A stretch of 36,690 bases of DNA from positions 13,029 through 49,718 of the forward strand of contig JADGCO010000023.1 in NCBI GenBank assembly GCA_015228935.1. The letters run 5' to 3'. This document shows positions 1 through 36,690 of the stretch, piece after piece. Made by a program: the position numbers and the translations under genes. Below the pieces are notes generated by a model, which was given only the letters and a program-made list of their open reading frames with translations, had not been told where the DNA came from and ran no database searches. Position 1 is the stretch's first letter. Every line of letters starts with the position of its first letter. Origin of the DNA: Magnetococcales bacterium. GTDB taxonomy: Bacteria; Pseudomonadota; Magnetococcia; Magnetococcales; DC0425bin3.

Positions 1-145
1 GATTTCAAAAAAAAGAATGAAAAACTGGGATGGAGGTCCAGGAGGAAGGGCTGTGCCCTTCCTCCTGGCGGGGTTTGGGGCGGAGCCTCAATAAAATCTT
101 TCTTTCCAATTTTTTTTATCCAAGGGCTTAATGGACAGCCTCTGA
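1..145 (-). repeat. Modular intergenic repeat, copy A
   Basis: This is the reverse complement of the sequence at 11481-11580 joined to the module at 4924-4982 and 11620-11668. Read on the minus strand it has two modules. Module 1 (about 61-145) starts with cagaggctgtccattaa and passes into an A-rich tract and gattttattg. Module 2 (about 1-95) holds a GC-rich inverted repeat plus a perfect 13-bp stem with a 5-nt loop at 38-68. It resembles dispersed intergenic hairpin repeats and encodes no supported protein. Confidence 0.85.
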
Positions 146-220
146 AGAATGGCTATTGGATCTGTTTGAAGGGTCGATGCGCACGGGATCGCGAATTTTG
201 AAATTCAGGAAGGTGAACGC

Positions 221-1570
221 ATGGTCGAGAGACATGGGTGGCCAGGGGTGGAGAACATGGGGCGATACGGGGCATGGATCGTCATGACTTTCTTGTTTTT
301 GATGGTCAACACCGTGAAGGCAGAGAACAACACCCTGACCGTTGTCTACTCCGGCAATCTGGAAGGTCATCTGGAACCTTGCGGCTGTTCGCCGGAAAGC
401 GATTTTGGCGGTCTGGATCGACATGCCGTCCGGCTGGACCGGCTGCGGGTCGAGCGTCCGGAGGCGGTCTTGGTTGCCAATGGCGGGCTTTTGTCCGGAG
501 GGGGTGCCACGGAGCGCGTCAAGGCTGAATTCATTTTGCGTGGTTTTGATTTATTGCATTATGACGCTGTGGGTTTGCATTGGTCCGATCTGGCTTATGG
601 GCAGGAGTTTTTGGCCCGGAATCCGTTGCCGTGGGTGGCGAGCAACTGGCGCGGAGCCGGCTTTTCCGGGGAACGGGTGATCCGACGCCATGCCCGTGAG
701 ATTGTGTTTCTCTCCTGGCTGGATCCGGAACAAGGTCCCAAAGCCGGGGATGGACGGGCCATCTATCCGGTCGATCCGGCGCTGGAAGCCTTGGCGCAAC
801 GGATTGCCCTGGCCAAAAAACGCCCTGCCCTGGTGATTCTGGCGACAAACCTGGACATCACCCAGGCCACACGTTTGCCTCTGGCCGGCGTGGATCTGCT
901 GCTTTTGGGAGCCGGTGCCGATGAATCCGTTGCCGAACCGGTTCGAATTGGCCAAACACTGGCCGTGCGTCCGGGAAAATGGGGCATGCGGCTGGGCATC
1001 CTGAACCTGCATCTGAATGCCGAGGGCAACGTGGTCGATTGGCAACATCAGGTGGCTGATCTGGGGGCCGACCTGGGGCAGGCACCCCGCATGGCTCCCT
1101 GGTATGCGGCATACACGGAACAGGTCCGGGTAGCCAACCAGGAACGTATTGCCCGACTGCGCGCCATGCGACAGGGACATATCGGGCCATTTGTCGGGGC
1201 CGAAAAGTGCCAGGGTTGTCATGAGCGCCAGTTCCAGGCCTGGCGTGAGACGCCCCATGCCCGCGCCCTGCCGACCCTGGAGCGTGTCCACAAGGATTTC
1301 GATCCGGATTGTCTGATCTGCCATACGGTTGGATTCGGTCAGACAGGTGGATTCGTGGACCAGGGGGTGACCCCGCATCTGGCGAACGTGCAGTGTGAAT
1401 CCTGCCATGGTCCCGGAGAGGAACATGCCCGGAATGGAAAAGCCGCCATCGTGCGTCCCGCACCGGATCAGATCGAATCTCTCTGTCGGGGTTGTCACAA
1501 CACCTTGCATGCCCCGGCCTTTGAGCTGAAACACGCCCGCAACCGGGGGGTTCCATGTGCAAAAAAATAA
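221..1570 (+). CDS. Tetrahaem c-type cytochrome fused to a UshA/metallophosphoesterase-like domain
   Basis: A predicted exported protein of 449 residues. The N-terminus has a hydrophobic signal-like segment (about residues 16-34). Residues 38-290 resemble the 5'-nucleotidase/UshA-like part of bacterial multihaem proteins, recognisable from GNLEGHLEPCGC near residue 45 and a following GGLDR. The C-terminal part (about 325-449) has four CxxCH haem motifs: CQGCH 330, CLICH 364, CESCH 392 and CRGCH 422, as in cytochrome c554-like domains. It is likely periplasmic and redox active. The usual metal ligands of metallophosphoesterases look replaced: the GD position reads ANGG, the GNH(D/E) position reads LHWSD, and no GHxH is visible. 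The phosphatase part may therefore be structural. Two starts are possible: 221, preceded by AGGAAGG, and 257, preceded by GGAGAAC. The gene stands alone behind repeat copy A. Confidence 0.8.
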   Translation: MVERHGWPGVENMGRYGAWIVMTFLFLMVNTVKAENNTLTVVYSGNLEGHLEPCGCSPESDFGGLDRHAVRLDRLRVERPEAVLVANGGLLSGGGATERVKAEFILRGFDLLHYDAVGLHWSDLAYGQEFLARNPLPWVASNWRGAGFSGERVIRRHAREIVFLSWLDPEQGPKAGDGRAIYPVDPALEALAQRIALAKKRPALVILATNLDITQATRLPLAGVDLLLLGAGADESVAEPVRIGQTLAVRPGKWGMRLGILNLHLNAEGNVVDWQHQVADLGADLGQAPRMAPWYAAYTEQVRVANQERIARLRAMRQGHIGPFVGAEKCQGCHERQFQAWRETPHARALPTLERVHKDFDPDCLICHTVGFGQTGGFVDQGVTPHLANVQCESCHGPGEEHARNGKAAIVRPAPDQIESLCRGCHNTLHAPAFELKHARNRGVPCAKK

Positions 1571-1678
1571 AAAAAACTGAATGAAAAAATCCCGGATTCC
1601 GGGTAGTGTTCCACACCTGTTCTCAAGGGTTCCCGAAACAGAAAACTCAACAAGCACGCAGTGGGGAAGTCACGTAAC

Positions 1679-1930
1679 ATGGCCACCATCACCATGGAAT
1701 TGCCCAACACTCTCTTCTCTTCCATGAGGCGTTCTCCTGGAGAGTTTGTCACGGAAATGCGCAAAGCCGCCGCGATTCACTGGTACCAAAAGGGTCAGCT
1801 TTCCCAGGAAAGAGCTGCCGAGGTTGCAGGAGTGGATCGGACTGATTTTCTGCTCCTCCTGGCGTCGGAAAAGGTGGATGTCTTTGCTGTGGACATGAAA
1901 TCCTTGCGCCAGGAGTTGAACATTGCCTGA
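1679..1930 (+). CDS. UPF0175 family antitoxin-like protein
   Basis: A small 83-residue protein starting MATITMELPNTLF. It matches the UPF0175 pattern: an N-terminal strand, a central EFVTEMRKAAAIHWYQKGQLSQ segment split over residues 23-44, then a helix-turn-helix-like AAEVAGVDRTDFLLLLAS. UPF0175 proteins are commonly antitoxins paired with DUF3368 PIN-domain toxins. The next reading frame overlaps its end by 8 nt and is a truncated protein of exactly that kind, so this is the antitoxin half of a decayed pair. I chose the ATG at 1679, with GGGAAG upstream, over a GTG at 1661 that would add six residues. Confidence 0.75.
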   Translation: MATITMELPNTLFSSMRRSPGEFVTEMRKAAAIHWYQKGQLSQERAAEVAGVDRTDFLLLLASEKVDVFAVDMKSLRQELNIA

Positions 1931-2144
1931 ACCAGTCATCATCAATGCTTCACCATTGATCTTTTTGGCACGTTCCCGGCATATCCACCTGTTGCAGCAT
2001 TTGCATCGTCCAATTCTGGTTCCTCACCCCGTGGTGCAGGAAATCCGCGCCAGGGGACCACATGACCCAACGGTACGGGTGTTGAATGAAACGACATTAA
2101 CCCGGCATCTGTCGCGTGCTGCGTTGGCCAGATTGCCAAATTGA
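1923..2144 (+). pseudogene. Truncated DUF3368 PIN-domain toxin
   Basis: An open frame of 73 residues starting at TTG (1923), overlapping the antitoxin gene by 8 nt. The sequence VIINASPLIFLARSRHIHLL and the later VPHPVVQEIRARG match the N-terminal half of DUF3368/VapC-like PIN nucleases, including the first acid-region strand. Such toxins are about 150-170 residues. Here the frame stops at 2144, and neither this frame nor its neighbours show the central and C-terminal acidic residues. Overlap with the UPF0175 gene is the normal arrangement for this toxin-antitoxin type. The toxin is therefore probably inactive and the antitoxin an orphan. Confidence 0.65.
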
Positions 2145-2241
2145 CTCCCTGTGCAAAGTACATCATAATTCGCGGGTTGGGATTTGTTCAGGAGCTGGAG
2201 GTCTGATCCGGGATTTTGCCCCGGATCCCCATCCTCTCTCT

Positions 2242-2247
2242 TATAAT
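2242..2247 (+). promoter_or_regulatory. Possible -10 element for purH
   Basis: A perfect TATAAT lies about 25 nt before the purH start. The nearest -35-like TTGCCC (2216-2221) is 20 nt away, longer than the usual 16-18, so only the -10 is suggestive. Confidence 0.3.
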
Positions 2248-2272
2248 TTGTTTTTTTTGGAGAATCCTTCCC

Positions 2273-3868
2273 ATGCCCACCATTCGCCGTGCCCTGATCA
2301 GCGTTTCCGACAAGACCGGTTTGACGGAATTTTGCCGGGAACTTGTGTCGCTCTCTGTCGCCATTCTCTCGACTGGCGGCACGGCCCGCCTGTTGCAATC
2401 CCAGGGAATTCCCGTCACCGATGTGGCCCGGCATACCGGCTTTCCCGAAATGCTCGATGGCCGGGTCAAGACGTTGCATCCCAAAATTCACGGCGGTCTG
2501 CTGGGCGTGCGCGACAATCCGGAACATCAACGGCAAATGGCGGAACAGGCCATCGATCCCATCGATCTGGTCGTCGTCAATCTCTATCCCTTTGAACAGA
2601 CGGTGGCCCGTCCGGGTTGTTCGCTGGCTGAAGCGATTGAAAATATTGATATCGGTGGTCCTTCCATGTTGCGCTCGGCGGCCAAGAATCATCGCTTTGT
2701 CACCGTGGTCACCGATCCCGCCGACTATGCCCCCCTCCTCGCCGAAATGCGTGCCCAGGGGGGAGCCGTGTCGGAAAGCACCAACGCCAGACTGGCCCAA
2801 AAGGTGTTTGCCCGCACCGCCGCCTATGATGCCGCCATTTCCAATTGGCTCTCATCCCTGGATGACCAGGGTGTCCCGCAACTGTTTCCAGCCACCCTGA
2901 CCCTGCAATATCATCGCACCCAGGAGATGCGCTACGGGGAAAATCCCCACCAGAGAGCAGCCTTCTATGTGGAAACAGGCGTCCGGGAACCTTCGGTTGC
3001 CAACGCCCAGTCTCTCCAGGGCAAGCCCCTGTCGTTCAACAACATCAACGATGCCAACGGGGCCTTTGAACTGGTCAAGGAATTTTCCGAACCCACGGCT
3101 GTGGTGGTCAAGCACACCAATCCCTGCGGTGTGGCCACCGATCCCGATCTGCTGGCAGCCTATCGCAAGGCACGCGATACGGATCCGATCTCTGCCTTTG
3201 GCGGCATTCTTGCCTTCAATCGCCTGGTCACGGAAAGTCTGGCCCGGGAAATTGCCACCACCTTTGTGGAAGCGGTCATTGCCCCGGGGTACGATCCGGG
3301 TGCGAGGGCCGTTTTTGCCGAGAAAAAAAATCTCCGCCTGTTGCAGGTCCCGGACCTCGCTTCCGGCAACGTGGATGCGGCGGCCATGGACCTGAAACGG
3401 GTGGTGGGCGGCATGCTCGTTCAGCAGCGTGACCTGGCCCCGGTGGATCGTCACACCTTGAAGGTTGTGACCCGACGGGCACCGACCGAGGCGGAAATGG
3501 CCGATCTCTTGTTTGCCTGGAAAATTGCCAAGCATGTCAAATCCAACGCCATCGTCTATGCCAAGGCACTTTGCACCGTCGGGGTGGGGGCCGGACAGAT
3601 GAGCCGGGTGGATGCCTCCCGCATCGCCGTCTGGAAAGCCAATGAGGCCGCCACCAACGCCGGACGTACCGACAATCCGGTGGCCGGTACCGTGCTGGCC
3701 TCGGATGCCTTCTTCCCCTTCCGCGATGGCGTCGAGGCCGCCGCCGCCGCAGGTGCCCGGGCCGTGATCCAGCCGGGAGGGTCCGTCCGGGATGAAGAGG
3801 TCATCGCCGCTGCCAATGAACACGACATGGCCATGCTCTTTACCGGTATCCGCCACTTCCGGCATTGA
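2273..3868 (+). CDS. purH: Bifunctional AICAR formyltransferase / IMP cyclohydrolase
   Basis: Catalyses the last two steps of purine synthesis: formylation of AICAR with 10-formyl-tetrahydrofolate, then ring closure to IMP. The protein has 531 residues, the usual length. The N-terminal MGS-like IMP cyclohydrolase domain shows [33 protein letters not shown] and [15 protein letters not shown]. The C-terminal transformylase domain shows [24 protein letters not shown] and, near the end, [11 protein letters not shown] and [12 protein letters not shown]. The start is the ATG at 2273, which opens the canonical [12 protein letters not shown] and has GGAGA upstream. It is a cytoplasmic housekeeping enzyme. 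A toxin-antitoxin remnant lies upstream, and the next gene, downstream, is an unrelated exported protein. Confidence 0.97.
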
Positions 3869-3910
3869 CCGTCCCGGCCTGCCTGGCGTCGCGGCACATT
3901 TTTGTGATCT

Positions 3911-3946
3911 GCTGTCTGGAGTTTCCATCCCGCTGTCTGGAGTTTC
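3911..3946 (+). repeat. Tandem 21-bp duplication carrying the ribosome binding site
   Basis: The 15-mer gctgtctggagtttc occurs at 3911-3925 and 3932-3946, a period of 21 bp. Each copy contains a GGAG; the second lies about 9 nt before the ATG at 3951 and probably serves as that gene's ribosome binding site. Confidence 0.85.
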
Positions 3947-3950
3947 GATC

Positions 3951-4727
3951 ATGCATATGCGCAACTGGGTAGCCTCTTTCATGACCGTCCTGGTCCTCCT
4001 TGGCGCGGTAAGTCTCCACGCCGATGAAGCTCAATATCTGGCCTGGCGGCAGCAACAGGATTGGGACTCCCTGTTCCAGGCCTATCTCAAGGAAGATACC
4101 TACGCCCTGATCGGCATGGGAAACTGCCATGTCTACTCCGAACCCGGGTGCAAGCAGGACATTCTCTCCGGAACGAATCTCTGGTCCAAGGCCGCCGCCA
4201 AGGGTGAGTATTGGCTTTTCAACCGGTTGGTGATGACCCTTGCCGAAGGCACCGACGTGCGTGGCGTGGATCCCGGCCAACTGCCCATGTGGAAACCTCT
4301 CTGTTCGGTGGCGGTCCTGATCCGTGACCGGTTTCAGGAGCAGATGATCGAGAGCAAAGGCAAGGCCTATCTGGGGTTGTGTTTCATGGCCGGCAGGGAG
4401 GGAATCAGCAAGGACCCGACCTACGGCTTTGCACTCCTGGATTGGGCCGCCACCCAGGACCGTTTGCCCGATGCTGCCGATATTCTGGCCGACATTTACA
4501 ATAATGGTCACTACGGCGTCGGCATCGACAGGATCAAATCCGCCTATTATAAAAATCTTGCCGCCAGCCATCGTCAATATTTGGAAGCGGTCTATCGTGC
4601 CCGGATACAGGCGGCCAATCCCGGCCAGACACAGCCTGCCATTCCCGGCCAAACACAACCTGCCAATCCTGAATACGGCATCGACGCCTGGGATCCCAAC
4701 AATCCCATGCCAGGCAAAGGAAAATAA
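3951..4727 (+). CDS. Exported Sel1/TPR-like repeat protein of unknown function
   Basis: A 258-residue protein with a clear signal peptide (MHMRNWVASFMTVLVLLGAV, cleavage likely after SLHA). The mature part is helical. YLGLCFMAGREGISKDPTYG and ALLDWAATQDRLPDAADILA resemble Sel1/TPR repeats, in which small residues recur in paired helices. It is likely periplasmic, and Sel1 proteins usually act as adaptors. The C-terminal tail has a short tandem repeat (NPGQTQPA, then IPGQTQPA, then NPEYG), which is a 24-bp DNA repeat. The start at 3951 has GGAG in front of it; an ATG at 3957 is also possible. The next gene begins 3 nt after its stop, so the two are probably co-transcribed. No enzyme function can be assigned. 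Confidence 0.7.
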   Translation: MHMRNWVASFMTVLVLLGAVSLHADEAQYLAWRQQQDWDSLFQAYLKEDTYALIGMGNCHVYSEPGCKQDILSGTNLWSKAAAKGEYWLFNRLVMTLAEGTDVRGVDPGQLPMWKPLCSVAVLIRDRFQEQMIESKGKAYLGLCFMAGREGISKDPTYGFALLDWAATQDRLPDAADILADIYNNGHYGVGIDRIKSAYYKNLAASHRQYLEAVYRARIQAANPGQTQPAIPGQTQPANPEYGIDAWDPNNPMPGKGK

Positions 4728-4730
4728 ACC

Positions 4731-4925
4731 ATGCAGCAAAATGTCGGAGGAATGGACCGTGCATTGCGGATTGGGGTGGGCGTGATTCTGTTGGCTTTGG
4801 TGTTTGTCGGTCCCAAAACCCACTGGGGATGGATCGGCCTGCTGCCACTGTTGACCGGTCTGGGCAGCTTTTGCCCCGCCTACGCGCTGTTCGGCATCAA
4901 TACCTGTCCAACCGGGAAATCCTGA
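4731..4925 (+). CDS. DUF2892 (YgaP-type) small inner-membrane protein
   Basis: A 64-residue protein with the compact DUF2892 layout: a short polar N-terminus with NVGGMDRALRIGVGVILLAL, a first membrane helix (about 14-28), a WGWIGLLPLLTGL second helix (about 32-45), and an ending FCPAYALFGINTC. These proteins sit in the inner membrane, sometimes fused to rhodanese domains; their role is poorly known. The two cysteines in FCPAY and NTCP are typical of the family. The gene follows the Sel1-like gene with 3 nt between stop and start. Its stop codon is overlapped by the start of repeat copy B. Confidence 0.85.
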   Translation: MQQNVGGMDRALRIGVGVILLALVFVGPKTHWGWIGLLPLLTGLGSFCPAYALFGINTCPTGKS

Positions 4926-4982
4926 GAGGCTGTCCATTAACCCTCGGATAAAAAAATTGGGAAGAAAGATTTTATTGGGGCT
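4924..4982 (+). repeat. Modular intergenic repeat, copy B (module 1 only)
   Basis: It matches module 1 of copies A and C: gaggctgtccattaaccct, then an A-rich stretch, then aagattttattggggct. The GC-rich hairpin module found in A and C is absent; the sequence changes abruptly after 4982. The repeat begins at the stop codon of the DUF2892 gene. Confidence 0.8.
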
Positions 4983-5028
4983 AGTGTAGAGTGGAGGAGA
5001 TGTCTCAACCCTGTCGTGGGAGGTAATT

Positions 5029-7233
5029 GTGCCCGACGCCGGTTCCGACGAGCTGACCGATCAGTTGCAGCAGCAAGCCGTGGCATGGAGCAGTGCCTTC
5101 GCCAAAAGCGACCACTTCGCGTCACTGACCGATACGGAACGCCATTGGGCTGCGTCGATCATCCTGGAATTTGTCCAGGCCATGCATCTCGTCCACAATC
5201 GCCCGGTGCGCCGCTGGACCGCGCAAAGCATCACGGAGTGCTGCACCCGGACCCTGCCTGCCCGGGTTACGGCACCGGAGGATTTTTTTCAGGCCGTGGC
5301 CCCGGTCCTGAGCGGATTGATTCTCCATCTGACTGCCGAGGAACTCCTGACCAATGGTCCGGTTTTGATCCGTGCCCTGCAACGCGCCCGGCCACGCATC
5401 GTGGCCCAGGCCTCCGATCCCGACAACTGGAACATGACCAAAACCCTGTTGACCCACGCCGTCAACAAGGGACACGATCCAAAAAATCCCCATGACATGG
5501 AAGCGTTCCTGGACCGGATCCACGCCGGGGAAATTCCCGAAATTCTGCCCTTTCCCGGTCGTCATGGCCGTCGTGCGTCCCCCCCGGCCATCGTCAAACA
5601 ACTCCCGGTCAGCGCAAAAAATCCCCAGGTGTTCGAGCAGTTGCAAACGATGGTCGGGCGGATCGCCCAGGATCTGGCCAAAAACAGGTCACCCGATCTG
5701 ACCGACGAGCTGGTCACCCTTCTTGAGCAACATCCCAACCTGCTCCTGGACATGTTGTCCATGCTGGCAACCCGGATGCAAAACGAAGAGGAAGTCGGCG
5801 ATGATCCGACCCTGGAAGCCTGGTTCATGATTCTGGGTTTTCATCTGGAACAGATCCGGTATGGCATGGAACGAAATTTTACCTGGGCCATGCAGCTCAT
5901 TGCCACCTTTCAGACGGAAGCGGCCCGCATGGCCCGGGAAGAGTCGTTATCCCCCATGCTGCTGAATGCCGTCATCTCCTCACTCCATGAAGCCCGCCTG
6001 CAACCAGCACCGGAACTTCTGGATGTCTACGAGAGTGTCATGGAAAAAGCGGTCCCGACCCAGTTGCCGACCGCCAGGGAGATGCAGGGAATCCTTGACT
6101 CCATCTTTGCCGATGCCGACGACGATGTGTTCCAGGTCCATGCCCAGATGGATCACATGTTGCGCATGGCCCCTCCGGAGATGCAAACCGTTCTCGTCCA
6201 GGAGCTGGAGCGGTTGCAACGCCCGACCATCACGGAAGCCCTGGCCCTGTTCGTCGTGCATCCGCAGGCGGTGCTGCGGCAAATCGCCCGGGACTCCCTG
6301 CTCCGGATTTCTGCCGGAATCACGCCGGATACCCTGCGCCGCCTGATCGTGTTGCGCAACTGGATTCCCCCGGCGGAAAGACCCCCCCTCGACCAGACGA
6401 TCCGCACAGCCCGGCAGCGCGGTGTCCCTTGCGCCCAATGGCCGGGAGGGGAGAGCGTGGTCAACCGCTATGCCCTGACCATGGATGGCGGAGGGGCCAT
6501 GGGTTTTTTCCTGCTCTCCCGGACCGCCCGCCAGCAACGACTCTCCTCGGTCCTGGCCAAGAGCCGGGTCGGCATTCTGGACGCCTGGAGCGGTGAAGCC
6601 CTGTCACAATCCACCATGCGGCGGCAAGTCCGCGACCAGATCACGGCGGAAGGCTTTCAAACCGTATCCGCCCTTTTTCCCACCCTGGTCGTCAAACACC
6701 ATCTGCAAGTCGGACTGGAACAAGGCCAAACCCCGCCAGCCGGACTGTTGCAGGTTGCAGAGACCGTTGCCGCCACCGACTGGCAACCCGACCCCGTCAA
6801 TCTGGCCGAGTGGCTGCAAACCATCCGTGACGCCGCCCACATGCAAAAAAACACCACGGACAAGGCCATCATTCAGTCCAGCCACATCTGGTCCCGGGAA
6901 GTGGATATCGTCCAATCCTGGTACATGGAAAGTCAGGCCCTGGTGGATTATCTGCATGCCCACCGCCATGAGCGTCCAGCCACGCTCAGGGCCGGGATCA
7001 TCAAGGAATTTTTCGAGCCGGCCCGGCAGGAGTGGGCGGAGCGGTTTGCCTGGACCGCCCTGTGGCTCCATGAGCAGCCACCCGGCAAAAACAGACAGCC
7101 TCCCCCCCTGGCCGCCCATTTTGCGCTGCTGGGCCAGATTCTTCTCCAGGAGTACCCCCTGGCCAGGATTCCCTTCATGGAACTCATGGCCATCCGCACC
7201 ATCGAGGCCCTTCAGGCCATGCCGCCCTTCTGA
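5029..7233 (+). CDS. Large helical protein of unknown function (734 residues)
   Basis: The start is a GTG with GGGAGG 5 nt upstream. The protein looks soluble and almost entirely alpha-helical, rich in Leu, Ala, Gln and Arg; no signal peptide, membrane segment or catalytic motif is evident. Residues 60-165 faintly recall the helical domain found with SEC-C or pRiA4b-ORF3-like proteins, including the signature DPDNWNMTKTLLTHAVNKG near residue 130. That resemblance is weak and from memory. The middle (about 230-450) could be HEAT-like helical pairs. The gene stands alone between repeat copy B and the decarboxylase operon. It has good coding character and no frame break. I do not recognise a function. 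Confidence 0.6.
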   Translation: MPDAGSDELTDQLQQQAVAWSSAFAKSDHFASLTDTERHWAASIILEFVQAMHLVHNRPVRRWTAQSITECCTRTLPARVTAPEDFFQAVAPVLSGLILHLTAEELLTNGPVLIRALQRARPRIVAQASDPDNWNMTKTLLTHAVNKGHDPKNPHDMEAFLDRIHAGEIPEILPFPGRHGRRASPPAIVKQLPVSAKNPQVFEQLQTMVGRIAQDLAKNRSPDLTDELVTLLEQHPNLLLDMLSMLATRMQNEEEVGDDPTLEAWFMILGFHLEQIRYGMERNFTWAMQLIATFQTEAARMAREESLSPMLLNAVISSLHEARLQPAPELLDVYESVMEKAVPTQLPTAREMQGILDSIFADADDDVFQVHAQMDHMLRMAPPEMQTVLVQELERLQRPTITEALALFVVHPQAVLRQIARDSLLRISAGITPDTLRRLIVLRNWIPPAERPPLDQTIRTARQRGVPCAQWPGGESVVNRYALTMDGGGAMGFFLLSRTARQQRLSSVLAKSRVGILDAWSGEALSQSTMRRQVRDQITAEGFQTVSALFPTLVVKHHLQVGLEQGQTPPAGLLQVAETVAATDWQPDPVNLAEWLQTIRDAAHMQKNTTDKAIIQSSHIWSREVDIVQSWYMESQALVDYLHAHRHERPATLRAGIIKEFFEPARQEWAERFAWTALWLHEQPPGKNRQPPPLAAHFALLGQILLQEYPLARIPFMELMAIRTIEALQAMPPF

Positions 7234-7541
7234 AGACAGGTTGCGTTCTTCCGAAAAAGGAATTTTTGCACATCTTTAATGCCCACAGAAGAAGGGCAAT
7301 GGTGTTTTTTTTGAATTGCAAGCATATGAAAAACAAGCAAGCCAGCATAAAAATATCAAGATTGGCGACATGGGGGATTGCACACACCCGGGTTTGTATA
7401 TACTGTTTCGCAAATTTTACAAACTGAAGAGTCGGAATGGTGCGCTGTAGACACAGCGTGGCGGATCTTCAGTTGGAACCACATGGGCCGACCTCACGCG
7501 AGACGGCTTCCCCCCAGCTTCGTAAACGGGAACCAAGGGAC
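7234..7541 (+). promoter_or_regulatory. Upstream region of the mmd operon with a weak promoter candidate
   Basis: 308 bases without a supported gene. It is AT-richer than its surroundings. A TTGCAC (7378-7383) and TATACT (7399-7404) with a short 15-bp spacer could be a promoter for the operon. A frame open from 7437 merges into mmdA, but the first 35 codons lack family resemblance and the ATG at 7542 has AAGGG just upstream. I see no RNA gene or clear terminator here. Confidence 0.35.
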
Positions 7542-9095
7542 ATGAGCATATCCCAAAAAGCCCTGGATACTCTCCAGAAACGCCGCGAGGCCGTGTTGAC
7601 GGCCGGCGGCAAGGAAAAAGTCGCCCAGCGACATGCCAAAGGTCAACTGACTGCCCGGGAACGTCTGAATACCCTGTTCCAGGAGGGAACGTTCCAGGAA
7701 ATCGGCACCCACATCCAGCACACCTGTACGCACTTCGGCATGACCGGCAAAGATATTCCGGCAGACGGCGTGGTTGTGGGCACCGGATTTGTCGATAACC
7801 GGCAGGTGGCTGCGGTCAGCCAGGATTTCAATGTGGTGGCCGGAACGCTCGGCAAAATGCATGCCCAAAAGATTGTCCAGGCCATGCAATATGCCCAACG
7901 CATGGGAATTCCCGTCGTGGCCTTCAAGGACTCCGGCGGTGCCCGCATCCAGGAAGGGGTGGATGCCCTCTCTGGATATGGCCAGGTGTTTTACCAGAAC
8001 GTCATTCTCTCCGGGGTTGTCCCCCAGATTGCGGTGATTCTGGGACCCTGCGCCGGGGGGGCCTCCTATTCGCCGGCCCTGATGGACTTCATCATCATGA
8101 CCCGGCAGAATGCCCAGATGTTCATCACCGGCCCCCAGGTGATCAAGGCCGTCACGGGCCGGGACTGCACCATGGACGAAATCGGCAGCGCCGAAATTCA
8201 TGCCACGGTCAGCGGCAATGTCCACGTCGTGGCCGATGATGACCAGCATGCCATTCAACTGGTCAAGCAGCTCCTTGGTTACCTCCCCTCCAACAACACC
8301 CACGATCCCCCACACAAACCGTGGGCCGATCTGGATCTCTCCGATGACCCGGAACTGAACGGCATGGTCCCGGATGATCCCAAAGCCCCCATGGATGTCA
8401 AAAAAATCATCGCCCGGCTGGTGGACAACGGAGAATATTTTGAAATTCACGCCGGTTTTGCCCGCAACCTGGTGGTCTGCTTTGCCCGGATCCAGGGCAT
8501 CGTGGTCGGCATCATCGCCAACCAGTCCATGGAACAGGCCGGCTGTCTCGACATCGACTCCTCGGACAAGGGGTCCCGCTTCATCCGCTTCTGCAACGTC
8601 TTCAACATTCCCGTGGTCAACCTTGTCGATGTGCCGGGCTTTCTGCCCGGTGTCGAGCAGGAACGCGGCGGCATCATTCGCCACGGTGCCAAGATGCTCT
8701 TTGCCTACGCCTCGGCCACCGTGCCCAAACTGACCATCATTCTGCGCAAGGCCTATGGCGGTTCATACCTGGCCATGTGCAGCCCGGAAATGGGTGCCGA
8801 TGTGGTCTACGCCTGGCCCACCGCCGAAATCGCCGTCATGGGTGCCGAAGGGGCGGTCAATCTGCTCTACGGCAAGGAATTGAAGGACGCCGCCGACAAA
8901 AAGGCCAAAACCGCCGAGCTGGTCCAGGATTATCGGGACAATTTCGCCTCCCCCTACCTTTCGGCAGCCCGGGGCTATGTCACCGATATCATCGAACCCG
9001 CACAAACCCGGGCCTACCTGGCCCTGGCCCTGCGCAAGTCAATGAACAAGCGCGAACTGCGGCCCCTCAAAAAGCACGGTAACATTCCTCTTTAG
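7542..9095 (+). CDS. mmdA: Methylmalonyl-CoA decarboxylase alpha subunit (carboxyltransferase)
   Basis: A 517-residue carboxyltransferase of the PccB/MmdA family. It moves the carboxyl group from methylmalonyl-CoA to the biotin of the carrier subunit. The crotonase-fold halves are clear: FKDSGGARIQEGVDALSGYG and GPCAGGASYSPALMDFIIM in the N-terminal half, then VPGFLPGVEQERGGIIRHGA and GGSYLAMCSPEMGADVVYAW in the C-terminal half. The length fits MmdA and PccB. The company of a gamma-type small subunit, a biotin carrier and an OadB-type sodium pump favours the decarboxylase over acetyl- or propionyl-CoA carboxylase. No biotin carboxylase gene is nearby, which also fits a decarboxylase. The start at 7542 was chosen because the MSISQKALDTLQKRREAV opening is typical of the family. 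Confidence 0.9.
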   Translation: MSISQKALDTLQKRREAVLTAGGKEKVAQRHAKGQLTARERLNTLFQEGTFQEIGTHIQHTCTHFGMTGKDIPADGVVVGTGFVDNRQVAAVSQDFNVVAGTLGKMHAQKIVQAMQYAQRMGIPVVAFKDSGGARIQEGVDALSGYGQVFYQNVILSGVVPQIAVILGPCAGGASYSPALMDFIIMTRQNAQMFITGPQVIKAVTGRDCTMDEIGSAEIHATVSGNVHVVADDDQHAIQLVKQLLGYLPSNNTHDPPHKPWADLDLSDDPELNGMVPDDPKAPMDVKKIIARLVDNGEYFEIHAGFARNLVVCFARIQGIVVGIIANQSMEQAGCLDIDSSDKGSRFIRFCNVFNIPVVNLVDVPGFLPGVEQERGGIIRHGAKMLFAYASATVPKLTIILRKAYGGSYLAMCSPEMGADVVYAWPTAEIAVMGAEGAVNLLYGKELKDAADKKAKTAELVQDYRDNFASPYLSAARGYVTDIIEPAQTRAYLALALRKSMNKRELRPLKKHGNIPL

Positions 9096-9136
9096 AGTGC
9101 GAACCCAAGCGGAATGAACCCAGGAGTGCTGAAATC

Positions 9137-9478
9137 ATGAGCATGTTGGATGTCATCCTGAAATCCCTGACCGCCTACGCCCTGCTGATCGTCATCGGCT
9201 TTCTCGCAGCCTATATGATCCAGATCATCGTCAAGGTCCTGTCAGCCCAGGGTCAGCAGGCTGCGGTCGCGATCAAGCCCGAAACGCGGTTACCCGCAAC
9301 GACAGTTGTAGCAACAAGTGGTCCACCCACGCATCATCTGGTGGCCATCGCCGCTGCCGTCTATACCATGAATCGTCGGGTGCGTATCGTTCACCTCAAA
9401 TCCGACAGCGGCGTTGACGTTCCCTGGACTTCGGTCGGCAGGTCTCTGCATCAGGCCTCCCACCAGGTCCGCCGTTAA
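9137..9478 (+). CDS. Sodium-pump decarboxylase gamma/delta subunit (OadG/MmdD family)
   Basis: A 113-residue protein with one N-terminal membrane helix (about residues 14-36, LLIVIGFLAAYMIQIIVKVL) and a polar tail. This is the OadG/MmdD layout: a small membrane subunit that holds the carboxyltransferase and carrier to the membrane pump. The C-terminal half (HLVAIAAAVYTMNRRVRIVHL) matches the conserved terminal segment of this family. It lies 41 nt after mmdA and 45 nt before the biotin carrier gene. The start at 9137 has AGGAG some 10 nt upstream; an ATG at 9143 is an alternative. Confidence 0.8.
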   Translation: MSMLDVILKSLTAYALLIVIGFLAAYMIQIIVKVLSAQGQQAAVAIKPETRLPATTVVATSGPPTHHLVAIAAAVYTMNRRVRIVHLKSDSGVDVPWTSVGRSLHQASHQVRR

Positions 9479-9523
9479 GTTGAAACTCCCCTTATCCAGG
9501 AATCCACCAGGACGGAAATTGCG

Positions 9524-9931
9524 ATGGAAAGAAAACTGCGAATCACCATTGAAGGGACCCAGTACGAAGTCCATGTCCAGGACATCACGGAGGGCGAAAA
9601 CACCCTCTATCCCGCGCCCGGCATGCGGGCCGATGCTCCCCCACCCAAGCCATCGACGCCCGCCAAGGCACCCGCCCCTGCCAAGGCAGCCGCACCCGCT
9701 GCTGGTGGTGGCGGTGGTGAAACCGACCGCCTCGCTCCCCTGGGTGGCGTGGTCGTCAAGGTCCTCGTCACCGAAGGCCAGCAGGTGGCCAAAGGCGACA
9801 AGGTCGTCATCCTGGAAGCCATGAAACAAAAAACCGAAATCCTCGCGCATCGCGCCGGAACGGTCAAAGACATTGCCTGCAAAGAGGGGGATGCCGTGGA
9901 AATCGGCGTCCGCCTGATGTCCATCGTCTGA
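9524..9931 (+). CDS. mmdC: Biotin carboxyl carrier subunit of the decarboxylase
   Basis: A 135-residue carrier. Residues 1-35 form a short beta-rich segment, followed by a flexible Pro/Ala linker (about 38-60, PKPSTPAKAPAPAKAAAP) and a Gly run, then a biotinyl domain (about 67-135). Lysine 101 in EAMKQ is the predicted biotinylation site, 34 residues from the C-terminus as usual; most relatives have EAMKM, so Gln after the lysine is a small deviation. Biotin carries CO2 from the alpha subunit to the beta subunit in the membrane. The gene lies between the gamma-type subunit and mmdB. Confidence 0.9.
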   Translation: MERKLRITIEGTQYEVHVQDITEGENTLYPAPGMRADAPPPKPSTPAKAPAPAKAAAPAAGGGGGETDRLAPLGGVVVKVLVTEGQQVAKGDKVVILEAMKQKTEILAHRAGTVKDIACKEGDAVEIGVRLMSIV

Positions 9932-10094
9932 CAAAACAGAGCCGAAAAGAAAACAAACGGCGATGTGACGCAACCCCTCTGCAACACCCTGGCAGCCGTG
10001 CCGAACCTTTTGACAGCATGAATTGCGCGGTGGTTCAGAGGGGGTTTCAGTCGGCGGCATCGTGTAGAAATCGCTGCCCTTGGGAGACTTCAAG

Positions 10095-11336
10095 GTGAAC
10101 CTCGACCTCCTCAATATGTTTCAAGGCATTGCCACTCTGGTCGATGCCTTCCAGCACAATCCGAAAATCGCCTTCATGCGGATTTTCCTCATCGCCCTGG
10201 GCGCTCTGCTGATGTACCTGGGCAAAAAAGGGGTACTGGAACCCCTGCTGATGATCCCCATGGGTCTGGCCATGTCCACCATCAATGCGGCGGTCATGTT
10301 CGTCCCCGACTACATGAATGTCCCCGCCCAGGGCAAGCATGGCACCCTGTTCGTCAATCCCCTGATTTCCGAAACGAATCAGTTGATGAACATTGTCCAG
10401 ATCGACTGGCTGCAACCCATCTACACCTTCACCTTCTCGAACGGTCTGATCGCCTGTCTCGTCTTCATGGGGATCGGCTCGCTCCTGGATGTCGGTTTCG
10501 TCATGGCCAGACCGTTCCAGAGCATGTTCCTGGCCATCTGCGCCGAGTTGGGAACCGTCATCACTCTCCCCATCGGAGTCATGATGGGTCTCTCTCCCCA
10601 GGCTTCCACGGCCACGGCCATCATCGGCGGTGCCGACGGTCCCATGGTGTTGTTCAGCTCGCTGCTCCTGGCCAAGGAGTATTTTGTCCCGATCACCGTC
10701 GTGGCCTATCTCTACCTGGGCCTGACCTATGGTGGATATCCCTATCTGGTCAAAATGCTCGTGCCGCGCCATATTCGTGGCATCGCCATGCCCATCGAAA
10801 AGCGCATGCCCATCACCCCGGACCAAAAGATCATCTTTTCCGTCATCACCTGCGTGGTCTTGTCGTTGCTCTTCCCGGTGGCCGGGCCTTTGTTCCTGTC
10901 GCTCTTTCTGGGCGTGGTCATTCGTGAATCGGGACTGGTGGATTTCATCAAGCTTTTCGAAGGTACCTTCCTCTATGGAGCCACCTTTTTCCTGGGCATG
11001 ACCCTGGGAGTCCTGTGCGAGGCCGGTACACTCCTGAATCCGGATGTCCTGATCCTGCTCGTTCTTGGTGTCACGGCCCTGACCTTCTCGGCCATCGGCG
11101 GCATCCTGGGAGGCTATGTTCTCTACTTCCTGAACGACAAAAAGTTCAATCCGGTGATCGGCATCGCCGCCGTAAGCTGCGTGCCCACCACAGCCAAGGT
11201 GGCCCAAAAACTGGTCTCCGAAGTCAACCCGGAAGCCATGATCCTGCCCCAGGCCCTGGGAGCCAACATCAGCGGCGTCATCACCACAGCCATCCTGACC
11301 GGCGTGTTGATTACCCTCATGGGTGGCATCCAATAA
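10095..11336 (+). CDS. mmdB: Methylmalonyl-CoA decarboxylase beta subunit (Na+-pumping membrane subunit)
   Basis: A polytopic inner-membrane protein (413 residues) of the OadB/MmdB/GcdB family, which decarboxylates carboxybiotin and exports Na+. The hallmark IIGGADGPMVLF holds the essential aspartate of the ion path. Other family segments are PLLMIPMGLAM, FMGIGSLLDVGFVMARP, AELGTVITLPIGVMMGL and, at the end, AAVSCVPTTAKVAQKL and ALGANISGVITTAILTG. I chose the GTG at 10095, with GGGAG 10 nt upstream, over a TTG at 10080. It follows mmdC after a 163-nt gap, long for an operon, so a second promoter could lie there (a TTGACA at 10012 has no clear -10). A strong terminator follows. Confidence 0.92.
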   Translation: MNLDLLNMFQGIATLVDAFQHNPKIAFMRIFLIALGALLMYLGKKGVLEPLLMIPMGLAMSTINAAVMFVPDYMNVPAQGKHGTLFVNPLISETNQLMNIVQIDWLQPIYTFTFSNGLIACLVFMGIGSLLDVGFVMARPFQSMFLAICAELGTVITLPIGVMMGLSPQASTATAIIGGADGPMVLFSSLLLAKEYFVPITVVAYLYLGLTYGGYPYLVKMLVPRHIRGIAMPIEKRMPITPDQKIIFSVITCVVLSLLFPVAGPLFLSLFLGVVIRESGLVDFIKLFEGTFLYGATFFLGMTLGVLCEAGTLLNPDVLILLVLGVTALTFSAIGGILGGYVLYFLNDKKFNPVIGIAAVSCVPTTAKVAQKLVSEVNPEAMILPQALGANISGVITTAILTGVLITLMGGIQ

Positions 11337-11390
11337 CAACACCATTCCTTGCCGGCACCTTGCGGCAACGGGTTGGGGTGAACAGTCAGT

Positions 11391-11427
11391 ACGGCGGTCG
11401 CTTTTTTTCGAGGCGACCGCCGTTTTT
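11391..11427 (+). terminator. Rho-independent terminator of the mmd operon
   Basis: A perfect 11-bp stem, acggcggtcgc (11391-11401) with gcgaccgccgt (11413-11423), followed by TTTTG and TTTT. It lies 55 nt after the mmdB stop. Confidence 0.9.
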
Positions 11428-11480
11428 GTTTTACACTTTCTGGCGATGATTTTCATCCCAGGTTGCAATCCATAAGAATC

Positions 11481-11580
11481 AATAAAGTTGGGAAAAAAGA
11501 TTTTATTGGGGCTCCGCCCCAAACCCCGCCAGGAGGAAGGGCACAGCCCTTCCTCCTGGACCTCCATCCCAGTTTTTCAT
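11481..11580 (+). repeat. Modular intergenic repeat, copy C (part of module 1 plus module 2)
   Basis: Near-identical to the reverse complement of copy A across the GC-rich part, including the 13-bp stem hairpin at 11529-11559. Only the 3' half of module 1 is present in front of it. The stretch 11337-11691 (over 300 nt without a certain gene) holds the mmd terminator, this copy and the second module-1 copy at 11620-11668. Confidence 0.85.
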
Positions 11581-11619
11581 TTGTTTTTTTTAAATGAACA
11601 AGTTATCAGACGGCCTCCT

Positions 11620-11668
11620 CAGAGGCTGCCCATTAACCCTTGAATAAAAAAAATGGAAAAAAAGATTT
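11620..11668 (+). repeat. Modular intergenic repeat, copy C2 (module 1) at the 5' end of nagZ
   Basis: A second module-1 unit (cagaggctgcccattaaccc, then an A-rich tract and gattt) about 40 nt after copy C. Its A-rich part creates an ATG at 11653 that is in frame with nagZ, where copy A has attgga instead. Confidence 0.8.
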
Positions 11669-11691
11669 CCTCCAACCAGGTCAAAAACACG

Positions 11692-12789
11692 ATGACAATC
11701 CACCCCGGAACATTCCTCGTCAGCAGCCTCTCCGGCCCGGAACTCAATTCGGACGAAGCCGATTTTTTGCGCTCGGTGCGTCCGGCAGGCGTGATCTTGT
11801 TTGCACGCAATCTGGTTGACCTGGATCAGGTCCAGGGACTCATTCATGCCATACGCCATACAGCATCCCCACCACCCACCCTTTGGCTGGATCAGGAAGG
11901 GGGGCGGGTGCAACGCCTGCGCCATCCCTTGACAGCCCACCCAAGCCCTGGACGTTTTGCCGAACTGGAACAACAAGACCCTGTCCGGGCCAGGCAGCTT
12001 TCCCGACAGGCGGGCTGGCTTGCGGGGCGGGAATTGACGACTTTGGGGTGTGGCGTCAATTGTGCCCCGGTTTTGGATATTCGTGAATCAGGTGCGGATC
12101 CGGTGATCGGTGAACGGGCATTTGGGTGGAATCCACAGCAGGTAATTCGCCTGGCGAGTGCCTGGCTTGACGGTTTCAAGGCAGCCGGAGGGGTGGCCGT
12201 CGGCAAACATTTTCCCGGTCATGGTGCCGCCCGGGCCGACTCACACAAGGCCCTCCCCCGCATTGAAAAAGACCGACCTGCCCTGGAAAATTGGGAGTTG
12301 ATCCCCTTCCGGGAACTTTTATCCCACTTGCCCATGCTCATGACCGCCCATCTGGTGGCCACCGGACTCGATCCGACGCAACCGGCCACCTGGTCCACGC
12401 CCATTCTGCATGATCTTCTGCGCAAACAGTGGCAATATCAGGGTCTGGTGGTCTCCGATGCCCTGGAAATGGGTGCCCTGTCCGGTCAATTGGACACACG
12501 CGCTGAACGCAGTTTGCAAGCTGGTTGCGATCTCGTGTTGTGTTGCACGGGTCGTCTGGCAGATAATGCCCTGGTCCTGGATGGTCTGGCCCGGACCCTG
12601 GCCTCCAACGCCATTCCGGAACCAGCGGCCCTTTTGCAAAGAATAGAACGCATCCTGGCCCCGGCCCGCATCGCCCCAGGCAACATGTCAACCTTGTTTG
12701 CCGATCCGGAATACCAGCATTGGCGGCACACTTTGGAAGCCTTGACCGACACCCATTCCGCGCCCGATCCGACGGCACCATCGAACTGA
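11692..12789 (+). CDS. nagZ: Beta-N-acetylhexosaminidase (glycoside hydrolase family 3)
   Basis: A 365-residue GH3 enzyme that removes N-acetylglucosamine from muropeptides during cell-wall recycling in the cytoplasm. The NagZ signatures are GVILFARN near residue 33, LWLDQEGGRVQRLR, KHFPGHGAARADSHKALP (the loop with the His/Asp pair unique to this family) and VVSDALEMGAL with the nucleophilic Asp. The length is slightly above the usual 340, through a polar C-terminal tail. I chose the ATG at 11692 because it leaves the normal distance to GVILF. The in-frame ATG at 11653 lies inside repeat C2, and neither start has a strong ribosome binding site. A DUF971 gene follows 31 nt later. Confidence 0.92.
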   Translation: MTIHPGTFLVSSLSGPELNSDEADFLRSVRPAGVILFARNLVDLDQVQGLIHAIRHTASPPPTLWLDQEGGRVQRLRHPLTAHPSPGRFAELEQQDPVRARQLSRQAGWLAGRELTTLGCGVNCAPVLDIRESGADPVIGERAFGWNPQQVIRLASAWLDGFKAAGGVAVGKHFPGHGAARADSHKALPRIEKDRPALENWELIPFRELLSHLPMLMTAHLVATGLDPTQPATWSTPILHDLLRKQWQYQGLVVSDALEMGALSGQLDTRAERSLQAGCDLVLCCTGRLADNALVLDGLARTLASNAIPEPAALLQRIERILAPARIAPGNMSTLFADPEYQHWRHTLEALTDTHSAPDPTAPSN

Positions 12790-12820
12790 ATTTTTTCACA
12801 TTTTGTTTCAGGAGCAGCTC

Positions 12821-13216
12821 ATGGCCTACGGCAGTCGTCACGTTCCCACCGAACTCCGGCAAATCAACAAGGAACGTCTGGTCCGCATCGTCTGGAACAC
12901 CGGCGAGCAGATGGAACTGAGCATGGAATTTTTGCGGGTGGTCTGTCCCTGTGCCGATTGTCGTGGTCACACCCCGGAGCAACGCAAGCTCATTGACGGC
13001 AAACAGGATGTCACCATCACGGCCATCACGCCGGTCGGTCGTTATGCGGTCAAGATTGCCTTCAGTGACAATCACGATACCGGGGTCTATTCCTGGGAAA
13101 CCCTCTGGGAAGTCGGCACCGAAAAAGAGACCCTGTGGCAAACCTATCTGGAAGATTTGCAACGCGCCGGCAAACGCCGCAAACCCAACGTATTTCCCAT
13201 CAAGGCAATCAAATGA
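12821..13216 (+). CDS. DUF971 (gamma-butyrobetaine hydroxylase-like N-terminal) protein
   Basis: A 131-residue protein with the DUF971 pattern: RIVWNTGEQMELSMEFLRV, then CPCADCRGH (cysteines in CPCxxC plus CRGH, a likely zinc site), ITPVGRYAVKIAFSDNHDTG and YSWETLWEV. The domain is found alone in many bacteria and at the N-terminus of carnitine-synthesis dioxygenases; its role in bacteria is uncertain, with proposals around Fe-S cluster work. The start at 12821 has GGAG 8 nt upstream. It is the last host gene before the prophage remnant; its tail is Lys/Arg-rich (RAGKRRKPNVFPIKAIK). Confidence 0.88.
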   Translation: MAYGSRHVPTELRQINKERLVRIVWNTGEQMELSMEFLRVVCPCADCRGHTPEQRKLIDGKQDVTITAITPVGRYAVKIAFSDNHDTGVYSWETLWEVGTEKETLWQTYLEDLQRAGKRRKPNVFPIKAIK

Positions 13217-13282
13217 TATGAATGAACGATCTTGCGTAGACTTCAGTTGATTGCAAGCAATCATGTTATAATAGGCAGTTTA

Positions 13283-14263
13283 TTAACAATTTTCTTGTGA
13301 CAGGTAATTTATCTTTAATCGCCTATAATATATATGGTATAACACCACCAGAACATTCACAGATTTGATAATTATATTTTCACCTCTACCATCAACTATT
13401 TTATACTGACTATTTTTTACGTCAACTTTATCTAGAAACCTTTCTGCGGACGCCAGAGAATCAAATTTTAATGATTCATTATTATTTGTTACAATGATTG
13501 GCATTTCCATGGATCCACCACGCACCAGACAATATACACCATCATGTTTTATAGATGCTTTAGACACAAGACTATCAATAGACATGTCGCCAGAGATATC
13601 CTTGAGACCCAAATATTTTGTTAATAACTTTATGAGTTTATCTGAGCAATCCAAATCATCTCCTTTTTCTATGACTACTACTTCTATCTCTACATAAGAC
13701 AAACCAAAGTTTGTTCTCCTTTTTATCTTTTTTGTTGTTAAAATTAATTTTTTACCGTTGGCATCATAACAAACATACGCTGAATTATGGACATCAATCG
13801 CCTCAAGGCATGACTCGGCATATTCAATGGAATCATATAGAGAGATATCACCCTGTTCGCTGACAATAATCGGCAATTTGATTTGCATCATTTTTTCCGA
13901 ATAATATGACGCCTGATATTTATTGATCGATTCTGAAACGAGATATTTCAATAATTTACCAGAACTACCATAAAATTCATATTGAATACTGCTTGTGTTT
14001 CCGATATATTCTTTAAGAATCTCAATAAATCTGGACACACAGTTAATACACTTCCACTCTTCGATACAATCAATCACCGCACCAACACGTATGAACCCAA
14101 AAAAAATTTTCACGTTTTGTTTGTATCGAACAAGAGTCAGTCTGGTTCCATCCGCATCAAAGGCCTCATGTGCGTCTGAAAATTTTAATAGTTTTAGAAC
14201 ATCTCCAGATGAAAAACAGATTGAAAGACCAAATATATTTTTTATGAACACAGGCAGTTTCAT
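13283..14263 (-). CDS. AT-rich gene of unknown function with three internal repeats
   Basis: A 326-residue protein. The DNA is far richer in A and T than anything around it, pointing to separate acquisition. Three divergent copies of one unit are visible. Unit 1 starts KLPVFIKN (residue 2). Unit 2 starts KLPIIVSEQGDISLYDS (129) with AESCLEAIDV and YDANGKKL. Unit 3 starts EMPIIVTNNNESLKFDS (253) with AERFLDKVDV and VDGRGENI. Units 1 and 2 also share a C-terminal helical half ending EYIG or KYLG. There is no signal peptide or catalytic motif. I chose the ATG at 14263, with GGGAG upstream, because the earlier ATG at 14329 would read through a terminator hairpin. It sits at the prophage edge, downstream of the tail fibre genes but separately transcribed, as morons usually are. 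Confidence 0.65.
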   Translation of the reverse strand: MKLPVFIKNIFGLSICFSSGDVLKLLKFSDAHEAFDADGTRLTLVRYKQNVKIFFGFIRVGAVIDCIEEWKCINCVSRFIEILKEYIGNTSSIQYEFYGSSGKLLKYLVSESINKYQASYYSEKMMQIKLPIIVSEQGDISLYDSIEYAESCLEAIDVHNSAYVCYDANGKKLILTTKKIKRRTNFGLSYVEIEVVVIEKGDDLDCSDKLIKLLTKYLGLKDISGDMSIDSLVSKASIKHDGVYCLVRGGSMEMPIIVTNNNESLKFDSLASAERFLDKVDVKNSQYKIVDGRGENIIIKSVNVLVVLYHIYYRRLKINYLSQENC

Positions 14264-14278
14264 ATGCACTCCCAAAAA

Positions 14279-14311
14279 TTCGGTCCCTTTCTCTTTTTTG
14301 AAAGGGACCGA
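14279..14311 (-). terminator. Terminator between the tail operon and the AT-rich gene
   Basis: A perfect 11-bp stem, cggtccctttc (14281-14291) with gaaagggaccg (14300-14310). On the minus strand it is followed by AATTTTTG. A second, weaker hairpin (accacaa/ttgtggt) lies at 14345-14362, and a 12-bp palindrome atgatcgatcat lies at 14328-14339. Confidence 0.8.
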
Positions 14312-14373
14312 AAGGTCATGAGCATCCATGATCGATCATTTCATACCACAAAATCTTGTGGTGACCATATCAT

Positions 14374-14571
14374 TCATGGTTCCTGCATGACAAACGGATT
14401 GATTTGATTGACCAGATTTCCCTGCTCGTCCCGCATGGCGAGCCACTCGTCGATGGCGACACGGTGCCATGTCTGGCAAGGCCAGGTGCAGTAGGTGATC
14501 TGGCCATCGACGGCATGGATGACGATTTGATTTTCTTCTGCATTCGTAAAGCTGATCTGGGCGATATTCAT
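14374..14571 (-). CDS. Small tail-fibre-associated protein
   Basis: A 65-residue protein starting MNIAQISFTNAEENQIVIHA, with GAGGAG just before its ATG. It lies 7 nt after the tail fibre stop and ends the tail operon. Small proteins in this place are often fibre assembly factors or tail caps. The Trp-rich middle (CTWPCQTWHRVAIDEWLA) resembles short phage proteins next to fibres, but I cannot name a family. Confidence 0.6.
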   Translation of the reverse strand: MNIAQISFTNAEENQIVIHAVDGQITYCTWPCQTWHRVAIDEWLAMRDEQGNLVNQINPFVMQEP

Positions 14572-14578
14572 AAGCTCC

Positions 14579-16159
14579 TCACAGTTCGGCATCAAAGGTA
14601 ATGAAACCATTACTGTTTGTAAAGCCAGCCAATACGCAATGCCCTGTCGTAAAAGGAGAACCTGGGCAGTTGAGATCCAGACTGATTCTTGATGTTGTCG
14701 CTTGAATATTGGCACTCCCATTACAAGATACACCATCCACATTGAGATCAGACAAAGAGCTGAACGTGACAGATGGTGCCACTCGCATTTTCGTTCGATA
14801 GTGTATGACACCTCTGAAGGTGTTGGTGCTGACAACTTGCCCAACAGCGAATGCACCACCTCCTTCCTGTGCCAATTTGGAGAAATACCGTTCACATTCT
14901 GACTGCTCCGCAGCGACAGACTTTTTCAAGAAGGATGTTGCCGAACTCCCAATTTCCAACTGAACGTTAGCGATGTCCAGATTCCCTGTCCAACTCCAAC
15001 CCCAAAAATTGATCTTGAGGCTGGATCCTGACCCGATTGTTTTACCACTGAGTGACGGCAGGGTTGCCGTCAAAACCACACGCACCCAGTCGGATGGAAG
15101 AGTCAAGGTCAATTCTGTTGCCCCGACCAACACGGATGCAGAACCACCAGAACCAAAATCCTGGTACATGATCAAGCTGAAAGGATTTGAAGTTGACGTG
15201 GCCGGACCTCTGACATACACGGAAACAGTGACACTTTTCCCGACAAGTGTCTGGACATTTTCGATTTTGTAATACCAGCCGCACCCTCCAACATTATTGT
15301 TACTCACGATATGCAGGTAATATTGCGGTTCACCCGGGACGGCTGTCTGACCAAGAGTGAATTCCTGGCGGGAGGCTGTCGCCGTGACATCGTGCGTGGT
15401 ATAAAACCAATGGCGATCCGCTGTCAATACGTGGTTGTTCCCACTGCTCCAGGAAGTTCCCCGCTGCCAGATGTCAAAACCGCCATTGATGACGAAATTT
15501 TTCCCGGCACCAGGATCCGGCTGAACAAGTTCATATCCGGTTTCGGCGGCATTGACAAACAGGCTTTTACCGAAATCACCTGTTGTGATGGGCGGCAGGT
15601 GCAGTCCTGCCGCATAGCCAGCAGCCTGGGCGGCTGAATTGGCAGCATTGGTGGCAGCGGTTTGGGCCTGGGAAGCGGAGGTTGCCGACGCATCGGCGGA
15701 TGCGGCTGACTCGGCAGCCGATGCGGCAGCCGCTACCACATCGCCCGGCAGGCCATTCATGATCTGGAACCAGCCACTGCTCGCATTATAGCGCAGGGAG
15801 ATGATCGTGTTGGCCACGATATCCCCTGCGGTCAGGTCTGAACCATCCAGGCGACGGATTGGCTTGACACCAAGCCCATTGACATTGATGGTGCTGGCCC
15901 CGGTATTGGTATGGGCCGCCTGGAATTGCACTTCCTGGCCCGTGACATACCCGGAAGGTGCCAGGGGCAGTGCCACAACATGGGCATTCACCGCTCCCGT
16001 ATCCTGGGCAAAACATATCTTGCCTTTTTTGATCAGATCAACATCGGGAAGTTTGGTCAGGCCGGTTTCGATCTGATCGAAAATTTCATTCAGGGCGGTA
16101 CAGCGTGCCGTGGTGTGTTCCACCAGACGGTTGGTAAAATTAAAATAGTCGTTGCTCAT
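14579..16159 (-). CDS. Phage tail fibre protein
   Basis: A 526-residue fibre. The N-terminal part (1-140) carries FNFTNRLVEHTTARCTALNE and a carbohydrate-type beta segment with TNTGASTINVNGLGVKPIRR, typical of the virion-attached part of phage fibres. Then comes an Ala/Ser-rich trimeric stalk (about 145-190, AAAASAAESAASADASATSA). The C-terminal half starts NFVINGGFDIWQRGTS and looks like a jelly-roll receptor-binding domain (about 220-400) seen in many prophage fibres. The start overlaps the stop of the 687-residue gene (ATGA), so translation is probably coupled. A start at 16324 would add a random-looking stretch read out of frame through the upstream gene. Confidence 0.85.
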   Translation of the reverse strand: MSNDYFNFTNRLVEHTTARCTALNEIFDQIETGLTKLPDVDLIKKGKICFAQDTGAVNAHVVALPLAPSGYVTGQEVQFQAAHTNTGASTINVNGLGVKPIRRLDGSDLTAGDIVANTIISLRYNASSGWFQIMNGLPGDVVAAAASAAESAASADASATSASQAQTAATNAANSAAQAAGYAAGLHLPPITTGDFGKSLFVNAAETGYELVQPDPGAGKNFVINGGFDIWQRGTSWSSGNNHVLTADRHWFYTTHDVTATASRQEFTLGQTAVPGEPQYYLHIVSNNNVGGCGWYYKIENVQTLVGKSVTVSVYVRGPATSTSNPFSLIMYQDFGSGGSASVLVGATELTLTLPSDWVRVVLTATLPSLSGKTIGSGSSLKINFWGWSWTGNLDIANVQLEIGSSATSFLKKSVAAEQSECERYFSKLAQEGGGAFAVGQVVSTNTFRGVIHYRTKMRVAPSVTFSSLSDLNVDGVSCNGSANIQATTSRISLDLNCPGSPFTTGHCVLAGFTNSNGFITFDAEL

Positions 16160-18219
16160 CGAACCATCCCTCGCGGACTGAAGTGCAAAGTGATGCCGTG
16201 GATCAGATGCGGCTGTTCCTCGACACTCCGGGAAATGATGCTCATGCCGATATTGGTACCGACTCCGTCGATCCTGGCCTCGGCGGTGCCGACCTGCTGG
16301 CTGTCCCAGATGAATTCCGACCATTCGGCTTCATTCCAGGTCCCCCCACCGCCATGGATGTCAAACATTTGGACCAAAGGCGTGGGTATTTCCGGGTTGC
16401 CATAAGAATAGGTCGGCAGGATTTGAATCGAAGTCGTTGGACTGGCATCGATCTCCAGGAGTGCCTTGCGGAACCGCTTGCGATTGGCAGGCAGGCCAAG
16501 ATGATAAAACGGCAAACGCAGGAAGGCCGTCACTTCCCCACCATCAAATGAGTTGCCGGAATCCACCTGATAGACAAAGCCGTCATCGGAACCGATAAAC
16601 AACTTTTCCTGGCCACTTTCATCTTCCTGTGAGCAGGCGCAACAGACCGGCAGACCATAATCGACCGGGACAAAGGCCGGAGGCCGACCCGGCACCAGGG
16701 TGCAGAGCATACCGCTGTTGTCGGAGAAAAAAACCCGATATTGGTTCTTGCTGCGCACCCGCAAGGCCGCCAGAACCAGACCGGACCTGAAGGCAAACCA
16801 GGGTTGCACCTCCTGGCTGAGGGTGCCGGCCTGGAAATCACCGAACTCCTGGACGGCGGACAATTGCCGCAAACCCCGATCATCCAGGTAAATGGGGCGG
16901 CCCATATCCTGGATGGACCAGGGAATGGCTCCGGATTCACCGGAGAGCAGATCCAGACGCCAGTCGGCTGAACTTGTGCCATACAGGGCATGGGTGGCAT
17001 TCCGGCAAAAAATGGCCATGACCCCGCCGACCGTTGCAAGCATGCCGGTGATTTCATCGCCCAGGGCAATTTCCCCGGCACCGATACTCACCTGCCAATC
17101 CAGGGGTTCGCCTATGCCAGAGTGCTGGAGGGAACCGCCGGGAAACGAGAAAAACAGGTGCTTGGCATGTGCAGCCAGATGGGTTGGGCGATCATCCAGC
17201 ATCCCTGTCAGAATGTAGGTGAACACCTCTCCATCCCACTCAAAACCTGGATTGACCCCGTTGACACCATACATGCGTCGGGTGGCGGCATGACCAAAAA
17301 AGTTGTGATTGACACACTCGAAACGACCGCCCGGCAACAAAACCTGTGGAAAATTTTCTCCATCGGCAAAGGCGGCACCCATGGTCGAGTGAATGGCCTC
17401 CGCGTCGGCAAAAGTGCCCAGGACATCGTACAGGACCAGACGACCTTCGGCATCATCCGTTTCCCAGTTGCCGCTGGTGACCAGGATCCGTTTGATGGTG
17501 GCGCTGGCCCCCGAGGTCATGCCCAGCAAGGACTCTCCCTCTGCAAAGGCCAGGGTGCCCCCATGGAAAAAAAGGATTTCGCCCAGATTGCATGCCTGCC
17601 ACCCAGAGGGGCTGCTGCGATACATCAGGCATTGGGTTCCCTCTGCGTCATCCCGAAAGGCATAAGTGGTGCCGGAGTAGAGCCACACCCCACGCACCAC
17701 TCCCGACCCTGGCAGGGGCTGAATCCGCTCTCGGGCAATGGACCTGGCCTCCTGCAACCAGAGCGCATCCTTGACTTCGTCCGCGATTCCCCTTTCATGT
17801 TGCGATCCGGATGCCACGGCAACAGGTTGCGCCATGACTTCCAGGGTTTCTTCCGACTCGAAAGTGCCGACGACATCGCCCAAAACCAGATAACCAATTG
17901 CATCGGCATTGGCATGAGAACCGGATTCCAGGATGCCGTCTGCCAGAGCCATGCCCGTGGCTCCCGACAGGGACCCGGTCACCAGGTCACCCTTGGCCAC
18001 CATGGCGATCCCGAGTTCATAGCGTAAAATCCAGTAGCATGTGGCACTGGGAGCCGTCTGCCCATCGAACCGTTCAAACCCTTCGATGCGGCGATACCCG
18101 CCACCTGGTCCAGGTTCGTAGTTGCATCCCGTCAACAACCGGCCTGGGACAATGGCAAGCGGGGGCGTGATCAAATCCATGCCCCCACCAAGAGGAAAGT
18201 AATGTGTCTTGACGGTCAT
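16156..18219 (-). CDS. Phage tail/head-closure structural protein (687 residues)
   Basis: A large beta-rich virion protein starting MTVKTHYFPLGGGMDLITPP. It resembles the P22 gp10-like stabilisation or tail proteins found after the adaptor gene in podovirus-like prophages. Repeated short motifs such as GSLSGATGMALADG and LLGMTSGASATIKRI, and the segments VNHNFFGHAATRRMYGVNG and LDDRPTHLAAHAKHLFFSFP, fit such multi-blade proteins. Both ends overlap neighbours by ATGA junctions (18216-18219 and 16156-16159), so it belongs to a tightly coupled structural operon. It shows no frame damage. The exact role, plug or tail tube, is uncertain. Confidence 0.75.
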   Translation of the reverse strand: MTVKTHYFPLGGGMDLITPPLAIVPGRLLTGCNYEPGPGGGYRRIEGFERFDGQTAPSATCYWILRYELGIAMVAKGDLVTGSLSGATGMALADGILESGSHANADAIGYLVLGDVVGTFESEETLEVMAQPVAVASGSQHERGIADEVKDALWLQEARSIARERIQPLPGSGVVRGVWLYSGTTYAFRDDAEGTQCLMYRSSPSGWQACNLGEILFFHGGTLAFAEGESLLGMTSGASATIKRILVTSGNWETDDAEGRLVLYDVLGTFADAEAIHSTMGAAFADGENFPQVLLPGGRFECVNHNFFGHAATRRMYGVNGVNPGFEWDGEVFTYILTGMLDDRPTHLAAHAKHLFFSFPGGSLQHSGIGEPLDWQVSIGAGEIALGDEITGMLATVGGVMAIFCRNATHALYGTSSADWRLDLLSGESGAIPWSIQDMGRPIYLDDRGLRQLSAVQEFGDFQAGTLSQEVQPWFAFRSGLVLAALRVRSKNQYRVFFSDNSGMLCTLVPGRPPAFVPVDYGLPVCCACSQEDESGQEKLFIGSDDGFVYQVDSGNSFDGGEVTAFLRLPFYHLGLPANRKRFRKALLEIDASPTTSIQILPTYSYGNPEIPTPLVQMFDIHGGGGTWNEAEWSEFIWDSQQVGTAEARIDGVGTNIGMSIISRSVEEQPHLIHGITLHFSPRGMVR

Positions 18220-18893
18220 GCCAGGGATCCTCCATGCAGTTCCGGTGTATCCAATTGGTGTCGTTCCAGGTTTCTCATGATGACCCGCAGGCGGTTGTCG
18301 GCGGCTGTGTACATTTCCGGTGCCTCTTCATGGGCGGCGTAATACAACAAGGCGAGTTGAACGATGGCCTCGTGAAACTCTTCGGGAAGGCCTGGTATAT
18401 CATTGTTGTTCGTCATGCGGCTGGCGCGTCGGTAGCAGACACCACGCACGGTATAGATGGCATCCGGAACCGGACCCAATTTGATCAGCCTATCTGGACT
18501 CAACGTCAACAGAGAGGGTGGTCCGACGACCGAGATTCCCGAGCCGTACCGTCGCCGCCATTCCCGGTAATCGGCATAGGGCAGATATCCTTCTCCGGCA
18601 GGTCCGATCGATTTCCGGTAAAAACTCAGGGAATCCTGCCGCAAACGCCCCAGGTATTCCAGATCCAGGGAGGTCAATGTGTAAGAACCAATCCCGGCAA
18701 CGGTATCGAAGGAAAACTCCTGCCACATCCAATGCCAGTTGGGCCGTGAATTCTGGATTTCCACCCAGGCATCGTTGACCCACTGGATGATTTTTTCGTA
18801 AACGCCAGATTGACCGGTAACGGCGGGGGGTCCGTTGCCGGACACCCCCGCTTCCCGGCGGACTTTCTGGCACATTTCCAGAAAAGTCGCCAT
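18216..18893 (-). CDS. Phage head-tail adaptor protein (P22 gp4-like)
   Basis: A 225-residue helical protein. The opening MATFLEMCQKVRREAGVSG and the following KIIQWVNDAWVEIQNSRPNW are typical of podovirus adaptor proteins, which form the ring under the portal. Other family-like parts are YRKSIGPAGEGYLPYADYRE and the C-terminal FHEAIVQLALLYYAAHEEAP helix pair. It starts 3 nt after the stop of the 151-residue gene, with GAGGAG upstream, and ends with an ATGA overlap. Its presence implies a podovirus-type ancestor even though the portal gene it would bind is missing. Confidence 0.75.
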   Translation of the reverse strand: MATFLEMCQKVRREAGVSGNGPPAVTGQSGVYEKIIQWVNDAWVEIQNSRPNWHWMWQEFSFDTVAGIGSYTLTSLDLEYLGRLRQDSLSFYRKSIGPAGEGYLPYADYREWRRRYGSGISVVGPPSLLTLSPDRLIKLGPVPDAIYTVRGVCYRRASRMTNNNDIPGLPEEFHEAIVQLALLYYAAHEEAPEMYTAADNRLRVIMRNLERHQLDTPELHGGSLA

Positions 18894-18896
18894 GGG

Positions 18897-19352
18897 TCAC
18901 TCCTCGAACGTGGTCGCTACCGGGGCGAACGAGAATGGGTAGGAGAGTGTTTCCCTGGGGTGAAACTCGCCATTTTCATCCTGCTCGAAATGGGTGGTGC
19001 GGGCATTCTGCAACGCCTCGACAAACTTGCGTGGCACCTGCACCGGCTTGCCCCGGGGAATGAGCATCAACGACCCGTTGACGGCCACCGGCACGGGACG
19101 ATCCCCGCCCTTGCCATCGCTGCGTTGCAGATGAATCCGCATGGCATCTCCTTCCACGTTGTTTTCCAGATCATTTTTTTCTTCGCTTTGCTCTTCCTTC
19201 ACGTCGATCTCCTCAAAACCTGCTTGACGAATCCGCTCACGCATGGTCTCTGCTCCCAGATTTCTGGGAAGATTGATCCCCAACAAATCCCTGGCAAATT
19301 CCTGCATTTGCGACCGACTGGCCTCGGCCAGCACCACTTTGATCTTACCCAT
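18897..19352 (-). CDS. Phage structural-module protein of unknown function
   Basis: A 151-residue protein starting MGKIKVVLAEASRSQMQEFA. The N-terminal helical half is acidic in the middle (EEIDVKEEQSEEKNDLENN); the C-terminal half (MRIHLQRSDGKGGDRPVPVA and VNGSLMLIPRGKPVQVPRKF) looks like a small beta domain shared by phage proteins placed just before the adaptor. GAGGAGAG lies 10 nt before the ATG. The next gene on the minus strand, the adaptor, begins 3 nt after its stop. No enzyme motif. Confidence 0.65.
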   Translation of the reverse strand: MGKIKVVLAEASRSQMQEFARDLLGINLPRNLGAETMRERIRQAGFEEIDVKEEQSEEKNDLENNVEGDAMRIHLQRSDGKGGDRPVPVAVNGSLMLIPRGKPVQVPRKFVEALQNARTTHFEQDENGEFHPRETLSYPFSFAPVATTFEE

Positions 19353-19471
19353 GGCAACACTCTCCTCAACAAGACAGATGCCGGGGATATCCCGACATCG
19401 GAAAAACTTTCGGTATTAACATCAGAATGCGTTCTTCCCTGAACCTGGATGCCAGCCGGCGGTGCCAGGAA

Positions 19472-19514
19472 TGGTCAGACTGTGGTCAGACTGCGATCAG
19501 ACTGTGGTCAGACC
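19472..19514. repeat. Four tandem 11-bp repeats
   Basis: The unit tggtcagactg occurs four times head to tail from 19472: perfect, perfect, cgatcagactg, and tggtcagacct. It lies immediately 3' of the stop of the 87-residue phage gene, in a 165-bp gap. One helical turn per unit suggests a protein binding array or slippage. Confidence 0.85.
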
Positions 19515-19517
19515 TGG

Positions 19518-19781
19518 TTAATAACTGTACGCGCTCCGATCATCCCAGACCTTGTCAAATTCCGCGTTGCCATTGGCAAAGCGCGCCGAGACCGGATTGC
19601 CATCCGTATAACTGATCTTGCGAATCTGCCAGATGCCATCCGAGGTCAACCCGCCTGGCTGCGCCAAGCCGATATATTCCGGATTGTCGTTTACATCGTA
19701 GGATGTCAACCGGTCCAGATACTCTTCCGTGCCAATTGTTGTCTGGGGTGGTCGCGTGGATGTTCCTGTGGGTGTTTTCAT
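19518..19781 (-). CDS. Small conserved phage protein
   Basis: An 87-residue protein. The core EEYLDRLTSYDVNDNPEYIG, followed by LAQPGGLTSDGIWQIRKISY and later FDKVWDDRSAYSY, matches a small protein common in podovirus-like prophages near tail or neck genes; its role is not known to me. I chose the ATG at 19781 because GGAGA lies 8 nt upstream, whereas the earlier ATG at 19814 has no ribosome binding site. Four 11-bp repeats follow its stop. Confidence 0.65.
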   Translation of the reverse strand: MKTPTGTSTRPPQTTIGTEEYLDRLTSYDVNDNPEYIGLAQPGGLTSDGIWQIRKISYTDGNPVSARFANGNAEFDKVWDDRSAYSY

Positions 19782-19910
19782 GATGTGATTCTCCAAAGTT
19801 GTAATGGTTGCCATCAGGCATTGCTACCGGTTTTCAAAACACTCCTGACTTTGCCGGCACAACACGTCAAAACCAATCTGTCCATCCAACAATCCTATTG
19901 TGCCATCTGG

Positions 19911-20321
19911 TCAGGAAGAGGCCAGTTCCCAGGCAGGATGTCCGGCATAACGATGCAGGGATGTCAGGCTGGTTGGTCTGGTTCCCTGGCCATCCAGATC
20001 TGCAAGATACGTCAGCATCGATGCAGGCACGGACCGCTGGGAAACCGTGTGGCCATCTGCATCAGGAACAATCGCCTGCATGGCCAGGACCAGCCAATCC
20101 AGATCATGCCCGGCAATGGTTTCTTCCAGAGTTGCCAGTGGATCCGGGTCTTCCATGTCAATCAAGGCATGGGTAATGCGCCGTCCATTGACACTTCGGG
20201 TTCCGGGCATCACCCCGGATGGCCATTCACCCTGGAAACGATGAATGGTGTTTTGTACGGATTCTGCCAAAAGAGCAAAATTTGTTTCGGTCGGCATGTT
20301 GATCAACACGTCGTAGATCAT
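19911..20321 (-). CDS. Hypothetical phage protein
   Basis: A 136-residue protein starting MIYDVLINMPTETNFALLAE, with GGAGGAG before its ATG and an ATGA overlap with the gene upstream of it. It has no recognisable catalytic motif. Mixed alpha/beta character and its place between tail-appendage genes suggest a virion or assembly role, but I do not recognise a family. Confidence 0.6.
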   Translation of the reverse strand: MIYDVLINMPTETNFALLAESVQNTIHRFQGEWPSGVMPGTRSVNGRRITHALIDMEDPDPLATLEETIAGHDLDWLVLAMQAIVPDADGHTVSQRSVPASMLTYLADLDGQGTRPTSLTSLHRYAGHPAWELASS

Positions 20322-21748
20322 GGAAACTCCTCCTCGATTTCACCAACAGTTTGCGCTGCACTCAGGATCATGACATTGGCAATCACAACTGATTCCGCAA
20401 CCCCTGCCCCCAATGTGATATACGTATCACTGACAAAGGCACCATCATAAGTTGCCACGGAACTCCAGGACCATGATCCTGAATCGGAAATATTTTTTGC
20501 CCCGATTTGCATTTCATTCGTTGCCGCTTGCCAACGCACGGCGATGCGCCAGCGTTTGCCGCAGGTCGGCACTGCGGCCACGCTGGCCGTATTGGTTCCG
20601 TCCGTGGTTTTGAAGGCCTGGGCGGCAAAATCATAACAGGCCAGGGATGCAGCCGACCCGGACAGACTGACCAGGCCCACGCTTCCGGTGGTCACAAAAA
20701 CAGATGATTGCAGGAATGGCAGTTCCATCTCAAGGATCAAGGTTCCGGCAGAGTCGGAATAATTTCCGGCTGACGGCCATTTGCAAACCTCGCCAGCCCT
20801 GGTCAGAATGGAGCTGGTCGTGAAGATCGGCGTCGTTGAACCAACGCCAACCTCGACCTGCATATTGTCGCAAATCACTGTGGGTGTTTGTCCCTGGTTG
20901 GCCCAGTTCCATCTGGTGGATCCGCCGATAGCCGGATAGAACCCGTATTGGTAGTGCCCTGTGTATGATCCACCGTGGCGGATGTGCCACCAATCGCCAA
21001 CCAGGGACATGGTAAAGGTGGGCGTCCCAACTGGCGGGTTCACGGCTGTCAGTGAATACGTCCCGTTGTCAATGGCCAGATCCGGTTGGGCAGTATCAAT
21101 ATATGTTGATGCAACATGTTGACAAAATCCAAAATAGTTGGTCGCCGTCACGTCCTTTTTGACGAAAAACGATGTGACAACTTTCCCCTGCAGGGTGTAG
21201 TATTCTGTTTGTCGTATTCCAAACCATGCAGTTTGCGTGACTGCCACAGCACTGTTTGCCACACCATCGATGCCGGTAGCGGTTTGAGATATTGATACAT
21301 TGCTACCAGACCACATGTATCCGGAATAATTCCTTGAATAGTAGGTATAATTTGTCCTGGACGGTTCAATCAGCAACCCGAATCCGTCCTGATCATACCA
21401 GGTGACACCATGGTGTATGGCTGTCGTCACACCGGCAGCCGACCACACGCCACCTGCATAGGTTCCCCCCCATACCCGGTGAACATGGGATCCGACCTCA
21501 ACCCAGATATGGCTGGCCTGTTTGACGGTGGCGGAAGAGGCGCGAGTAAAAGTCCCGGTGCCACTTCCCACGCGCAGGTTGACCGGATCAACTGAATTCA
21601 TGGCAAAAGAAACAAGATTTGGAGTGGTTGATCCTCCTGTGGATATTAAAAATGGTGAGTTCCAGGCAACTCCCGGAGCCACTGTAAAACGTCCATCGCA
21701 GGAGACCCATTTAAAACGGCCACCTTCATGATCATAGAATTTTATCAT
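20318..21748 (-). CDS. Phage virion protein with LamG-like C-terminus
   Basis: A 476-residue beta-rich protein. Residues 55-100 include VNLRVGSGTGTFTRASSATV, a pattern common in phage head- or tail-spike proteins. The middle (about 115-310) has GFGLLIEPSRTNYTYYSRNY and a galactose-binding-like region. The C-terminal part (about 320-460), with GTLILEMELPF and GKRWRIAVRWQAATNEMQIG, looks like a concanavalin/LamG sandwich. It is probably a receptor-binding or decoration protein. The start at 21748 has GGAGG 9 nt upstream; an earlier ATG at 21793 is less likely. It lies after a terminator, so it needs its own promoter in 21752-21920. Confidence 0.7.
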   Translation of the reverse strand: MIKFYDHEGGRFKWVSCDGRFTVAPGVAWNSPFLISTGGSTTPNLVSFAMNSVDPVNLRVGSGTGTFTRASSATVKQASHIWVEVGSHVHRVWGGTYAGGVWSAAGVTTAIHHGVTWYDQDGFGLLIEPSRTNYTYYSRNYSGYMWSGSNVSISQTATGIDGVANSAVAVTQTAWFGIRQTEYYTLQGKVVTSFFVKKDVTATNYFGFCQHVASTYIDTAQPDLAIDNGTYSLTAVNPPVGTPTFTMSLVGDWWHIRHGGSYTGHYQYGFYPAIGGSTRWNWANQGQTPTVICDNMQVEVGVGSTTPIFTTSSILTRAGEVCKWPSAGNYSDSAGTLILEMELPFLQSSVFVTTGSVGLVSLSGSAASLACYDFAAQAFKTTDGTNTASVAAVPTCGKRWRIAVRWQAATNEMQIGAKNISDSGSWSWSSVATYDGAFVSDTYITLGAGVAESVVIANVMILSAAQTVGEIEEEFP

Positions 21749-21920
21749 CAGATATTCCTCCACAGGTTTTTCAGCCGCCAGATCATAAAACATTGATGAT
21801 CCGTTTCGTGTCCAAACCAGACAGCAAACATCGCCTCTGCCAGAACCCTGGCTTTCTCCAGGATCACCACCAGAATCACCAGAAGTGGTTCACGTACTCC
21901 TGGTTTGGAATTGGCCTTGC

Positions 21921-21951
21921 GAAAAAAAAGGGCCGGTCACAACCCGGCCCT
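21921..21951 (-). terminator. Terminator after the terminase operon
   Basis: On the minus strand a perfect 8-bp GC-rich stem (agggccgg with ccggccct, plus-strand 21929-21951) is followed by a run of eight T. It lies 50 nt after the 69-residue gene and separates the packaging genes from the tail-appendage genes. Confidence 0.88.
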
Positions 21952-22001
21952 CATGTCATTCATGCCCGCCCGGCACTCCAGATACACACAGTCACCCCGA
22001 A

Positions 22002-22211
22002 TCAGACATGATAGTCCGGTTCGGAGGTGGCGATGATGGGTCGGCGAGGTCGAGCCAGATTCAAAAGAGTGGTCAAGGTTTGAATTCTTCCCCGCAACCT
22101 TTCCGTATCTTCCATGGGACAGGAAACGGCAATATCATCCTGACAATGCCGCAACTCCTCTTTGGCCCATTGACTGACTGTTTGCCAGGTTTCACTGCCT
22201 GGATCGATCAT
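22002..22211 (-). CDS. Small hypothetical phage protein
   Basis: A 69-residue helical protein starting MIDPGSETWQTVSQWAKEEL, with AGGAGA 6 nt before the ATG. It carries RLRGRIQTLTTLLNLARPRR and a polar tail. Small proteins of this helical pattern follow terminase genes in several prophages, but its function is unknown to me. A start at 22280 is possible but lacks a ribosome binding site. Confidence 0.6.
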   Translation of the reverse strand: MIDPGSETWQTVSQWAKEELRHCQDDIAVSCPMEDTERLRGRIQTLTTLLNLARPRRPIIATSEPDYHV

Positions 22212-22289
22212 GGTGTTCTCCTGGTATGGGTATGACTGTTCAAAACTTGCACGGTTGGATATGACCGGGTGATCTTGCACCCGGCAAAA

Positions 22290-23757
22290 TCAATATCCAG
22301 CCACAGTGTCGGCTGGCATGACCGAGGCCACCATGCGCCGGGAATGGTTTTGTATTTTGGCCAGCTTGAGACCACTCAACACCAGGTAGCGCGTGGCATC
22401 CAGCAGATGGTCATGCTCCTTGACGATACGGCCCTGCTCATCCCGCCGGTAGAGGCGATACTCCGATAACCAGTTTTGCATGGTTTTGAAAATGCGCAGG
22501 CGCTGGCTGGAGAGGCGTTCCCAAACCGCATGAATGCCCGCCTCCACGGCATTGTCCGCCGGTTCCAGATGCAACCCCAGATCCCGATAGGCTTGCAGCA
22601 GGGATTCTCCATCCTTCTGGCTGCGCCCGCGTGCGGCAGGATCGATCACACCCGGAATCCAATCCCCCCGGGCACGCACGGCAGCGGCATGCACCGACGG
22701 TTCAGCCTGACCTCGATAATGCTCGGAGTAGAGATAGACCACATCGGCCTCCCGGTCCCAGGCCCCCCAAACCGCCGCAGTCCGTTGCCAACCCACATCC
22801 AGGGCATAAACTTTGGGCCACCATTGGGGAATTTCCATGGGATCCACGACGATTTCATCCTCCGGAACCGGATAGATGGCCCCACTGCCCAGGGAAGGAA
22901 CTCCCTTGGAGCGGGCCGCCCTTTGATGCGGCGGAATGGAAGCGAGCAGCTCCTGTTTGTCTTTTTCGGACAGGTGGGGTGCATCGTTCCAATCCGCCAT
23001 GATGACGAATGGTTTCATGTTTCCGGCTTCCTTCCATACGATTTCATGTTTCCGGCAACCGCCCATGGGGCAGGAAATGTCGCACCACCTCCGACATGCC
23101 TGACAGGGGCGTAAAGGTACAGATCATCAGACCATTGGTCGTCATGGTGCGGATCAGGCATTCGGCATAGATCGACAGGGGAGGTTCCTCGTCCAGCCAG
23201 ACCACATCCTGCTCGGTCCCCTGAAATGATTTCCGTTTCTGATCATAGCTTTTCAGGACCAGACGACTTTCACCCCCCTGGCGATGGTGGACAGTGATGG
23301 TTTCCACGGCATCCGGAACACTGCCGGAACGATTTTTGATATCGGCGATGCAGGTGGCTGGAATCAGGCCGGTCCCGACATCGCTGGGTGGTCCAAGCAG
23401 TTTCATTTGAATGATATCCCGGACCGTCTGGGTGGTATCCCCGGCGGCCCAGGCCCGGATCGGACCGGTAAAGCGTCGTCCCGGCCACCATTCCGGATAG
23501 AGACCCGTCAAATGCAACGTGACTTCATAACCGCCCACTCCTTCTGTCTTGCCGATACGGTTGGCTGCCAGCATCAACCGTTCCCGATTGGTTTTTCCTC
23601 CGGAAAAAAAAGCCATGTGTTTTGGATACTTGTCCCGTGCCAAGGGGCCGGAATCGGGATAAAAACTCTCCAACCGGCGTGTGCGACGGCGACGCTCTTT
23701 TTCCTTAAGGATCAGGGTCACCAGATGTTTCTTTGATAAACCGCTCGATATGGTCAT
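22290..23757 (-). pseudogene. Terminase large subunit, broken by a +1 frameshift
   Basis: Packaging ATPase and nuclease in two frames. The first part (23757-23044, 237 residues) has a Walker A-like AANRIGKTE at residue 64 and a Walker B DVVWLDEEPP at 185, then stops at TGA (23046-23044) after HGRLPET. The second part continues one base over, reading EIVWKEAGNMKPFVIMADWN and on through GAIYPVP, YALDVGWQRTAAVWG and GVIDPAA (nuclease acids) to 22290. Dropping the T at 23046 would give one protein of 488 residues, a normal size. This may be a real mutation, a sequencing error, or a frameshift at the stop. A 15-bp direct repeat (23013-23027 and 23042-23056) spans the site. The start overlaps terS by 53 nt. 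Confidence 0.8.
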
Positions 23758-24064
23758 CCAACTCCTCGTCTGTCATCTCCTGCAAGCGTTTCATGATTGA
23801 ATCCTCATTGTCGGCCCCGGCCTCCATCTGCAAATGGCGACCAATGAGTTCGAGCGCCTTGTTGGCCCCGGAAACATCCATCTTGAATTCTCCTGTTGGA
23901 TTGCCTGACCGATCCTTGACCGGCTCTTCCTGGAGGCACCTTTCCACGACGGTCTGGAGTTTATCCAGCCACCATTGCCGGTCGATCCGGCTTTTGCGCG
24001 ACGTGCGTTTCTTGCGCACACCTGGCGTTGACTTTGTTGTATCATCCTGCATGGTTGAGCCCAT
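23705..24064 (-). CDS. Terminase small subunit
   Basis: A DNA-recognition subunit of about 119 residues for packaging. The Lys/Arg-rich N-terminus (GVRKKRTSRKSR) is followed by RQWWLDKLQTVVERCLQEEP and the family-like FKMDVSGANKALELIGRHLQ; in such subunits the GANKALELIG helix is typical. The C-terminus is acidic. It lies just before and overlaps terL, the usual order. The start is uncertain: 24064 (MGSTMQDD) is my choice, with 24115 and 24052 as alternatives. Confidence 0.75.
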   Translation of the reverse strand: MGSTMQDDTTKSTPGVRKKRTSRKSRIDRQWWLDKLQTVVERCLQEEPVKDRSGNPTGEFKMDVSGANKALELIGRHLQMEAGADNEDSIMKRLQEMTDEELDDHIERFIKETSGDPDP

Positions 24065-24203
24065 TTTCATCTTCCCTGTGCATCCACAATGATTCGTGCA
24101 TCGACCCTGATTCATCCGGGAACAAAACCATGGTTGTCAGCGCCGGATCATCCCTGCGGGCATGATCCGGCGTTGGTGCCGTTCTGGAATCCATCCTGCC
24201 CGG

Positions 24204-24458
24204 CTAGCCACCACCTGTCAGTTTGTTCCGAAAAAACTCCCCCAGGACAGTGACGAGCATGGCGACCCCGCCGCCGCTCAGCATGCCAAACACTGCTGAA
24301 CGACTTTCCACTTCCCGCAGGCGACGATCAAGACCGCCAATCCAATCGGTGATTTCTCCCTGCCGGTTCTGGATGGCCGTCAGGGTACCCTTGATCTCGC
24401 CGAGTTGCATGGCAACCTCGTTCAAGACTCCCTGGTTTTCACAACAATGCTCTCCCAT
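24204..24458 (-). CDS. Coiled-coil/TM lysis-associated phage protein
   Basis: An 84-residue protein. The N-terminal half is a coiled coil (EVAMQLGEIKGTLTAIQNRQ, then RRLREVESRSAV); the C-terminal part is one membrane helix (about 57-73, FGMLSGGGVAMLVTVLGEFF). This resembles XhlA-like or haemolysin-type holin partners. It lies 4 nt after the holin-like gene in a lysis cluster. A two-cysteine start (MGEHCCENQ) is unusual. Confidence 0.65.
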   Translation of the reverse strand: MGEHCCENQGVLNEVAMQLGEIKGTLTAIQNRQGEITDWIGGLDRRLREVESRSAVFGMLSGGGVAMLVTVLGEFFRNKLTGGG

Positions 24459-24462
24459 GCGC

Positions 24463-24624
24463 TCACCCCTTTGTCAAAATGCCGACCAGACCAGCCAGAC
24501 CCGTTCCGGCAGCGATGATCTCTGTCACCAGCTCCGGGCGCATGTCGATTCCCAGTGCTGTCGCCAGCATGACCATGCCACGCCAGGTGGATGGCTCCCG
24601 CATCCTGTCAACAATGTAGTTCAT
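24463..24624 (-). CDS. Holin-like small membrane protein
   Basis: A 53-residue protein starting MNYIVDRMREPSTWRGMVML. The EPSTWRG motif, followed by a membrane helix, a short MRPELVTEIIAAG link and a second hydrophobic stretch (GLAGLVGILT), is common in small phage membrane proteins next to lysozymes and probably marks a holin-type role. Its ATG overlaps the TGA of the preceding 46-residue gene (ATGA at 24621-24624). Confidence 0.7.
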   Translation of the reverse strand: MNYIVDRMREPSTWRGMVMLATALGIDMRPELVTEIIAAGTGLAGLVGILTKG

Positions 24625-24761
24625 GTCAGCACCACCCAGCCAATAAGGTGCCCCACACCAGCCACGACCAGAGGCACCATGCTCATCACCACCAACAACC
24701 CGGTTATCAACAGAAGATAACCTCCCCAGCGGATCACTCCCTTGATCCAATCATTCATCAT
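24621..24761 (-). CDS. 46-residue membrane protein in the lysis cassette
   Basis: A very short gene, read directly from the minus strand: MMNDWIKGVIRWGGYLLLIT, then a long hydrophobic stretch (GLLVVMSMVPLVVAGVGHLI), ending GWVVLT. It has AAGGAG 4 nt before the ATG, overlaps the 3' end of the lysozyme gene by 11 nt and the holin-like gene by ATGA. One or two membrane helices suggest a holin, antiholin or similar lysis component. Confidence 0.6.
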   Translation of the reverse strand: MMNDWIKGVIRWGGYLLLITGLLVVMSMVPLVVAGVGHLIGWVVLT

Positions 24762-25179
24762 GAAACTCCTTCCCTGTTTCCATCATGCGCGCCAGATGGC
24801 GCGCCCGTTCTCCAACCTGTTTGGCCCACCGTGAATCAAGCATCTCCCGGGAAGCCAGCGCAAAATCTTGATTGTTGATGGCGGTCATGAGCCGCTGAAA
24901 CATGCGAAACCGGCTGATCCCCAGGTTGAAACACATGTCCATCAGGGCACAACGCCGGACATCGTTCAAATCGTTGAACACCGGCAGAAGGCGTTGCAGC
25001 TCCCCTTCCACCCGATCCAAATCGTTGTGCAACAACAGCATGGCTTCGGTTTCGGTGATGCCCACATCTTCCAGATTGCGTCCCACCCCGATGGTGACCC
25101 GACCCGCCGGGCAGAGATAGGGACGCAGGGCAATGCCTTCGTGTCTGATCATTTGTCTGGTCAACGCTTCACGATCCAT
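24751..25179 (-). CDS. Phage lysozyme (GH24 endolysin)
   Basis: A 142-residue muramidase that cuts the glycan strands of peptidoglycan. The active-site pattern Glu-8x-Cys-5x-Thr is present: Glu14 in RHEGIALRPYLC, Cys23 and Thr29 in RVTIGVGRNL. Cys in place of the T4 Asp is normal for many phage endolysins. The later NLGISRFRMFQRLMTAINNQ segment fits T4-lysozyme-like enzymes. There is no signal or SAR helix, so it would depend on a holin. AGGATG lies just before the ATG. The gene is preceded, after only 13 nt, by the T tract of a stacked-terminator block (repeat copy 1), which leaves no room for a promoter between them. Confidence 0.9.
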   Translation of the reverse strand: MDREALTRQMIRHEGIALRPYLCPAGRVTIGVGRNLEDVGITETEAMLLLHNDLDRVEGELQRLLPVFNDLNDVRRCALMDMCFNLGISRFRMFQRLMTAINNQDFALASREMLDSRWAKQVGERARHLARMMETGKEFHDE

Positions 25180-25192
25180 TTGTTCATCCTCC

Positions 25193-25379
25193 CCAAAAAA
25201 AAAGCCCGCACCGGTTGCCCGGAGCAGGCCTGAATCAACCCGCCCAAAGGCGGGTCACCAAAAACACAAAAACCCTTCGCAAAAAGTGCCGAAGGGTTCG
25301 CTCATCTGGACGAAGAGCAAACTCGCCCAATGTGGGTGCAAGTTCTACCCTGTTTTGAGCCCCCCCTCAAGAAAAAAAA
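25193..25379 (-). repeat. 187-bp stacked-hairpin repeat, copy 1, in front of the lysozyme gene
   Basis: Nearly identical to 26132-26317 (three C/T differences and a one-base change in an A run). On the minus strand it holds, in order: a small ttgag/ctcaa hairpin (25355-25370), a 9-bp stem aacccttcg/cgaagggtt (25271-25298) followed by TTTGTGTTTTT, a 7-bp stem acccgcc/ggcgggt (25238-25255), and a long GC-rich hairpin (25204-25229) followed by a run of nine T. At least two are convincing intrinsic terminators. Confidence 0.9.
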
Positions 25380-25512
25380 GATTGATCGGTGATTTTTTTT
25401 CAGTGTGGAGCCAATTCTGTCCCCAGGCCTTGATCATCATTTTGTCCATCGACATGGGCTTTTCAAAACGGGGTCCAGGGGGTTGTCTCCCTGGCAGGTC
25501 CAGGACAGAGTT

Positions 25513-25797
25513 CTACACTCCTCCTTTTGCAACAATCAATATCCAAAACAGGATATGGACGAACATAAAAATTATGGATCCAACCAGAATACTTTCAGGT
25601 ATTGCCTTTGAAATCAGAATTTTTGATATAATCTTGACTGACAATACAAATAACAAATAAAATAAACCAAATAATCTTAATAGTGTTTCCTGTATTGTGA
25701 TTGCAAGAAAATTATCAAAAGCACCAATGGCAAGTAAAGAATAAAGAAGCCATGGCAAGGTTACCCCCAATCCTGTTCCAAAATCACTTATTGTCAT
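25513..25797 (-). CDS. Three-TM membrane protein of unknown function (moron-like)
   Basis: A 94-residue, AT-rich hydrophobic protein starting MTISDFGTGLGVTLPWLLYS. It has about three membrane helices (10-27, 36-56 and 70-90, the last FMFVHILFWILIVA). I chose the ATG at 25797, with GGAG about 7 nt upstream, because the earlier ATG at 25830 lies inside a 15-bp stem hairpin. The gene lies alone between the two 187-bp repeats, together with a broken small gene. Small membrane proteins in such places are sometimes superinfection-exclusion factors, but nothing in the sequence proves that. Confidence 0.55.
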   Translation of the reverse strand: MTISDFGTGLGVTLPWLLYSLLAIGAFDNFLAITIQETLLRLFGLFYLLFVLSVKIISKILISKAIPESILVGSIIFMFVHILFWILIVAKGGV

Positions 25798-25815
25798 CTT
25801 GCGCTCCGCTTTTAT

Positions 25816-25852
25816 ATACCTGCCGTCCATAAAAAAAATGGACGGCAGGTAT
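25816..25852. repeat. Perfect 15-bp inverted repeat with A/T loop
   Basis: Arms atacctgccgtccat (25816-25830) and its complement (25838-25852) with a seven-A loop. It lies just upstream of the three-TM gene. On the plus strand it is followed by TTTTAT, on the minus strand by ATATAAAAG. It could be a terminator of the broken upstream gene or an operator. Confidence 0.85.
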
Positions 25853-25873
25853 TTTATCAGTTCTTAACAAACA

Positions 25874-26108
25874 TTACCTCTTTTGTGGCCAAGTTGCCAA
25901 AAAATGCTGAAAAGAGGTTTTGAAGTACGGCTCGTCTGTGCCAAGTGGTCCTCCTTTGTCAAGAAATACATGTTTCAAGGGATCGGAGTAGGCAGAGTAT
26001 TGATCCGCAGTTCCTTTGCACCCCGAATAGGGATGTGATTAATAAAAGATAGCATCCCTTCTTTCTCTTGTCATCCCGATCATGATCATTTGATATTCGG
26101 CTTTTCAC
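25874..26108 (-). pseudogene. Possible small lipoprotein gene broken by a one-base shift
   Basis: From a GTG at 26108 (AGGA 5 nt upstream) one frame reads KSRISNDHDRDDKRKKGCYL and LLITSLFG, a basic stretch and hydrophobic run. At a run of four G (plus-strand C at 26021-26024) the other frame takes over: CKGTADQYSAYSDPLKHVFL, then DKGGPLGTDEPYFKTSFQHF and LATWPQKR before a TAA. With three G instead of four the gene would encode one 77-residue protein with LFGC as a possible lipobox. The downstream part looks protein-like, but the family is unknown to me. The rest of 25853-26131 shows nothing else. Confidence 0.4.
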
Positions 26109-26131
26109 TCCTTTCCTGGTTTTGCAGGGGA

Positions 26132-26317
26132 CCAAAAAAAAGCCCGCACCGGTTGCCCGGAGCAGGCCTGAATCAACCCGCCCAAAGGCGGGTCACCAAA
26201 AACACAAAAACCCTTCGCAAAAAGTGCCGAAGGGTTCGCTTATCTGGACGAAGAGCAAATTCGCCCAATGTGGGTGCAAGTTTTACCCTGTTTTGAGCCC
26301 CCCCTCAAGAAAAAAAA
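26132..26317 (-). repeat. 187-bp stacked-hairpin repeat, copy 2
   Basis: The direct-repeat partner of 25193-25379, offset by 939 bp. All hairpins are kept; the three substitutions are C in copy 1 and T in copy 2 on the plus strand. Its final T tract ends 23 nt before the GTG of the broken small gene, so both copies sit directly 5' of a minus-strand gene. Confidence 0.9.
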
Positions 26318-26338
26318 TGCATGCTTGTGCATTTTTTT
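26311..26338. terminator. Bidirectional terminator at the end of the REC-HPT gene
   Basis: An 11-bp stem (aaaaaaatgca with tgcattttttt, loop tgcttg) flanked by A and T runs. It lies 12 nt after the stop of the gene at 26351 and partly overlaps repeat copy 2. It probably marks the host side of the prophage remnant. Confidence 0.7.
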
Positions 26339-26350
26339 TTTGTTGGTACC

Positions 26351-28069
26351 TTATTTTTGGCAGCGACTGGCAATTTTTTTGAGGGCCGCATCAACCCGAC
26401 CGGCTTCTTTCTGAAGTTGATCGGCCAGGAGTTGGGCACCTTCGAGGGAATTACGGCGTGTCAAAGTATCCAATTCGGTTGCCAGATGGCTGAACCGCAA
26501 GGCACCAAGCTGACGACTGGGACTTTTCAAGGGGTGCGTGGCCCAATGCACTGCCTGGGTATCCCCCTCGGCCATGGCCTTGGCGATGGCCTGCACACGT
26601 TCCGGCAGGGTTTCCAAAAACAGATGAACCACTTCGCCCACCACATCGGACCCCAATTCACTGCATAAAAGCTGAAATGTGCGCGGATCGATGATTTGGT
26701 CAGCATCGGCATCGAGAGATACATTATTTTGGGGAATCGGGTCCCTGGTTTGCGGGTCGGCATTCCAACCCGGCAACCAGCGATCCAGGAGTTGCAATAA
26801 ATCCTGCCGACAAACCGGTTTGGCCAGATAGTCATCCATGCCGGCCTTCTGGCATTGTTCGGCATCGCCCAGCAGCGCAAAGGCCGTTACCGCGATGATC
26901 GGGGTGTGTTTTCCCCGGGCTGCTTCACGCTGGCGCAACTCCTGTGAGGCGGTAAAACCATCCATGACCGGCATCTGACAATCCATGAGAACGAGATCGA
27001 AATCGGTCACGGCCAGATGGTCCAAGGCCTCCTGGCCATTTTTGGCCACCTCGGGAAAAATGCCCAGGCCCTGGAGCAACGCCTCCAGCATTCTCCGGTT
27101 CAGGGGATCATCCTCGACCAGAAGAAGACGAACCTTGCCGGAAACCAACTGAGGAACTTGCCGGGAGTTGCCGGAATCTGCGAGGGAATCCTGGGTGATT
27201 CCCGGCATTTCACCACTCTGCCAGGAAAAAGCAGGGTCCTCAGCCGATGAGCCGGTCTGGGGGGGAGCAGGAATATTGGGCTGCCGATTGACATACAAGG
27301 CTTCGCGTTCACTCTGCAAACGCTGCAATTGTATCAGATAGCCGCGCACCCAACCCAGAAACCAGAGAGTCATGCCAGTCAACAGAATCCACGCCCCAAG
27401 ATGAAACAAAATGACATTCTTGGTTTGCTCCTGCACACCCTCCAAAATTGTCCCGGCCGGGAAAACCAGACTGATCCCACCACGCAAATCACCGATTTTA
27501 TAGCCTTGTTGGGCATGACATTTCAGGCACTCTGCGTGGGTGTATAACGGGGCCATGAAACGGTAAAAATCCTTGCCATCCTCCCGCACAAGTTCCAGAT
27601 ACTCTGCATCTCCTTGCTTGAAACCCTGCAATGCCCTGGATTCCCACTCCAGGGCCACGTTCTCGGGTCGGATGGGATTCAGGCTCGTGATGTGCAGGAC
27701 CATGGACCCTTTTTCCAGGGCAATTTCCGCCAACTGCCGAGTCATATAGGCCGGATTGATCAGGGTCAGGTGTTTTCCGGAAAAGGCCACCTCATCGCGG
27801 TTCGCCGTATCCAGATAGGGATTGGGCGGCGTCTTTTCGGTCACCGGCACATAAACGCCACCATGCCGGGCGTTCCACATGCGGGCCGTCTCCAAAATCC
27901 GGAAAGAATACCAGCCCCTTTCCCGGGCCAGGGCCAGTGCCTGTCGGTTCAAGCTGATGGCGTTCCAAAGGATGGAAAGGCCCGCCACCAGGGACCAGAT
28001 CAGCACCGGCCACACCCAAAATTTCCTGGCAAACAGCATCTGGTTCAATTTGGATGGCGCATGCCCCAT
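26351..28069 (-). CDS. Membrane haem-sensor protein with REC and HPT domains, no kinase domain
   Basis: A 572-residue protein. Two membrane helices (about 17-37 and 219-242) frame a periplasmic Tll0287-like (DUF3365) sensor with a c-type haem motif CLKCH at 181-185. After a linker comes a receiver domain (313-430: VEDDPLNRRML, Asp363 in LMDCQMPVMDG, Lys417 in AKPV) and an HPT domain (about 470-560, phosphoacceptor His512 in ATHPLKSPSRQLGA). There is no HisKA or HATPase domain, so it cannot phosphorylate itself; it would take or pass phosphate in a relay. It lies directly after a chemoreceptor with the same sensor type. I chose the ATG at 28069; a TTG at 28126 would start inside a hairpin. Confidence 0.82.
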   Translation of the reverse strand: MGHAPSKLNQMLFARKFWVWPVLIWSLVAGLSILWNAISLNRQALALARERGWYSFRILETARMWNARHGGVYVPVTEKTPPNPYLDTANRDEVAFSGKHLTLINPAYMTRQLAEIALEKGSMVLHITSLNPIRPENVALEWESRALQGFKQGDAEYLELVREDGKDFYRFMAPLYTHAECLKCHAQQGYKIGDLRGGISLVFPAGTILEGVQEQTKNVILFHLGAWILLTGMTLWFLGWVRGYLIQLQRLQSEREALYVNRQPNIPAPPQTGSSAEDPAFSWQSGEMPGITQDSLADSGNSRQVPQLVSGKVRLLLVEDDPLNRRMLEALLQGLGIFPEVAKNGQEALDHLAVTDFDLVLMDCQMPVMDGFTASQELRQREAARGKHTPIIAVTAFALLGDAEQCQKAGMDDYLAKPVCRQDLLQLLDRWLPGWNADPQTRDPIPQNNVSLDADADQIIDPRTFQLLCSELGSDVVGEVVHLFLETLPERVQAIAKAMAEGDTQAVHWATHPLKSPSRQLGALRFSHLATELDTLTRRNSLEGAQLLADQLQKEAGRVDAALKKIASRCQK

Positions 28070-28115
28070 CTTTTCGATCTCTTTGCCGTCAAAGACAAAA
28101 TTATCGTCGGCCAAA

Positions 28116-28150
28116 ACCCGGATCAAGGGTCAGACGCCCCTGATCCGGGT
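28116..28150. terminator. Hairpin between the chemoreceptor and REC-HPT genes
   Basis: A perfect 10-bp stem (acccggatca with tgatccgggt). On the minus strand only TTTT follows, so termination would be partial; it may set the relative levels of the two proteins. Confidence 0.5.
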
Positions 28151-28159
28151 CACTCCTGC

Positions 28160-30034
28160 TCAAAAATTCTCGAATTCGTCATCACCGCCTTTGTCAGGTC
28201 CCATATCCAGGTGGACCGGGGATTTTGCTGGTTGCACCCCACCTTTGGATTTGGCTTTGCCCTTGGTATTCGCACCGGTCCGGGACGGCGGCGGCAAAAG
28301 GGCACGGGGCTTGGCCGTGGTCTCGGCAGCCGGTCGGGATGAACTCCGGGTGGTTGTGGTCTTGGCGGTGGCTGCCCTGCCAGAACCCTGCTGACCAAAG
28401 TGGAAAAAGCTGATGGCCTCCTGCAAGGACTCCGAAAGCGAAGAAAGTTCATGGGCCGTCGAGGCAATTTCCGACGAAGCACTCGCATTTTGCTGGATCA
28501 CCTGATCCAATTGTTGGATGGCACTGTTGATCTGCTCGGCTCCCTGGGATTGCTCCGTGGAAGCGGTCGTGATCTCCTGGACCAGCTCCGCAGTCCTCTT
28601 GATGTCAGGAACCAGTTTTTCCAAAAGAAGACCCGCTTTTTCAGCCACACTGACACTCGAAGCCGAGAGCTGTCCAATTTCCCCGGCGGCGGCCTGGCTG
28701 CGTTCTGCCAGTTTGCGCACCTCGGCTGCCACGACGGCAAACCCTTTGCCATGCTCACCCGCACGCGCCGCCTCGATGGCCGCATTCAAGGCCAGCAAAT
28801 TGGTTTGCCGGGCAATCTCCTCGATGATGGAGATTTTTTCCGCGATTTGTTTCATGGCCTTCACGGACTCCTGAACGGCCCTGCCCCCTTCTTCGGCATC
28901 CATGGCGGCTTTTTTGGATATTTTTTCCGTCTGTTGGGAATTTTCGGTATTTTGTTGAATGTTGGAGGTCATCTCTTCCATGGCCGCCGAGGTCTCCTCG
29001 ATGGATGCCGCCTGGCGGGTTGCCCCTTCGGACACCTCCTGGGAAGTGGAGTTTACACTGTGACTGCTGCTCAGGACTTCCGTGGTGGTATTTTGCACCT
29101 GACCAACGATATCGCGCAGGCGGGCCACCATGTTTCCTGTTGCCGTTACGGTCCGGCCAATGTCATCCGTGCTGGTTGACTTGGGAACCTCCACCGACAA
29201 ATCCCCCTGGGAAACCCGACTCAACAGGCTTTCGATGATCCGGACCGGATCGATGGCCAACCGTTTGATCAGGGTAAACACCACGGCACTGATCAGCAGC
29301 ATGGAAACCAGGGCGAGTCCCACAATCTGAGTCAACGCATCCCGAACCGAACTTTGCATGGGAGCCAGTTCGGCGATGATTTCAAAGGCACCGCGTTGTT
29401 CGCCAACGCGCCAGCCTTCCATCTTGATGCCCAGCGGGTCATTCCCCTTGCCTTCCGGATAATCGGCTTCGACACCATGACACAACATGCACTCTTTCTT
29501 CATGGTGACCGGTCGCATGTACCTGAGGGCATTGATCTCCGGATCTTCCATCCAAAGCTCTTGCAGATCCCCCTTGGCCATTTTTTCGATCATGGTCCGT
29601 TCAATGGGTTTGGCTTCGTTGTCCGGGTTGCGTGCGCCAATGCGGGTGACCCGGAATTGATGGTGGGCTGTTTTGGCTTTCTCCTGGCCGATGGTCCACC
29701 CGGCCACGATGGGAATGGTTTGATAAAAACGGGTTTTACGGGCGGCCTGGATGATATCCTTCTGGTCCCGGGCACCACTTTTCCGGATTTCATCCTGGGC
29801 CTCTTTCAGGAGACTGGGGTCATAAACCTTGTCGGCACCCATTTTGGCAATATAGTTGCGGGCACTCTCCGCCTGGACCGTGATGCTGCGGGCCTGCTGA
29901 ATCAGTGCTTCCACGGCATCTTCTTCGATTCGGTTCTTGACCAGTACAATCACCAGGACAAAGCCAAGCGTAATGATCAATAAAGCCGATGCAATTATTT
30001 TAGTTCCGAAATTCATGTTCTTGATAAAGTCCAT
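28160..30034 (-). CDS. Methyl-accepting chemotaxis protein with Tll0287-like haem sensor
   Basis: A 624-residue chemoreceptor that signals to CheA/CheW. A membrane helix (about 12-32) is followed by a periplasmic Tll0287/DUF3365-like domain with a c-type haem motif CMLCH at 182-186 in the segment [18 protein letters not shown] second membrane helix (about 236-257) leads to a HAMP domain (about 258-312), then the long cytoplasmic coiled coil with the hairpin tip [20 protein letters not shown] near 407 and [19 protein letters not shown]. The tail is Ser/Thr- and Lys-rich and ends DDEFENF, without the usual NWETF-type tether. GGAGGAG lies before the ATG. The haem motif suggests sensing of redox state, oxygen or nitric oxide. 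It lies between lpd and the REC-HPT gene. Confidence 0.93.
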
Positions 30035-30109
30035 ATTGACTCCTCCTGATTATTTCTGCATTCAACCTGCAAGTATTGCCTGACGTGACAGGAGACAACC
30101 CTGTAACAA

Positions 30110-31528
30110 CTATTGATTCCGTCGCGGTACGTAGTAGTGGGCACTCTGCCCAAAGAAGACCTCGGCGGCTTCCATCATGGTTTCCGAGAGGGTGGGATGG
30201 GGATGGATCACTTCGGCCAGATCCTGGACCACGGCCCCCATTTCAATGGCCAACACCCCTTCGGCAATCAATTCACCGGCACCCCGTCCGACGATGCCAA
30301 CCCCCAGAATGCGTTCATTTTCCGGATTGACGATCAATTTGGTGAACCCGTCTGGTTGTTCCAGGGTTTGGGCGCGACCTGACGCCCCCCAGGGAAAGCG
30401 AACGGCCTTGAACGGAATTTTTTGTTCCACGGCGGCTGTTTCGGTCAGTCCCGCCCAGGCCAGCTCGGGATCCGTGTAGCAGACGGCGGGAATGGCATTG
30501 GGTTCGAAGCAGGTTTTCTTGCCGGCGATGGCTTCGACAGCCACCCGCGCCTCATGGGAAGCCTTGTGAGCCAGCATAGGCCCACCCACCAGATCGCCAA
30601 TGGCAAATATCTTCGGATCACGAGTCCGGCGCTGGCCATCGACCTGAACCAGGCCTCGCTTGACTTCCACGCTGGTTTTGTCCAATCCCAAATCTTCGGA
30701 ATTGGGTCGGCGGCCAATGGCCATCAGAACGCGATGATACTTTTCTTCGCGTTTATTGCCCTGGGCGTCTTCCAGCGTCGTGTGAACCATGCCATCCACG
30801 TCGGCCAGGGCCGTGACCCGGGTTTGCAACAAAATTTCGTGACACTGGGGCTGGAACCGTTTGACCACGATCCGGACCAGGTCCCGGTCGGCTCCGGGCA
30901 GCAAGCCGGGGGTCATTTCCACCACACTGACCCGGCTTCCCAATGCCGCATAGACACTGCCCAGTTCCAGGCCGATGACGCCACCCCCAATGATCAGCAG
31001 GGTTGGCGGAATTTCATCCACGGCCAGGGCGGCGGTGGAGTCCATCACCCGGGGCGAGTCGATCTGCAAACCCGGAATCCAGGCCGGACGTGACCCTGTG
31101 GCCAGAATGCAATGGTCAAAGGGAATCTGCACCCGATCCCCGTTCACGCATAGCACGACAAGGTTATCCGGTGCCGCAAACCGGGCATGGCCCTGGATGA
31201 AATTGATCTCCCGGCGTCGGCACAGATTACCCAAAGCTCCGGTCAGGCGGGTCACCACGCTGTTTTTCCAGTCGCGCAGACGATGCAGATCAATTTCCGG
31301 CGGGGCAAAGCGCACCCCCATGACTTCGGCATGGCGCGCTTCCCAAAGCACCTGCGTCACATGCAGCAACGCCTTGCTGGGAATACACCCCCGGTAGAGG
31401 CAAACCCCTCCGGGATTGGGTTCCGTATCGATCAGGGTCGTGGCAAACCCCATATCCGCAGCCCGAAAGGCCGCCGCGTAACCTCCTGGTCCGCCACCGA
31501 CCACCACCACCTTATCCGGATTTTTCAT
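30110..31528 (-). CDS. lpdA: Dihydrolipoamide dehydrogenase (E3)
   Basis: A 472-residue FAD-dependent disulfide oxidoreductase that re-oxidises dihydrolipoamide of 2-oxoacid dehydrogenase or glycine cleavage complexes. The FAD-binding GGGPGGYAAA is at residue 11. The redox-active pair Cys43/Cys48 lies in GGVCLYRGCIPSK. The NAD-binding LLIIGGGVIGLELGSVYAAL is near 180. AIGDLVGGPMLAHKA and the active-site HPHPTLSETMMEAAE complete the family pattern. GAGGA lies 7 nt before the ATG. No E1 or E2 gene is nearby, so its partner complex is elsewhere. It is 31 nt after the HD-GYP gene and 75 nt before the chemoreceptor gene. Confidence 0.96.
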   Translation of the reverse strand: MKNPDKVVVVGGGPGGYAAAFRAADMGFATTLIDTEPNPGGVCLYRGCIPSKALLHVTQVLWEARHAEVMGVRFAPPEIDLHRLRDWKNSVVTRLTGALGNLCRRREINFIQGHARFAAPDNLVVLCVNGDRVQIPFDHCILATGSRPAWIPGLQIDSPRVMDSTAALAVDEIPPTLLIIGGGVIGLELGSVYAALGSRVSVVEMTPGLLPGADRDLVRIVVKRFQPQCHEILLQTRVTALADVDGMVHTTLEDAQGNKREEKYHRVLMAIGRRPNSEDLGLDKTSVEVKRGLVQVDGQRRTRDPKIFAIGDLVGGPMLAHKASHEARVAVEAIAGKKTCFEPNAIPAVCYTDPELAWAGLTETAAVEQKIPFKAVRFPWGASGRAQTLEQPDGFTKLIVNPENERILGVGIVGRGAGELIAEGVLAIEMGAVVQDLAEVIHPHPTLSETMMEAAEVFFGQSAHYYVPRRNQ

Positions 31529-31559
31529 GCGCGTTCCTCAAAGCAACACATTGGCATTT

Positions 31560-33116
31560 TTATTCTTTCAACGCATCCTGGATTTCCAGAAACTCATCGA
31601 GGTGGTCAAGGAACAAATCGACAAGCCTGGGATCGAAATGGCGTCCGCGTTCCTGATGGAACAATTCAATGATTTTTTCCAGTGGCCAGGCTTTTTTGTA
31701 GCATCGCTCATGAAACAGCGCATCAAAGACATCGATCACGCTGGTAATACGGGCAAAAACATGGATGTCGTCGCCCTTCAACCCATCGGGATATCCCGTA
31801 CCATCCCATTTTTCATGGTGTTGACAGGCGATGATGGCACCGGTCCTCAGGATGGGCCGGTCGGAGCTTTTCAGTATCTGCCGACCTATCCGGGTATGAC
31901 TCTGCATCACCTGCCACTCTGTCTGATCCAGTTTGCCCGGTTTGTTCAGGATATGATCGGGAATGCCGATTTTTCCCAGATCGTGCATGGGCGATGACAA
32001 CCAGAGAAGCTCGACATCCTCTTCACTCAATCCCAGCAACATGCCCAGCAGCCTGGAGCTTTCCGCAACCCGGCGCACATGGTTGCCCGCCTCGTTGGAA
32101 CGAACTTCGATCACCTCGCCCAGGGTAAAGGTGACATCCTTTTGCGTATTGACAATTTCCCTGTTCAAACCAAGATTTTCGAACGCGAAGGCAATATTTG
32201 CGGAAAAAGTGCGCAACAAATCCCGATCCAGGTCTTCCAGAGGACGATTTGCCTGAATATAAATCAAATTTTCAAGATTGCCGCGACTGACATACCGGGT
32301 CAGAAAACCAAAACGGCTGAAGATGCCTTCGCGGGGATCTTTGATGTTCTCCACCTGGCCAACCAGCTCACCGGGCAATATGTCACCGATGGCTTTTCCA
32401 ACATGCGGTTCAAAGGAACCACAAGCAGCATAGACGACATGACCGACATATTCCCGTATCGCGAAGAAACCGGCCACCGCATGGTCTGAATTTTCATCCA
32501 GGCTCAACAGGGATGTCGCTTGCCGTAATATGCTTCTGGCCAGCTTGCCCAGGGAACGGGCTTCGAAGAGATCGCCTGTCCCATTGACGATACTGGCCAA
32601 ACCCCGGCGGGTATTGTCGATGGTTCGCAAGTCACGATAAGAACGCAAGGCCGCCGTGATCGAGGTGATCAGGCGTTGGGTGGTCAACCGGACCTTGTCC
32701 TTGTAGTCATTGATATCGTACTCTTGGATCACTTTTTGCTCGGGAGCCTGACCGGGTTGGCCGGTCCGCAAAATGATGCGCACAAAACGATTTGACAAAA
32801 CGTCCCGAATGTAGCGCACGGCGCTGAGACCGGCCTCATCTGTCTCCATCACCACATCCATGAGGATGACTGCCGTATCGGGGTGTTGTTGCATCAATCG
32901 CTGGGCTTCCACCGCCGAATAGCCGCTGATAAGCTCCGCTTTTCTGTTATCGAAGGTGAAATCGCGCAGCACGAGACGGGTCAGGGAGTGGATCTCCTCG
33001 TCATCGTCCACGATCAGGATTTTCCATGGCTGCCGGGTGGGGTCGGCACTGACCGGCACTGGTTGGTCTGCCCCGCCGCGCAGCTCATCTGCAAAAAACA
33101 AATCGGAGGTCAGCAT
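31560..33116 (-). CDS. Response regulator with HD-GYP c-di-GMP phosphodiesterase
   Basis: A 518-residue protein of REC-DUF3369-HD-GYP type. The receiver (about 32-150) has IVDDDEE at 36 and Asp87 in LMDVVMETDEAG. DUF3369 (about 175-315), a GAF-like module, follows. The HD-GYP domain (about 325-510) has HV(R)R at 346, the HD pair at 378-379 in PMHDLGKIGIPDHIL, and HHEKWDGTGYPDGLKG at 433, so all catalytic residues are present. It should degrade c-di-GMP, favouring motility. The cognate kinase is not in the window. AAGGA lies somewhat far (about 14 nt) from the ATG. Confidence 0.93.
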   Translation of the reverse strand: MLTSDLFFADELRGGADQPVPVSADPTRQPWKILIVDDDEEIHSLTRLVLRDFTFDNRKAELISGYSAVEAQRLMQQHPDTAVILMDVVMETDEAGLSAVRYIRDVLSNRFVRIILRTGQPGQAPEQKVIQEYDINDYKDKVRLTTQRLITSITAALRSYRDLRTIDNTRRGLASIVNGTGDLFEARSLGKLARSILRQATSLLSLDENSDHAVAGFFAIREYVGHVVYAACGSFEPHVGKAIGDILPGELVGQVENIKDPREGIFSRFGFLTRYVSRGNLENLIYIQANRPLEDLDRDLLRTFSANIAFAFENLGLNREIVNTQKDVTFTLGEVIEVRSNEAGNHVRRVAESSRLLGMLLGLSEEDVELLWLSSPMHDLGKIGIPDHILNKPGKLDQTEWQVMQSHTRIGRQILKSSDRPILRTGAIIACQHHEKWDGTGYPDGLKGDDIHVFARITSVIDVFDALFHERCYKKAWPLEKIIELFHQERGRHFDPRLVDLFLDHLDEFLEIQDALKE

Positions 33117-33327
33117 GTCAGGTTTGCTTTCCTTGTGGCATCTTTTTTGGAGCTTTACCCCTCACCCTCATCTCCACACGTCGGGTACCCTTATATGACA
33201 TATACCCTTCATTTCCTCCAGAGATTTCGTCCCCTTTGATAAAATCTTTTCCGTTTTTGGCCAGTGTGTGATTTATTTACCCGGGTGGAGAAAAAAATGC
33301 TACCCTCCCACCCGTGACAGGAATGGA

Positions 33328-33383
33328 AGCGTAACGAATGGATACGACTCCGTAGGGAGCGTAACAAATGGATACGACTCCGT
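33328..33383 (+). repeat. 30-bp tandem repeat with small leader frames
   Basis: agcgtaacgaatggatacga plus ctccgt at 33328-33353 is repeated at 33358-33383 with one change (period 30). Each copy has an ATG: the first (33338) reads MDTTP and stops at TAG, the second (33368, GGGAG 9 nt upstream) reads MDTTPWKSCETNLVG and on to a TGA at 33461-33463, overlapping the next gene in another frame. The rest of 33117-33327 shows no gene. Confidence 0.8.
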
Positions 33384-33392
33384 GGAAATCAT

Positions 33393-34223
33393 GTGAAACA
33401 AATCTGGTTGGCATGCACTCCCGTGGATTTTATACCTCTGATGACAAATTCACAAGAATCTGAACTAAATGAAATTGCTGATCAACTCGTGACCATCCGC
33501 CATGGTGCGCAACGCGACGATCTGAGACTGCAAAGGCATAAACGCCGGGCTGAAGCCTTGCTGTCCGATTATCCGGCCAAGGCCCACAATATTCTGGGCA
33601 CCATTGCAACCATCCGCCGGGATGAAGCAACCATGCGCAACCATTTTCGGTTGGCCCGGTTGAATGATCCCTGGGATCCGGCGGTCCGCGTCAACCTGGT
33701 CGCATCGTTGCAGGATTTTGGCTGTCTCTCGGAAGCCGCCGAAGTGGCCATCAGAAATTGCGAAGATCTACCCCGCAATCCGGAATTGCTTTGCCAGGTG
33801 GTGGAAGCCTGTGTGTTTGCCGGTCGCCTGCAATTCGCCGCCCAGCGTTTGGCTGTCTTGGAAAAATTCAATCTTCTGGATGCCGTGGCAGGCATGGAAA
33901 GTCTGCTCCATTGCAGCCGCTTTCTGGAGGAACGCGGCGTTACGGACATGGCCGTTGAATCCCTGCAAAAACAGGCAACCGCCAACCTGCGCAAATTGGG
34001 TACGCCGGTTCCCCAGGTACGGATTGCCCTGGACGGCAACCGTCATTCCGATTTGCCAATCAATCGCTGGGTATCCTTTTCCCTGGTCGTGCCACTCTCC
34101 ACCGACGAAACGGATGCCCTGCAAAAAAAGCTGCACAAACATTTGCAGCAATCCCAACCTTCCAGAGAAACTTCCCGCTGGGTCAGGGTCGGCTATATGA
34201 CCCGTGAACAGGCGGTCGAATAA
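33393..34223 (+). CDS. TPR-like helical protein of unknown function
   Basis: A 276-residue protein. Residues 45-190 look like TPR helices: AKAHNILGTIATIRRDEATM, HFRLARLNDPWDPAVRVNLV, and CVFAGRLQFAAQRLAVLEKF. The C-terminal 80 residues are more mixed (NRWVSFSLVVPLSTDETDAL). No signal peptide. The start is either the GTG at 33393 or the ATG at 33441 (MTNSQESELNEIADQL); neither has a strong site. It lies 38 nt before the STT3-like gene and may be its partner. Its last codons (REQAVE) are part of a 42-bp offset duplication that continues into the next gene. Confidence 0.65.
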   Translation: MKQIWLACTPVDFIPLMTNSQESELNEIADQLVTIRHGAQRDDLRLQRHKRRAEALLSDYPAKAHNILGTIATIRRDEATMRNHFRLARLNDPWDPAVRVNLVASLQDFGCLSEAAEVAIRNCEDLPRNPELLCQVVEACVFAGRLQFAAQRLAVLEKFNLLDAVAGMESLLHCSRFLEERGVTDMAVESLQKQATANLRKLGTPVPQVRIALDGNRHSDLPINRWVSFSLVVPLSTDETDALQKKLHKHLQQSQPSRETSRWVRVGYMTREQAVE

Positions 34224-34263
34224 ACAATGAAATTTTTTACATCCCGCGAACAGGCGGTTGAAT
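34201..34263 (+). repeat. 21-bp direct repeat across a gene junction
   Basis: cccgtgaacaggcggtcgaat (34201) recurs as cccgcgaacaggcggttgaat (34243), offset 42 bp and so in the same frame. Between them a short frame begins at 34227 (MKFFTSREQAVEWAKN). The second copy contains the start codon of the STT3-like gene. Confidence 0.8.
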
Positions 34264-36373
34264 GGGCAAAAAATATACTTTGCACGAGCGGCATGTCTAT
34301 TACCTGTTATGTCTGATCCTGCTGTGGGGCTGGGCAATCCGCTCTGCGGATGTGCCCAACTGGTTGTCAAACCCGGAGCGTATGCTGTTCCAGGGAAAAC
34401 CCCTTCTGGCCAGCGTCGATGGCTATTATTTTCTGGACCTGTCCCGGAATACAACTTTTGCACCTGAACCAGCCCATCCCCGGCAGGAAGATCTGTCGTC
34501 TTCTCTCCCTGCCCATGTGGACCCGGCCCCGCCCCGTTTGCCACTCCCGGCACACATGATTCGTTCCCTGGTCCGTGTCTGGGACATGGATCCTTTGTGG
34601 ATCGCGGCCTGGAGCGGACCTGTCCTGGCTCCCCTGCTCGCCATTCCCCTGTTTTTCCTGGGAAGATACTGGGGTGGACGCAGCAGTGGTCTGGCGGCAG
34701 CCTTGTTGGGTGTCACGGCTCCCCTGTTCGTGCAACGAACTGCCTTTGGTTATTTCGATACGGACATGCTCATTCCAACCCTGTTTCTGGTCATGAGCCT
34801 GGGATTTTTGCATTTTGCGCGTGGTCAACCGGGCCGCATGTTCCCCCCGCTGCTCCTGGCTTTGGGCGGATATGGAGTGTTGCTGTGGTGGTGGGATCGG
34901 GCACCGGCACAAATACTGGGGATGCAGCTCTCCCTGATCATGATGAGTTGGCTGGTCAGGCGATTTTCCCGGAACCGGGCTGCTCCACCCCTGCCGGCTT
35001 ACCTCCTGCCAGGATACACCCTGCTGACGTTGGGCACATTCTACCTGGCCCGGGGTGAACTTCCCTCCCTGGATCTGGTGGCCACCCTGAAGAACGGGTT
35101 GGAATTTTTTCTGGGTGCGGAAACTTCCTCTCTTCCCCCCACGGCCAGAATCATTGAAGAGTTTCATGCCCTTCCCTGGCAACAAACCGCCCTGGCAGCA
35201 ACCGGACACCCCTTGACGGTTGTTTTGGGTTGCATCGGTCTCCTCCTGCTGACAGGGCGCGGCAAATGGGAGATGGTATTATTGCTTCCCGTGTCCATTC
35301 TGGGGGTATGGGGCCTGCTTGGAGCCATGCGCCTGCTCATTTTTACCGGTCCCCTGCTGGCACTCGGCATCGGTCATCTGACCGGCCTGGCCTGGAAACA
35401 GGCCCACCGCTGGCATCCCGGGGCAGGCCGGATCCTTGTCTTGTTGGGAGTATTGGCTGCACTTTGGCCTGCGCTGCGCAACAGTCTGCCCCACCGAACT
35501 ACCCTGGATTTTTCGCCGCCAACCGTGGCCGGCATGGCTGAGTTCAGCCGGATTTTGCCCCCCCAGGCCTGGATTTGGTCTCTCTGGGACGCCGGCCATC
35601 CATTGCGATATTGGTCGCAACGCGCCGTCGTTTTTGACGGGCATGTCGATGTCCCGGAAGCCGGGGAGAGATTGGTGTACAATACCCTCCCTTTTGCCAC
35701 ACCGGATGCCGTTTTTTCGGCCCGTTTCATGCTGGATTATACGGCCCGGGGTCTGCCCGGCATGCGTCAGCGCCAACAACGCGCTCATGGAGACTGGGAC
35801 CAGGCCATCCACCAATTGCGGGAAGCACCACCCCCGAATGCAAGAACCCCGTCTGCGCTGACCACAGTCCCCCCCCCGGTCTACGTGTTTCTGTTTCGTG
35901 ACATGCTCGACAAAAGCCCCTGGTGGTACCCCTTTGCCACCTGGAGCTTTACCCAACGCCGAGGCATCAAGCCTTTCATTGTGCGGTTGACCGGCATGAC
36001 CCGTCTGGGTGACATGGTTTATTTTGCCTCGGCAACCCCGGCCCGGGCATTACCGAAAGGCCCTTGGCAAGCCGATCTCAACAAGGGGGTGTTTCTGGCC
36101 GGTGATCAAACATCCCCCCTGATGCGGCTGGGAGTCTTCGATGCATCCCAAAACCCCCAACGGGTCGAGTTTTCCAATCACGACGGTTTGACCCTGCTCC
36201 TGGATTCCACCACTGCGACAGGCTATCTCCTGGACAGAAACCTCGCCGACTCGCTGTTCATTCGCCTGTGGTTTTTCCAGGATCCACCTGCCGGAACCTT
36301 CCGTCCCGTGCGGATTTCCGGACTGGATCATCAGCTCTGGGAGGTCGTTTCATCATCTGCAAACAATCCATGA
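34262..36373 (+). CDS. STT3/PglB-like oligosaccharyltransferase
   Basis: A 703-residue membrane protein. The N-terminal 400 residues hold about a dozen membrane helices; the C-terminal 300 are soluble. STT3 motifs are recognisable: D53 in VDGYYFL (first acidic motif), DTD at 166-168 in FGYFDTDMLIPTL, a TIxE-like IIEE near 297, the conserved Arg in AMRLLIFTGP near 357, and a WWDYG-like SLWDAGHPLRYW at 440. Such enzymes move lipid-linked glycans to Asn side chains of proteins in the periplasm. The WWDYG motif is altered to LWDAG, and the first acidic motif lacks the usual flanking residues, so substrate or activity may differ. The start ATG lies inside a direct repeat. The lipid-linked glycan genes are not in this window. 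Confidence 0.75.
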   Translation: MGKKYTLHERHVYYLLCLILLWGWAIRSADVPNWLSNPERMLFQGKPLLASVDGYYFLDLSRNTTFAPEPAHPRQEDLSSSLPAHVDPAPPRLPLPAHMIRSLVRVWDMDPLWIAAWSGPVLAPLLAIPLFFLGRYWGGRSSGLAAALLGVTAPLFVQRTAFGYFDTDMLIPTLFLVMSLGFLHFARGQPGRMFPPLLLALGGYGVLLWWWDRAPAQILGMQLSLIMMSWLVRRFSRNRAAPPLPAYLLPGYTLLTLGTFYLARGELPSLDLVATLKNGLEFFLGAETSSLPPTARIIEEFHALPWQQTALAATGHPLTVVLGCIGLLLLTGRGKWEMVLLLPVSILGVWGLLGAMRLLIFTGPLLALGIGHLTGLAWKQAHRWHPGAGRILVLLGVLAALWPALRNSLPHRTTLDFSPPTVAGMAEFSRILPPQAWIWSLWDAGHPLRYWSQRAVVFDGHVDVPEAGERLVYNTLPFATPDAVFSARFMLDYTARGLPGMRQRQQRAHGDWDQAIHQLREAPPPNARTPSALTTVPPPVYVFLFRDMLDKSPWWYPFATWSFTQRRGIKPFIVRLTGMTRLGDMVYFASATPARALPKGPWQADLNKGVFLAGDQTSPLMRLGVFDASQNPQRVEFSNHDGLTLLLDSTTATGYLLDRNLADSLFIRLWFFQDPPAGTFRPVRISGLDHQLWEVVSSSANNP

Positions 36374-36487
36374 ACCCTTCACCGATCTGCCTTGCACAGG
36401 ATTCAGGCAGTGAGATAACCGATCCTGTACCAGATAGCTGGTTGGATCATTCCGACTGATTTTGATGGACGGAATGGACAAAATCCT

Positions 36488-36499
36488 GGACAATTGTCC
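36488..36499. promoter_or_regulatory. Palindrome upstream of msrB
   Basis: A perfect 12-bp palindrome, ggacaattgtcc. A second inverted repeat (cattccg with cggaatg) lies just before it. Either could be an operator or part of a hairpin; the region 36374-36596 has no other supported feature. Confidence 0.3.
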
Positions 36500-36596
36500 C
36501 GATACCATGTTGCATCGCAACAAATTTCAGGTTGAAATGCAGACATCTTCCAAGTGTTATTCCTCGAAACAAGACTGGATAAACGAGTCACCGCCC

Positions 36597-36690
36597 ATGC
36601 AAAAAGGATTATTGCGGGAAACCGATAAAGTGACCAAAACCGATGCCGAATGGCAGCAAATCCTGACCCCGGAGCCATACCAGATTCTCC
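36597..36690 (+). CDS. msrB: Peptide-methionine (R)-S-oxide reductase, 5' end only
   Basis: The first 31 residues before the window ends. KVTKTDAEWQQILTPEPYQI matches the conserved N-terminus of MsrB, which reduces the R form of methionine sulfoxide. The catalytic cysteine and zinc cysteines would lie outside the window. The ATG at 36597 gives a normal N-terminus; an in-frame ATG at 36537 would add 20 residues. Assignment rests on one motif. Confidence 0.75.
   Translation, partial: MQKGLLRETDKVTKTDAEWQQILTPEPYQIL

Follow-up and report, generated by a model that had tools for sequence, protein, structure and literature searches.

A candidate three-unit polyimmunity gene at the edge of a Magnetococcales prophage

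The window (the whole stretch of 36,690 nucleotides that was analysed, from contig JADGCO010000023.1 of a Magnetococcales bacterium) contains a minus-strand open reading frame between the tail-fibre end of a prophage and a gene of the chromosome. The features of this region are listed in Table 1. Inspection of the sequence identifies the frame as a real gene, running for 326 codons without interruption and with no stop codons at the joins between its units. The GC content of the gene is 33.0%, and that of the rest of the window is mostly 55–60%. The frame is open up to position 14329 on the minus strand. The ATG at 14263 is the likely start because a Shine-Dalgarno-like GGGAG is found at 14269–14273, 5 nt ahead of it. 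At its other end, the gene stops approximately 70 bp from the stop codon of the chromosomal flanking gene, a 137-aa ORF that we take to be of the DUF971 type. The gene had been described, from its sequence alone, as an AT-rich reading frame beside the tail fibre genes, and both statements are borne out, since a 65-aa ORF and a tail fibre gene adjoin it. Its description as a terminator-insulated unit holds on one side only. An intrinsic-terminator-like stem is located upstream on the minus strand (14312–14279), and no terminator was found downstream of the gene. The terminator search returned two sites against a mean of 0.9 in shuffled sequences. A promoter scan of the gene gave a single weak promoter-like match (9/12) at 14393–14364.

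Table 1. Window coordinates of the three-unit gene, its units and the flanking features
Feature	Position	Strand	Basis
Chromosomal flanking gene, 137-aa ORF	12803..13216	+	kept in 4/4 family genomes
Three-unit polyimmunity-type gene, 326 aa + stop	13283..14263	-	ORF, unit comparison, outside-only profile
Unit 3, aa 253-326, N-terminal half of unit only	13286..13507	-	outside-only profile E=8e-9
Unit 2, aa 126-252, full length, best conserved	13508..13888	-	outside-only profile E=1.2e-22
Unit 1, aa 1-125, diverged	13889..14263	-	outside-only profile E=1.6e-4; unit 1-unit 2 score 84
Intrinsic-terminator-like stem, 13 pairs + T-run, between tail-fibre side and gene	14279..14312	-	
65-aa ORF adjoining the gene; also kept in the prophage block of the sister species	14374..14571	-	
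Prophage tail fibre gene	14579..16159	-	phrog_4492 E=6.6e-50

The three units were compared with one another by local alignment using BLOSUM62. The scores of 84 for units 1 and 2 and 88 for units 2 and 3 were reached by none of 2000 shuffles, and the score of 24 for units 1 and 3 was reached by 1381 of 2000. Units 1 and 3 are therefore connected only via unit 2 and the wider family. A profile constructed from 13 outside homologues, with no window sequence included, detects three domains in the window protein, and the best E-value among 1000 shuffles was 0.18. The three predicted copies are thus related to one another by sequence, with the qualification that unit 3 is only of half length and covers profile positions 1–53. 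The sequence pattern originally ascribed to all three units is retained in part. The K-L-P start and the D-.-.-G are common to all of them, and the D-S and the AE..L..(I/V)DV.N are found in units 2 and 3 only. At this place unit 1 has the sequence GDVLKLLKFSDAHEA and is four residues short. The helical second half is common to units 1 and 2, as had been noted, and unit 3 ends before it. Over its N-terminal half, unit 2 shares 46% identity with an outside immunity protein and only 29% and 33% with units 1 and 3, respectively. A tree of 16 units is mostly unresolved, with units 1 and 3 on long branches. Because unit 3 is of half length and unit 1 is without core residues, one or both of these units may be dead.

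The whole window protein matched no family in Pfam or NCBIfam and gave no match in PADLOC. The best matches in PHROG were phrog_21008 (E = 0.1) and phrog_12126 (E = 0.19), and none was better than E = 0.1. When 16 members of the family were searched against Pfam and NCBIfam, only scattered single-member matches were obtained (best E-values of 0.0041 and 0.02). The domain is therefore unrecognised in the libraries searched, in agreement with the original prediction. A tblastn search of phages with the window protein provided four matches, all at chance level, and viral contigs scanned singly with P0001, P0002 and the immunity protein of locus L015 (Nitrosomonas communis) gave none. The structure of unit 2, folded alone from an alignment covering only this unit, was modelled using AlphaFold2 with a pLDDT of 86.8 and a pTM of 0.78. 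The model contains strands at 7–11, 14–18, 39–41, 46–58 and 64–74, followed by two C-terminal helices. Two short helices are also predicted, the first of which begins directly after the D-S. Neither PDB nor BFVD yielded a standout fold match; the best E-value in Foldseek was 0.078. The best alignment from VIA-align (Z of 4.9, rmsd of 2.5) extends over 46 residues of the C-terminal helices. This lack of a match does not amount to a new fold.

The key match to the window protein, a weak one (E = 0.09), was obtained by tblastn against plasmids. It is a 117-aa gene of Methylomonas sp. DH-1 that begins within the stop codon of an Rhs gene, the two sharing a single base. When the Methylomonas protein was combined with the window units in a profile, matches at E ≤ 0.01 were obtained in 5 of 299 genomes, namely the genome of the window itself, G115, G031, G020 and G182. 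The match in G182 (L007, E = 0.003) was judged unrelated by eye; from the look of its sequence it is presumably a coiled-coil/J-domain-like ORF. A stretch of Neisseria chromosome (E = 0.4) was dropped as it is without annotation. In G115, G031 and G020 the unit-like ORF begins on the stop codon of a toxin-domain ORF, and these upstream ORFs end in the same conserved stretch as the Methylomonas Rhs protein. Two separate tandem immunity genes are found behind the toxin in G031. Unit matches were obtained in 3 of 48 genomes of the order, in 5 of 398 genomes drawn across the phylum and in 2 of 369 genomes of the class of G115. No multi-unit member of the family was found besides the window gene, and the three-unit form therefore rests on one genome.

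Three further loci were observed. In G020 (L006, 1501–1938) the immunity frame leaves the family after approximately 50 codons and continues into repeat-like sequence; the toxin is also shortened, and this is a decayed toxin-immunity pair. A single-unit orphan is found in G292 (L041), with no toxin upstream within the stretch read. On the reverse complement of L040 (G515), a frame of 119 aa at 266–625 has the N-terminal pattern of the units and differs in its second half. It may represent a remote branch of the immunity superfamily, and no toxin is in view.

The C-terminal domain encoded upstream of the unit-like genes is characterized by the motif FR.APfGNRTG..G..PHYHRR...PGQGIGRHRPWE, also written FR.APfGNRTG...GQGIGRHRPWE. 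It is usually carried on Rhs proteins, sometimes in prophages and also on a plasmid. The toxin domain is approximately 70 aa in length and the immunity protein approximately 115 aa. In an alignment of 12 sequences, A26, P27, G29, R31, H41, H43, G57, H63, R64 and P65 are invariant. No family was matched in Pfam or NCBIfam, apart from one scattered Pfam match (E = 0.044) in 1 of the 12 members, and no relative was found in PDB by sequence. The structure model of this domain is unreliable (pLDDT of 58) and too poor for a fold search.

A query composed of the toxin domain only (A3, three sequences) was used to search for further loci and returned 10 from genome contigs and 1 from viral contigs. 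Two of these (L018 and L019) are G115 and G031 again. The nine new loci originate from Duganella, Aquabacter, Ramlibacter, Stenotrophobium, Nitrosomonas, MAGs of Bdellovibrionaceae, Proteobacteria and Planctomycetota, and a viral contig. A unit-like ORF begins no more than 70 nt past the toxin stop codon in all nine. Since unit-like genes directly follow the toxin in these loci, the units are assigned as immunity proteins by gene neighbourhood. A profile built from the three window units only was then run against 1014 ORF segments of 14 loci, with the duplicate and window loci left out. Fourteen matches were detected at E ≤ 0.5; 13 of these are immunity-position ORFs and the other is L007. Eight of the nine independent loci were matched at E ≤ 0.022, the weak links being L021 (E = 0.013) and L013 (E = 0.022). 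The contig of the remaining locus, L016, ends after approximately 30 residues of the ORF; it gave no match at E ≤ 0.5, and its link was made by eye. The positional link between unit and toxin has been tested both ways because the window-only and outside-only profiles each find the other side.

In all, relatives are located behind C-termini of toxin type at 13 distinct loci, and many of these C-termini belong to Rhs genes that are not phage-borne. Judged by its place, the C-terminal domain is a putative toxin: it is the variable end of Rhs proteins with a small gene behind it, which is the arrangement described in PMC10539506 and PMC3482391. Some members of the family are carried by phages. The toxin and two immunity genes of G031 have a tail-fibre gene (phrog_9942, E = 7e-11) on one side and genes for virion proteins on the other, and the pair of G020 comes after virion-type genes. 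In the viral contig L021 a portal gene (phrog_156, E = 7.5e-144) lies upstream of the pair. Successive ORFs past this portal gene (3977–11478) share their N-termini (EYRRRWGWTD..., SGPK.LPKMLFEEDYARRLEQERD...) and differ in their C-termini, and several of them are followed by a small ORF. This row has the appearance of a phage-borne polymorphic toxin array.

The window gene is not encoded directly downstream of a toxin, unlike the paired members of the family. A search for the toxin in its own genome, which is in 197 contigs so that a toxin could sit in a contig gap, gave no match; the best hit (L022, E = 6.7) is noise, with an unrelated translation. The unit profile matches only the three-unit gene in the same genome. 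Toxin matches among the same 48 genomes of the order are those of G031 and G020, together with one in G038 (E = 0.0047) that is located in a chemotaxis-receptor-type ORF and was judged by eye to be unrelated and false. With no toxin detected beside the gene or in the genome, the window gene is therefore an orphan relative and not half of a pair.

The same prophage block is found beside the same chromosomal gene in a sister species of the same genus, G003 (tail fibre, E = 9e-160; a 687-aa protein, E = 0; and others). The slot occupied by the three-unit gene in the window contains 226 bp at 61% GC in G003. The gene is therefore cargo, a moron as had been predicted, that is, an extra gene of foreign composition that is missing from the corresponding site of a related prophage. 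The empty slot implies either gain of the gene in the lineage of the window or its loss in that of G003, and the composition of the gene favours gain. An attachment site splitting the gene was considered and rejected, as no repeat longer than 11 nt exists between the prophage edges. No unit-like frame that might be a missing half of the gene was seen at the right prophage edge. The prophage itself looks like a remnant: the gene for the terminase large subunit is broken into two ORFs that overlap in different frames (22290–23757), and the window ORFs that were searched included neither a portal nor a capsid gene. A direct repeat of 184 bp, 98% identical, is present at 25196–25379 and 26134–26317. 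Between its copies lies an AT-rich patch carrying a membrane-type ORF of 105 aa (25513–25830, minus strand), which may be a second cargo slot on the opposite side of the prophage.

The window gene thus encodes three immunity domains, one of them truncated, in one polypeptide with no associated toxin gene. The reading that we favour, with a probability of about 0.7, is that the product is an orphan polyimmunity protein that would act in the cytoplasm, binding and blocking incoming toxins of the family. The gene would have been gained as AT-rich cargo between the tail-fibre end of the prophage and the chromosome, bringing three tandem copies of the immunity domain in one homotypic, toxin-less protein. 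Such binding and blocking would most likely be the work of each intact unit, and above all of unit 2, and the carrier would survive the toxins of its neighbours while encoding no such toxin itself. Binding and neutralisation of the toxin are attributed to the units by guilt by association, from the immunity position of their relatives. The units may differ in target. It is a tentative and rather improbable extension that the three units have diverged against variants of one toxin family, carried on Rhs proteins and by rival prophages, and that lysogens are shielded accordingly.

The main rival explanation, which we consider somewhat improbable, is that the gene is a decaying array, the remnant of separate tandem immunity genes that became fused and truncated and in which at most unit 2 works, units 1 and 3 being debris. 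The truncation of unit 3 at profile position 53, with the gene ending so close to the stop of the chromosomal gene, is consistent with decay, as are the four residues missing from unit 1, the long branches of units 1 and 3, and a host prophage that itself looks defective, with its terminase split. The two separate tandem genes of G031 and the greater identity of the N-terminal half of unit 2 to an outside protein than to units 1 and 3 also point in this direction. Against this stand the 326 codons kept open at 33% GC, the Shine-Dalgarno-like site and the joins that are free of stop codons. A moron for anti-phage defence or superinfection exclusion, with phage and not toxins as its target, would suit an AT-rich cargo gene at a prophage edge. 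It is nonetheless very unlikely given the empty PADLOC search and the location of the relatives behind secreted-toxin-type domains, and of the original suggestion of immunity or defence only the immunity half is retained. A role as a tail-fibre accessory in phage assembly or adhesion, suggested by the adjoining tail-fibre gene and 65-aa ORF, is less probable still, since the syntenic block of G003 is without the gene, relatives are found behind toxin-type C-termini at 13 distinct loci, many of them with Rhs genes outside phages, and PHROG gave nothing better than E = 0.1.

Returning to the orphan polyimmunity reading, the original prediction knew of no family with such an architecture, and this is answered by the polyimmunity proteins of Zhang et al. 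(2012, PMC3482391). These contain several immunity domains per polypeptide, are usually without an adjacent toxin gene and were proposed to protect against non-kin toxins; Imm73 sometimes occurs in two or three tandem copies. The window gene likewise is multi-domain with no toxin gene alongside. It differs in being prophage-edge cargo rather than part of an immunity operon, and its domain is without a Pfam or NCBIfam model. SMDB11_2280, an orphan immunity protein of an Rhs system in Serratia marcescens Db10, protects against the toxin of a foreign strain (PMC10539506). It also is an immunity gene without its own toxin whose relatives lie directly behind Rhs C-terminal toxins. Unlike the window gene, it is a single unit, lies downstream of an Rhs-immunity pair and is experimentally proven, and the toxin is an NADase.

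Polymorphic toxin immunity carried by prophages is described for Bxa/Bsi/BAH in Bacteroides (PMC11699363), where the toxin is kept, unlike here. The prophage cassettes near attL/attR in M. abscessus (PMC9934374) also place immunity near a prophage end; they keep a toxin with the immunity gene, whereas the window has the three-unit immunity gene only. The esaG/tsaI strings of Staphylococcus (PMC9484751) are several non-identical paralogous immunity copies, like the window units. They are separate genes of a type VII system rather than fused units. Polyimmunity proteins, orphan Rhs immunity and prophage toxin-immunity cassettes are therefore already in print (PMC3482391, PMC10539506, PMC11699363, PMC9934374). 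The toxin-immunity family, which has no name in the libraries searched, and one of its members with three units, carried as prophage cargo, appear to be new. Motif strings of the family retrieved only unrelated text from the literature and none were found in the accessible text of PMC3482391. A literature search pairing Magnetococc with polymorphic toxin returned one paper, on an endosymbiont.

These results give a testable role to a moron that had been classed as unknown. They also expose a small toxin-immunity family on Rhs proteins, a plasmid and prophages, with loci ranging from Proteobacteria to a MAG of Planctomycetota. A toxin-less three-unit gene carried as phage cargo provides a direct test of whether orphan arrays of immunity domains protect polyvalently or are in decay. 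If the units are indeed a polyvalent shield, lysogens would be protected against weapons made by neither the phage nor the host. Taken with the toxin-immunity pairs located by virion genes in other Magnetococcales prophages, such a shield would indicate prophage-borne toxin warfare in which immunity arrays travel as cargo. The host of this phage remnant, a magnetotactic-type bacterium, is probably shielded from toxins of its competitors that it does not make itself.

Follow-up and report, generated by a model that had tools for sequence, protein, structure and literature searches.

A predicted haem-c sensor protein with receiver and HPT domains but no kinase, adjacent to a chemoreceptor in a genus of Magnetococcales

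A gene in a Magnetococcales genome encodes a membrane sensor protein that ends in a receiver (REC) and an HPT domain and has no kinase domain of its own. Both ends of this protein share ancestry with full hybrid kinases, and the protein is retained under purifying selection. In the light of these comparisons, it appears to be a real, genus-level selected variant of a hybrid kinase, standing beside a widespread haem chemoreceptor. The gene lies in a stretch of 36,690 nucleotides, here called the window, from a genome of 4.7 Mb in 197 contigs. The features discussed are collected in Table 1.

Table 1. Features of the sensor genes and their neighbors in the window
Feature	Position	Strand	Details
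REC-DUF3369-HD-GYP response regulator, first gene of the same-strand row	31560-33116	-	HDLGK and HHEKWDGTGYP intact; synteny
Dihydrolipoyl dehydrogenase (lpd), between the HD-GYP and receptor genes	30110-31528	-	TIGR01350 above cut-off; synteny in L123 and L124
Chemoreceptor: haem-c Cache sensor, weak HAMP, MCP signalling hairpin	28160-30034	-	Pfam
CMLCH haem-c attachment motif, chemoreceptor	29477-29491	-	
C-terminal DEFENF of the chemoreceptor	28163-28180	-	Fits x-[HFYW]-x-x-[HFYW]; kept in relatives across several families
Kinase-less sensor protein: TM1, haem-c Cache (Tll0287-like), TM2, linker, REC, HPT	26351-28069	-	572 aa from ATG 28069; orthologues L123:6417-8144(-) and L124:7766-9475(+)
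CLKCH haem-c attachment motif, kinase-less sensor	27515-27529	-	CxxCH kept in all aligned homologues
Second membrane helix, residues 219-245, kinase-less protein	27335-27415	-	Model helix 206-262; hydrophobic in alignment
Unconserved linker of ~55 aa, in place of the relatives' PAS/HisKA/HATPase	27134-27295	-	16-37% identity; 54-56 aa in three species
REC domain	26780-27133	-	Phosphoacceptor Asp363 at 26981-26983; Pfam and alignment
REC helix alpha-1 (docking face)	27068-27106	-	Genus-invariant; diverged from kinase-bearing relatives
HPT domain	26372-26701	-	Phospho-His512 at 26534-26536 within THPLKSPSRQLGA; Pfam and alignment

Domain content of the two sensor proteins

The frame at 26351-28126(-) matched the Pfam domains Tll0287-like (1.6e-18), Response_reg (3.4e-26), and Hpt (2.9e-9), each above the gathering score. 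No Pfam match to HisKA or HATPase was found in it up to E = 0.1, or in the orthologues from two congeners to E 0.001. The true start is probably ATG 28069 and not TTG 28126, since homology to both congeners begins there when relatives are aligned. Compared with the class of tripartite hybrid histidine kinases, the protein has the REC and HPT domains with their catalytic Asp and His and lacks HisKA and HATPase_c. In alignment, the REC acidic pair, Asp363, Thr395, and Lys417, and the HPT His512, are all retained in the kinase-less proteins. The neighboring chemoreceptor matched Tll0287-like (9e-25) and MCPsignal (1.3e-35), with a HAMP match of 18.5 bits against a cut-off of 25. PF11845 (sCache_heme/Tll0287-like) scored above gathering in both proteins. 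The CxxCH motif is present in both and kept in the congeners; it reads CLKCH in the kinase-less protein and CMLCH in the chemoreceptor, each flanked by two hydrophobic helices, and both sensors probably carry haem. A preliminary description of this DNA had proposed a Tll0287-like domain with CxxCH between two membrane helices in both genes, the second continuing into a receiver and HPT without HisKA or HATPase, and the Pfam matches and motif positions bear out both points.

An AlphaFold model of the kinase-less protein's sensor (ten sequences, pLDDT 84) consists of a long helix at residues 15-68, a strand-rich core in which a short helix bears the CxxCH, and another helix at 206-262. With this model, the best PDB match in Foldseek was Tll0287 itself (5b82, E 5.5e-4), with GSU0935 (3b42) third; a single-sequence search of the PDB with the same sensor gave no match. 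In plan, both window proteins resemble the sCache_heme (PF11845) sensors, which likewise carry CxxCH, lie extracytoplasmically between two membrane helices, and are fused to signalling modules (PMC12889525, preprint). The outputs given there are HK, MCP, cyclase, and c-di-GMP modules; HPT and phosphorelay are absent from the main text, so that the kinase-less protein differs in its output. The chemoreceptor resembles in plan GSU0582 and GSU0935 of Geobacter sulfurreducens, which have a haem-c periplasmic sensor, a HAMP, and an MCP hairpin (PMC8396549); the HAMP match of the window receptor is weak. The Geobacter study, as consulted, describes no REC-HPT partner for either, unlike the situation of the window receptor.

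Descent from hybrid kinases

The proteins of the two congeners, genomes G001 and G002, are kinase-less too, being 66-70% identical to the window protein and having the same three Pfam domains. A frameshift or an assembly error was ruled out as the cause of the missing kinase, given that three genomes share the architecture and all three genes are free of internal stops. The loss of a kinase domain by frameshift, named at the outset as what would overturn the preliminary description, was thus checked and is not the case.

In g7, a genus from another family of the same order, the same sensor (~48% identity) and the same REC-HPT (50-55%) form the two ends of full hybrid kinases. Between these ends lie two PAS domains with HisKA and HATPase (1106 aa) or HisKA and HATPase alone (779 aa), and the alignment with the kinase-less protein is collinear, the kinase module alone being absent. 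The g7 proteins are among the leading matches from outside the genus for both the sensor and the REC-HPT, and beyond g7 the REC-HPT identity falls to about 30%. The sensor tree unites the three kinase-less proteins (100/98) and nests them within a wider group of 14 rows (97/92). The other members of that group are hybrid kinases and a kinase truncated by a contig end (L127), and a hybrid kinase from the order's one-contig genome sits just outside. Because the g7 kinases share both ends and the kinase-less clade nests among kinases, the simplest history would be an in-frame excision of the kinase module (PAS/HisKA/HATPase) in the ancestor of the genus. ArcB, BarA, and EvgS, like the g7 orthologues, have a C-terminal REC and HPT as the kinase-less protein does, and HisKA and HATPase are theirs only. 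The g7 hybrid kinases and their selected kinase-less descendant make up a natural experiment that allows side-by-side comparison. They make it testable whether phosphate flow can be under the control of a sensor that neither autophosphorylates nor has a rigid signalling helix.

End-to-end matches to the kinase-less protein came only from the three congeners among 398 genomes of the phylum, with the best three candidates per genome scored. In a scan of 84,980 species, the most suggestive kinase-less homologue among the best 80 loci listed (L041) proved to be two adjacent genes. The first, L041:5528-7393 from a member of the Desulfobulbaceae, encodes a haem-Cache sensor with apparent PAS and GAF regions, judged by eye, and no visible kinase motif. 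It is followed directly by the gene for a hybrid kinase without a haem-Cache sensor, and the pair is maybe a split kinase. Another kinase-free output was seen within the order, where L138:6194-7930 encodes a haem-Cache sensor fused to a SpoIIE-type phosphatase. The window genome also encodes a stand-alone REC-HPT protein of 283 aa without other Pfam sensor domain (L148:7661-8512).

Selection, linker, and phosphate flow

The dN/dS values of the kinase-less genes were about 0.09-0.13 in the sensor, 0.08-0.14 in the REC, and 0.08-0.09 in the HPT where computable, and are approximate because the synonymous sites are almost saturated. A decaying remnant of a hybrid kinase that no longer has a function would agree with the loss of the catalytic module itself. 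That account is largely refuted and most improbable, as in three species, 64-70% identical, the frames stay open, the catalytic residues are kept, and dN/dS is near 0.1 in each domain while the linker between the membrane helix and the REC drifts. Judging from its composition, in which P, G, S, D, N, Q, E, and T make up 56-65% of residues, this linker is probably flexible.

The REC shows a different pattern. Residues 322-334 do not vary among the three species and belong to a block of 19 consecutive invariant positions (p = 0.029 in a run-length shuffle based on three sequences). The stretch 322-335 is only 36% like the g7 consensus, and the segment THPLKSPSRQLGA, which surrounds the HPT histidine, hardly differs between the kinase-less and g7 groups. 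In hybrid kinases, the counterpart of REC alpha-1 docks on the partner histidine domain (PMC9981736). Since alpha-1 is invariant in the genus and diverged from g7 beside a nearly unchanged HPT histidine segment, a new partner in trans is the simplest reading, and the pattern suggests that the REC was fitted to such a partner after the kinase was lost.

We give about an even chance to the reading that the protein is an in-frame-excised tripartite hybrid kinase of the ArcB/BarA type that now acts as a membrane-tethered REC-HPT relay element, with a kinase in trans and forward flow. The trans kinase would phosphorylate Asp363 of the REC, and the phosphate would pass to His512 of the HPT and on to a response regulator, the closest candidate being the HD-GYP regulator encoded in the row. 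A rigid helical relay from membrane to output is unlikely, and tethering likelier, given a linker that is not conserved and is probably flexible. The proposed mechanism would accordingly work by partner switching, with a rigid helix pushing the REC disfavoured: binding of NO to the haem, or a change between its oxidised and reduced forms, would alter which membrane partners the sensor joins. The ligand, haem loading, partner kinase, flow direction, and acceptor given for the kinase-less protein are what we infer. RcsD is a functional analogue, likened by function and not by homology, being a membrane protein with a periplasmic part whose HPT is fed by the REC of another protein (PMC7418988). 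Both would serve a relay started by the kinase of another protein. RcsD provides the HPT step and RcsC the REC (PMC7418988), whereas the kinase-less protein has both and appears to derive from a complete hybrid kinase.

The direction of flow through REC and HPT cannot be read from the sequence, and a forward relay, at roughly even chances, is preferred to a reverse drain, which we hold to be possible and rather doubtful. In the latter, phosphate would run from a phosphorylated response regulator to HPT, to REC, and off as free phosphate, so that the protein would act as a phosphatase under haem control and require no donor kinase. The protein keeps exactly the two domains required, with their catalytic residues, and in EvgS, hydrolysis of the REC phosphate outpaces its transfer to the HPT, something similar having been suggested for BarA and ArcB (PMC4494823). 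With the cis HPT as the sole domain docking on the REC, however, the switch and subsequent freeze of alpha-1 beside a nearly unchanged HPT segment would be unexpected, which is weak evidence against the drain. If phosphate flows forward, a kinase in trans is required, as the preliminary description had argued, for the protein has no kinase domain of its own. The same description had a haem signal altering flow through REC and HPT; the need for a trans kinase holds, and transmission of the signal down the protein is weakened by a P/G/S-rich, unconserved linker of ~55 aa.

HisKA-HATPase matches number 55, 33, and 45 in the three genomes of the genus, and potential trans donors therefore exist. 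None of these kinases stands out as the lost kinase surviving as a separate gene, the best being about 50% identical. The window genome also encodes a non-hybrid haem-Cache kinase on contig C52 (Tll0287-PAS-HisKA-HATPase, without REC or HPT) and a haem hybrid kinase on contig C1 that has a REC and no Pfam Hpt match. Their existence would allow the sensor part to pair with a sister haem kinase as a heterodimer, the REC-HPT serving as the relay arm of that kinase. We consider this very unlikely, as the C52 type was found in neither congener and the C1 type was not found in G001 (76% complete), which gave no other haem-Cache protein; G002 gave one C1-like frame of 1169 aa. A haem kinase as universal partner was rejected on the same distribution.

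Gene row, chemoreceptor, and signal

The row of HD-GYP regulator, lpd, MCP, and sensor-REC-HPT genes is common to the three species. The pairing of chemoreceptor and kinase-less protein was seen only in this genus, whereas the chemoreceptor itself occurs widely across the order. Close relatives of its sensor (44-68%) were found in many families, mostly in receptor-length frames; some genomes have it in a frame that is just 261-286 aa long. Short stand-alone frames of 264-317 aa with this sensor and its CxxCH were seen at L219, L220, and L222, in other families. The C terminus is kept across families of the order as [DE]-F-[ED]-x-[FY], and fits x-[HFYW]-x-x-[HFYW], the pattern of the CheR-tether pentapeptide. 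In the short flanks of the relatives outside the genus, neither lpd nor the kinase-less protein lay alongside. The chemoreceptor would read the same kind of signal as the kinase-less sensor and convey it to CheA, and it offers a concrete candidate gas or redox receptor in magnetotactic cocci.

Each genome of the genus has three or four CheA-type proteins, and these, with the adjacency of the two genes in three species, would suit a role on the chemotaxis side, in which CheA under the haem receptor phosphorylates the REC and the protein buffers or diverts CheA phosphate. This is unlikely in our estimate: the receptor is widespread and its relatives are not seen beside the kinase-less protein outside the genus, and the best matches of the REC are receivers of hybrid kinases.

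The HD-GYP regulator, the nearest candidate acceptor under the preferred forward relay, has a REC match that is weak but complete (DD/D/T/K intact), and its putative link to the kinase-less protein is by synteny only. No HD-GYP neighbor of this type was found at the g7 hybrid kinase loci examined. At one g7 locus, the kinase gene and the gene of a CZB-GGDEF diguanylate cyclase overlap, a hint that gives another pointer toward c-di-GMP. The broadest proposal is that a kinase-free haem-c (NO/redox) sensor, recruiting or draining phosphate through a tethered REC-HPT refitted after the excision, would, together with the chemoreceptor, couple taxis to c-di-GMP turnover through HD-GYP in magnetotactic cocci. 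We offer it tentatively, as an improbable whole. The taxis-phosphorelay link with HD-GYP output put forward in the preliminary description is a possible model; the gene order is kept in the three congeners, and the partner is unseen elsewhere in the order, within short flanks. Its suggested search for sensor-REC-HPT proteins beside chemoreceptors in other genomes gave the three congeners and none outside the genus, among 398 genomes of the phylum with three candidates scored in each.

A recent preprint assigns the DUF3365/Tll0287 domain, with its haem c, to the Cache domains and not to PAS (PMC12889525). That work describes tight NO binding (koff 6.3e-4 per s), and no stable complex with O2, for a signalling member from P. 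azotoformans; the stand-alone member that was tested carries an axial Cys and showed the behaviour of a redox protein. For the Geobacter haem chemoreceptors GSU0582 and GSU0935, binding of both NO and CO is reported, and their midpoint potentials are -156 and -251 mV (PMC8396549). No Cys outside CxxCH was found in the N-terminal/sensor region of either window protein in the three species. The window sensors thus resemble the NO-binding type, the P. azotoformans protein likewise having no other Cys for an axial ligand (PMC12889525, preprint). By analogy with these proteins, NO or redox is better supported than O2 as the signal of both predicted haem sensors. On the published ligand evidence for this sensor type (PMC12889525, PMC8396549), the redox or gas taxis envisaged earlier would be narrowed to NO or redox potential at the expense of O2. 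The window genome and G001 encode a cytochrome d1 domain like that of cd1 nitrite reductase (PF02239, E 4e-149), which was not found in the near-complete G002, so that NO is possibly made internally in some, not all, species of the genus. The MCR domain (PF18509) was found in the window genome, the two congeners, one family member, and the order's one-contig genome, and in 0 of 14 controls. MCR is the magnetochrome domain, known from magnetosome proteins.

Elsewhere in the window, an STT3-type oligosaccharyltransferase (PF02516) at 34262-36373 is divergent from the HD-GYP row and is preceded by an unassigned 276-aa protein conserved in the congeners. On the other side, prophage-like genes (tail fibre, amidase, terminase, and endolysin) occupy 14579-25179 on the minus strand. 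The terminase large subunit is split across the overlapping frames 23044-23757 and 22290-23066, which suggests that the set is decaying. The interval that separates the endolysin gene, which is of phage type, from the end of the gene for the REC-HPT protein contains a 184-bp direct repeat (25196-25379 and 26134-26317), its copies 98% identical and 938 bp apart.
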